DNA of 64,000 nt from Macrobrachium rosenbergii. Lineage: Eukaryota; Arthropoda; Malacostraca; Decapoda; Palaemonidae. The stretch is from assembly GCF_040412425.1 (NCBI RefSeq), contig NC_089789.1, forward strand, positions 38,731,106 to 38,795,105, given 5' to 3'. Of the stretch, positions 1 to 64,000 are shown piece after piece. Below the pieces are notes generated by a model. The model made no database searches. It had not been told where the DNA came from and worked only from the letters and a program-made list of their open reading frames with translations. Position 1 is the stretch's first letter, and each line of letters begins with the position of its first letter. Position numbers and translations under genes: made by a program.

Positions 1-193
1 AAATAAAATAAAAAAACATGTATTTATGAATTTCCAAGTAGAACAAGTGACGAGGTGTACATTGGTAAATCCATAGGTTTTAAAAGAAGGAAATGAGAAC
101 GCAGTGACGTCATTAGAAAATGAGTTGAAAGCAGTGCTGTTTTCAAACAAATGACAGAGGAAAATAACCTTATTCATTTTAATAAGATTGACA

Positions 194-293
194 GATTGTG
201 TAATAAAAATCCACAATTATAAAGCAGATATATTACTGTGTAAAATAAACTAAAATAAACAATAAATGATTGTGGACTTTCATTACACAGATT
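194..293. repeat. Short palindromic element, copy 1
   Basis: Arms TGTGTAATAAAAATCCACAA and TTGTGGACTTTCATTACACA enclose an AT-rich centre. Related to 28,523-28,610. A MITE-like palindrome with no coding capacity. Confidence 0.6.
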
Positions 294-630
294 GTTTTTC
301 ACGAAATTGTGAATCTCTCAGCATTGACAGATCAGTAACTGTACCAGCACACATAGACAACATCTTGTTGAAGCCATTTGAAGTGAAAACTTATAATTTT
401 GTCATTTATTAAAGCAATTTCGAATTGCATTTCCTATTGAATAACTTCGTCAGGAAGAATTGAACAAATACAAGTAGGTTGCTTAAGCTGTGACGGTAAT
501 TCTATTAATTTTCCTTATGGGGTATACTAACTATTTTTGCACCTCTTTAAAATTCTAATTAGTTATAATCTGAGGAAGAAGGGAGATGGTACCTTCAAAA
601 GCTAAGTAATGTGTGGTGGAGATACTGCAG

Positions 631-636
<6 letters not shown>

Positions 637-709
<73 letters not shown>

Positions 710-779
710 ATATACACACATACACACAAGCACACACACATTTATACAAGGTATTTTCTGTATTATGTGTGCAATGTAG

Positions 780-859
<80 letters not shown>

Positions 860-965
860 CTATATATATTATATACATACATACACACACACAAGCACAC
901 ACACATGTATACAAGGTATTTTCTGTATTATGTGCAATATAGCCTCACACACACACACACACACG
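637..965. repeat. Compound (AT)n/(AC)n microsatellite, duplicated block
   Basis: Two (AT)n tracts (about 637-700 and 782-855) are each followed by the same unit, ACACACAAGCACACACACAT then ATACAAGGTATTTTCTGTAT, so an approximately 150-base block is duplicated. The open frames here are IY repeats without meaning. Confidence 0.9.
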
Positions 966-1360
966 TTTGTACAAAATACGATTGAGAGAGCAGGGGGAAG
1001 GGACATTGCACCATTTTTTCTGTGGTAGATTAACATTCTTTCCTCAGTCGCTCACAGATAACACACAGTTTAACGAAGAAAGCCCGCGATAAGAGAGTTG
1101 GGGCTGGGGGGACGGTGTTTGGGGAAAGGAAGTATTCACATACCTGTTTCTCGGACCCGGTTGTTGGTAATGGTGAATTGGGGTGGGGAGGGGGTGCCAT
1201 CCTGAAGGACCCGGAGGTTGACTTTACTCAGCAACATACAAATCCATATATGGAAATATGGAGTGGTTCGTGCCAAGCACCAAGCGCGCGTGCCCGAAAC
1301 GTCATCATTGCATGCACGTGAGGACGGGTCTAACTACAAACAGACATATATATTCATGAG

Positions 1361-1700
<340 letters not shown>

Positions 1701-1933
1701 TGTCTGATAGTAGTATTAATAATCTTTTGAGAAGCTTTATATACCCAAGGCCAGAATTTCAATTGATTCATTGTTTTGATTCTACTCGTATAGCTTGGTT
1801 GGGAATAGTCTGGAGGTCCACACCAGGCTTCCTATTGCCTTTCACACCATACCAAACTTTTCCTAAGGGCTTAGGATAAAGGATTAATGCTGTATAAAGT
1901 CAACTTATTCTAAACTATCCAACTCCCATGGGG

Positions 1934-2215
1934 CTAGTGCCGTCAGTTCATCTCACGTGGTGCACTGTAGGCACCACTCAAGGGTCTTTGCAGCGTGCCT
2001 TCGGCCCTTAGCTGCAACCTCTTTTAGTCCTTTTACTGTACCTCCGTTCATATTCTCTTCCGTCTGATTTTCCACCCGCTCCTAACGATTGCTTCATAGC
2101 GAAACTGCGAGGTTTTCCTCCTGTTACACCTTTCAACCTTCCTACTGTCAATTTCCCTTTCAGCGCTGAATGACCTCGTAGGTCCCAGCGCTTGGCCTTT
2201 GGTCGAAATTCTATA
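1934..2215 (-). repeat. Dispersed decapod-type repeat, copy 1
   Basis: Reverse complement of 63,216-63,508 over about 280 bases (shared blocks include CAGCGCTGAATG, GAGGTTTTCCTCCTGTTACA, CCTCCGTTCATATTCTCTTC and TTTGCAGCGT). I recall this kind of sequence as abundant in decapod genomes; no coding frame. Confidence 0.75.
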
Positions 2216-2216
2216 A

Positions 2217-2353
2217 AAGTTAAGTATACCTTAGTTTAACCAGACCACTGAGCTGATTCACAGCTCTCCTAGGGCTGGCCCGAAGGATTAGACTTCTTTT
2301 ACGTGGCTAAGAACCAATTGGTTACCCAGCAACGGATTGATTCTATTCTGTTC
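2217..2353 (-). repeat. tRNA-derived SINE, 3' fragment
   Basis: Reverse complement of the 3' part of the 5,600-5,884 element (AAGTATACCTTAGTTTAACC, GCTCTCCTAGGGCTGGCC, TTTTACGTGGCTAAGAACCA, GGTTACCCAGCAACGG). It abuts the repeat at 1,934-2,215. Confidence 0.65.
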
Positions 2354-2640
2354 TAAACTATATATCAAACTGACCAAATTCTCTCTTTGAGTGAAATTGG
2401 GATTGACATGACGGTAGAATTTTGCAACTTTGCCTGACCTTTTTTTTTTTAGGTTTTGTGTCCCCATCTCATGTCGTTTTCGAAATTCCCCCCCCCTCCC
2501 TCCCCCCTTTTTCCAACCGAGAACTACGGTTAGGCGTTTACCCCAAGCGAAGGCGCAATGCGTTTCTATCCTAATACTGTTTTTCTTGCATTTTAATACA
2601 TTTTTATTTACTTATTGATTTATTATATTTTTTTTTATAA

Positions 2641-2770
2641 GTGAGATTTCTTTCTGTATTTCCTTTTACCTCCTCTTACTTCTTCCTAATGAGCACCATA
2701 TTGTTTGGAAGCTTGAATTTCAAGACAGTGGCCCCAGTGGGCTTGTTCCATATGAATAGGTTTCATCTTT

Positions 2771-2805
<35 letters not shown>
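2641..2805 (+). repeat. Dispersed repeat with (AAT)n tail, copy 1
   Basis: The body has GAGCACCATATTGTTTGGAA, GTGGGCTTGTTCCATATGAA and TTTCATCTTTTGAATAATAA, running into (AAT)n. The same body, reverse complemented, is at 28,612-28,740. No protein is supported despite an open frame. Confidence 0.65.
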
Positions 2806-3134
2806 CCAAGAAAAGCATCCGATATTAAGAACAGTTCACTCAGCCACACACGACGGAAAAGAAGAAGAAGAAGAAGAAAAAAAGCCGAACAATTAAAAAT
2901 AAAAAAACAAAAAAATTGGCTAACCGGAAACCAAGGTGGGAGACGACATCAGGAGTCGCTTATCGGGAACAAACTGTTCCAGAATTCGCGTAAAGGAAAT
3001 TAAAGATGCTGATTTGGGTATCTGATGGGGCCTTTCGCCCGCCGGTATTTTCGGGAAACGAGGTATGAGGAGGCAAACTGAGTCAAACGGATGATCTATT
3101 TATTTAGAAATGGGAAAAGTAATATATAAACATG

Positions 3135-3316
<182 letters not shown>

Positions 3317-3565
3317 GTAAAGGGCTAAGCTTAACACGAACTTTTTATGCAAAATTACCGGAAATGTTAAACGAATTATACGGAAAACTGCAAAACAAAT
3401 AATTTTTGCTGGAAATAAAACGAATTTGATAACTTATATGAAATGTGGATTTTGCGGAAAACTTTGAAAATGAGCCCTATTGCTCAATTAAAATTTAAAG
3501 AAAACCGCACGACAGCGACAGACGGGAAACGAAACCATTAGAAAGAAAATAATATACGTAATAAA

Positions 3566-3568
<3 letters not shown>

Positions 3569-3650
<82 letters not shown>
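3569..3650. repeat. (CT)n microsatellite
   Basis: About 41 uninterrupted CT units. Confidence 0.97.
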
Positions 3651-3654
<4 letters not shown>

Positions 3655-3871
3655 ATGCATTGCAAATTTACTGAACAAGTATTGTAATAGAACTTGGAAC
3701 CCAATTATCAGTGAATAATTGCTATCAATATTTTTGAAATGAAAATACTGATGAAACGTAATTCTAAAAGCCTCGTGCTGAAATATGGTAACGATTTTTT
3801 TTATCTATTTTTTATGGTGTTCGTATAGGCCTATAACCTATCGTCGTCTGAGAAAACTATAGATCTTTTAT

Positions 3872-3952
<81 letters not shown>
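3872..3952. repeat. (ATT)n microsatellite
   Basis: About 26 TTA units with one interruption near 3,923. Confidence 0.97.
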
Positions 3953-4947
3953 TACACTGCTAAAAATAACACAAAACGTTTTGACTAGAAAATTTCTCGA
4001 AGCCTATGCCACAATTTTTTTTTTTTTTTCGTTAGCTGTTAAACATTTATAACCGTCAACTTTTCTTCATTCCATTACTTGGACAATTCCCAATTTTAAA
4101 ATTGGCCCATCTTGGGCTCCTAAATTTGACCTCGTTCTTTTTCTTCCCCTGGGGTTGATTCAATTACCGATATCCGACCGTCACCCGCCATTAATGTTTC
4201 CCGCCAAAACTGAGTCACAGCCGTTAAACTTTTCCGTAAGTTTATTATTCAATTTTTTGCTTATTTTGTATACAACTCGGTAAATTCTTTATGATATTTT
4301 ATCTTCATTTTTATGCGGTCATAGTGAGGCCTGAGATATTCTGGTGTGAGTGTTTCATGTAACTTATAGGCCTAAATTTCTTGCTAGTTCAGGTTACAAA
4401 AGTCTGCAGTAATTTTTTTTATTAACTTTATTTTTAGTAGTTATTTTGTTCGTAAGTCTAGATTTTAATTCTCAGTCAGCAAATTCCTAAACTTCAGTTC
4501 CAGTTTTTTTCGTATGGATTAAGACCACATGTTGAAAAATATACTTCAACAAAATATGAACCATTTTACAAGCCATACATTTGGAAATGAAATATCGGTC
4601 ATGTAACGTGAATGTATTTTCCACGCCAAGTCCGACGATGCGGCTAGCGTAATGTCCTTAATATCTATGTGTTGTTGTAGACTGAGCTGGCCTTATGCCA
4701 GAACAGCCCATAATCCATATCTATCTTAACAGACTTAAAGCCAGCGTTGAGGAGTAGAACTAGACCTAACCATGCGGGAAGTGTGAAAAACAAAGGCAGA
4801 TAATAAATAAATAAAATGCTGCAGCCTTACTTAATTTTAGTCTAAGTGGTATTAATGGGATCACTTAAAAGACCTTCGTTTAAACAGAAAAGTGACGGTT
4901 TGTCTAGCAGATTAAAAAAATGGTAGACAACCTTTCACCACCACGAT

Positions 4948-4948
<1 letters not shown>

Positions 4949-5001
<53 letters not shown>
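4949..5001. repeat. (GA)n microsatellite
   Basis: About 26 uninterrupted GA units. Confidence 0.97.
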
Positions 5002-5005
<4 letters not shown>

Positions 5006-5566
5006 CCTCTTGACCTTGCAAATACGTTTACCCGTCCCACCAGAGGCGTGTGGAATGTAATCGCTTGCCCATGGTTCGTACTTCCAGACGTTCGGCTTCA
5101 GGAAACCCGACCAAATAAGGCAAGAGACGTTTCGGATGTTTGCCACTGAAACTTGTCATGTTCGACCCCCTCCCCCCTTGCATCCACTCCCTACGACCAG
5201 TCGCACCCCTTCATCTTGCCTAGATCGTTTCATGACGTTTGTATATTACAAAAAAAAAAAAACTTTAGGTCGTCCCCTTCCTTAGCATGACTCATTTGAC
5301 AATAACGATTATAAAATCGTGACTCGGTGACGTCATCAAGTTCTTAGACCAACCCTTATTTTCGATCGCTTTGGTATAATTGTTTCATCATTTTATGGCT
5401 TTGGGAGGTGCGAATAAATTTTCCGCCTTTTAATATTATTTGTTATCATTGTTGCGAAAAGTTGTGTGAATTATTACGCAAAATTGACCAGAAGTGTGGT
5501 CTCATGACTTGTATTAAAAATGTTTAGATTATTGGAAATACAGGAAAGTAACTTTCGGCAAAACAA

Positions 5567-5570
<4 letters not shown>

Positions 5571-5599
<29 letters not shown>
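5571..5599. repeat. (CT)n at the SINE head
   Basis: Pure CT tract directly 5' of the SINE copy that begins at 5,600. Confidence 0.95.
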
Positions 5600-5603
<4 letters not shown>

Positions 5604-5882
5604 CCTCATTGGATGGGCCGATATCGTACTCGGCTAGCACTCTGCTAGGCCCGCGTTCGATTTTCCGGCCGGTCAATGAAGAATTAGAGGAATTTATTTC
5701 TGGTGATATAAATTCATTTCTCCTTCTAATGTGGTTCGATTCCAAATAAGCTGTAGGTCCATTGCTAGGTAACCAGTTGGTTCTAGCCACGTAAAATAAG
5801 TCTAATCCCACTCGGGCCAGCCCTAGGAGAGCTGTTAATCAGCTCAGTCTTCTGACCTGTTAACCTAAGGTATACTTAACTT

Positions 5883-5884
<2 letters not shown>
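5600..5884 (+). repeat. tRNA-derived SINE, copy flanked by (CT)n
   Basis: tRNA-like head (TTCCTCATTGGATGGGCCG ... CGCGTTCGATTTTCC, a B box) followed by a body with GAAGAATTAGAGGAATTTAT, GTAGGTCCATTGCTAGGTAA and CTAGGAGAGCTGTTAATCAG. It is preceded by (CT)n and ends in (CT)n at 5,886. Confidence 0.65.

Positions 5885-5885
<1 letters not shown>

Positions 5886-5950
<65 letters not shown>
5886..5950. repeat. (CT)n at the SINE tail
   Basis: Pure CT tract directly following the SINE body, possibly grown from its tail. Confidence 0.95.
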
Positions 5951-5951
<1 letters not shown>

Positions 5952-6998
5952 GAATCGAGTTCTGTTCAGCACTTCCAGAAGTGTTTTCTTTCATGTATAT
6001 AGAATCATTGAACTTTATTTATATTTGATGACGTAACGGTATTGATGGTACAGGTGTAGGCCTAATCTCTCACCGTCTCTCGTGTCACGAATTTTCCTTT
6101 TTCCTGTTGATGAATTTTCTTCCTTACTGGGATTGCCTTAAGGTTTCAAGAGACTTTTAACCGCACCTGTCTTTTTTTCTTTTTATTAATAATTTTTTTC
6201 TCGTTAGGTCTAGGTGTTTGTAATTCAGTGTGAGGTTACTTTTCCTACCTTTACTCTTTACCGAAATATTCAACTTGATTTCTTTCATTGCTCTGAGTGT
6301 GAAATCTTTACTGTGTTATTAAGGTACATTACTGACGTTAATGTATACTAGCTTAAGCAGTTTACAAAGTAACACCCGCCCCCTCCCCTCCTTAATCAGA
6401 AAGGTGACTGGAGAGGTGAATTTAGGTGTACTCTTTCAGGCAAACATCAGCTTGCCACATCGGTGCACATGTCTCCCACCATACGACAGAAATTACCAGC
6501 AGTTTTATTATGTCCTTTGTTCGTTTTCCAGATTTGTACGACATGATTACCGCAGCTTCCCGTGGTCATTCTCTGGCGTGACCGTCATGTTTGATTCTAT
6601 TGAGAGCAGATGGCGCTCTTGAAAATTATATATATACACACATATACCCTAAAAACAAATGCCTGTTTAAAAGTGATACGTTACCAAGTGTATGGATGTC
6701 TAGATGGCTGAACTGATTCCAGGTGCCAGTAAGTAATAAAGGATGATTTTCGCCCGTAACATTTCTCGTATAAATGAGATTTTAGGTGACACTGTGACAT
6801 TGTGTGTGTGTGTAATAGATCATGCACGTTCTGTTATGCTTGTTTATTAAACTAGTTAGTTTCCATTACTGGTGTTGAATGACTGGTGGAACATTATGAC
6901 ATCTCATAGGCAGTTTTGTAGTTAACGGAGGGTTTGCTCTTGTCTAGTCCAGGAACCATTGCCATTATCTTAAGAAAAAAGCTCCTCGAGATTTTAAT

Positions 6999-7001
<3 letters not shown>

Positions 7002-7052
<51 letters not shown>
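7002..7052. repeat. (CT)n microsatellite
   Basis: About 25 CT units. Confidence 0.97.
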
Positions 7053-7053
<1 letters not shown>

Positions 7054-7519
7054 ACTTATACTATATTCGTTTTTCACCTTACATTGTATCATAGTTCATT
7101 TTTATGCTAAAATACAATCGATTAATAAATTTGGGGTTAATTTTTATGGGGCTTCACTTATGGTTTTGTAGTTCAGTGTTTTTCATTTGTGTATCTGGAT
7201 TCAGTGCAAGTTCACACACACACACATACATATATATTAAATACACACACATAGCCTATATATATGTTTGTGTGTGTGTGTGATTATGTATGTGTTTATT
7301 TATAATTCAGCGAGAAAAATTATTGATGTTCATTAGTGGCTAAACATGAATATTTAGTGGTGGGCTGGAAATATGTGAAGCTTAAAAAAAATCTTTAATT
7401 TAGTTTTATATACTTTTGACATAATTTATTCATACATTTACTGGTGATATCATAGCTAATTTTAAAAGTTTTTTTTCAACTTTTCTTTGCATTTTAAGTT
7501 TTATATTCGTACTGCCGTG

Positions 7520-7775
7520 TCTTTTGTCTTATTGCTTTACTGAAGCCACAGTTTGCCTTTATTTAATATATTTTTTTTTTTGGTTGCCTCACTCTCGCTT
7601 CGCGAAACTACGCTGCACTGCTTCAATCCGCTTCATTCACTTCAGTGAAGCCAAATTTCGCAGAACTGTTTCTTTCCACTCTACTAAAGCCAGACTTGAC
7701 TACATCTCGCTCCGCTGAAGTCAGACTCCACGTAACTGCGTCGCGCATCGCTGAAGCCAGAATTTCTCTTTCAGG
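7520..7775. repeat. Degenerate ~35-base tandem repeat
   Basis: The motif CTGAAGCCAGA (variants with AGTGAAGCCAAA, CTAAAGCCAGA, CTGAAGTCAGA) recurs about five times, interleaved with cgc/act-rich stretches. More GC-rich than the surrounding DNA. An open frame crosses it but I see no protein homology. Confidence 0.5.
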
Positions 7776-8470
7776 CTGAAATGGAAGGATGATAATCCTC
7801 TCGTGAGTGAAGTTCGTCCTTCTGTCGAAGGATTTTCCTGCCGCTGGATTCGTACTGAAACAAGTTCTTTCCGCTCCGGTGAGCTTCGTCGCGCCGTTCG
7901 GGATAACGATGCTCAGCTGTCAGCGTTATCTTGGCGTTATTTGTTTCTTTGCGCGAAATACTGCTGCGATATGTTGAAATACCAGTTTTATTTATATATA
8001 ATATATATATATATGTGTGTGTTTGTATGTATGTATATTCCTGTGTATATGTGGCTCGTTAAGTCTTAGGGGCTGAGTGGGATGGGGTACAGACAATTTA
8101 CACCCAGTTCCGTAAAAGGCAATTTGTACCTGCAGTTAATCGACTGTGGTGGTTCGCATCAGCCGTGGTGGAGACAGGGATGTGGTTAGCAACTTCATCC
8201 CAATGTACTTTGAAAACATCTTAGCCTAGGGGAAGATGATATACAGTAGGCCTAGACGGAAAAAAATGTTCATATTCGAAATGCTTCCAAATTTAGATGC
8301 TTTTGCGAAATACACTTTGTCCGGATTACTTGATATTCTTTTAGTTGTCTTTGAAAATATGTATTTGATTCGTAAATCTGATCTGATGAAACTGTGGGTA
8401 ACGGTTATTATCTGGCATGTGAGAATGAGTCTGTGAATACAAGAATCTTTTAAGGTCAGATGATTAAAGT

Positions 8471-8523
<53 letters not shown>
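8471..8523. repeat. (CT)n microsatellite
   Basis: About 25 CT units with one CC interruption at the start. Confidence 0.97.
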
Positions 8524-8526
<3 letters not shown>

Positions 8527-9473
8527 ATGAATGAAATTGAAAGATGAACTTTTCGCCTAAATGCATTTTTTTAGTTTACTTACCGAGCCTGCAATATTCC
8601 TTTAACCTTTTATGATTCTGATTTATGTTTGTATTGATAAAAAAATGACTCGAGATCTGCAAATATTCCCGGTGATGGATACGACTGAAAATGCAGGAGC
8701 CACCAAAATATTTTCTTTTAAAATTCTGTACATTCTCGTCACATCATATCGATGAGGGCGTTCTGTTTGTAACCCAGTATTTTGTATTTTGAAGTTAAGT
8801 GTTGTTCCGTTTAACTGGTCCCCGGGATATGTTGAGAGAGAGAGAGAGAGAATAGTGCAGTCGAGTGGAACCTCAAGGACACTAAAATCTGCGGATGTAG
8901 CACTCCAATATTTTTGTATTGTAATAAATAAATAAATAAATATGAATTATATATATATAAGGCATAAAATCCCATACACATAACTGGAACGTAATGTGAC
9001 TATTTTGGTGAAGTATCACATTTTAAAAAAAAATTACATTAAAACCAGTTCCTTACGTATGGTGCCAGAGGTCCGGTGCGTTAACGATTACCCCGGTGAC
9101 GTGCGCAAACAGTTATATTTGTACGACATCATTATTTGTCGCAAGACATCTCTGCCAAGAACGACAAACATATCATTTGATAGCCTTGACTCATTCGTGA
9201 AAATTAGAGTCAGGTTTAGTTAAAGAAGTTGGACAGGTAGGCCTAGGCAATTGGTGAGAGACACTTAGAGCAAGTAAAACGTATGGCCCAGGAAACACTG
9301 ATGTTCGAAGGGATGTTGTGAAGACCCTTTAGTACTACAGTAGTTTACAGTGTGTCGCTAAAGGCAGACTTTGAGCTTTACTCTCCGTCAGATGTCTGCG
9401 AGGAATCAAGTGACTTTTTAAAAATATTTATTTCTCTTCATGAAGTAAATGAGAAATTAATAACATTGAATAG

Positions 9474-10010
9474 CCTTAAGTTTTTTTTTTGCGATTCAAG
9501 GATGAACATAATTGTATTGACTTACATTTAATTTTTTTTTATTTTGTGATTCGATGAGGAACAAAATGACATTGGCTAACATAAAGTTGTTATTTTGAGA
9601 TTCGAGGGTCAACAGAATAACATTGGCTAACATTAATTTTTATATTTTGTGATTAAGGATAAAAAAATAACTTTAGCTAACATCAAGAGTTTAATTTTGA
9701 GATTCAAGGGTGGACAAAATAACATTGGCTAACATCAAGTTTTTATTTTTTTATTCAAGGATGAACAAAATAGCACTTGCTAACATTAATTTTTTTTATT
9801 TTGTGATACAAGGATGAACAAAATAACATTGACTAAAATAAAGTTTTTATTTTGTGATACAAGGACGAACAAATTAACATTGGCTAACGTTAGGTTTTTA
9901 ATGTTGTGATTAAAAGATAAACAAAACAACATCAGTTTCTTTTATTGACTCCAGGACGAACAAAACAACATTGGCTCAACCTCGAGTTCTTTCTTTTCGT
10001 GATTTTCCAG
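9474..10010. repeat. Minisatellite of ~55-base units before the first visible F-box exon
   Basis: About ten diverged units with consensus near TTTTATTTTGTGATTCAAGG + ATGAACAAAATAACATTGGC + TAACATTAAG. The recurring GCTAACAT block appears about every 53-60 bases from 9,570 to 9,890. The last, most diverged unit runs into the splice acceptor at 10,010. Confidence 0.8.
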
Positions 10011-10137
10011 GCTAGAAGTCGAGGAGGACCAAGAAAACATCCCCCCGGAGGACCTGGCCCTTGTGGAACGACGTGGCAGCCGGGGGGAATTGGTGCCCCA
10101 GCCCTACTGCCGGATATACACCCGGAATACGAAGGAG
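10011..10137 (+). CDS. F-box gene, first visible exon
   Basis: The acceptor is ttttccag before 10011 and the donor is gtaagg at 10138. One base completes a split codon, then 42 codons run from LEVEEDQENIPPED to PYCRIYTRNTKE. The reading frame is fixed by the phase-0 join to the next exon; two overlapping open frames here are shadows. It lies directly after a minisatellite. An upstream exon ending in phase 2 is required but was not found. Confidence 0.75.
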
Positions 10138-13100
10138 GTAAGGGTTTTTACAACAGTTTTTACCCTTCGGGTGGTTTTTACGGTTTTTTTATTGTATAAT
10201 TTTTGCCTTCTGGTTTTTTCATGTTTGTTAAACGGAGGAGGTTGGGGTTTTTATAACTGGGCTTTTTTTCTGTTGACTTTTTTTAACTGGTCAGGACCTT
10301 TTTTTTTTTTTACACTTGAGAGCTTCCCTATTCATGTATCTGTTATTTTTTTTCGTATTTTTTTCTGATATTTTCGTAATTGGTTTTTTAATCAGATTGT
10401 TATAATTCCAACTTCTGGAGAGTTTTCATATAATTTTTGTAATATACCTCCCATTTGTCTTTTGTCAGTATATCTGCTCTTTATTGATATTTGATTGTTT
10501 TTACATATTTGCATTCTGGAGCTTTTCACTGTTGATATTTGCCAATGTTTTTATCATTTTCCTCTTGATTTTTTCCTCTTGATTTCTGTAAATTTTAATC
10601 ACTAGCTTTTTCCTTCTGTAGAATTTCCAGTCACTTTTGTTACTAGTGTCTCCTCTTCTGATGATTTTTGTTGATTTTTGGTAATTCACCACAACCCTAC
10701 TTCCGGCCATGAAGGTTGGAAGAAAATTCACAAGTTACTATAAATTTCATTATAGCTCACCCCCCTTCCTCCCACCTCCACCCACCTCCCCCATCCAAAT
10801 ATCATTGCTCTGTGGTCCGGACATAAGCTTGCAAAGGTAGTAACTTTTATTGAAATTCATTTTTGCCTGAACAAAGTACAGAAAGACAGTTCCTAGAATT
10901 TTACTTTTTTTTTTTTTTATGAAGAGTACTGCTACTCTTACATTCGTCTAAAGGGATAATTTGATAGAACTCAGGTTTTGTCCAACAGTTGAAGGTGCGA
11001 GCTAGCCACTGCAGACCAAAGCAAGGAGCAATATTCAGAATATGCAGTAAATACATTTTTAAAATTTTCATAGGATCTACACCCGAAACACGAAAGGGGT
11101 TGAAATTTTGTGGTAGTCATTCCTCCCTCCTGGTTTTTTCTTATATTTTCTTGATTTTTTTTTTTTCAATTTTATTACTAGTTTTTTCTATCTAGAGAAT
11201 TTCCCATTGACTTTTATTATTTTTTAAAGATTCATTTAACTGAACGCCCATACTGCAATAATCGAGAAAATATGTGCTTTTGTCTGAAGGCAGTCAAAAC
11301 TTGAAAATCTTAACTTGTTGTGACAATCTGGCAGAGCTACGCTTGTGTGCTTGTGTTTGAACGCAGTCAAAACTTAAAAATCTTCAAAATTTTACTTAAA
11401 ATCTTCAAAATTTTACTTAAAATCTTCAAAATTGTACTTATTCCGGGAAGTTTCGAGGTGGTACAACGCATGCAAATGACGCGTTTGTTTTATTTGATAC
11501 GAAAATTACTTTTTCATTTTCTAGGTGGCCGGCTTCAACCCACTAGGCGAGACTCTGAAGAAACTCGACTTCATCAACGCTGTGCGTGACATCAGACGCT
11601 TCAGGTACATCTGCAAACTGCTAGATCTGCTCATCACCCAGAAGCTGGCCACTCTGTCGGGAGGGGCTCAGAAGGTGTGTGGCTGAGGAAGGTTCTTTAA
11701 ATTGTGATTAAGGAAATTATTGCCTGGAATGAGAAACCTTTGAAAAAATAAGGATTAGGCTTATGTGTTGCAAGATCTTACCAAGGGTGATTTCAGAATG
11801 TTCTTTATTTATGCTCTGCTAGATTTTAGTCATACTTCAATTCATTGCTAATTATACCAGACCTCTAAGGTTTGTTTCAAGTTTTATAAACACTTGTTTT
11901 TCTGTGGCATGGGCATTGCCTTTGTTAAATGCTCCTTTATTTTTATCTAGATGTAAGACTGTCTGAGTATATTTATCCAGTAGTAGAGTAACTTTGATAT
12001 GTCATCATATCATGCCAAGCATTTAGACATAGAAATGGAAACCTACTGTAGGTCTGTTGGGGAATTATTAAAGAACTTAAGAATTGATTATGTTATGAGT
12101 CTCTTTTAGCAGTTATCAAAAGGGTCTACCATTCCCTGTGTATAGGATTCTAATACTATGTACATTCACAGTTGTGCCACAGGGAAGAAATAAAACACAG
12201 GGTATCTAGATTTATACCAAGTGTTTTTCCATACGGTACATCTGTGTGGTTTTCACATATTTCATGTATATTGATCATACAGCTGTGAGTTCCATTTTAT
12301 TAGCCTAATGTCCTTCTTTACTTTTTTAAACTTTACCATCTGTTACCTTGCGTGCTCTGTGTAAGCTGGCTGGACAAGTTGGTTGTTCTTTGTACTGCTG
12401 TGGGAGATTGCATTTAATAATGTCTGTGTTGTTTTGCCAGCCAGATGTTGTTTGGATCTAGAAGTGTTGCAAGGGAATGCAGTAAACAGTGTCTGTGTGA
12501 TGTTTTGCCAGATGTTGTTCGGTATGTTAGAAGAAGTTGCCCACGAAGTGACGAGAAGCCAGCAGAACGTCCACGTTCTCCAACACCTTCTGCAGGAGCT
12601 TCGCAAGAGACTCGAGGACTACCTTTGGGGCAGCAAACTTGGCTCAACTATCTTGTGGGAGCAACACACTCGTCGACTGGAGGGGATTAATGCAATTGCA
12701 ACCACGATACAAATTTCCAAGGTACAGTTTTTCATAGCAACGTATGCAAGGTCTAGTAGGAAAGACTTTCATGGTGCCCTTTACTAGGTCTAATTAGAAA
12801 ATCTTTCATGGCGCCATTTACTAGCCTCCAGCACATAGTTTTAGCCCAGTAAACAGTCATCCAGCATTAACCCCTTTAAAGGAAGCCATTACACTAGCAT
12901 GTGTTTTGTGTGTGTATAGCAGGAGTTTGTTATCTGCGTTGTTTATCAGCACTGAATTCGTGTTGGCCTAAGCCCTTTAATGGGATTTGACAGTGCTGTA
13001 TTATATTTATTTCTTTATAAAGATAAAGAGATTTGATAGTTCTTTTTTCTACTATATATATTTGGGAAAACATTACCAAGCTAAGAAAAGCCAGGAACTT

Positions 13101-13404
13101 GAATACTTGCATCTTTCATAGTATGAGTTGTTTACTCGGTACAAATTTTGATTGAATGCAGTGTCTCATCTCATCAAGATTATTTCATTTCAGCCCGGAG
13201 ATGATATGCATCCCACACTTCAGGAAGTGCCAGAAGAGTGTATCAGGGAAATCCTGAAACGCCTTGATAATCACGTTGATATTAGAGTGAGTTTTTTAAG
13301 AAAAGTTAATTTTAGTAGTAGTAGTAGTAAAGATGCATTTTTGCAGTCATGCAATATGCTCAAGACTATATCTTGAGAGAGATTTTTAAGAATTTAATTA
13401 TTTG

Positions 13405-13443
<39 letters not shown>

Positions 13444-14887
13444 AGATTTGAGAGTCACAGAAGAGTCACAGAGAATCAGTATTTATACCAGAAGGTCCAT
13501 AGGTCAGCCATTATGTCACTCCAGTTGACAATTTCTCTTTAATCTTCTTAATCGCTGGTTGAAGGAAGATTTTATTTGTATCTGAATCCCAGGCGCATCT
13601 TGAACAGTTCATCATATTTCTTTGTTTAATCAAAGCTGATTCCACCATCTGGCTTTTGAACGTTAATCAGGGATTTGGCTAAGGTATTTTGGTAGGTAAA
13701 AGCAAAAGGGTTAGAGTTTCCAAGTGTCTGTGTCAGTGTCTTAATCCTGTCCAGGTGTGGGATTTTTATTTTATTGTTGGGCATCTCCCTAGTCTTGTTT
13801 TGATGGGGACAGTAAAAACAAGACTAGAGAGACACCCAACAATAAAATAAAAATCGGATCAAAAGCCAGGTGGTGGAATCAGCTTTGATTAAACAAAGAA
13901 ATACGATGAACCTTTCAAGAGGCGCCTGGGATTCAGATATTATAGGTAAAATCTTCCTTCAACCAGCGATTAAAAAGATTAAAGATAAATTATCAACTGG
14001 AGTGACATAATGGCTGACCTATGGTCCTTCTGGTACAAATTCCACTTTTCTATTACTCTTCCTCTTTCACTGTTTGCCTGATGAGAGAGACAGTTGGTCT
14101 CTGAAATATAGCCTTTATTTTCTACAATTTGGCATTTTTATGGGCTCCATATATATATATATATAACTGCTGTATTAAAATACTTTTTTTTTTGGAAGAG
14201 CGCAAGTGAAGCTTACAGCGTCATGGCCAAGGTCAGTGAAGAAAAGACCATATGGAGGCAACTATGTCGATTCCACTGGACTCCCGCACAGATTGAGCAC
14301 ATCATCCAGATGCACAGAGAATTACAAGTTCAGAAAAACTGGAAGCAGATATATGACAGACTTAGAAGGTGAGACTCTTGTGAATTGCAATAGTCAGCAT
14401 AGTAGGGGTCGTTTTAAAACAGGAAAATTCACTATAAAGCAATATGACATGAATCATTTAATTTATTCTAGAAATTAATTAATATCATTTTTGTGCTGAC
14501 TTAGTGTCTTATTGCCCATAACGTAAATTGAAACCAGGATTTAGGAATTGGTATATGTATGTTAGATAGTTACCACAAAACCAAAAGTAAAGGAGCTAGG
14601 CTCACTCTGCCCACATGCTTAATCCTGACTAATTAGAATGTTATATTCTACATCGAAAAATGTATTCCACCAACAGAACCTACGGACTTAGAGAAGAGTA
14701 TGCAGAGAAACTTTGCCTATGCAGAAACTGCAGCTGTATGTTTTGGCAGTCGTACGGACACCCGTGCCGCACGGACACCAGCCCAAGCACCTCCTTAGAA
14801 GAAGACCAGCAGCTGGAAGAAATAAAGCCTGATATAATATACATATCTATCACACCTCAGGAGTTTCTCAAGTATTTCTATCTTTAA
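10011..14887 (+). CDS. FBXO25/FBXO32 (atrogin-1)-type F-box protein, N-terminus missing
   Basis: Six exons join in frame: 10011-10137, 11525-11674, 12512-12721, 13194-13286, 14199-14368 and 14677-14887, giving 319 visible residues and a stop. All introns are GT-AG. The order matches the vertebrate FBXO25/FBXO32 family: a LGETLKKLDF-type block, a helical region ending TLSGGAQK, a second helical block, the F-box (VPEECIREILKRL), a WRQLCRFHW segment, and a C-terminal cysteine cluster (CLCRNCSCMFW, GHPC) ending ITPQEFLKYF. Family members are about 355-367 aa, so roughly 40 N-terminal residues (the conserved MPF...DWRSPG start) are absent; I searched 1-10,000 by eye and did not find that exon. In the family the F-box binds SKP1 and the protein selects substrates for an SCF E3 ligase; FBXO32 drives muscle protein turnover. 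FBXO25 and FBXO32 split in vertebrates, so a single arthropod co-orthologue is expected. Confidence 0.88.
10980..11225 (+). pseudogene. Degenerate duplicate of F-box exon 10011-10137 and downstream intron
   Basis: 11,073-11,100 matches 10,112-10,139 at 23 of 28 positions, covering the exon end and donor. The donor base context is destroyed (ggaggtaagg against ggggttgaaa). Further down, 11,167-11,220 matches 10,591-10,645 (AATTTTA.T.ACTAG.TTTTT). The copy is about 370 bases shorter than the source. It has no usable coding frame. Confidence 0.55.
11525..11674 (+). CDS. F-box gene, exon encoding the LGETLKKLDF block
   Basis: The acceptor is ttttctag and the donor gtgtgt; there are 50 codons in phase 0. 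It reads VAGFNPLGETLKKLDF, then DIRRFRYICKLLDLL and TLSGGAQK. These are the most recognisable FBXO25/32 blocks: vertebrate proteins have LGEAFNRLDF, RRFNYVV and LTSLSG in the same order. Confidence 0.9.
12421..12475 (+). repeat. Duplicated splice-acceptor region upstream of F-box exon 12512
   Basis: tgtctgtgttgttttgccag followed by ccagATGTTGTTTGGA mirrors gtgtctgtgtgatgttttgccag + ATGTTGTTCGGT at the true exon. The copy is about 70 bases upstream and shifted in frame, so its use would lead to a stop. Confidence 0.65.
12512..12721 (+). CDS. F-box gene, helical middle exon
   Basis: The acceptor is ttttgccag and the donor gtacag; there are 70 codons in phase 0, starting MLFGMLEEVAHEV and ending IATTIQISK. 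It corresponds to the family segment NFMNILEKVVLKVL through LNNIQITR. A degenerate copy of the acceptor and exon start lies about 70 bases upstream. Confidence 0.88.
13194..13286 (+). CDS. F-box gene, F-box core exon
   Basis: The acceptor is tttcatttcag and the donor gtgagt; there are 31 codons in phase 0. It contains VPEECIREILKRL, the N-terminal half of the F-box (compare DLPLCLQLNIMQRL in vertebrates). The motif is completed by the next exon. Confidence 0.9.
13410..13440. repeat. (AT)n microsatellite in F-box intron
   Basis: Pure AT, at the left edge of the long inverted repeat. Confidence 0.95.
13482..14036. repeat. Long nested inverted repeat (foldback element) in F-box intron
   Basis: The outer arms at 13,482-13,658 and 13,858-14,036 are near-complete reverse complements (for example ACCAGAAGGTCCATAGGTCA against TGACCTATGGTCCTTCTGGT). 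Inner arms of about 40 bases lie at 13,761-13,801 and 13,814-13,855 around a loop of about 12 bases. A 100-base unpaired bulge (13,661-13,760) is present only on the left. It lies between the two F-box-coding exons and would fold into a long hairpin in the pre-mRNA. Confidence 0.85.
14199..14368 (+). CDS. F-box gene, exon completing the F-box
   Basis: The acceptor is a T-rich tract plus ggaag and the donor gtgaga; there are 56 codons plus two bases. It reads SASEAYSVMAKVSEE, KTIWRQLCRFHW and NWKQIYDRLR, matching the family pattern LSEDRLLWKKLCQYHF and WKKMYFKL. Confidence 0.9.
14677..14887 (+). CDS. F-box gene, last coding exon
   Basis: The acceptor is accaacag; the exon completes an AGA codon and then codes 69 residues before TAA. 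It begins TYGLREEYAEKLCLCRNC (family: YPRKEQYGDTLQLCKHC) and carries the GHPC pair and the terminal ITPQEFLKYFYL (family: LSPQDFINLFKF). An acidic insert of about 20 residues between GHPC and ITPQ is longer than in FBXO32. Confidence 0.9.
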
Positions 14888-15148
14888 GTATATGCGTCAG
14901 GTTGTGATGGCTGAAGGTGATGAAGGTGGTTTGGTTTTGAAGGGATTGATAATGAACTTTTGTGAATGATTGTCAGTCCAGATTGTTCGAAACTATGTTA
15001 CTACTTATGGACAACGCTTGCTCTCTACCACTTTGTCGTTGTTTCAACAGTTACTAACACGTGACAAATATGATTTTGCTTTCTCAGGTTACACCTCAGA
15101 ACAGTGGAGAGGAGCCTTGGAAGGCAGAGGATGAATGTGATAGTTGAA

Positions 15149-15154
15149 AATAAA
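15149..15154 (+). terminator. Candidate polyadenylation signal of the F-box gene
   Basis: AATAAA lies 262 bases after the F-box stop codon. A second AATAAA is at 15501-15506. Orthologous 3' UTRs are often long, so a more distal site could be used. Confidence 0.3.
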
Positions 15155-16162
15155 TGTTCAGATATGACAGGTTTGTGATAAGGATGAGAATTTTTTAACT
15201 GGCAGTTTCTTTATGAAAAGTAAGCGAGTTGCCGAAAACTGCATACTGTACAGGCATTTTCTAAGCTTGAGGGTATCCCTTGCCTAAGTTTGCAACATTT
15301 TATTGTCAAGTGGGATATGCTTCATGCTGCCTTTCGATAAGTGACCATGCTTTTGTGCTTTATGCTACATGAATCAAATGATATGAGATGGTACCACTTA
15401 AAAGAGTAACCAGGTGTTTTATAATATTCTACCAATAGATGAATTCATTTGATTACCATGAAGTGTAAGTCCAGTACACATATTCCATGAGAATTTCCAC
15501 AATAAATGTGCTGTAATGTAACATACTTTTTCCAGAAATGCAGTTCAGTGAACCCATTGCATTAGCTGTACAGTAGTCATTAATTATTTTGGTAAATATG
15601 CAGTCCTGATATCCCAAAAAATATATTAGAAATTGTCTAAGATGTTACTTCCTTGTTTTGCACTGATCTAATTTTAGTTTTGTTGTTGCCTCATAATGTT
15701 TATGACCAATGTCTTGAATATGAAGGAGGATAAAACATTACTTTTTTTGAAATATTGTCTACAGGTGTATCCTAATAGTAATCCAAAGAGTACATCAGCA
15801 CTGGCAATGGTTTGCTGCTAATTTGATTCACTTGAAATAGAATGTATTTTAATGGGCCACTGATATACCTATAGCATATTTTGATTGGCGTCGCAAAAAA
15901 TTTAGTCATAAAAGCCTCACATACAGCTGAACTATAAGAAAATATAGCCAACCAACTGGAGGGGAAGATTAATTAATATCTTAATATCAATTATTGATAT
16001 AACAAGCAAAACTTGAAACTGACTAATGAGTTCAGCCTTAGCATTACAGTAAGTAAGTCACTGACAATTCACACATATTTTTAGTCATATACAACAGTTC
16101 GTAATAATTCTCACCGTTTTTTTTACACACAAGCATTATAAAACCTTCAGTATATTATATAC

Positions 16163-16169
16163 TATATAT

Positions 16170-16256
<87 letters not shown>
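16163..16256. repeat. (AT)n microsatellite
   Basis: Nearly pure AT, one interruption. Confidence 0.95.
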
Positions 16257-16262
<6 letters not shown>

Positions 16263-19200
16263 CTCACTGAGCAGGAAAAGGAAGAGAGTAGAGAGACTCA
16301 TGAGACTTTCTCAATATATTTAAGCATATTGAAGTACTTGAATCAGAAACCAGTGTCACTCCACAGACTCTTTGCCACCTTGAGAAGAGGAAGTTCATAC
16401 TTAAAAGATGCATAGAAATATTTACTGTACAGGTCATTTAATTGGCCTTATACATGATAGAGATAATGCAGTAAAGGATTCTTCTATAGTATTTATTTCA
16501 AGTTACTAAGGAAACTGATTTTTGTTTGGTTAATTTATGTGAAAGCCTCAAAAAGTATTTTTCATCAGGATCTCTGCATAGAGAAAATTTAATTATTAAT
16601 GAAATATATTTTATCCAGATTAATTCTGATGGCTAGTTGCAACAAGTCAAGAACACATTTTGAGAGAATCAACACTGACAGTTTAGTAGGTATAGTATAC
16701 TAAACTTGAAGAATAATATCTGATTTAAGGTTGCATAATATTTTGGTGAATCCTGTGTACTTCTGTTTTATTGTGATTCATTCCTTCCATTGGAAAGATA
16801 TATGACTGAATGGTTTTGTATGATGTGTGTGGTTTTGGTTCAATGCTCATTTTCATTCTTATAGTGTAAAGAGGAAAGGTTGTAGCTCCTGGTAACTATT
16901 ATGACAATTATTGCAAGGGATTGTTTCCATGTGTGGTGTTACAGACTGATTGATCATGAATTTTTTTTTAGAATCAGAACTATTAAGTCATATTCTCACA
17001 TGGTTCTCTCACTGTCGAGCTTATGTGTCATAGATGGGTAATGAGAGCAGTATTTATAGCCTTCAGCCTTAAGGTATTTAAGTCAACATGAAGAAAACTG
17101 ATGACTGGCTGTATGGAGTATGACTTTAATGGGCATTACTAAAACTGAAGTTACTGAAGAATCTCAGTAGTAAGAGAATACGGTACTTTTTCATTATGGA
17201 CTGGTGTTATATTCATCGTTTTAATTACCTGAATTGATGAAGTAGTCTTGCATTATAAATATTTCTTGTGACTGAAAGGGACATTTTTCAAAGGAAACGA
17301 TTATCTACAAATAGCCAAGATGATCTGACTGCTACAAGCCACGTTAGTTATTGTTATTAATATTAATGTCTTTTATTCTGGATACCAGTACATTGAGATA
17401 AAAGAAATTTGAACTGTTATTGTTTTTGCCTTTACATTCATAAGCTTATAGGTTCTTGTGTTATTTGAATCTTCCTCAGTCTTGCTTTTTCTTAATGGTG
17501 AAGGTGACAGTTTCATTGCAGATTGGCAGAAGCAGTATGATGTAAATGATTACTTGATCTAATTTCTGTAGAGCTGTATGGGAACATGCTTTATTAGTCA
17601 ATGGCAACTGCTATTATTCCAGTTCAGTTAGAGCACCAAGTCCTTTCTGGATGTGCATAGCTGACTTTGTGGGTTTTTTATGGCACAGGGAGAGAATACT
17701 TGAGCAGGATGATATGAGAAATGTTGGACAGCTAGGTAGGAAGAGACCAAATGGTAAAGATGAAAATCAAAAGGCAGAAAACAGTTCAGCTGGGGACCAA
17801 AGGGACTTTTTAGGGGAGCTTTTCTACAGTGCTGATGTAGGCAATAAACCCCACAGGAAATAGATGGCAACTGACGTTGTGATAATGATCCGAAGCTTCT
17901 GAGAACCATGTGGTTATCTTGTAACATTATTTTTTTGTGATTATAATCATACAAAGATATTTCATTGATTATTAGCATAATGTATTTATTTCTCAGTCGC
18001 GGTGGTCATATAAAGGACGTGACAACTACCAAAAACATACATAGAATTAGATGACTTATATGTTTTTAGAGCACTGATGGTTTTGGTGTTTGTTTTATTA
18101 CATGCTTTTGTTCCTGAGTGTATTTTTGAAGTTTTAAGAGTATACTGTTTAGTAGCCTAATACAGTAATATATAATGTAAAAATGAGCAGTTGAAAGATA
18201 ATTAAGATTTAGGAGACATTCTTTTGTAAAACACTACTGTATGCACGTAATCATTTAAAACTCCTAAGGTCCCATGCCCGTGTGTTTATGACAGTGTTAT
18301 AAAGAGTATTTCTGTTTTCTCTTACATGCAAATAGATATTGATTTGCTTATTTTTTTTCTTGGAGAAATGCAATCCATCCACTTTGTACTGAGCTTTCAG
18401 TATGATAACCTTGTCTGTCCAGATTACTTTTTGTAAGGTTACTAGCTTTAAGAATTTTTTTCCACTTGATTACTAGTTAGAATTAGTTTGTCACAGTTAC
18501 TGATAATTGGTTGGTTATTTCTTCTTCATGTTTATACTCTGATTTTCTACTAAATGTGATATAGATACTATACTGTCTGTTGTTCTGGGAATTAGTCAGA
18601 ATTAATTGTCACAATTACTGATAAGTGACTGGCCATAACTCAATTTTCAACTTTGGTAGATATTTGTATACAGCATTCTGGTATACAGTATTTGATGTGT
18701 TGTTTTCTTGTATTTTAAGAATTATGGGGAACTGGCAGTTGCCATGTACTTCTTTTGAATACATTTAGTTCAGATATTCATTGAAAATTGCTGTTTCTGA
18801 TCTTTTTCTGTCTCTTACATTCATGAGATTTGAAATATATGGTATAGCGTCCATTCAATTATATAATGAATTCACATTTCTTTTAAATGCCATTTCCTTC
18901 ATTTTTTACATATGTTCCAAGCACTGTATTTGAATAAGTATACTGTATTCTGAAAGATTTTTGTACTCAAGAGTTATGAACTTGCAGTTTAGCTGACTGT
19001 CTTTTTTTTTAAAAATGTAATTTTTTCAGAAATTATTGCTGAGTGTTGCCAATAACTGCATAGAAGTTTTATGTTCTCCTGATGATAAATAGGTGTGACA
19101 TATAAACTTTTTCCTCTGCTTAGTTATTGTAGCATGTTTATCAAAATATGATTACAGTGTGAATTTAAACATTAAGGAGAAGAGATGAGGATGTGTTTTT

Positions 19201-21418
19201 AATTTATTTTTTTTTTTTATCTTCAGAGGTGTGTTTGTATTGTGTAAAAGGATGTTTCGAGTCTTATACCATAAAATGAAGACATATTGCACTGCATAGC
19301 AAAAAGATGAAACGAGATAGAGACATACAGATGGAAAATATTGTCGTGTTCAGTGTTAAGTCAGTGAGCTTTTATGATGGTCATCATCATTGTTATGGTG
19401 GGTGAATGTTGACAGTTGATTATTTTGAAAATTACAAAAGAAATTCATCAGATTTATAGAAGTCATTACACATGCAGTCTTTCTTGAATATGGTAGCAGT
19501 TGCAATGTGTGCGATTCCCTGGGTTAAGGGTGGGATCACGGTTAACATTATATTCATATTTTACTTTTATTTATTTAGATGTTGTTTTGCATTTATTGTG
19601 CACAACTTTGTTGTGGTAAGCAATCTAATTACTGTGTCTGAGATGAAGCTTATTGATACTAAAAGCTGCCCTTTAAATTTATCGAAGTTATGCAAAAAAA
19701 GAAGACTAGATTTTTAGCCAGAAAACAACAAAATCTGTTACTTAAGGTTTGTGTCCTTTTAGGTGTTTAACTAAATTCTAGAAAAAACCTAGTTAAAAAA
19801 AAAGTGAAATTGATTTACAGTATACTTATGTAATGATGTTGACTGAGATTGAGATTGAAAATATTGTAAATTATGTTCTGTACCTCACAGGACATCACCA
19901 TGTGTAGCAAGAGTAACACTTTAATGGTAATTATTAAAAAGGGTTGTGGAGTCTTGACTGCATTTTACATGGTAATGTAAAAATGACTATAAGGATTTTT
20001 AAAAGGTTTACAGGTTGGGAGAAATTTATCCTAACTTTGTTATGCATTAGTGTTTATCTTTTGTTGTTAAAATTCCTAAAAGAAAAAATCATTTAGGAGA
20101 GGAAAAGTTTGGTTAAATAAGAAAAGAAAATGAAGAAAAAGGGGACTGTATCCCTTTCCAGAAAATGCTGTACAAGTAGTGATATTTTTTTATTGCCAGA
20201 TTTATCGGCCTCAAGATTGTAAGTAACCAAAAGGAACTCGTTTTTTTTTTTAAAGAGTACAGATGAATACAGGGAGAATTATGAGAAATTAGTATGACAA
20301 CGTTTATAAAAAAAAAAAATTCTCTAGATCATTTTTCCAGCAGCATAAGTCAAAATGGAAATAAAAAAGGTTTATGTTCTGTCCTATTTAGTACAGTACG
20401 TAGTAATTTTAGTCTATGTCTTATATTAGTAAGAAGAATGACAAGAAATTCCAATCTTTGGAACCATTTAAGTGCAAAATCATAATGTTGTGTTTAATAT
20501 GCAATGATTTTGAGTTTGTATAATTAAGGACATAATCGGTGTATATTAGTGTTGTGTCTTTCATATGCCACTGCACTTCCCAGTCAGAAATTGTGGTCAA
20601 GAGAAGTTATACACAGTTAGGCATAATTGGTTACTTTGTGAGCACTGATTTTTTACACATGGTTAGATTAGATCCTGAAGTCTTCACATCTGGTAGCATA
20701 AATGTGGATCTCGTAGAAAATTGCTGCCTTGTACAGGTTGCAGTCACACAGGATTGTATGTAGCTCTATGCAATATCATGCACACAAGTCATTCTGAAAT
20801 TCCCATTTTGATGTTACCATTCAGTAGTGACTCAGATTGTGTAAATGAGGTAGATTTTACCGTTGTGGTTGTTTGTCAAATACAAATACAGTAGTTATGA
20901 AGTAATGTACAGTAATCCATTTTCAGTACTACAGTGCACAAAATTACTCGCAATTGTTTTGCCCTCAGCTTTTTAGCTAATCAGTTCTATGTAACCCTTG
21001 GCTTTAATTTTTTTATTAATGTTTTACTTATAATATGCAAGTCTACCACACTTCCTATGATGTATGCACAAATGCAGAAAAATCCGGAGTAAACATTGTA
21101 CTGTGTTATTGTTTTCACTAGGAACATTGTATTATTATAGAATTAATCATTCCAAGTACTTGTTAGCCATCCATATTTCCTAGATATTAGGAATTTTTAC
21201 TACTGTTGGTGTTTTACAAGGAAGACTTTTTATAGATGTTCCTTGGGGCAGTGTATTGTAGAATTTCTAATCGTGAAAATTAGTACACTTGTAACTGACA
21301 GAAAAGTGGAAGGCCAAGTGAAATTTCAGTGCTTAAAAAGTTTATAATGGAAGAGTATTTAAGTAAAATTGGAAGCCTATTTCTCTGTCTTAGATATGAA
21401 GGGATGTGCACTCTTAAG

Positions 21419-21690
21419 TAGGCAGTCCCTGGTTAACAGCGGGGGTTCCGTTCCTGGCTGAGTGCCAAATAACCAGAAATCGTCAATCACTGAAACATCA
21501 CAATAATTATGGTAATAAATGGCGTTAACGACGTCGTAAGCGCCAATAAACTGCTTGGCGGTGCCTTTAACCACTAACTGATGCTGACAAACCGCTTACT
21601 GACGCCAAAAATCTTGTTAACAATGTTGTTAGCCAAACATCGTAAAACCAAAATTCCATTAACTGATGCCACCGATAAGCGAGTACATTA
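21419..21690. mobile_element. Tigger-type MITE fragment
   Basis: Starts GGCAGTCCCTGGTTAACAGC, a Tigger-like terminus, followed by repeated short blocks with CCAAATAACC, TTAACGACG and AACTGATGC(C/T) typical of such ends. The right terminus is not clear. Confidence 0.45.
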
Positions 21691-21867
21691 TTTGGGAGGT
21701 TCATTTCATGAGTATTCTCACATGCAGCTAAAAGTGACACACCTTATGATTTTGTGTGTGTGATTTATAATATATACAGAATACAGTAGCTGCAATGACC
21801 TCTGAACTTTGTGGATTCCTTACACTTTTTGGATATGTTTGTTACTACAAAGCCTTAAACCCAAATG

Positions 21868-21950
21868 AAGAAACATGGATGAGTGGCTAAGGGAACCTCA
21901 CTCTAACTTATGTGGGTTTGAATCTTGCCTGCCACAGACATCAGCATTTT
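21868..21950 (+). repeat. tRNA-like SINE or tRNA pseudogene remnant
   Basis: GATGAGTGGCTAAGGGAA followed about 20 bases later by GTGGGTTTGAATCTTGCCTG resembles the D-arm and T-arm of a Leu/Ser-type tRNA. No paired acceptor stem, so not a working tRNA. Confidence 0.4.
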
Positions 21951-22064
21951 TCATTTGAGATTTATGTCTTTTAGTAACAAGCTTATCCAAAGTGTCAGGA
22001 AATCAAGATATTAAGAGGTTACAGTGGCTGTTGAAAATATGTAAATATTTGATAAAAAAGTGAC

Positions 22065-22067
<3 letters not shown>

Positions 22068-22152
<85 letters not shown>
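22068..22152. repeat. (AT)n microsatellite
   Basis: Pure AT, left of the Tigger-type MITE at 22,174. Confidence 0.95.
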
Positions 22153-22156
<4 letters not shown>

Positions 22157-22173
22157 AGTACTGTATATATATA

Positions 22174-22508
22174 CAGGCAGTCCTCGGGTTACGTTGGCCT
22201 CAGCTTACATCATTCCAAGCTTACGGCACTTTCCAAATATATTCATCAAAAAATCTGTTCTGGGTTGCTGTGGAAGAATATTTGTACATTTTCGGAGGAG
22301 ATTCTACAAGATCATGGATGCATACCTCACCAAAATCGAGGTAAATCAATTGGGAAGTTTTCAAGACAACCAAAGGCTTAAAGTTAAGGCCTTCATAACT
22401 TTATTTCTCATTTTTAGTAATTATCTATTCACGTTGTTCTGGTTTACATCGTTTTCAGGTTTCGTTCTGCTTCAGAACGGAACCCCTGATGTACCCCGGG
22501 ACTCCCTG
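22174..22508. mobile_element. Short Tigger-type MITE inside an (AT)n array
   Basis: The left end is CAGGCAGTCCTCGGGTTACG and the right end, reverse complemented, is CAGGGAGTCCCGGGGTACAT: a terminal inverted repeat. The interior of about 300 bases lacks a transposase. TA repeats flank both ends, as expected for TA-targeting elements. Confidence 0.65.
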
Positions 22509-22510
22509 AG

Positions 22511-22513
<3 letters not shown>

Positions 22514-22571
<58 letters not shown>
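22514..22571. repeat. (AT)n microsatellite
   Basis: Pure AT between the MITE and the inverted SINE pair. Confidence 0.95.
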
Positions 22572-22576
<5 letters not shown>

Positions 22577-22607
22577 CATCAACACACAATCATTGTGGAA
22601 CAGAAAT

Positions 22608-22991
22608 AAATTTCTGACTCATCGCCAGGGATCAACCACAGTCTCAGGTGGAAAGCAATATTATCCACTGGGCCATACAAATCTAAAGGATTGAAACCTG
22701 AGGTCTGCCCAAGGAATTACCTGGGCAAGCTAACTGCTTGGCATTTTCCCCAACTGACTCAGTAATGACCCTGAACAAGTTTAAAAGAATTGTCCTTGTA
22801 TTCACTCAGAGGGATGGTTTCGAATGAAATGTTGTCTGGGTCATTGCTGAGTCCAAAGACAGGGGAAAACTTTCTGGGCAAGCTAGTTAGCTTGCATGTA
22901 ATTCCTGGAGTTGCAGTGGACTTATGGCAGTGGATAACGCCCTTGCTCACCTGAGAGACTGGGTTTCGATCCCGACGTGAGTCAGAAATTC

Positions 22992-22992
<1 letters not shown>
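22608..22992. repeat. Head-to-head pair of tRNA-like SINE copies (inverted repeat)
   Basis: The right copy contains GGCAGTGGATAACGC (A-box-like) and GGGTTTCGATCCCG (B box), spaced as in a tRNA, and ends GTGAGTCAGAAATTCT. The left half is the reverse complement with more mutations (AATTTCTGACTCA...GGGATCAACC...TTATCCACTG). Arms of about 150-190 bases meet near 22,790-22,830. (AT)n flanks both sides. Confidence 0.7.

Positions 22993-23076
<84 letters not shown>
22993..23076. repeat. (AT)n microsatellite
   Basis: Pure AT with one GT, right of the inverted SINE pair. Confidence 0.95.
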
Positions 23077-26000
23077 TATATATTGGAATACTGCTATTAA
23101 ACAACTTCTGCTTAGCTTGTCTCACATAAAGCCATATTATTTCACTAGTTTTGTGAAATTGCATGTTTCAACCAAAGAAAATGTAAGGCCTCAATATAAA
23201 TGATGTACTAATGACTGCTCTAACTACTTCCAACTATTATTTTATTTCTAAATTAAATACAGTGTTTGTGTATAACTTTATCTCTGAGATTCTCACTGGT
23301 TTCCACTGATTACTCCTTGTTATCACAAAAAAAAATAGTACTCTTAGTATTATGGTGCCAAGTTTTACTTGTTCCACAAATAGTTTCCATGTTTTTCCAC
23401 TTGAAACTACATTAAATTTCATTGTTTCTGTCATGTAACACTCAATATGTCACATTTTAACATTTTTGCTCTGTTTGGATTTCCTTGAATTGTTCCTCCT
23501 TGGTTTTTCAGTTCTGAAAAGTCCAGCAAATCCCCTGCCACCGCCCCTTCTCAGCTCTTGTGCAGGATGGGACAGTTTGTGGCAGCCTTTTGGGGTCTCT
23601 CACTTGGGCTCTTTATGTTGGGCACTAGGCAGTTTGACACCAGACTCTTGGGTGCTGGGAATTTTAGTCCAAGTTAATACAAAAACCTATGGAGATATGA
23701 AACAATAGCAAAGATTAATAGTTTGGTTGTTTAAATAAGAAGGAAACAAATTAATACAAATTTCTAATGCCAGAAATGTTAATTTAAATGGCTAGTTGCC
23801 TTAATGGGTTTGGAAACATAATGGCCTTGCCAAATGGACAGAGTGAAAACAGCAGCACTAAAAGATACCCCACCCCCTCTCCGAGTTACTGTGATAATGA
23901 ATAGTCAATATCTGAATTACATCTTGATTTGGTAGAGCTTGGAATTAATGTATTTATACAGTATATAAAAGAATACAAGTAGGAAGTGGCACATGTGCAA
24001 TGTGGGACAGGCAAATCCTGGTAAGAGTGCCACACAAAGGTTTATTGATTTACATGTGTATTAGTCCTATTTAGGACACTATGTATTTTGCTACTTTCAT
24101 ATATATGGTAGGGCATTGCTTGTGCTGCATCTTTCATTATATCAGAAAATTATCATTATAGCTGAGGTAAGGATGAAGTTGCCCTGAATTTCATTTTGTC
24201 TGTGGCTTTTGGGACAACTGATTTACTATTCCGAACAAAAAACAGATTACAGTACTCTACTGAGATTACAGGAGATGAAATGTGATGTTGGAGCCTGAAT
24301 TGAGACGGAGATATTTATGTTTACAAGTGAAGTACAGTGTAGATAAATACCTAATATTGCTTGTATAGCGTGAAGGATTTGGTGTGGGGAAAATCATCAA
24401 AATGACATTTTACTTAATTATTATTTAGCTTGTCTGTTATCAAAGTTTGCACAGAGTGCTTAGGGTATAGGAATGTACAGGGATAGTTATATAAAAGATT
24501 TCTCTCATTTTGGTGATACCTGGTTAATGAGACTCACTTTGTGGTATGGCCCATATTTATGCAATATTTTGTATGCTGAAATATTCAGTAATCCAGCAAA
24601 GATTACAGTGAATGGGAATCATGGCAAAATTCTCATGCTAATGTACTGTACTGTACTGTATAATTATTATACTTAAATGCATAAAAGAAGTGAATTGCTA
24701 CTTATCGTGATGATAAATTATATACACTGTAATCTTTTTCATAATTTCAGACTTAAAGGGCTTGGTTAGAAGGATTTGCCCTTGAATGAAAGATGAAAAT
24801 TGGAGAAAGAAAGTTCAAGAAATTGACTAGGTAGAAAGGAATAGATCAAGGCAAATGAATGAATGAGAAAATACAGAAAGTAATAGAACCAAGGGCCAAT
24901 GTGTTGTTACAAAGCATAGTGTAATGCTATTGAAGTTTTGTACAGTTGCAACTCGGAAATATTTCCTGCACCTTATCTTTTTCCAATTCATAAGTGAAGG
25001 AATAATAAATTTACTGTGTCCATATTTTACTAAAGTAAGATTAACGCCATAGAGCTTACACTGAGGATGACATGGTATTGCAGATAGCAACTCTCAAGAC
25101 CAGCTCTAGTCCTCAATTTTGACTGTCATTATCTTCCATTTTGAAGCAGTGGTTGACTGTATTGTGGTAATTGAGCTTTATTAATTTTAGTTTATGTCAG
25201 GTTATCAGCACAAATCGTTCTCTACTTGGGTATCAATTGATCCCTTTAACTGTACACATAGATGATCAAAACTGGGCTGTCGACTTCATTTGGTACCTAA
25301 ATAAAAGATTGTCTGTTGCATTAGTTTGGATTAGCACAGTGTTGTGAGGTATATTATGTACAGCCATTGATGTCAAGGTTAAGCCCAGTAATTGCATTGT
25401 TCTTTTGAAGTGAGCCCTGAAAGCTTGAATCTTTCATTTGAATTAAGCCATATGGCAGTTTTCATGAATCCTGTTTCCATCCATAGAATAACTTGAGCTA
25501 CCCTTGGTAGTTTGTTTATGTTGATTTTCTTTTGTTGTATGGTCCACTTTTCTTGCTGTGACCTGTATGATGTTTTATGTGTTGAGTCATGAAAGCGTCG
25601 TTTGAACATTCTAGGCCGAGCTAATTATCCGAGAAGAAAAGAGGAAGATGTTAGTGGTTGTGATGCCATTGTGTGTTTTGTACTACGTTTGTTCGAGGCC
25701 TTGAACATATTGTGGCCTATATGTCACTTTGTTGATTTTCTGTGATTTTATATTGATATTAGTTTGTATGATATTTTAACATGATTCACTGTATCGTTTA
25801 GATTTTTACTACACTTAAGATAATATTTGTAATAGCCATTGCTTACTGTACTTCACGGTATTGTAAATGCATTGCAGAGTAGGCCACTTTACAGTGTACT
25901 GTATTTTATAGTGCTCTGATGTCCTGTATTGTGTCCACTTGTCCTGAATGCACAAATAGGTTTTATATAGTGAGAATTTGTTTAAAGAAGTGATGTGCTT

Positions 26001-28462
26001 TCAAGTCTCTTTTCAGTCAAGGCAGCAGAACTGCAGGATGAAGGGCCTGTCTTTCCTTCATAATGATACATAATGCAATATGTAAATATACTGGAGATAT
26101 AATTATAGGATTTAAGTGTTGATATAGGTTTTGTAAGTAATATTAAGTCTGCGATGTTCGATATATACAGTACAGCATACACCTTACATATATACATAAA
26201 ATATATATATATAGAAGAGTGCAGTGAGTGAAAATAAATATCATTTATAGATTCTCTTTTTATTTTTAAACCCTTTTAGCCATTGTGGTGATGATAAATG
26301 ATTGGTGTGTTCAGCATCTTTTTCCTCCAAAAATTGAGATGCAGAAAAGCTTGCATAGTAGGCTACAGATGCTGAAAAATGTAGTGTGCATAAATTAAAC
26401 CAAACCAGATTAAAGGGTAAGATTAAGAAAATTATTTGTATGTGAACAAATTGATTTCAGTTTTCATTTTTTTTTATTACATCCACTGCAGATTTTATAT
26501 TAATGAATGGCTAATATTCCGTATTTTATTGTTGAATGATTCAATGATTTATTGTGTTCATTGACAAAATCAATTCGTGTGTTTTGGAATTAAGTTTTTT
26601 AAGGTTATGATTCCCCCCCCCCTTCTCTATATGCATCTGTTCTTTTCTTTGGTAAATCAAAATTGTGAACGATTTTTTGTTCTTTGCTTTAGCTCCCAAG
26701 ATTTTTTTTTTCTCCAAAGAAATACTATAAGAGGTTTCCGGAGTGATCATTGTAACTGTGGTGCAGGAAATGAATGCATGCTTTCATCAAGGCACCACCG
26801 TTGGAGTTGAAAGTTTTTGAGAAATGTGTCAGATCCCTTACCTAACCTACTTTGGACTTCATAGGTCTTGTAAACACACTAATTAAACTTGTGAGCACAT
26901 CCCCCTTTAGAAGCAAATTGAACTTTTCATGTTTTTTTTTTTTTGTAAGTGAATAAACTCATAAGCTAAGAAGCAATGCTAGAATTGTATTTAGCACTCT
27001 AAGATTAGAGGGACTCAGTATTCCTTGGTAAAGAAAAAAAATTAAAAAATCTGAGAACATACAAATGTTATCAGAAAGCCATCATATCCATTAGCCAGAA
27101 CCACGATTACATTGCAAAGAGAACTGAGCATGGAATAAAAGTTTCAGCCCTGTGAAAAATTAAAAACCAACCCATAGGATTCTGGAGCTAGCAGGAGTTG
27201 GCTATACGTGAGGTAATTTCTTCTCTGACGGTGTCATGAATGCGTTACTGAACGAGGCCTATTGTATAAAAGCATATAATGGACAATCATCAATATGAAC
27301 GACAACAGGAATGAAAGTGGATGCTGGTTGGCTTCTTATCAATATGCATGATAGCCAGCTTCCGTTCCTTGGCAACAATTGTCGAAACTTAACAGCAGGT
27401 TTCCCGCCGCGTTCATTAGCTATCAAATAGGAAAAAACCTTGTATCTGCGACGCTCACGTATATATGCCACCTTGTGATCGGAACGATAAAAAAAATCAA
27501 TTTTTATTCATGCAAGAGCCTAGTGAATGCGTTTTCACGCCCTCCTTACTTAGAAATCTCCATGTAGATACGTAAAGTAGATGCAACTGTTTTCGAACGA
27601 GAGGAATTGAGTATGAACAAGTCATCTCTGTCCGTCCCCCTTGACTCCTCGCCTCTTCCGCTGGACGACAGTTCCGATCGCGTCTCTCCGGTTATTTTGT
27701 GGTAACTGCCATTTTTTATTGAAAAACTCTGTATTTAATCAAGTTATTTAACGTTACTGAAGTGCAGCGATGGATATTTTGCAATAATTACAAGGTGACA
27801 TTAAGTAATTATGGAGACTGAAGCCGGAATAAGCTGACGGGGTATCGCAGTCACCTGTCAGACTTAGGCCGACAGAAACTAGCCTGAACTTACAGCTATA
27901 TATTGGGATGCGACACACGGTAAATGGAAGGCTTAGCAAGTGTTAGGTTATACAGTAAGAAAGTCTGGACAGTTCTTTTTTTTACACTGGTAAAGTCATG
28001 ACGTCTTCATCCGGGATTTTCCTTTGTTCCCGTCTGTCCAGGGTTAGCAGATTTTTTTTTTAGGAACGACCCGGATTTTTCGAAGTTTAAAGTATGGTTT
28101 AACTGTGGTTTTAGGTATTTCAAACAATTTTTTACCTTCACGTGGGGTCACGGCGGGAAACTGAAGTGGGAGAGTCCGAAAACACTCGAAATAGGCAAGG
28201 GGGGGCGTAACCTCCCCTAACCGAGGATTCTGAGTCGTAATTCATATGCCTCCCCCAGATGAACCTCCCACCTAACCTGGCTTGGGTTACCGTAAATCAT
28301 AATTATTAAAATATAGGGATGTAACGTAACCTAACTTAACCTGACGGGCAAACTTATGATCTCCTGCCCCTTTGACCAAACCTGGGGTGGAGCTTTAGTA
28401 AATTTGACATAAGTAATCTGTTATTCTAGATCTAGGTTTATTTAGGCTTACATTAATTCCAA

Positions 28463-28466
<4 letters not shown>
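23077..28466. other. Intergenic DNA, no gene seen
   Basis: Mostly AT-rich unique sequence. A GC-rich patch at about 23,515-23,680 has no recognisable product. From about 27,380 to 28,310 CpG-containing GC-richer DNA appears (for example 27,640-27,700 and 28,140-28,270), which could include the ASL promoter or a 5' UTR exon. Confidence 0.45.
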
Positions 28467-28493
<27 letters not shown>

Positions 28494-28494
28494 G
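28467..28494. repeat. (ATT)n microsatellite
   Basis: About nine ATT units next to the palindrome at 28,523. Confidence 0.9.
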
Positions 28495-28522
28495 CTAAGA
28501 GATTCACAGTTTCATGAAAAAC

Positions 28523-28610
28523 AATGTGTAATAAAATTCCACAATTATATAGTAAATATTTTACATAGTAATATATTTACTATATAATTGTGGATTTTTA
28601 TTACACATTA
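28523..28610. repeat. Short palindromic element, copy 2
   Basis: Arms TGTGTAATAAAATTCCACAA and TTGTGGATTTTTATTACACA continue inward as TTATATAGTAAATA and its complement, so almost the whole 88 bases pairs. Same family as 194-293. Confidence 0.65.
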
Positions 28611-28611
28611 T

Positions 28612-28740
28612 TGTAATTATTCAGAAGATGAACCCTGTTCATATGGAACAAGCCTACAGGGGCCATTGACATGAAATTCCAAAGAATATGGTGCTCACAG
28701 GAAGTAAGCGAAAGTCAAGAGAAATCTGTATTTCTTAGTA
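28612..28740 (-). repeat. Dispersed repeat, copy 2
   Basis: Reverse complement of the 2,641-2,805 body (CATATGGAACAAGCCTACAG, AGAATATGGTGCTCACAGGA). It directly follows the short palindrome at 28,523-28,610. Confidence 0.65.
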
Positions 28741-29691
28741 TGTTCCTCCATTATTACTAGGACTGGGTGCTTGATATACAAAACTACAGAGATTGATAGA
28801 AATAAAGGTCAAAATTGTTCAGAACTTGAAAATATGGAATACCTTACTTTTAAATTAGGCTAGCCCTCTCTTGTTTTCTAAATGTACAATTTATAATTGC
28901 TGACTCAGTAATTACACAAGAGCCCTTATTGGGTACTCAGCTCAGGTGTTTTCAAAATTTGAAGTTTGTAGCGCAGAAGGGCCATGACTGGTTAATCTTG
29001 AAAAATGAAAATATTGGGAGCTCTTAGGCTGTCACCTTTTCATACCTCCAAAGAACTTACAAAAAGTCAGAGAGGCTGTCGATGTATATTGGTATATAAA
29101 TATTTCAGCAATGGTAATTTCCAAAAGGTTCAAATGTAGTTTTTATGTAAGCTCATGGAGTTGTTCCTTTCAGGCTTCTTACTTACTAGGGCCAATCATT
29201 GCAGGTATACAGGTAGTTTCAGATATCTACTTCCCCAATTTTGTTTGACGTAATTGTTGCTTTAACATATGAATACATTATAAAACATTTTGTAAGTTAC
29301 AAAACCAAAAAATTATAAGAATATTGAAATTTTACTTATTTCCAGTCCATGAAGAAATTAGGAATTTAGAAATATACATCATCATAGCAATTGTACAGAA
29401 ATACTTGACACTAAAGCCATGTATTTTTTTGTAATAAGACCATGCAGGTATTTAATTTGAAGGTAAGAGTTAATACTGTATGTTTGTAACTATAGTTTAG
29501 TAGGTTGTGTACCTCTTTTTGCTGTATTGATAGCAGCAGCTTGTTAAGATCCAAAAATTGCAAACAATTTGAGAAATTTTGTATACAACATGATTTTGTG
29601 TTGTTTTGTCAGTCATTATACTTTCCAGATTGAAATCATGATTGTGTCGTGTAATTGACTGTATGGTGTTTTCAGGCATAAAAAAACCAGG

Positions 29692-29820
29692 ATGGCTGCC
29701 GTAGAGTCCAAAAGGGCTAAACTTTGGGGTGGACGTTTTGTTGGATCCACTGACCCAGTGATGGAAGCATTTAATGCATCCATTTCATATGACAAAAAAA
29801 TGTGGAAGGAAGATATACAG
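29692..29820 (+). CDS. ASL: ASL exon 1
   Basis: 43 codons from [16 protein letters not shown] to MWKEDIQ. The exon ends cag and is followed by gcaagt, a GC donor with otherwise perfect consensus. Joining to exon 2 in phase 0 restores the family order DVQGSKAYS. Confidence 0.95.
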
Positions 29821-32800
29821 GCAAGTTCTCACCGTGTGTTTAAGAATGTATCATTATTACTATTATACCTATTTTTTTTTTTCTTTTAGGAATGACATAG
29901 ATAAAAAAATATGGTCAAAACAACATGTCTTGACCCTTTGGGTGTTACTGTTGTGAAGTTCAAACCAAGATACTGTACCTTTCTTTTGCATGCTTCTATT
30001 GGAGAGAGAGAGAGGCTAGGCTGGACTGGACAAAGTTCTTCAATAGTAGATTTTTCACCTGCAGATTAATGCTGTTGCAGACAAAAATATACTGTATACA
30101 TTCACCTTTGCATTATATTGCACTGTAAGGCAATTATTATAGTTTTTTGGTTTGCCTCTTAGCATAGTTTTCTGTGGTTGTGGCCAACTTTGTCTCATTG
30201 TGATTGAGTTACTACTGACCTCTTCTAATTACAAATCTTGACATGGCAGGCCACACAGGGAAAATGATTTCCAAACTACAGTACCTTCCTTGCACAGGTG
30301 CCTCATTTATTATGTTGACTTTATAGTTTGGATCGTCTTCCACCCTCATGCTTACTACTTTGACAAATAAATAGGCTAGCTGAGAATGGAACCCACCTGC
30401 CCAATGAAGAATTGATCACATCTGAGCATGACTATATTTAGGCTGTTTCAGATTGAAACAAAAAGTACTTTCTAAATTTAAAGCTGTATTGTAGATAGAA
30501 ATTAGGGTAAGGTGTAAATCCTATGGGAAATTGTTAAGATTGCTTAATTCTGTTTTAGGGTAGTGTGGCCTATGCAAAAGCTTTATTGAAAGCAAATCTT
30601 TTAACGGAAACCGAATGTAACAACTTGATTACCGGTTTGGAAGAAGTTGAAAAGGAATGGGAAGCTGGCACTTTCAGTATTCAGCCTGGTGATGAGGATA
30701 TTCACACCGCCAACGAACGTAGACTCAAGGTAAATATATTTATAAAGTATTTTTTTGAAGTCTTTTCCTGTATTTGTCTGGGTAAGGTTGATGTTTATAT
30801 TAGTCCAGCTAGTATTTAACAATTATTCACAGCATTTTTACCTTCTTGTTTTGTCATTTTAGATATGATCATCTGCTTTGTGTTAGTATTTTTAACTGAT
30901 GTACAAGGTAATTGCTCTGTGCTGAAGTTAGTAGATCTACCTATACACTAGATCTTCCTGTAAACCAGCATGTGCATTGAAAGCCAGGAACTTGTGGTTA
31001 CGCTACTCGGCTGACAGTTTTTAGCACCAAATTTGATTCTTAAGTCTTGTTTCGTTATAACAAATAAATACCCCAGAACTCTAGAGAACATTGTTGTAAG
31101 ACTTCAGTTTTTACACTTTGGTTACTTGACTGTGAAAAGATTGTTATTGTTTTATTCCGTTTGGTAGGTAAGGTGTCTTTAGATGAAGAGGCATTTATGC
31201 ACTGGAATTCTCTCTGCTTCTTACTTATTGTAACCTTTCCATATACAGGTACTTAAAAAGCCCAATAACCTTTCCATATACAGGTACTTAAAAAGCCCAA
31301 TAGTATGTGAAGGCTTTGTGATTTTCAGTCATGTTTTTTTTAGAATTATAAGTTAATGTACACAATTTAATTATCAACCTGAATAAAGTACCTTTAGCAT
31401 CAACATGGATTGATGGGTTTAATTTATTAGATTATAAATTTATTGTGCATAAGTAACTAATATTGAAAGCAAATATTATCTCTAAAGGAAATTGTTGGTG
31501 AAGTCGGAGGCAAAATTCATACTGGCCGTAGTCGCAATGATCAAGTAGCCGTTGATATGAAGTTGTGGTTACGAGGGCACCTAGTTGATATTTCATCACA
31601 CCTTGTAAATTTCATCCAGGTAAATGTATAATGTAAGATTTTTTTTATATTTAATTGGCTGTCTAATTGTACCAAAAACTAAGTAAAGAGTTAAGTTTTT
31701 TATTAATTACCGAATGCAACTTTCCATAATTTTTCCCTCAGGCCAACCCCAAAAGACTCTTGGAACAGCTTGGAGGTCTTTTGAAATATTTTGAGTACAG
31801 CATGAAAGCATATAATAGTAAAATTGTTTAAATATGAAAAAATTTTGTTTTTAAGTTTTCTTGGCTGTACAAATAGAAGGAAACAGAAGCATTGAAGACT
31901 GGGATTTAGACATTTTTCACTGGTCATTCTTGTAAATTGTCAAGTGTGTACCACTTATGGTGCATTGTATGACATTGTAGATGATACTAAAATTCCTTTT
32001 ATTAACCTCTTGGCCTCAACTGCATTGCTTTCTGCATTCTACTTTTCATCAAACTTGGTTGCTTCCCACCTAGCTGTTCAACAACTTTACCTTATCATTG
32101 CTGCAATTTTTGCATCTCGTTTACAAACAGATTTTTTAGGAAACCAAGCAAGTCTAGAAATGTTACTTGGTGCTTCTGTTAAACATAATTATATATAATA
32201 CTGAAATATAACATTTTGCCTTTTTTTTTTTTTTTTTCAAAAGAATGTGTGGAACTATAATGGTGTGTTTATTGTTGCATATTCACAAGTACAGTATAAA
32301 CTGGAAAGGAACAGAGGCAACAGTCACTTGAGTTCTGGGTAACAGTGAATTTCACATTCAGTTTTGCATAACTTAGTGTTTATTTTCTTTTCCATTCAGA
32401 AATAAGCCCTTTAATACTTAATAGTAAATTTGTCCTAGATGTTCTTCATACCTGGTATGAAGCTTGATTGTTGGGTCATGCTTAACCATTTGTTTGGGAA
32501 TATCATTCTATCAGGTAGCTCAGAGTTGATTTTATTATGATATGAAATATGATTATAGCAAAATTGCTATAATCATAACATAACATACTTTATGAAGTAA
32601 AGCATGTTATGGAGTTATTGCATCTGCCAACCTTATACACGTTCTATTTTTCCATGAGATTTATACAGCACATATAGATATTGTAACATATCTATACAGG
32701 AGAATGTGTTTGTATGTACTTGTCACTCAGCAGTACAATTATTTTTATCCCAGGTTTTATTGGAAAGAGCAGAGAATGAGAAAGAGATTTTGATGCCAGG

Positions 32801-35800
32801 CTACACCCATCTTCAGAGAGCCCAGCCCATTCGATGGTCCCATTGGTTACTCAGGTATTTTCAAGAGACTGCAATCCAGTACTATCATAAAACTCCATTC
32901 TTTTTTGTTTGCCAGAGTGTACAGTGATTGCTTTTTTTAGCTGCTCTTTGTATATTAAGATTTGGTATTTTCAAGTCATTTGATAACAAATACTTAAGAT
33001 CAGCCCTGTGAGAATCAAAGGATGTGACCCAGTGATCTGGTTGCTTACTTATTTAGAGTTGGGTTCTTCTCAAGTTCCACTCCAGTGAAGGTGCTCATTC
33101 AGTTGTCAAATCCACACTATCATAACACGTAGAAAATAAAAGTCTTGGATTTTTTCTTGAAAGATTTGATATCATGAGTCCTTGATAACAGATATGAGCT
33201 TACTGTACAGTCTTTGAGCTGAAAATAGGAAGGCCCAAAAACAGTATCATAGTGCATCTTAGCTCAGATAAGTTGAAACCATATCTGTGGCTTCAGAGTC
33301 TCACACTGAACCTAGGTTACATGTCTTTATACATTTCTCCTTCAGTGGGCAATTACATTCACTCAATTATTAACATTCATAAGACTGCCGTTACTTCACA
33401 GTTCTAAGTAACCATGATCCCAATTAATATTTATATCTTCATTTATTTTCTGAATGTCCAGTGGAAGTTGTTGCAGTCAGCACAAGTCTGTGTGATGCAA
33501 GTAACTTATTTGATATGACTTCATCATGACTTTCTGGGTCATCCATCCTTGGGCTAAGTCCCCACTGATAGAGACTCATCACAAAATTGACAATAATTTT
33601 CAGAAGTATAACAAATTCCTTAATAAAACCATTTACACTTGACCATGTCAAAGTCTTTAAGCAACAGTAAAACAGATTCTCTAAGTATTTTAAGTTTACC
33701 TCAGTATATTCGAAACTAATTCCCTGAGTCCTTTTAATAACTTTTAAGGTGAGAACAGCTGCTGAGAACAAAAAGTCTGACTCCTTCCCTGAACCTACCC
33801 TGTCTTGGATTAGGCTATAAAATAAAGTACGATTAAGAGGATTCATTTCTGCTATCTTAATGCTGTCAACATCTTTTGGCCATGCTTCAGCAACAGCTAG
33901 TGTATCAAAAGACTTCTCTAATTTGATGTATTTTGTTAACAACTAACTTAATATTTGCAAAGCTGCTTTTCAGGACATTAAGATTTATGTATCCATGCTG
34001 TTAATTGATGCAATTTTTATTTTCACATCTAAAGCTTTGTAAATTTGTGCATTCATCCAGTGTTTGATATCTTGTCTTTTCTGTCTCATACAATTGAAGG
34101 GTAGACTACTTTGTGCTCATAATAACAGTAAACCCTCTTTTAGGAAATATCATGTTGTAGTTGATAAAAAAAATACATATAGTACAGTAGTACAGTATAG
34201 ATAAATGGTTAAATCTCATAGCTGTATGTTGTCAGCACCTCCATTAGAAAGCAGTATGGTGTAGGTAAATGGTAAAATCTCACTATATGCATTGTTGTTA
34301 ACACCTCAATTATTATAAAGCTCTTCTCTTGTTAGCTGTTATGTCAAAGCCTTCATATGCTATGAGAAAGAGTCGTAGGTGGTGGTCTGTACTTATCATG
34401 AGAGCTATGGTCACATTCTTTTAGTGCACTTTAATCTCTCTGTGCAATAGCTTGATGAGTGATAGTAGTATTTAATGTGCTTATTTTTTCCTTTAAATCA
34501 AAGACCTCATTTTTATATGAAAAGTAATGCTAACCCTTCTCTTTCAGCATTAATAATGAACTTGTTCCTGAGGTGAGCTAATATGCATTGCAGTTGGTGG
34601 TTGGTGAGACTAATTATCTTATCAACTTCCGTTGAGTGATGAATAAATATTTTTTTATGATTTAGCTGTGCTGTAGTTTTTTTGAATAAGCATGCTAGAT
34701 TTTTCTTTAAATAAGCATGCTATATGCACATGGAATACTTTAAGGGAATGCTTGTCATAGTAGCCGATTCATAGACTTTTTATGTCTAGTGTTTTCAAGT
34801 ATTATTAGTGTTTTCATCAGATAATTTGTCTTGTCCGTTATTTTTCTGTGGTTTTTAAGCTCTATAAATTAGTGTAGCATGAGATTTTATTACAATATTT
34901 GTTGCAAGTAGGGTAGGCATTTGTCTTTTTGCTTTTGTTAGGTGTGCCTTTTCATCGTTGATGTTAGTTCAAGACTCTGTGGTTGTTTTACGACTACAGC
35001 AACAATTGGAACTTGACTTGTCTAGTTTCCTTATCTGCCTTTGTTTACAAAGTATTTTGTAGAAACAGCAGTGCAGATGAAACTTGAACTTACTGTCTAA
35101 TCAGTTTCTGCTGATAGCTTTATTTTGGGAATTTGTGGTGTTTATGCTTAATAACATTGCTAATTGTGTCAAGCAAAGAGATAGCTAGAAGTAAGGGTGG
35201 ACCTTCATTGTTAAATAAATATGGACAAAGAAAATTTGTTGAATACCATGTATTTTTGCTTCTTATTACGTATATTCACTGCCTTCCTCTTTACACTGGT
35301 CTGGAGAGAGAGAGATTTTGATGAGTGAGGTAGATCTTTCTCTGCCAGAAGAGGTCACATCAGTCATGTAACCACAGCTAATACTTATTGGTCCCCCCCC
35401 CCAACCAATCTCTCTCTCACAGTATGTTCATTCACATTATTTGATGCAGTACAGTACTGTAAAGATACAGTAATGTTGAGTTAAACATTTTACAGTGTGC
35501 ATGTGTAAAGGGTATACCCACAGTATGCATCACATTGGATAAATTATACCCAATGTGTTTGCCAGCCCCACCTCTCTCTCTCTCTCTGTTTTGTTTATGA
35601 AGAATTTGGGATTACTTATGTTTAAAGCTTTTTTTAATTGTATGGGTTTTGTGTGCAGTATTTTACATATCTCGTAAGTGTGTGTACGTGCATTTCTAAT
35701 AAATTCATTTTGCAGATATATCTGAATTTGAATGATGAGTAGATTAATATAGGCTATTAAGTATACTTCATTTGGAATTGCTCTATATTCTCAATTATGC

Positions 35801-38800
35801 CTTGGGTACCCTGTCATGTAGGTTATATGTCAGTCGTCATACCTTAGCAGTTTTCAATTTTAAACCAGAATTTATTTCTGATAGTTTGTTTATTAAATTA
35901 AAATGACAAAATTTATAAACAGCGTGAAGGCATCTTGATGTGTGTTAATTCTTGTTTTTTGTTCATTGTATGGCGACATCATCCTTAGTTTTCCTCAAAT
36001 TGCTAGATGCATTACATGACTAAGAAAAAGTCTACCATTGAGCCATTGCATTTCCAAAAGTGTTTTCCCAGATGATGGTGAGTAAAGAAATTAAGTACTG
36101 ATACAAGCTGCATTCGTTCGTATGCTTTCCACCCTTCAAGTTCCATAGTTTTATCATGATTTGTGGAAGCATTAATTTAGTGCTCTTAGCAAAATAAAAT
36201 TTTTAGAAAATTAGTTGTCTTCATCTCACTGATACCTTTCAATTCAGTGCCTTTGCCATACTTTGTAGTTGCTGCTGCCTAGCGCTAGATTTTTTGATAA
36301 TGAGATGACTAATAAACTTTGTAAGGTAGGATGGATTATGGAGACATTTTTTATTTTGCTTTTATGTTATGTTATTAGATTTTGATTATCAATGTCGGTC
36401 TTTTCCTTTGTCGAGTTGCTTCTTGCTTCTGTTGAGGTATTAAAGTCAAGAGCAACTGAGTTGTTGTAGACTAAAAAATGTATGTAAGGGGTAGATATAG
36501 AAATAAGTCAGAGTGAAGTAATAACTGTACTTTGTATCCCTGCTCATTTCTTATTATACAGCTGTGGCTGTTAAAGCCTCCTTCTGCTACATTATCCTAA
36601 ATAATTATGAGAGTAGTTGGGGAAACTCTAACATGCACAAGTTTTGGGTTTAATTCTTGTTCTAGTAATTTTTTTTGATCATTTAAACAGTTTGCATGAA
36701 TTTTTGACATGTTTTTGTTAGATTGTAAACAGCATGTAACGGCACCTACATTTACTTCATGGTTTTCTGTTTTACATTAACTGAGCCTTCAATATTTTAA
36801 GTAAGTAGTCATTTGTGATCAACTCTAGAGTGAGTATTACGTTGGTGCTAATAAAAGTTTGTTTTATCTTCAGCCATGTGTGGCCAGCTGTGCATGACTT
36901 GGAACGACTAACAGGCTTGTACCTAAGGGTTAATGTTTGTCCCTTAGGGTCTGGAGCATTAGCTGGTAATCCATTCAACATTGACCGACAAAGTCTTGCT
37001 GAAGATTTAGGGTTTGAGGAGGCTACTGAAAATAGTCTGCAGGCTGTGAGTGACAGAGACTTTGTTGGTAAGTTAGAAGCTATTTTTTTCTACTTAATAA
37101 CTGTTATTAATATTATTTTGTAATTGGTGTAGTGTTGTTAATAATTTAAATTTTTGTTGAAGCTGATTAACAGTGGGGCTGCTTTGGTATAATGGTGTTG
37201 TTAATTTACATTTTTGTTGAAGCTGATCAATAATGGAGCTGCTTGTTTGCATTGCTTGATTCCTAAGGAGTGGTGCACATTACCCTAACAAAATAACCAA
37301 CTTTTAAAATAAACTAGATTTTTGGTAACTTCATTCCAGTTCAAATGAGATGGAACCAATCCCAAGAATCCATATGAAGATGGTGAATTTGAGTTTCTGA
37401 GGGACAAACTTTAATTTCAGACTTGCAAAGTTTATGTTATGCTTTTAGATTCTCCTTTCTCCATTGCTATCATAGAGAAGAACTGAATGGTGAAAAAAAG
37501 TTGATGGGTAGACATACCAAGTAGGCAGATTGTAAGAAAGGTATAAGCCTCTAGAGTTAATTGTTTCAAAAGTGTTACTATTCAGAAGAGAAGACTACTT
37601 AGCAGTTGCAAAGCTTCAGGAAACCAGCACTTGGGTGTTCAAACATCTTGTCGGTTTAGTGAGAAGGTTTTATAAATGTCCAAGTCGAGCAAGGAACAAG
37701 TTCTACCCTTATATTCCTTAACCATAGTGGTCTTGTTCAGCACAATGTAACTTATATGTATTTGAATTGTACTTTGGTCTAGTCCAACTTAACTGTCTTA
37801 ACTTTTCAACTGTACTTAGTTCCATTTTCAGATTTTTAAAATAAATCTGATTGATATCTACCTATAAAACTTTGTGGTCTCATTAAATTAACAATAACCA
37901 GACCTTATACAGATGGTATTGTGACTTGAGCTACTATTAAATGTTCACCCTTAGTGTTTCTCCCCACTAGCTCTACCTTCTTTCTTTCTTGCCTATGCCC
38001 ATGGACTTTGCCTTTCTCCTACTTGCTTTGATTGTGATTCATATTGACTCAACATTATCAGTCTCCTCATGTTGAGTCACTCCATATTTACCAGCACCCG
38101 GATCTTCTTGATGTTCAACTATTGGCATTTCCTGCTGTTCGAGTTTGTTAGTTGCATCTTTATATTCAGCAAATCCCTGGTCCTCTCTGATCTTAATTCA
38201 CGTTTGTTTCATGTCCCTTTTAATGACTGATTTTGATTATTAACCCATACAACCCAACCCCTGAATGCAAATTACAGAGAACAGCACTTAGCGGAAATAT
38301 ACCTTTAGTGGTTGTCTGACTTATCTTGGGAAGAAATTTTATAATTTTTTTCATTATTTTCAGTGTATTTAGTGATTACATTGTTATGGAATTGTAATAT
38401 AATACATTCTAATATAGCTCATCAAGAACAAATCCCTTATGAGACTTAAGAAGTTAACTTACTGGTGTGGTAAAACTTAAATTATTCATTAGTGACGATT
38501 AAAGACTTCATTTATTCCATTCCAAGTTACTACCATGATCTTGTTAAGTGCCCAAGTCTACGCTGATCTTAGTTCAATGGGTGTTTGCCGGAGTATTCCT
38601 CTTTGCTTTACTTGATCTAAGCCCACATTATTCATGTCACTTAACCCGTTCCCTTGAACATTTTTCTAATCTATGAAAAAGCATTAGTTCCATAGGTGTT
38701 TGCCAGAGTATTCCTCTTTGCTTTACTTGATCTAAGCCCACATTATTCATGTCACTTAACCGTTCCCATAAACATTTTCTTAATCTGTGAAAGAGCATAT

Positions 38801-41800
38801 TTTATTGCATTTCATAAAAGTATACATATATATATATAGGGGTATCTCCACAAGTGTTTGTATATGGAATGATATACTGTACTTTTAAATTATTATAGCT
38901 CAAAATAGCCTTCTTTTAGTAACATGAGCCACCCCTAAATAAATGTTTTAAAAGTAAGTTGAAAAGAAAAAATTTTAAGTATAAGAATTTTATATTCTAC
39001 AATATAAACATGTTAATCAGTATTTTGCAGTTAACATGCAGAAAATATATATATTTCAGTATAAAATAAAGCAAAGTGCAAGTACAGTACTATTTTATTT
39101 TGCAAAACCTGTGATCTTAAACATTTCCAATTAATATGGTAGATAGTATAGGATGTTTAGCTCAGCATTTTTGCAAATCTGGCATTTATTTTACTGTATT
39201 ATATTGCAAAGCATTATTATTACAAGTATATTAAAGAAACATTTCACCCCTGTTGCTGGATGCCATTATTTTTTATCACATTTTCTTGTTAGTTTTTGTT
39301 CTGCTGTTCTGCAGTTATGTTAGCTCCAGAACTATCAAATCAATACTGACATCATTCATAAACTGCATATTTTATAAATTGTTACCCTTGGTAGCAGAAT
39401 CATTCTGAATCCAGCTATTACGTACAAAAGTGAAAGAAGGCTGGGAAGTTCCACATTTAATTGACCTCTTCCTACCCGTAGGATTTGGCATACTTCCTTT
39501 TTCACTTTCATCTTCAACTGACATTCTGCTATCACAACCAGAACCCTCAGTACATGCAAAATCAGTGCTATCATGTTTTTTTTTTTATCACAGTTCATGA
39601 TCTAAGTGAAGTAAAGAAGAGGCAGTTTAGCAGGGATCTTGATTGCTCTCTCTGAACATCAGCTCTAAAATTAGAGAAAAAAAAAACATTTTAACACATC
39701 CTGACATTTATTGCATTGATAATTACCTGCTGGAGTTTGTCCATTTTTCTTGTGACAGTAGTTTTATGTATGCTGTAACGGCTGAAAATAATTGGGATTG
39801 GTAGGGAAGGGGTAAGAATTAATATGGTCGACTCATCATTCTCACTGAAGTGGTAAAGTTTGATATCTTCCAGTATAATTTTGAACAGCTTCAGTACTTA
39901 TTGTCAGACTCCAGTATATAGAGAACTTCTTAATAATTGCATTATTTAAGCTGCTGTACAGTATACCAAAATAATTAGAATAGTATTTTATGTAGGAAAA
40001 TTAAAGGTAAGAAATAACCATGAAAATTGAGAGGGGCTGATGTTTTTAGGAGTAAGGTATGGATTTTGATTAAGGAATAATTTTTTTTAGAAGTTGGTGA
40101 TGAATATTTTAGTGATGTGATTAGTACTCATTATTGAATGTTTTTATGAGAGTCAATTTTATTTGAAAACTTTTGTCCTCAGTGGAATATCTCTTCTGGG
40201 CGAGTTTGCTGAGCTCACATTTGAGTCGTCTGGCAGAGGACCTTATTCTCTACTCAACAAGTGAATTTGGCTTTGTAAAGCTTCATGATGCCTATGCAAC
40301 AGGCAGTTCCCTCATGCCCCAGAAGAAGAATCCAGATAGCTTGGAGCTGGTGAGAGGAAAAGCTGGAACACTGACTGGAAATGTAAGTTGTATGTGCTAA
40401 TTATGTTGGTGAATGATTTGAGGTTTGTGGACTTACATTAGTGTGCATTAAGTACAAATTAAAGTTTTATAACTAAGCATGAGAATTCTTTGCATGAATA
40501 CACATTACTCCATGTGATTTTTGCAAAAATTGCTGTTTCTCTCCATTTGTTCAAGAGTAAGAAAGATTTTTATAGAACATTATATACATATGATACATAA
40601 ATCCTTTTGTGCATTTTTGTCATTTGATTTTTTTATACTGTAATTAAAGTTCAAATTTCTTGCTTGTAATTCAGTTGACTTTTTTTTTTTTTTTTTACTA
40701 TTATCATTCCTAAATTTTCTTGGCTTGACTCAGCAGCCTGAATTTCATAAAATAAAATTCTGTAAAGTCTCGGACCCACAAAGGACACCTTAGGAGAATG
40801 AATGAATGAATATAGTACAGTAATTCCTAGTTTATCCTTATTTGCGCTGTGTGGACATTAGCGTTATTTGGAAGGTCCACAAACCACATTATGTATATGC
40901 AATATACAATAATTAAAAATTATAAAAATTATAAAAAGTGCCTGTATTGCGGGGGTAGTAGACGGGGAAGTGGTTTGGGGATGGAAAAGCTGAGTGGATA
41001 GGGCTGGGCAGGCCTTTGTCTTCATGAAAGCTTTTATGACTGTTATTGACATGAGAGTGCTACATCAGTTTACAGGTTATCACACACATCTTAGCACTTT
41101 GAAGTGGCTGAGAAATGTCACCATCACAGTGTAAGCATTCCCACTTTTGGTACAGAAGTAATAGATCATTACACATCATTATATTTTTTGCCTTTGTGAG
41201 TGGCTAAAAGAGATAACATTGTGGTAAAGCACACTTTGTTACTTGTTTCAGTTGCCGGTCATTTCTTGGTACAGTAATTGCATATTAAACCGTTGCTGTC
41301 ATTGTGTATGGCGATGCTTTTCCCAGGTCTTATCAGTTTTGTTCGGGTACCTGCAGGTTTGCAGGAGCTGTAAGTGCTGCATGTATGGCCCTACCACCTC
41401 CTAAGAGGGCTAAGAAGGTGTTAACACTACAGTATAAAGAGAAAGCTGGAAAATCATTGAGAGAATCAAGGCTTGCTGGCTGATGTCCCACATCATGGCT
41501 GAGTATGCTGTTGCACATTCTTCCATGCTGGATATCAAGGCAACCAAGGATGTGACGGATATTGGGAAGAAGTTATCCAATAGTGAGGCTTGCAAGATGA
41601 TGGCCAAGCTGTGTCATGAGGAACTTTAACAGTTGTCCTTGATCTGGTTTCATCAGCAGAAGTTGGCTGGGATGCATGCCCATGGTTCTCAACAGAAGGC
41701 TGTTGCTACAAAGTTCACAGGTCTGTAAGGGGTTGTGGACTTGAAGCATTCAATGGTTGTCTGTTTTGGTTCAAAATTCAACATGGTCTTACCAACAAGA

Positions 41801-44800
41801 ATCCTTGGATACTTCTGAGGGAGGAATAGAGTAATTTTAGCAGATGGTAAAAGACTTAATGAAAAAGAAAGGTCTTGTTTTGAGTCCAATCTATAATGCT
41901 GACAAAACTGGTCTATACTGTCACTCCTTTTCCACTAATACCTTGGCTGACAAGAAGGAAAAGAATTTACCTGGTAGAAAGTTTCTGAAGTAATGCTTGT
42001 CTGGTTTGCAATATGCAAAAGCTTATGGTTGCCATTGTTGCAAACCAGTCATAGTTAGACATGTGAAGCAACTACATGTCATGTGTGGGTTGATGGATAC
42101 TCTCCCAGTGATCTAGTATCCTTTGGTGAAAGCTTGGTTCACTGCCAATATCATTTCCATAAACACTTTTGGAAGGATGTTATTTGTCAAACACTGGACC
42201 TTGGCATTACTGGACATCAAGTGAAGGCTTTGCTTTTAGTGGATAGTGTGCCTGCGCAGTCTACCACAACTCAGTGACAAAGGTCATATGAGGATCATGT
42301 TTTTGCCTCATAATATGACTGCATTCATTCAGCCAGTGGATCATTGTTGCAATGAAATATCTATACTGGAGGAGGTGATGGTAGTGTTTGAGGACAAGCA
42401 GGAGAAGGAGCAAGGCTTAGATACAGGGGGGGTGGTCTTCAGAATTATTTGCTCAAGTCTGCCATCTACAACTTCACAGATGCTTGGAGGGATGTCATTG
42501 TGTAGGCCTTGGAGTATGCTTTGAACCCTTTCCTGAAGTGGGAAGAAGGCTTAATTGAGTTTCAAGTTTTCGACATTGACAACTTTCATGCTCAACTTGC
42601 AAAGGAAGCAGTTACTGCTGGAGAGTTGGAGGAGGAAGCCCCTGAAGATGGTAGGCAAACCCACCCCCATCCTACAATGTCATGCAGATGATTTTGGACA
42701 ACTTGATCAAGCTGATGCAGAACCCCAACATAGACCATAAATGTTTCCCAGGGCTTTGGAGTTTGCTGAAGGTGCATGAGAAATGTGGCAGATGGCAACT
42801 GTGAAGCAAAATATTTGTTCTTTTCGTCGAGTATCCTTGACAGCTTCTTCAGTGCCCTAAGCCCATCACCATGTACTTCTTTGGTAACTCAGTTGTTCAG
42901 CTCAGAAATGCAAGCACATACTTCAGCACACTTTGTTGATGTGCCAGGTTCTTCCAGCCAGGAATCTGAACTATCTCTGCCGTCTCTGAAACCCTTAATG
43001 CCTCTTACTAACTGTTCACCATTTCATGACTGGGATGAGGAGTAGGACCTTGATGAGACTGGTGTTGGCGGAGGAGGAAGACTTGTAAACCCTCCTTACA
43101 AGTTTTTAAAAGTCTGGCCATGTGTGCAGTTTTGACATTGCACACAGGTAAGAGAGGAGAGTTTTTTTATTTTTTTATTTTATTTTACATATACATTTTA
43201 TTTCAAAGAAAGTATGAACTTACCGTTTTATGTAAGTACTGTACAGTACAATACCTATTGTGCTGGTTATAAACACATAAGTGTTGTAAATCTTGTTATA
43301 AAATAGGGGAAGAAAAGGTAACAACTTATGGTTCACATCCATTCATAACTGTAAAGTGTATTGTTTGTTATTTATAAGCATGGTGACAAGGTAGAAGTAA
43401 AGGTGTGAAATTAATGTTTTTCATGTCCGGAAATTTCCAGTGTCTGGCAGGGCTTTAGATGTATTAACATGGATAAACAAGCTGAATGACTGAGTACCAA
43501 AGATGTGTAATGGAAGTAATTTTCAACTTCTTTGTTTATGAATTTTATGTAGATTTGCTTTTGATATATTACTTTAATAACTTAATAATCTCTTGGTATT
43601 TTCAGCTTTGTGGTTTCATGATGGTCATGAAGGGTCTTCCTTCTACCTACAACAAGGACTTACAAGAAGACAAGCTGAAATTATTTGAGACTGCAGAGGT
43701 TCTTGCTGGTGTACTACAAGTGATGGCAGGCACAGTGCAAACATTAAAGGTACCTTGTTGTATTTGTTTGTAGTGTAGGGATGTCCCATTTATTGTAGGG
43801 TTGCATGTTGAAATTCAAGAAGTAGCTGGCATATAAATTATAGCTTATCTCTTTTATGGTATTGGTAATTGTACATTAATGGTAGTGTATACATGTTTTG
43901 GTAGTGCATACATATTTACCTTATATTGGGAGCTACAAAGGCTATGAAATGTTTCAATTATTAGTGTAGATAGTAATTTCAAATTTAAATGGTTGAAAGG
44001 ATTTCACCAGAAAATGGACATTTATATGAAGGTTTTCTCATTCTGGATGGTAAAAATAACTGATGTTTCTAAATAAGGAAAAACATCATCACCATATGCT
44101 ACAAGAGGAATTAGAAATCTTTAGATGCAAACGTAGGATATTTTTGGCTTCGTATTAAAGCAGTTAATGATTTTTCATATATAATATTGACAGTCATTGT
44201 ATTTATCGATGTATATATGTATTCATAAATTCATCAAAATACCAATCCATTTTTAATCGGAATACAGCAGTAGGTTATTACTTAAGTGCTTGATTTGTAC
44301 TCCTGTTAAATATTAATAAAGGTTTGTATGGTTTTTATTTATTTGTTTACAGGTCAATGCAGATGCTTGTCGTAGAGCCCTGTCTGAGGAGATGCTTTCC
44401 ACTGATGTTGCCTACTACCTTGTCAAGAAAGGGGTAAGGGAAACTGGATTGTTACGTATTTCTCGTTAAATGGTTTTTTCCTTTTTATCCATATGCCTCG
44501 AATCCATCTTGTTACCATGGTTTATAGTGCCAAACTCAAGAGTACAGCACAGTGAGCCTGCAGTCATGTTTAGTTGTACTGTATTGCCTACAGTGTGTCA
44601 TGTGTGGAACCACAGTAGATAGTACTGTACTAAAGGTTTGTGCAATGTTGCTTCTACCTGTATCTGTATCAGTTACTCTATATTGTTTATAATGTTCCTT
44701 TTTTTTTTTTCATTGGCTATTCACTGTAAATCCTTTTGTCAAGTCCAATGGGAGTCTAGAAATGTGACTAGGTGGATTCATTAAATTTTTCTTATAATGA

Positions 44801-45703
44801 GCTTGTTAGGCATATACAGGCAGTCCCTGGGTTACATCGTTCCGAGTTTACGTTGCTTTTCAAATATATTCATAAAAAAATCGGTCACGGGTTATATTGA
44901 ACGTTCCAAGGTTATGTCGTGGTAACAGGGAAATGAAGTTTTAGAAGTGCAGTCAAACAGAGAATGACCAGGTTTACAACAGGGAGCTGGTGGATCTCAC
45001 TATACATGTGCATCTTTTGTGATTGTTTTTGTTTAGGAACATTTCACAAGAAACAAAATTGGCTTTAGGATCATTTCACAACAAACAAAATTGGCAAAAA
45101 AGCTGTAGGCTTTGTTTTGTTTGCTTTGTAAATTTTACTTACGCATACATGTTAGGAGTTTTAAAAAATTAATTTGTTTTAATTTCTTCAGATGCCATTC
45201 CGGTCAGCCCATGAAAAAGCAGGAGAAGTTGTTAAACTTTCTGAAAGTCTCCATTGCTCATTCTCTTCTCTACCACTTAGTGAACTTGTAAAGATAAGGT
45301 AATTATGCTCTTTTATTTGTATTAAGATGCATTCAAGATGGGATATAATGACCATTTCAAGAGAAATCTTCAGATTAATAGTATTGTAAAACTAAGTTAT
45401 TCTAGTATGCGGCAAAAAAAAAAAAAAAAAAAAAAATTATGGATCTGAAAGGAAACCATTATATTATAATGGAGTATTTGCATTTTGAAAATTAACTTTT
45501 GAGTATACTGTACTCTATCTTGGTCTTTAATTTTTCAATAAAAATCTCTTTCCAGCCCTCTCTTCACAGAAGATATATCGTCTGTTTGGAATTTTGAACA
45601 TAGTGTGGAGCAGTACCAAGCAGATGGTGGGACTGCATTAAAAAGTGTGAACAATCAGATAACCAGAGCTCGGAAGTTCCTCACTAACTTTTCCTTGGCT
45701 TAG
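29692..45703 (+). CDS. ASL: Argininosuccinate lyase
   Basis: Ten exons encode 468 residues (human ASL is 464). The enzyme splits argininosuccinate into arginine and fumarate in the cytosol and works as a homotetramer whose active sites are shared between subunits. Visible motifs: KLWGGRF near the N-terminus, [22 protein letters not shown] (111-120), [11 protein letters not shown] with T162-H163, [11 protein letters not shown], and the superfamily signature [11 protein letters not shown] at 283-293. Duck delta2-crystallin catalytic residues H162, S283, K289, N291 and E296 are all present at +1 (H163, S284, K290, N292, E297), so an active enzyme is expected. The start is the first ATG in frame with the KLWGGRF block. 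Introns range from 257 to 4019 bases; intron 1 is GC-AG, the rest GT-AG. A pyrimidine-ttcag site about 16 bases before the ATG suggests a spliced 5' UTR. Likely role: arginine synthesis or the citrulline-NO cycle. Confidence 0.97.
30559..30729 (+). CDS. ASL: ASL exon 2
   Basis: 57 codons in phase 0 between ctgttttag and gtaaat. It starts [15 protein letters not shown] and ends with the substrate-binding [13 protein letters not shown]. Confidence 0.96.
31231..31300 (+). repeat. Exact 35-base tandem duplication in ASL intron 2
   Basis: Two perfect copies of a 35-base unit starting TAACCTTTCCATATACAGGT. Each contains cag|gtactt, which looks like a back-to-back acceptor and donor. Perfect identity suggests a recent slip or a very recent allele. 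Confidence 0.9.
31488..31619 (+). CDS. ASL: ASL exon 3
   Basis: 44 codons in phase 0 between tctaaag and gtaaat. It carries [12 protein letters not shown], the second conserved active-site region. Confidence 0.96.
32754..32854 (+). CDS. ASL: ASL exon 4
   Basis: 33 codons plus two bases, from acceptor tatcccag to donor gtattt. It contains [17 protein letters not shown] with the catalytic T162-H163 pair. Confidence 0.96.
33439..33942 (-). mobile_element. LINE endonuclease-domain fragment (CR1/L2-like) in ASL intron 4
   Basis: A 167-codon open stretch on the - strand. It resembles the apurinic endonuclease region of CR1/L2-type non-LTR elements: [16 protein letters not shown] (family: FDVLAIAETWL), KIAEMNP, an FEYTEVNLK segment, and DDPESHDEV...LLASHRLV (family: DDP.S.....F..LL.S.GL). 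The GDFN catalytic motif before DDPES is lost (reads NFVMSLYQ). It is a 5' piece without the reverse transcriptase. I do not read it as a host gene. Confidence 0.55.
34200..34320 (+). repeat. ~64-base tandem duplication in ASL intron 4
   Basis: TAAATGGTTAAATCTCA at 34,202 recurs as TAAATGGTAAAATCTCA at 34,266, followed by matching GTTGT.A.CACCTC.ATTA blocks. Diverged copies. Confidence 0.55.
36874..37067 (+). CDS. ASL: ASL exon 5
   Basis: 194 bases; the first base completes a Ser codon and the last begins a Val codon. It contains [20 protein letters not shown] and ends SDRDFV. Acceptor tatcttcag, donor gtaagt. Confidence 0.96.
37132..37245 (+). repeat. 60-base tandem duplication in ASL intron 5
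   Basis: TTTTTGTTGAAGCTGAT occurs at 37,151 and 37,211 with matching flanks (GTGTTGTTAAT before, GG.GCTGCTT after). Confidence 0.75.
38570..38800 (+). repeat. 114-base tandem duplication in ASL intron 5
   Basis: GTGTTTGCC(G/A)GAGTATTCC at 38,581 and 38,695 begins two copies that share CTTTGCTTTACTTGATCTAA and ATTCATGTCACTTAACC; over 90% alike by eye. Confidence 0.85.
40183..40382 (+). CDS. ASL: ASL exon 6
   Basis: 200 bases, starting with the two bases that finish Val243, then [20 protein letters not shown] and the signature [16 protein letters not shown]. This exon supplies S284, K290, N292 and E297. Donor gtaagt. Confidence 0.97.
40818..43492 (+). mobile_element. Dead Tigger/pogo DNA transposon in ASL intron 6
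   Basis: The ends form an inverted pair: left CAGTAATTCCTAGTTTATCC, right (reverse complement) CAGTCATTCAGCTTGTTTATCC. The left end is preceded by TA, the Tc1/pogo target. Between 41,380 and 43,050 a transposase can be followed across several frames with stops: an N-terminal block with [13 protein letters not shown], a DDE-region block [15 protein letters not shown], then [17 protein letters not shown] (family: VMFLPPNTTALIQPMDQ) and YNFTDAWRD. Frameshifts and stops make it inactive. Full length about 2.7 kb is normal for Tigger elements. Confidence 0.8.
41380..43050 (+). pseudogene. Degenerate Tigger/jerky-type DDE transposase
   Basis: Recognisable pieces lie at about 41,380-41,480 (DNA-binding N-terminus), 42,100-42,280 (catalytic core, frame 2), 42,250-42,400 ([15 protein letters not shown], frame 3) and 42,460-42,640 (C-terminal region). 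The catalytic DN of the LDN.PAH motif reads DS, and several frameshifts separate the blocks. It belongs to the CENP-B/jerky/TIGD group. It is transposon debris, not an ASL exon. Confidence 0.75.
43606..43749 (+). CDS. ASL: ASL exon 7
   Basis: 48 codons in phase 0, acceptor ttttcag, donor gtacct. It holds [17 protein letters not shown], nearly identical to the vertebrate block. It follows directly on a dead transposon in intron 6. Confidence 0.97.
44353..44433 (+). CDS. ASL: ASL exon 8
   Basis: 27 codons in phase 0, from [15 protein letters not shown] to AYYLVKKG; donor gtaagg. It matches the human segment ending TDLAYYLVRKG. Confidence 0.96.
44817..44945. mobile_element. Tigger-type MITE fragment in ASL intron 8
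   Basis: Starts CAGGCAGTCCCTGGGTTACA and continues colinear with the 22,174 element (CAAATATATTCAT.AAAAAAT at the same offset). Only the left half is visible. Confidence 0.55.
45192..45298 (+). CDS. ASL: ASL exon 9
   Basis: 35 codons plus two bases starting [14 protein letters not shown] (human MPFRQAHEASGKAV); the donor is gtaatt. Confidence 0.95.
45556..45703 (+). CDS. ASL: ASL exon 10 and stop
   Basis: The first base completes Ser, then [20 protein letters not shown] (human [20 protein letters not shown]) and [12 protein letters not shown]; the TAG stop is at 45701-45703. Confidence 0.96.
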
Positions 45704-46327
45704 TACCAGTAATTCATTTGTTAGGCTATTGTGGGGTATAAAACTCCAAAATTTTTCGTACTAAAATCAGAAAAATATTTTAACTTATGCCAGATTTCTC
45801 ATGAACTATACATATCCATAAAGTATTTTTAATGCGGTATTTTGTAATATTTCGGGGCTCTATAAATGAAAAATCTGACTTTAAAAACACTACTAATGAT
45901 AAAATTATATTTGGGGGGACCCAAGATACAAATGACAATCAGTACCCTAGATAGGTTTGTGGAGTGCTGGGCAATATATTGTCTAGGCTCAAACCCATAT
46001 TGTTCCAGTAGAAATGTTGAAATTCTGGAAGAAAGTTCTGTATTTCAATCTGAACATCTTCAAAACTCATGAATATTGAGTAATGCCAGTATGCTTTTTG
46101 CCATGGAAATTTGACTATGGAAAAGTGTTGCGTACTTTATTGCAGTTATATTTTTTAGTGTTTTAAAAGTAATCATAAGTTTCAAACAGCATAGGAGTTT
46201 GAAGTTTGTGGACATTGGCCTGCATATAGGATAAAATGGGGGAAAATCTGATCCTTGGAGTGTGTGAAGAAATAATGATATTAAGGACAGGCCTGTGTAA
46301 GTCCTTTTAGTTTAAGGACATTGGAGC

Positions 46328-46333
46328 AATAAA
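46328..46333 (+). terminator. Candidate ASL polyadenylation signal
   Basis: AATAAA about 625 bases after the ASL stop. It is the clearest hexamer I noticed in the following 700 bases, and the stretch before it has no other feature. Confidence 0.35.
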
Positions 46334-46839
46334 GATAGGTCCACTTTACTTATGAACGTCTGTATATTTGTTATTGGTGGTACTTGAGATTTCCAGGCAC
46401 TGGCTTTGCATGGTAGTGTGCTGCTGTTCCTGTGAAGTTTTATGGACTTGACACTTTTATGGAAAGAAACATTCTCATGTTAGTGAACTCCATGGTTGTA
46501 TACACTTTTATATAAGGTAAAATTTGTAACTAAAGACCAGTGTTGAGTTTCTATCAGATTAAGTTTGTTCAAGAAGCTTCTGCTCACAGGAAACAAAAAT
46601 TAATGATTTTAACATGCTTTACATATTTACTCATGACAGTAACCATGGTAATTGCTGTACACGATAAGCATATCCTAAGAAAATAACAATTTGTTCACTG
46701 TAAGTTCCAGTTAGATGTACAGTTACCTGTTTGTAAAATTAGAAGAAATCATAAAATTGATGCTGAGGATTTTCTTTAAATATCTTTTATGACAGTACTC
46801 TCATGTGTTAAAGGAACATCTTTTTATCACCAAATTCAA

Positions 46840-47600
46840 AATTTCATTATACAAATTAGTAGAAACTTTTGAGACTGATATGTGGGCAACACCAGATCAA
46901 AACAAGTAAAATGATTCAGTACCCCTGTTGGTGTACTGTAATTGGTAGTCTTCTTTAGGAAGATATGAATATTACCAGACAGCTTGTCTCTTAAATTTTC
47001 ATTGTTAATTTTCCTATTGCAAACAAAACATCCTGTATCTGCCTGCCAGCTTTTGCAAATTTCTTGTAATTGACGTAGATTATTTAACATCTTTATCACT
47101 ATTAATAGTGGCAAATACCAAAGCCAATCTGTTGTAAACTTGGTGCCTTAGGTATAGCTATTGCTTCATGTGCATCTTGTTTTCATTCTTCCTCCATCTC
47201 AATCAGCTCCTTATTGTAGAGCTCATCAGCATCTTTGTTGAAGTCTTTGTAAATGTTCTCAAATGTCTTTTAAAACTTTCTTCCAAATTCCATTTAAACA
47301 TTGCTTTGTCATTCCATTCTGCAGCAGATTTAATTATGTAATTTAAAATGTTAAAATCTGTAAAATTCTTGTGTTCAGTCAATTCAACAGCTTGGGCAAA
47401 GGTTTGGCATCGATGAACACTGAATGCAACTACTGCCCTTTGGTCCATTGGCTGAGTTGAATACAGTTTCTTTGGTGGCTAAACTCAAAATACACATTTC
47501 AAAGATAATAGATGGCCATGAGAATATTCTTAAATCAGAAGCATCTTGAACAGGATGTGACAACATACTCTTTTGCAAGGGAAATAAAACCATTCTTGTT
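46840..47600 (-). pseudogene. Second degenerate Tigger transposase, - strand
   Basis: On the - strand a MDQRAVVAFSVHRCQTFAQA stretch (47,448 downward) matches MDQGVI..F...YLRRTFAQA of TIGD1-type transposases, followed by a WND...FKRHLRTF region like the WKKTLKRFVHDF block. The LLQPMDQ lead-in is in another frame near 47,450-47,480. No ends identified. Inactive. Confidence 0.6.
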
Positions 47601-47698
47601 TTGGTAATAATAAACAGGAAGTATGTGCTTGCTCACATTCATAAGTGCATTAGGTTACTAAGAATAGTAGTTTAAAAAGGGCTTGTTGAAATGATTCC

Positions 47699-47768
47699 AC
47701 CCAAAAGTAGTTTTACTTGGTTTTTGAGTACCTACCCAAAAGTAGTTTTACTTGATTTTCAAGTGCCT
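47699..47768 (+). repeat. 35-base tandem duplication
   Basis: ACCCAAAAGTAGTTTTACTT occurs at 47,699 and 47,734, followed by similar G.TTTT..AGT.CCT tails. Confidence 0.75.
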
Positions 47769-50700
47769 TGAATTGTTGCATTATCTGGACCTCCTAATGC
47801 ATTTAGGTACATTCTGGCATATGCTTCCACTTGTCAGCTATAAATATTTTATCCCCTATGAATGACCAGTAGTCTTTCCAAGAACCCACTGATTCCTGTA
47901 TGGTTTATAATTTGAAGCCCTTTGTTTTGCCTGGTAGTGAATCTGGGACAGCCATTGTTCCTTGGTAACAGAGCTACTTACTACAGATAAATCTGTAAAC
48001 ACTAGCAAATGAGAAGTAAAATGGAATATGGATTTTAGACTTAATGCACTGGATTCAAGGTGGTCACTCAGTGCTGACAGAAATAAGCATGACCCTACGC
48101 CAGGAATCCATCATCATCCCCCCTTCCCAAAAGGTCAGTTCTCATCAGCTACTCTGTACTGTCATTATTCCCTGCTAAAGGACAGGAAGGTGTTCTAGCA
48201 GTCTCCATATTTAAAGGCTGCAGCTGAGACACTTCGACTTTGAAATACATCCCAGTTACAAATCTTTGCCCTTACATGCAACTAAATCCCAAGCTCAACT
48301 GGGGAAGCTTATTTACAGTTGTCACTTGGGCAACTCTCATGGGCTGTAATACCCAGAAACAAAGACCTATGGCTAACAAGCCTATGGAGTTATCGATCAC
48401 TGAATAGTGGCAGTTAATCATGCACTGCTACCAGTAACCTTTTCAGTAGGAATAGCCTGCTGTGCACTTCCAGGAGGAAATGAAAGATTAGGACCACAAG
48501 TAGCTGAAAAGAAGTGTTGACCAGTGTATTTATGACAAATGAGAAAGATGCCGACAAGTTGTGGAATAATCTTGAAAATGCAAGGTAATGAACACAGACC
48601 AAACTAATCACAACTAAACAAAATATACTGTACAAATATACATAAGCAGAAGCATATTCGCACTGTACCCATACCCTAGATACATCACCAAGAGCTGTCT
48701 GGTAACCAAACTGTTGTCATCTCTCACTGTTCCAATGGTGCACCAGTTTAGCATTTTAATTTACCAAGCTCTGCAGTAACTGATGTAGAGAGATCATTGG
48801 GTAGTTGTGGTAGGAGTTACAACTTTAGTCAACTGATATGAATACTGTACCTGTTAGTCATCATAATCCAAATCTGAACTTTAGGTCTTTGATGGCTCAC
48901 ATAATCATTTTATCATCCACTTCGGTCTGCATTTTGTGGATATCCCTCCCATTCCTGTAAAATGAAGTTTTACCTTTGAAAAATTAACATTAATACCTTG
49001 ATATTTTGATGGATTCTAAATTTATCTCTGGCAAATTACATAACTGTGTCAATTTATTTTTCATGATATACAGCTGGTTTTTTGTCATTCAGAAGCAGAA
49101 TACAGGTGCTTTGTTGTATGCTCAAAAATGGAAAACAAAAGTCAAAGTGACAATAAGTTTGCTAAAAAATTTTAGCTGATGACATTTGATATTGGAATCT
49201 CAAAGGTTAGGAATAGAATGATCGTCATCAGAATCAGAGTCAAGTACATCTGTATACCTGTAGACAGGTATACATGATGAGGTAGAATTTCAGTCATAAC
49301 AGTATGTGCAGGTTTGTGAGAAGTTAGAAACTGGTGAAATTAAAGAGCATGAAAATTTTTACAGGAGAAACGTGGAAATAAATATTTGCACAAAATTCTT
49401 AAGTAGCACCTAAACTTGATTGACACTAGGGGTATGGCTTTCTGACAAGTAACAGACCCAATAATATAGCCTGAACTTGCATAATCTACATATACCGCTG
49501 ACAGCAATTTCATATAGTCCCTAACTGAATTAACTTGTAATATGCAATTAATAATCAAATTTAAGAGCCTCATTTAAAAAATATATTTCAGATTTTAACA
49601 AAAGAAAATAACTATAACATTACAGGTGATGAGTACAAAAGTCCATTAGGTTGAGTTCTGTTAAAGTGAGGTGTTATTTTTGATAAATTACGTTAAGAAG
49701 ACCAAGATTGCATGACTCAACTCATAGGGGTTGCCCAAAGGACTTTTTCTTATTGACAGCGGGAAACACATCAGGTTTAAGAAGTTGGAAAATCAAGCGA
49801 AGAGAGACCAAAGAATGGCTGAAACATAAAGGGAAGAAAGCAAAAATGCAGCTGAAGCTGAAGGGATCCTGCATAGAACCTTTATAGTAAAGTCTACGGG
49901 ATGTTGCAGTATGAGGTGTAAATGACTTGTGCAAGTTATGGAAAAATAATGCAACACTGATAATAAGAAATAACAATAATATAAATTAATAAGTTAGACC
50001 ACTGACTTAACATCTGAACTCTCGTAGAGCTGGATGGACCAATAAGAAACATTCATTTAATAAAATTGGAATGAATGTAAGCAAAATGCCAGTTTTTAAA
50101 GGGTAGATGTGCTGCAGCAATTTTAATTAAGCAATCTTTCAAAAGACAAGGTTGAAGCAGTCTTAAAACACTCCCTATACCTACTGACAGGAGTTAGATA
50201 TTTAATTACAATTTTTATAATGGCTTAGAACCAAAGCAGGGAGAGTGGGAACTACTAAATAAAGGGATTGTTTAGATGCAGTTTCAAAATCAGAGATGAT
50301 AAATGAAGAAAGTGATCTGCGATAAAGTGCAAATGACAGAAGAGATAAAAGCAGAAACATGGAAGGCTGCCTTGCGGACTCAAAATTCTAAAAATGAAAT
50401 TATCTAAAAACAAAACAATGCCCACCTGGAGTAACCATCAAGATCAAAGTCATGCCAGTACCGATCATCCTTGTGTGGCTTCAGCAATGCTATTAGTTTC
50501 TGGGAGACAAGATGGGCAAAGTAAGACTCAGGAAAATAATTTTAAACAAAATTAAAAATGCTTATAATTAAGAAATTGATCAAATAAATGGAAAGGTTGG
50601 ACTGCTGGATTTCATTTACCAAAAATTTGTTTTTCAAACAAAGAATGTGCTAAATTGTTCTTTTTTTCTCTAATTTATTTTCAGTCTTTAATACATTTTG

Positions 50701-53055
50701 GATGGTACAGTACCTTCTTTTGTTTCATGTCCCAAGAGAATATTAGGAAACATCATCTGGGAAGTAAGGTATTTTGGCAACTAATGTCTTAATCTCCTAA
50801 GAACAAACACATCCATGCCATTTCATGAGCTATTTTTGCTGGCTTTGTTTACACTTTAGGTTTATCACTCTCTATTTTATGCAGACATCTTAAAATCTTT
50901 CACCACGTAGTTTTAACAGCACAGTAATCTTCCAACTGTGTATACTAATTTGTCATGTCAAACACATTGTTAAATATTTTAGTACATTTTCTGTAACTTT
51001 TCCATTGTCTTTCCCTATTCCCAAGTAACTATGCTAAGACCTTTCAACTGCCTGCATTGGACTTTCTGTAGAGGGTTTAGGATTTGACTCTTTTGCTCAT
51101 TCAGATTGAGAGAAATGTTAATATTGTAAATTCATGAATTTAAGGAAGATTTTGCTGAATACGAGTAGCAGTCTATAATAACAATTTTTGGCAGACCTCA
51201 CTCAAGTATTTTAGGAAATTATCAGTTACAATACTCAATTATATATCTCAGACTTTACAGAGAAAGATGACAAGTGGAATAGGACAAAACTGTAGTCAGG
51301 CCAAATAGCTGCAAGAACTTAGTAGTGCTGAGAGGCAGGTAGCTATGGTGCACTGCATAAGCAGGTGCACTGCATAAGTAATCAGTCTGTATGAATTTTT
51401 TTTTCTTGAACTGTTTCAAAACCAGCCAATTACTGTACATACACCATACCCCAAAACTTAGTTTATATGAGAAGGAAACTCGCTGGTAACAACACAGACT
51501 TTGGCTGACTGAAACCTGATACAGTATACCTTTTTAAGAATTACTGGCACTGAGAAAGAGGGGATCGTGCAAGATACGCCTGAGAGACTTGTATAAGAAA
51601 AAGAATAAGACCTTACGACATTTGTGGAAGGGCGTAACAAGTACTCTGAAAGGAGGTCTACAGAGAAAATGATGGTGAACCTACCAAACTTGGAACCCTA
51701 ACTGAGGCAGGCACCACATGTGTCTGTGCTATTCCAGTTACTAATGTGCTTAGCGTATCCCTAAGGAAATGCTCATGCATGTGTTTAACACCTCCACATG
51801 CCTGCTGAAACTAGGTGACAACATATGGTAAAGGAGGAAGAAATATCTGATACCATGGAAAAGTACCCCCCACTTTCACTACTTTGGTAGATCTTACCAT
51901 GCAAAATGCCACCACAGAGTTTTACTGAGCCAAAGTGAAATCACATCCCTGCTACCTGTTCCTGTCACATCTTGAAGAACGAAATAGCTGCCTGAATCTT
52001 CCTGGAGACTGCAATACTTTAAAGACAGAAATACACACTGACTGGACGCAGCAAAACAACCTAATTCTTGGCATGGGCTGTGATAAGTGCGACAGCAAAA
52101 GAAGCTATGGCTTGGTCCAGGTCAACTTGGGTTTTAGCCTTCTCTTCTCCTGATCCCACATTTACCTTACTTATATACAAATGAACATTATCCATATTTT
52201 TACTTTGTTGGCACGATGGCTGTAAAGTCCAGCTTACTAGTACTGTTATTTACCAAGTGAAGAAAGAGATGAGTCTACAATGTCTGCCAAGTACAAACTT
52301 CTGGGGTCCTATGTTGGAACCAGATCTGGCTTAAGCCAGCATGTAGAGGAGCTTGTGCAAAAATAGGATCTGATTACAATAACAAACCACTTGCCAAATT
52401 TACATTAAAAGAAACTCCAGTGGAAAAGCCCAGTTTAGTCTACCCTCCTGCACTAATGGTCACATAGCCATGTCTGTCTCGGTCTCTATACATAAAAAAA
52501 AAACTATGGAAAGCTGCTCATCTTACCCTAAGTCTATTTCTGGTTGGAACGCTAAACGAACTCATGGTAGGCAGCCTGAATCCAAAGAAGTATTGGGCTG
52601 GTTCAACAGAGCTTATGGTGCCAATGGCAAAGAACACAGCCACTATCAATGTTAGGGATCTCATCTGTGGGAAAAAGGATTTGTTTAGTGCTGTGAATTT
52701 CTCAAGTACTATAGAACTGTATCATACAATTCAAATACGTATAATTACAGTCTCCACAAGTTCAAACATCTGCTAATTTATAGAGCTCAGAACAAGTACT
52801 ATTTGTATTAAATATACAAGGGGTAAAAACCAATAAAACTGGTACAACATTTCCTGCTGCTGGAAAAAGATTGTTTTAGGATATATGGCTATAACAAGGT
52901 GGAAGTACGAAATGATGAAAAATGTTAACCAATATTTTATTAATGTGGATATGTGACGTTATCCTCACTTGCAGCTTATGAGCTCAGGACATCCATTCTT
53001 AATTAAATCTAAGAGGAAGAACACCCTCTGTTAAAGACCAATTGTATTTAAGCTG

Positions 53056-53057
<2 letters not shown>
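47769..53057. other. Intergenic DNA between ASL and the peptide gene, no gene supported
   Basis: AT-rich sequence. One exon-like segment (50,430-50,505, - strand) is listed separately. 51,900-52,700 is GC-richer with short open frames on both strands that look like old transposon debris but match nothing I recognise. Confidence 0.5.
50430..50505 (-). other. Candidate internal exon, - strand, unassigned
   Basis: A strong acceptor (ctttgcccatcttgtctcccag) precedes a single open frame KLIALLKPHKDDRYWHDF then DLDGYSR, ending at a weak donor (ccag|gtgggc). About 74 bases. DFDLDGY looks like part of an EF-hand loop but could be chance. No partner exons found. Confidence 0.25.
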
Positions 53058-53116
<59 letters not shown>

Positions 53117-53137
53117 TATATATATATAACTATATAT

Positions 53138-53196
<59 letters not shown>
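53058..53196. repeat. (AT)n microsatellite complex
   Basis: AT repeats with a few TAATAT phase slips, just before the 5S-derived fragment. Confidence 0.95.
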
Positions 53197-53198
<2 letters not shown>

Positions 53199-53242
53199 CA
53201 AAAGAGAGAGAGACACACGTGTATTCATTATACTATATTAAT

Positions 53243-53323
53243 GTGTTCTGATCAGCAAAGCTAAACATGCAGTAATGGGATCTATTCAGTATTTGATGAG
53301 AGACCAACAGGGAATGCTAAGTG
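53243..53323 (+). repeat. 5S rRNA-derived fragment
   Basis: From CTGATCAGC through AAGCTAAACAT and GTATTTGATGAGAGACC to GGGAATG the order and spacing follow the 3' two-thirds of eukaryotic 5S rRNA (CCGATCACCGAAGTTAAGCA ... TAGTACTTGGATGGGTGACC ... GGGAA). Several mismatches and no recognisable 5' third, so this is a 5S pseudogene or the head of a 5S-derived SINE, not a functional rRNA gene. It sits between an (AT)n array and (CA)n/(TG)n arrays. Confidence 0.6.
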
Positions 53324-53486
53324 CATAAGATAGGCATGAGGCTATCATCTCAATCCATAATCCTCGATGGAAACTGAAATGGTAACACCTGAAGCATCCC
53401 CTTTCATGGGAAACACACACACACACACAAACATTATATATGCGTATATGTACATACATGAGACAGTATACTATATACGTATAGTG

Positions 53487-53599
<113 letters not shown>

Positions 53600-53995
53600 A
53601 TACGTATTTAAGCTTATTTGTAAAAAAGAAAAAAAAAAAAAAACACCATCTTTGAACTATAAAAAAATTACCGGGAGAAACCAAGCCTTCGAGTTTCTTT
53701 TGCAGGACTCCGATAAATCATAGGCCATGTGACTTTCTTGCTGTTATTGATGATGGATTTTCATCTTCATGTTTTACCAAATTCTGTATACGGAGATGGA
53801 AACGGCCCGACTACGTACTTACCGGTTTTCCAGAATGATAATGTGGCGTTGCACTATAACAGACATACCATTCGGGTCGTGGCGCAGTTGTTATTCTGTA
53901 CGGTAAATGTGAGAGTATTTGACGAGATGCCAACACGAGAAAATTCCATGGATGCATTTTGATTCGAAGAAATATGAAAAGCTTTAGGATGAAAA

Positions 53996-54190
53996 GCATT
54001 GAATAAACAAAAATTTAACGAATTTTGGACGTCAAGTATTCCAACCAACCGTTACCTTGTACGACGTTTTCAACATATCGACTCATATATTTTCGTTGAA
54101 TAAACGATGCGTAAATTTAACAAATCGTTTGGATGTCGTAAGTTGAATCATATCCCAACCGTTACCTTGTATTGACAGATCTCAGCATCA
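53996..54190 (+). repeat. ~97-base tandem duplication
   Basis: Both copies start TTGAATAAAC, continue AAATTTAAC and G(G)A(C/T)GTC, and contain CCAACCGTTACCTTGTA. Diverged. No gene. Confidence 0.6.
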
Positions 54191-54716
54191 ATACCATTAT
54201 TATCATTAATTCGGATATCTAATCAGCGTTTCAGAAATGGTACTTTTGCGTTATTTGAAACAGCTTCTACGAGATATCGAAATATCTTATCTTTTGAAAA
54301 GATTATAAAAGTCATTACGTCACCTCAGAAATTAGCAGTTACTGACATCGAATCATTGTTTGCACTAATAAAATCTAGCGAGTCTATCGTTTGTTTCTCG
54401 TCCAGTACACTGGAAATGTTCACCGAACATTCTAACGATGTGAGAGGCTTTTTCATTTTATATACGCATTTAATGTGTACACTGCAAGGACAAGCTCGCT
54501 TTCCGGTGATTAATGAAACTGATTTAATGAATTTTCTGATTTTACTGTAGACCGCACTTTTTATTTTTCACAATATAGTTAATATCGTTTTGAATGATAC
54601 ACAAGGCACAAAGTACTAAAGGTAATATTTGAATTTTTTTCAGAATAGAACTTTATGAAATATTGTACTGAGTACAGAGATAAGCTGCAGGCAAAAAGGT
54701 TATAAAAAATACGTAC

Positions 54717-54852
54717 CTTTTTAGGCTACACCTATGGAACGACTGAGGGTCAGTCCAGTGTTGGATCTTGACAACGTTCAGTAAGGTGCCGTAGACTGGG
54801 TCCCTGTCGTGGTAGAAATGACAATGGAGTCTGGTATTTGTAACAGTACGCT

Positions 54853-54857
<5 letters not shown>
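54717..54857 (-). other. Candidate exon, - strand, unassigned
   Basis: Open on the - strand up to a good donor (aaaag|gtacgt at 54,716). It reads LHCHFYHDRDPVYGT and KIQHWTDPQSFHRC, with about 50% GC against AT-rich flanks. No convincing acceptor: the upstream side runs into (GA)n. I do not recognise the protein. Confidence 0.25.

Positions 54858-54905
<48 letters not shown>
54857..54905. repeat. Compound (CT)n(CA)n microsatellite
   Basis: CT units followed by CA units; it borders a candidate exon on the - strand. Confidence 0.95.
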
Positions 54906-54906
<1 letters not shown>

Positions 54907-55286
54907 AATATCATCCGTCGGTCTAAACATAATTTATTTAGGTTGCTACGTCATATTACTTTATTGGGTTTTGGGAAACTCGCATCCTCTCTTTTCAGTA
55001 ATTTTTATGTTGTTAATCATAAGCATTTCTTACTTTCTTTTTGCTGAGGGACATCTGATCTGTTTCGGTTTGGTAGGCAAGTTCATGGCATTCCGGAAGT
55101 ACGCTCACCATTAATAATAATAATGGTCACAATCACTGTTGCAAGTACAATAACTCTCTTGGTTTTACGCTTCTCTTAATATGGACGTTCAGTAGATTCT
55201 ATGGCTTGTCTCATTAGAATATACTTTGTGCATTATGAATAATCACGTTGATACCATACCTCCAGGGAATAGGGTTACGAATCTTG

Positions 55287-55434
55287 TTATTTACGGCATG
55301 TGCAATCACTTTCACCTTTGATGAGGCGTTGACGAGGAATATCGAAGAGGCTGCCTTGTGTCATCGACGCATTCCCGAAATACCCAATGCACAGTACAGC
55401 TTTGCGTCCCACAGGTCTTTCACGATACACACTG
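55287..55434 (-). other. Candidate last exon, - strand, unassigned
   Basis: After a possible acceptor (aaaacacag) a phase-2 reading gives SVYRERPVGRKAVLC, then SLFDIPRQRLIKGE and a terminal DCTCRK before TAA. Size, phase and a terminal C-x-C resemble exon 3 of the secreted peptide gene, but residue similarity is weak. The opposite strand is also open here, so the strand is uncertain. Confidence 0.22.
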
Positions 55435-58400
55435 CTGTGTTTTGAAACTAGCGAAATACAGTATACGCAATGTCTAATGCACACAAAAAAGCGCAGGATT
55501 TCAGAAATATGTTAAAAAGGGGGGCACACTTTTTTTATGACATCAACAGGCAGTGGATAATGAAAGGCAGTACGCCTTGTAATTTTGACATGCCTATCTA
55601 CTATTGGTTTTTATGTTATGCTTTTACGTAATAACCTTAAAAACTGTCTACTGGTTGTTATAGGCACCTTGGAGAAAATAAACATGGACCCCAATGTGAA
55701 GGACACCAAAATATACGTGGCTCTTTGTCGAACGCTGGGCTGAACTACGGGAATACTTTTTTTTTTTTTAACAAACCACTTGTAAAAACTTGGAAGGCTA
55801 TTCAAAGATGGCGAATTCCTGTCAAGGCAACTGAAATTATTAACCTCTTAAGCTTAACCATAATAATCACAGCCATCTTCCACAAATTTAATGAAATTTA
55901 ATTTGGTTCAAAACTCAAACATTATCAGGAACAGTGACTACATACATAAAAAGGACTTTCGGTAGATCCAGGTGTGAGTTTTAACAAAATATCTAAAAAA
56001 CAAACGGACGGAATTCGAATAAAGTTACTATACTCCCTCCAAATGATAACCTTGGTGAATATTAATAAAGACTTGACATGGTTCCTATGGGAGGAAAATC
56101 GCAGAATTTCATCGATGCCATTACTAATCCTAATAACAGTCGGATGCCTCTTAACTAACTTTGCATAAAAGTTTACATTTTAAATGTCCGGCATTACAAC
56201 ACACAGAGACAATTACGGATCGCACTCGTTATCATTATGAATGAACATGCTATACTTTCTTTTATAATAAAAGCAACATATACTTGAAATAATATTCCTT
56301 GGCCATTTATTCAATGTGCTCATTCCCGTGTGTCAACATGGCTCGGAGTACTGCCATTTACCGTTAGCATTTTACGGGAATCAGCCTATAAGCCAAGGAC
56401 CTGTATTGCTTAATTCTCCGGTATAAAGTGCCTAAATGTGAAAAATGACAAAAAAAGGGCTGCACTGAGTATGAATGAACAACTTAAATATAAAAAATCT
56501 TGATACTGTTACAGTTGTAGATTCTCCTCGCCATTTAGATTTACAGCTGAGGATCAGGAGACCGCGCTGTCACAAGACCCACCTAACCTCATGGCGTAAG
56601 ACTTCTTTCTTGGTCCCTATACGTCAGAGTTCGAGAAAGGTACGAATACGTCGGCTGTTCTTTTCATATACAACCGGAATATTCAATAAAAAAAAAAGTT
56701 ACTCGACTTTCTCCTTTCCTCTAGCAACTGGTGGCGCATTTACGCGGTATTCCATTATCCATGAAGGAACGCGACCAAAAACCAATACAGCGTGTCAGTT
56801 CGAATTCATTACCATTTCTGTGTCATAATTCAAAAGGTCTTCCACACATAAATGGCTGTATTGTACACGGTGTTCATGAGGATCGAAGCGGGGTTCTCAC
56901 ACACACTCAGTTTATGGGTGTATGTATGTGTATATATATTGTATATATATACACATATGTGTGTGTATACAGTATGTGTGTGTATATGTATATATATATA
57001 TATATTATAACTAAGAAAATCATTAACTATAATTTTTCTGAACCGTAAAATTGTTGTTTTAATTTCAAAAAGACATTGTTTCAAACTGCTCGCATTATTG
57101 GTTCTGTATTGCAAAATGTCACCAAGTCGTTACTAAACGTACCCTACTAATTATGTCTGATAACCCTGCATGAATCATTATCAGTAACACAAATTCCCAT
57201 TATTCTGTAACCAGAGAGGTGGCCCTTTTAACAAGGATGAAAGGAAAACGGGAACTGTCGAATATCATCTGTTGACATCTGTCTAGCCTAAACCGTTTAC
57301 TCTACAGTACATGGAGATACTCTGATCTTTATATAGACGACCTCTGCACGTTACACAAACATGTCGGAACAGAGAAAATGTGCATTTCACTTTTACATTT
57401 CTGAAGGAACATTCTTTTCTGGAATTTTTTTCTTAAAAAAAAAACAGCCTGATACTTTTGTTTACGTGACATTTTGACATTACTAGGTCTCCAGCTAGTT
57501 TATTTTACTATGCTCAAATATTTACAGTAAAACCAATTAATGGCCTATGGTATAAAAGTAAAATATCTAAAATAGCGTTTTACCAACGAGGCTTTGGCTC
57601 GAAAGCCTAAGGTAGCCTTTTTGCCTCGTTGTCCTGGGCGTCTGTGAACCTGAGTTCTATGCTATAGCCTACTAGAAAATAAAAACTGATAACTATGCAA
57701 ATAAAATCCATCTATACATTATAAAAATTCACTTACCATTAACTAGACAAGACTACTGTGATCATTTTCAAAGGCAAGGCTCGTGGACACGTGCTGCCAC
57801 TAAGGTGTCCCTTAGCGTCAGCATGAAAATAAAGGTCCTATCTCTACAGAATCACCAAAAATTAGTTCTGTGGTGATTGTCTGGTTAGGATGGTTACTAT
57901 TGATGTTGTTACCTTACTGAAGCTCGACGTAATCCAATTAGCGTAGCCTAGCTCAATGCAAACACCTTCTAGGCAACTTGCATTCTAACACACTCCCTTC
58001 CCTCGCAGCTCTCCATCCTTTTTTCTAGTAAGGTTTAAAGATTTCACGGGTTATTCACCATTCTTGATTTAAACACTAATAGCGACTGTACTCACATAAG
58101 ATAAACTTGGATAAATTTATAGTTGGCCCTTGACAGTACAATACAATTCACCCAGTAATCGACAGGACGTCCTCCTACTCTGTGATGTGTTGAAAACTTG
58201 AGTAACTGTCGGACACAACGTTCCAGCACTTTTTCAGTGTTCGTCTTTTCGCTTTTTTTTTATTGTATACGTTTTATCGTCAATTTAGTTGTATTCTTTT
58301 AATTGTAAATTAGTGTTTCTTATGCTTAAAGTAAAATTAAATTCAGAAATCCAAGCAAATTCTTAAGTGGCATACATTCAGCGTTTTGGCAAGAGCAGGC

Positions 58401-59806
58401 TTATTGTTAGACAAACTTTTAAAAATGCTAGACCTAGTGTTGAACATACACCTATAAATAATTTGCATAGTGCGACAAATCTGACGTTTTTCTGGCGAGC
58501 TATATGGGTCTGGTGTTACTGATTAACTTTCTCAACTACAATATTCTTAAATTCTTAAACGTGTAATGGTTGTAATCAAGGTTTCAATGTTTTGAGAAAT
58601 CAGTTTCTTGAACATTTATGGGCAAATAGTCTTTCAATCATTTTTTTTTCACCTACAGCAGGTTTATCTAAGACTTTCAATATCATAGCTTAAAATTTTC
58701 AATATTGAATCCTAAACTTTTTCAGTCATATCTCTCTGCATTGTAACTTTTGCATCAAACTATATGACTTTTTGCATCTTATCAGCTAAAAGAAATTTTA
58801 AAATGCTCTTCTTGATACCGTCTAATCTCGCCATTTAATTTGCATGCGAGAACACACCAACATTTGTTTTGCAAAGAAAGTAGTTATTTGTCATTCATTA
58901 TATACAAAAGTTCCAGAAATTAATTAGGATTTGTTTTGAAGGTCTCGTGGAAAAAAAGTCAATTATCCACCAAACTTTCTCCCACACATACGGCATTAGC
59001 GTTTTTATTCTGCATAGGCCTATGTTTTTTTTTTAAATCCTTATAAAATCATACCTGGAACGCCAATAATGTTTCTTGCTATATCCATAGCCATTTATAG
59101 TGCATGCTCTGTTAAGGTTACAAAAACCATGCGTCTTGACGCTAGATTTCACCCACAGCATCTAGTCTTTGTGACAAGCGTGTCCATGTTTGTTATCTTG
59201 CAGACATAGATCGGACCCAACTAGCGGCATTATAATTAAAACCAGCCCCGTAGACGCAAGATTAACTGGTTCTATTTAGGCTATATAACATTGCATTCCA
59301 TGAACAAATTAATATTTTAGTTATAAAGCAATAAATATTTTGAGTCCGTCACATGTGACAGCATAGGTACCATGAAACTCATCCGTTTAACAGCTCCGTA
59401 TAGAACGACAGGTTACGCTCCTTGGTTAATGTCTGGTAGTGCTTCGTGACAAAAGGCTACTTAAAAAGTTACTGTAGAAATAAGCAATGGAATAATTCTA
59501 CAAACAACGACGTATATTTATATAAAGTTCCACAAAACTGAATTATTTGCAGACTTTGAAGAGTAATACTCAGGCAGACATGGGCAGAGGTAGGCTGAAG
59601 TATAAAAATAGGCGGTTTTGGAAGCTTATAAATATACCATACCTGACGTACAGCACACTACATGAATGGTCTTCGTGGTAGATTTTATCACAGTTCCAAG
59701 AAAACTTGAATTTGTCAAATCAGTATCTCTGATTAGGGTTTTAACGACAATAAACCAATATCACAGAAGACAAGCCAACTAGTTTTAATCAAGTTATTTG
59801 GCTTTT
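55435..59806. other. Downstream flank of the secreted peptide gene, no gene supported
   Basis: CpG-containing unique DNA with a short AT/GT microsatellite at about 56,930-57,005. Several isolated - strand donor-like sites (for example gtaagtgaa near 57,733) but no coding exon that I can chain. Confidence 0.45.
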
Positions 59807-59812
59807 TTTATT
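59807..59812 (-). terminator. Candidate polyadenylation signal of the secreted peptide gene
   Basis: AATAAA on the - strand (tttatt on +), about 95 bases downstream of the TGA. Position and spacing are typical for a short 3' UTR. Confidence 0.4.
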
Positions 59813-59905
59813 TAACTTAATCATACAAAAAATAGGATAAAATAAGAACGTAGTTTAGTACTCCAATATTTAATAAATTAAAAACGCTGTTAATTTGTGG
59901 ATCTC

Positions 59906-60059
59906 TCAATCATACAAACAAGAACATCGTATGCGTGATCCTCCCCTCAGGAGAAGTGGATGTTCAAACGGATTTCGACAGCAGTATCTATATCCTCCGT
60001 AGATTATGTATAGCGGACCAGCACAGAAGCCAGCCACGTTATGTCTGTTTCCGTAGTCA
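59906..60059 (-). CDS. Secreted peptide gene, exon 3 (cysteine-rich C-terminus)
   Basis: The acceptor is T9-acacccatag; one base completes Ile100, then 50 residues starting DYGNRHNVAGFCAGPLY, with YRYCCRNPF and ending RIRCSCLYD, then TGA (59908-59906). Composition (about 48% GC) is higher than the flanks. Confidence 0.65.
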
Positions 60060-61712
60060 CTATGGGTGTAAAAAAAAAATCTGTTAGTGGTCGACGTCTA
60101 CACACCAGAGGAAACATATTTCAAAGCGGCTTGCAACTTTTTTCAGTAGATCAATGCAATTTCTACTGTCTTACGCCAATGTTCTAGAGGAATAAAAAAA
60201 ATTTCCGGTAAAGTTTTACTTTAAACCATCACAATCTGGACGTGAAAACCTGTTTTAGTGTGCTTTGAACGTTTCTAATTTTACTTTCGTTTGCAAATGA
60301 CCTAACTAACCACACCTAAAATAACTTAAGGAACCAGGTCCTTACCCTAGTGCATGCACCTGGGGTACCAGGTCCTTACCCTAGTAAATGATATGGTGAG
60401 GTTGGTATTGTCATTTGCAAACAAAACTAACGTCAGAATCATTCAAAGAACACATTCACACACAGGAAAATTATGTTTTCAAATCCAAAATGTGATGGTT
60501 TAAGTAAAATTGCACTACATTTTACTTCATAATTTACTTACATGGACCTGTAGCACCTTCCTCTCCTTACTACAGCAGGTAGATCCAGTTTCATGTCATC
60601 AAGTACAGTAGTAACGTTCCCAGGTTCAGAGTCAAGAGTAGTCAACAGCATCGAGCAGGCTTCATCCGAGAGAATTTCAGGGTCAGACACATCTATGAGC
60701 TGTTCATCGTCTTGCGTTTCAGCGTTAGACGGATACTCGTCAACCTTTAAAAAAAATTTTTTTAGCTTAGTAGAATGAAAGCCATGCTTGCAATTTAATT
60801 CACAATCTAGACCCAAGACACCCACTAAGTGGTAACACCTGCTTACTGCTCCAGGAACCTGAATCAGTGTTGGCATACAGCCAGCCTAATCAACAACAGG
60901 GATATGTCTACAGGATGCACAGTACTGCCCAGACTGTTGCACAGTTCTATACAAAGTGTAACAGACCCTTGGCTGCCTTGCTTATGCCTATTTTCAAGAT
61001 GTTCCTTGGTACCTTTTCTTACACCTACCTGTCCTACCTCTAACCTGGCTGAACAAAAGTTTTGGGAAAGACCTAATCAGAGTAATTTAACTATGGTCGC
61101 CAAAGTAACGAGCTCAAGTAAGGTTTTGTTAACATCAAATACCGTCATGCTATAAATTTAGTAGTGCAAGCCTCTGAGGTACAATAAATAGTTATATTAG
61201 TAGGAACTAACTTATAGTCAACCTTAGTTTGAATTTAAGCAAATTATATTCTTTGAACATGTGAACGTCCATGAAATTAACTCTACCTGGAAATAATTTC
61301 TGGCACTCTCTGCTTAAATACAATTATGAAAAACCTAACCTTGAAAGAAAACCCTTGAAAGCCTCTGTACTTAAGTCAACTAAAACTTACCGTTAACATT
61401 AGCATGCAATCTCTAATCGTAAAACCAGTAATTCAAACTCAAAATTTTATAAGATCATCCTGCTCCATTAAGAATTCCCATGTTTATCAAAGCTTACTTT
61501 CCAGAATTTGGTTTAGGGTAGATTAACTGAATACTTGAGTCCTACAAACTTAACGAAAAATCACCAAAATCTGGTATTAAATCATTATAATTGCCCCCGA
61601 TATGGCAGTAACGTACCAGCGTTCCAACTGGTGTCCAGCCATCATTGTCCGTTGCAGTAACACCCAGCAAGATCAGAAGTCCATATACTACAAACACCAA
61701 TTTCGAGTTCAT
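59906..61712 (-). CDS. Secreted six-cysteine peptide precursor, unrecognised family
   Basis: Three - strand exons (61712-61617, 60744-60542, 60059-59906) join in frame to 150 residues. Residues 1-20 are a signal peptide (MNSK, then LVFVVYGLLILLGV). Residues 21-91 form a strongly acidic pro-region rich in D and E with one cysteine (C62). R92-R93 is a dibasic cleavage site. The predicted mature part, 94-150, is basic (about nine Arg and two His against three acidic residues) with six cysteines at 96, 112, 126, 127, 145 and 147: spacing C-x15-C-x13-CC-x17-C-x-C. Introns are phase 0 and phase 2, both GT-AG. A polyA hexamer lies about 95 bases after the stop. The architecture is that of antimicrobial or hormone precursors. 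The spacing does not fit crustin, ALF, penaeidin, beta-defensin, CHH or insulin as I know them. I cannot name a function. Confidence 0.68.
60205..60520. repeat. Inverted-repeat element in intron 2 of the secreted peptide gene
   Basis: Arms of roughly 100 bases: about 60,205-60,305 and the reverse complement at about 60,402-60,520 (shared blocks GTTTGCAAATGAC, TTTACTT.AAACCATCACA and GAAAAC). The centre holds a short direct repeat, accaggtccttaccctagt, at about 60,328 and 60,369. Consistent with a MITE or foldback insertion. Confidence 0.7.
60542..60744 (-). CDS. Secreted peptide gene, exon 2 (acidic pro-region, RR site)
   Basis: 67 codons plus two bases, from VDEYPSNAETQDDEQ to AVVRRGRCYRS. 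The acceptor is a T tract ending aaag. The donor is at+gtaagtaaat, a very strong site. Reading through the donor gives an immediate in-frame TAA, so an unspliced reading would stop one codon later at RSM and lose five of the six mature cysteines. Confidence 0.68.
61617..61712 (-). CDS. Secreted peptide gene, exon 1 (signal peptide)
   Basis: 32 codons from ATG (61712-61710) to GGA ACG CTG, then donor gtacgt. It encodes the signal peptide and the first 12 pro-region residues (TDNDGWTPVGTL). The sequence ctttcag sits directly before the ATG, so a 5' UTR intron is possible. Confidence 0.68.
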
Positions 61713-61893
61713 CTGAAAGTGGAAATGTTGTTACATTAGGATACTACAACATATACTTCACAGACTAGTGTTTGAAGGGTTGAATTTTGATGTACCAGCA
61801 AAAGTCGTCACTAAATCCTATAACTACGTAGAGGACAGGCCTACATAAGACAATCACTGAAGATATATACAAATCTCATCTGCGTTCCAAGCA

Positions 61894-62097
61894 CTACTGA
61901 ACGAGCGCAGAGTCGCAGACAAATCTGCGTTGACAATAATGAAAAAAAATATGAGCTCGAGTCATCCTTAGTAATACACTCATAAAACTTTTGTAAAAAT
62001 CAGTAATCAAAAACAATAAAAGAATGGGTAACAAAAAATGCGCCATCACACAGGAGACCACCACAGCCAACAGAACTCCCAGTTTAAACATAAACAC
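61894..62097 (-). other. Small - strand ORF with signal-peptide-like start
   Basis: 67 codons. It begins MFMFKLGVLLAVVVSCVMA, a textbook signal peptide, then a second hydrophobic stretch (HFLLPILLLFLITDFY). It lies about 180 bases upstream of the secreted peptide gene on the same strand. No clear donor after the leader; it may be chance or a leader exon of an alternative transcript. Confidence 0.25.
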
Positions 62098-62391
62098 TAA
62101 CCAACATATTTCACAAACAAAAAGTCACCTTTCAAATCTTGACTCTTGAGGACGGTCTACAGTACTGCTCAAGTATCCCAACAACCATAGGAATTGGTGT
62201 TTCCTTGATTACTTTTTCCAACTCATATGGTCCATTTTCTTATCAGGGAAGAAATAACCAAAAAGAGAAGTTACTTATCGAATCTCAAGGCAAAAACAAA
62301 TTCTGTTGATAAAGGCGCCATCTATGAATTAAATTCTGAACTAAATGGTGGCTACAAATATTACTGGTGCTGGAATAGTACTTTTTGACTC

Positions 62392-62394
<3 letters not shown>

Positions 62395-62477
<83 letters not shown>
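62395..62477. repeat. (AT)n microsatellite
   Basis: About 40 AT units. Confidence 0.95.
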
Positions 62478-62483
<6 letters not shown>

Positions 62484-62629
62484 TCAAAATTAAGGGCGTA
62501 CATCCAAGGAAAGGAAAAACGAGCCCAAGACTGTGAAATATTATGGAGGCTATGGAACTGACGATTTGTATGAAAGTAAATTTCCCTTTTTAGTTTTCTG
62601 CAAAAGAAAACCATTATGCCGGCTTTTTC

Positions 62630-62965
62630 TGTCCTCCCTCAGATCTTAAAAACTACTGAGGCTAGAGGGCTGCAAATTATGTTGATCATCCACCCTCCAA
62701 TCATCAAACATACCAAATTGCAGCCCTCTAACCTCAGTAATTTTTATTTTACTTAAGGTTAAATTTAGCTATAACCGTGCTTCTGGCAACAATATAGGAC
62801 AGGCCACCACCGGGCCGTGGTTAAAATTCGTGGGCCGCGGCTCATGCAGCATTATACCGAGACCACCGAAAGATAGACTTGTTGTCGGTGGCCTTGATTA
62901 TACGCTGTACAGAAAATTCGATTTCACCGAAGAAACCTCGGCGCATTTTTTACTTGTTCTATGAA
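62630..62965. repeat. Dispersed repeat with internal hairpin
   Basis: Begins with an imperfect inverted pair (ACTGAGGCTAGAGGGCTGCA / TGCAGCCCTCTAACCTCAGT) and continues with GCCACCACCGGGCCGTGG, GGGCCGCGGCTCATGCAGC and a terminal CGAAGAAACCTCGGCGCA hairpin. GC-rich against AT-rich flanks. I associate this sequence with abundant decapod repeats; that link is from memory. Confidence 0.5.
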
Positions 62966-63215
62966 ATCACACATTTTTACCTGAATATTTTACCACTGTT
63001 TTCTTTGTCATTCTTGCCTGTACATACTTTTAAGAAAACAGTTTTCTCCTTTATCCTTATATTTGCTACCATTTGACAGAAAATATCTCCATTGAGCCTT
63101 TTTTTATTGTTTATGTGTTCATCTTTCCTTGTTCGCCCATTTTTTTCACATTACCTTAGCAGAACGAAATTTTTCTATACTTCCTCAAAGTAAATTAGTG
63201 ACTTTATTTATAGAA

Positions 63216-63508
63216 GAATGAAATGGAAAACAAAATTTAGGACAAAGTTCAAGCGCTGGAAACTATGAAGCCATTCAGCGCTGAAAGGGAAATTAAGAAT
63301 AAAAAGGTTTGAAAGGTGTAACAGGAGGAAAACCTCGCAGTTGCACTATGAAACAATTGTTAAGAGAGGGTGGAAAGTAAGATGGAAGAGAATGTGAACG
63401 GAGGTACAGAAGGAATGAAAGGGGTTGCAGCTAGGGGGCACAAGGGACGCTGCAAAGACCCTTAATTAATGCCTGCGGTGCACCGCATCAAGTTCACTGA
63501 CGGCACTA
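63216..63508 (+). repeat. Dispersed decapod-type repeat, copy 2
   Basis: Opposite-orientation copy of 1,934-2,215. It starts with an A-rich GAATGAAATGGAAAACAAAA and contains CATTCAGCGCTGAAAGGGAA and GGTGTAACAGGAGGAAAACC. Confidence 0.75.
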
Positions 63509-64000
63509 TCCTCCCGCGGCGTTTATTTATGTTCATATTGCGTCGTCTGGTAAAACTCCTGTTCACCTTGTATTTTCAAGAAAAATTGCTTTGAAACAAA
63601 TAAATATTTTTTTTTACATTCTCACATTTTAGAAATTACCAACAGTGGTAGCTTTTTTTTTTTTAAACTTTGCTGCTGTACCATCTGGGCTTACTTAGAA
63701 TGACCTTACATGCAATGGTCCATTGAAAAGGTCTTCCAGTATGTTATTGCTGACGAGAGTAAGTACTACTCTAAATACCTTTCCCTTAGTTTTTATTATA
63801 TATTGTTTATCATGCATTAAGACAGTCTTATCTAAATTAATGTTCATTTATGTTTTCTTATTATGACAATCACTGTTTTTCGCACGGGCCATCTATTCTC
63901 TCTGGGCTAGCTTTTTAATAGTACATGGCCTTTTTTACTTGTTCCATATAAATGCTTACACATTTTGTATGCTAACAATGACCTTGTTACTTATGATTTT

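Follow-up and report, generated by a model that had tools for sequence, protein, structure and literature searches.

A three-exon locus on the minus strand of a 64,000-nucleotide stretch of the Macrobrachium rosenbergii genome (the window) is, as judged from its sequence, a real, unnamed protein-coding gene; we tentatively read its product as a secreted cysteine-rich propeptide, lineage-restricted or very fast-evolving, that would be cut at an RR site and would most likely serve in host defence. When the full-length precursor was compared with ~5.8 billion proteins (E ≤ 10), the 1 match out of 30 candidates was an NCBI entry termed 'uncharacterized protein [Macrobrachium rosenbergii]' (P0001), identical at 150/150 residues with 100% coverage. 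This entry has neither a precomputed Pfam domain nor a function in its name and belongs to a cluster with two member sequences, the second of which may be closely related to it (≥90%). Because an identical entry exists, the gene has evidently already been predicted by others, with name and function never given. The original prediction of an "unrecognised secreted six-cysteine precursor" thus stands insofar as its family and function are unassigned, whereas the gene model itself was already in NCBI.

The coding exons lie on the minus strand at 61617..61712, 60542..60744 and 59906..60059, and the coding sequence joined from them has 453 bases, i.e., 150 codons and a stop. Exon 1, which matches the NCBI protein, holds the ATG, the signal peptide and the start of the pro-region, and ends in phase 0 at the donor CTG/GTACGT. 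Exon 2 holds the acidic pro-region with Cys62 and the sequon N75-V-T, the RR site (60562-60567) and Cys96, and ends in phase 2 at the donor CAT/GTAAGT, while exon 3 supplies the remaining mature peptide with cysteines 112, 126, 127, 145 and 147 and the stop codon. From the inferred cleavage site, the first part of the mature peptide (GRCYRS and two further bases) would occupy 60542..60561 and continue at 60059-59909. Both introns are of the GT-AG type, intron 1 in phase 0 and intron 2 in phase 2. The exon coordinates (61712-61617, 60744-60542 and 60059-59906), the phases and GT-AG sites, the precursor length of 150 residues, the RR site and the cysteine spacing reproduce the original prediction, as does its remark that a naive ORF (60538-60885) stops one codon beyond the exon 2 donor. 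The donors of introns 1 and 2 are strong (ranks 39 and 35 among 3288 GT sites) and the acceptors of moderate strength (ranks 487 and 440 among 3759 AG sites of the minus strand), all sites being scored with approximate matrices. An alternative acceptor of exon 3 situated 21 bases upstream (exon start 60080) would add the seven codons of FFFYTHS and yield a 157-residue form; this was set aside and the shorter exon 3 retained because the NCBI protein uses the shorter form.

Beyond the NCBI entry, the architecture of the gene can be assessed against chance. A scan of the window for a signal-like first exon, two introns, an acidic pro-part, [KR]R and a basic mature part whose cysteines are even in number and at least six recovered one locus, namely the peptide gene, and such a chain was seen in 0/60 length-matched order-1 Markov sequences, a null to be taken as indicative because the criteria were chosen after the gene had been seen and the splice matrices were approximate. 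Coding was not supported by codon usage: of 4514 random 450-base stretches, 1605 scored equal or higher, and two other frames of the coding sequence outscored the real one, on a training set of just 341 codons drawn from the neighbouring argininosuccinate lyase gene. This lack of a gene-like codon usage, on a small lyase-trained measure, and the moderate acceptors would suit a locus that is no functional gene, i.e., a reading frame that arose by chance or is decaying and was also joined, by accident, by a gene predictor; set against the empty Markov sequences and the exact agreement of the NCBI model, this is very improbable.

On the 5' side of the coding region, the acceptor ATTTCCACTTTCAG immediately preceding the ATG is strong (rank 116 of 3759 AG sites on the minus strand), and AAG/GTGACT after 62129 is the top-scoring donor within 61713-63900. 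Together these make a non-coding first exon likely, giving four exons overall, with a probable 5' UTR intron at 61713..62128 (minus strand) as predicted with the approximate matrices. Within this predicted intron, just upstream of the peptide gene, sits an ORF (61897-62124, minus strand) with the signal-like stretch MFKLGVLLAVVVSCVMA; a role for it as an alternative first exon was rejected, there being no Pfam match at E ≤ 0.1 and, by eye, no fitting phase-0 donor. On the 3' side, motif matches give candidate polyadenylation signals on the minus strand at 59874 (ATTAAA), 59812 (AATAAA) and 59789 (ATTAAA), spanning 59789..59874. Intron 2 houses a fold-back (inverted-repeat) element of ~283 bases (60221..60503, minus strand; combined arms 60221-60316 and 60395-60503), the outer pair of arms being 81% and the inner pair 78% complementary, which is probably the insertion of a small non-autonomous transposon.

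The features expected of a secreted and processed propeptide, i.e., a signal-like start and a convertase-type RR/RRGR, are present in the precursor. Its N-terminus forms a hydrophobic signal-like segment, the cut of which we presume to fall between A20 and T21 by the -3,-1 rule. The pro-region (D22-R93) has a net charge of -15.2 and a pI of 4.05 and ends in RR, and the 57-residue mature part has a net charge of +4.9 and a pI of 9.08; the charge switch pointed out at the outset is therefore present. The mature part has 3 prolines and a cysteine framework of C-x15-C-x13-CC-x17-C-x-C (loops 15, 13, 0, 17 and 1). To this description can be added two features of the pro-region that were absent from the original prediction, namely a seventh cysteine (Cys62) and the sequon N75-V-T, along with a possible second cut site at RRGR, right before the first mature cysteine (RRGR/C).

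A search of the 150-residue protein and its mature part for a named family matched none in Pfam or PDB at E ≤ 10. Pfam (24736 families) reported 0 matches each for the precursor and the mature part at that threshold, with HMMER filters that discard most weak matches, and the PDB sequence search likewise gave 0 each; in NCBIfam there was one sub-cutoff chance match to the LSD1 zinc finger (E 0.11, 12.1 bits vs a cutoff of 15.5). Nine cysteine patterns also failed, eight of them generic, namely those of beta-defensin, CS-alpha-beta defensin, penaeidin, CHH, knottin, insulin A chain, cystine-knot growth factor and WAP. The ninth is that of big defensins, C-X6-C-X3-C-X13(14)-C-X4-CC, as given in PMC10608444. 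The cysteine framework is, on these searches, unmatched in all libraries and patterns covered.

Several of these families nevertheless share individual traits with the prawn peptide. Big and beta-defensins are similarly cationic, with six cysteines and an adjacent CC pair, but membership among them was rejected, since the big defensin pattern of PMC10608444 is absent, as are a broader beta-defensin pattern and any Pfam match. Crustins were rejected on the grounds that a WAP domain has eight cysteines vs seven in the whole precursor and that no Pfam match was returned, anti-lipopolysaccharide factors, which have an LPS-binding loop between two cysteines, on the grounds that their Pfam profile was unmatched, and CS-alpha-beta defensins on the absence of C...CxxxC...C...CxC. 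The CHH superfamily shares secretion, a precursor peptide, a dibasic site, six cysteines and a first loop of 15, but the remaining spacing misfits the CHH pattern and Pfam gave no match, and it too was rejected. An insulin-like identity was likewise dismissed, the A-chain CC-x3-C-x8-C being absent and Pfam giving no match. With cystine-knot growth factors and Spaetzle-type ligands there is a likeness in the pro-region, the basic cleavage site and a C-x-C near the C-terminus, but the prawn peptide lacks CxGxC and has a much shorter mature part (57 residues), and again without a Pfam match the assignment was rejected. Knottins have the order C-C-CC-C-C in common with it but differ, as compared by sequence only, in that loops of 15, 13, 0, 17 and 1 do not fit the short loops of knottins. 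Penaeidins carry an adjacent CC in the middle of their framework, as does the prawn peptide. Penaeidins are further described in PMC10608444 as secreted decapod peptides with six cysteines, a likeness offset by the absence from the prawn peptide of a proline-rich domain (its 57 residues include 3 prolines) and of the penaeidin spacing; with no Pfam match at E ≤ 10, membership was rejected here as well. The misfit to crustin, ALF, penaeidin, beta-defensin, CHH and insulin that had been claimed agrees with the lack of any Pfam family at E ≤ 10 and with the failure of tests against mostly generic patterns. The original suggestion that the precursor may be that of an antimicrobial peptide or a cysteine-knot hormone is compatible with these results.

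AlphaFold2 run without an alignment gave a pLDDT of 40.9 for the full-length P0001 protein and of 44.5 for the exon 3 part alone, the latter with two short strands only. In the full-length model the pro-region contains helices and the mature part strands, no more than a hint at a pLDDT of ~41; claims about the fold are unsupported because both values are too low.

The distribution of the peptide was gauged with residues 88-150 as query, for which the sole match, among 6 candidates, was its own NCBI entry; the filter of this search demands a few shared exact five-residue words, so that more diverged or unannotated relatives would escape it. A control query with argininosuccinate lyase brought up at least nine named decapods among 120 listed of 6046 matches: Macrobrachium nipponense (95%), Homarus americanus, Scylla paramamosain, Penaeus japonicus, P. 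indicus, Procambarus clarkii, Panulirus ornatus, Cherax quadricarinatus and Petrolisthes manimaculis. This control demonstrates a stocked database rather than sensitivity for a fast-evolving 57-residue peptide. With self-matches alone in a database stocked with other decapods, the peptide looks narrowly distributed, or fast-evolving, within the range of an exact-word search. A tblastn search for a second copy in the window gave none that was convincing: among the matches listed, only the three exons had convincing E-values and the best other row had an E of 0.53.

Under the tentative reading as a defence peptide, the signal peptide would route the precursor into the secretory path, where the acidic pro-segment would neutralise the basic peptide and aid its folding; a furin-like or prohormone convertase would then cleave after RR (or RRGR), three disulfides would lock the resulting 55-57 residue peptide, perhaps in a beta-stranded form, and the processed peptide would work extracellularly, most likely as an antimicrobial. 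Narrow distribution and a cationic, cysteine-rich mature part are common among defence peptides, and a defence role is preferred because these properties co-occur with a charge-neutralised precursor in many of them. Counted in its favour are the exact NCBI match, the 0/60 Markov chains, the charge switch, the RR/RRGR and the self-only matches. Counted against it are the modest charge (+5 over 57 residues), a framework that resembles none of the tested defence peptides, the unremarkable codon usage and an exon 3 model of two short strands at a pLDDT of 44.5. Also counted against it is the lack of a kappaB-like GGGRNNYYCC site near the gene, in a scan that takes in the ~2 kb of upstream DNA falling inside the window, which as a whole is not enriched, with 4 matches vs 3.16 expected, the nearest at 43.8 kb.

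The peptide may thus function in defence or in signalling, the latter being the main rival. RR cleavage is just as typical of hormones, and a hormone- or cytokine-like peptide, which we hold to be rather unlikely, would use RR as a prohormone convertase site; its pro-region would then be a precursor-related peptide, and its mature part, locked by disulfides, would bind a receptor. The dibasic site and the acidic pro-region with its N-glycosylation sequon are in keeping with such a role, as is the single-copy mature peptide, the matches listed for the window including no other convincing copy. Hormones, however, are usually conserved among decapods, and here no Pfam family was found, nor, within the sensitivity of the search, any relative in a database with at least nine other decapods. 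The peptide was not found in passages of the M. rosenbergii neuropeptidome paper (PMC4449106), a result that carries little weight.

Rapid evolution would also follow from some other secreted role, e.g., as a protease inhibitor, a seminal or egg-coat component, or a cuticle or mucus protein. Lineage restriction and a disulfide-rich sequence suit reproductive and inhibitor proteins equally well, and the odd Cys62 in the pro-region could mean that the protein is dimeric or stays uncleaved; processing is favoured, however, by the charge switch and RR, and with no inhibitor domain reported by Pfam we consider such roles unlikely. A further reading concerns origin and is compatible with the others: the peptide might belong to a known family (e.g., big defensin, penaeidin or a cystine-knot factor) from which it has diverged, the likeness surviving only in structure. 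Short cysteine-rich proteins shed sequence signal fast, and models with pLDDT values of 40.9 and 44.5 are too poor to bear on the fold, but the failure of the nine cysteine patterns (eight generic, one cited) and the empty Pfam and PDB sequence searches at E ≤ 10 speak against it, and we regard it as improbable. It is possible, if doubtful, that the peptide represents a Macrobrachium- or palaemonid-specific family of processed secreted peptides, locked by disulfides, with an undescribed framework, C-x15-C-x13-CC-x17-C-x-C, and fold, which would act in prawn immunity or reproduction as effectors of a new class.

Orphan secreted cysteine-rich peptides are common in arthropod genomes, and because of this the locus is a sound lead rather than a demonstrated new class. 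Neither the peptide fragments nor the cysteine pattern occurred in any paper of the open-licence PMC set. Should the product prove to be a defence peptide, the antimicrobial peptides listed for decapods would gain an unclassified family, from a prawn raised for food; should it prove to be a signalling peptide, it would represent a hormone specific to its lineage and invisible to homology-based neuropeptide mining. Under either role, existing full-length transcript data, such as the public M. rosenbergii Iso-Seq of 13 organs and haemocytes (PMC11373640), allow a direct check of expression.

Elsewhere in the window, the argininosuccinate lyase gene (29692-43749, plus strand) is convergent with the peptide gene and has at least seven exon pieces (29692-29820, 30559-30729, 31488-31622, 32754-32855, 36887-37066, 40218-40379 and 43606-43749, all plus strand), which when joined match Lyase_1 at E 2.9e-90 and a M. 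nipponense protein at 95% identity. ARAGORN and Rfam gave no matches across the window. An ORF at 42240-42521 (plus strand) is by eye reminiscent of pogo/Tigger-type transposases, with no Pfam match at E ≤ 0.1, and another at 14112-14369 (plus strand), which contains EEKTIWRQLCRFHWTPAQIEHIIQMHRELQVQKNWKQIYDRLRR, is possibly an exon or a piece of a transposon, with a weak sub-cutoff Myb-like match (E 0.019). Long simple repeats, of TA, CA/TG and the like, occupy 569-1758, 3104-3433, 22056-23200, 53361-53717 and ~62398-62480, and the simple repeats of the window yield spurious ORFs of the YIYIYI and CVCVCV kind.
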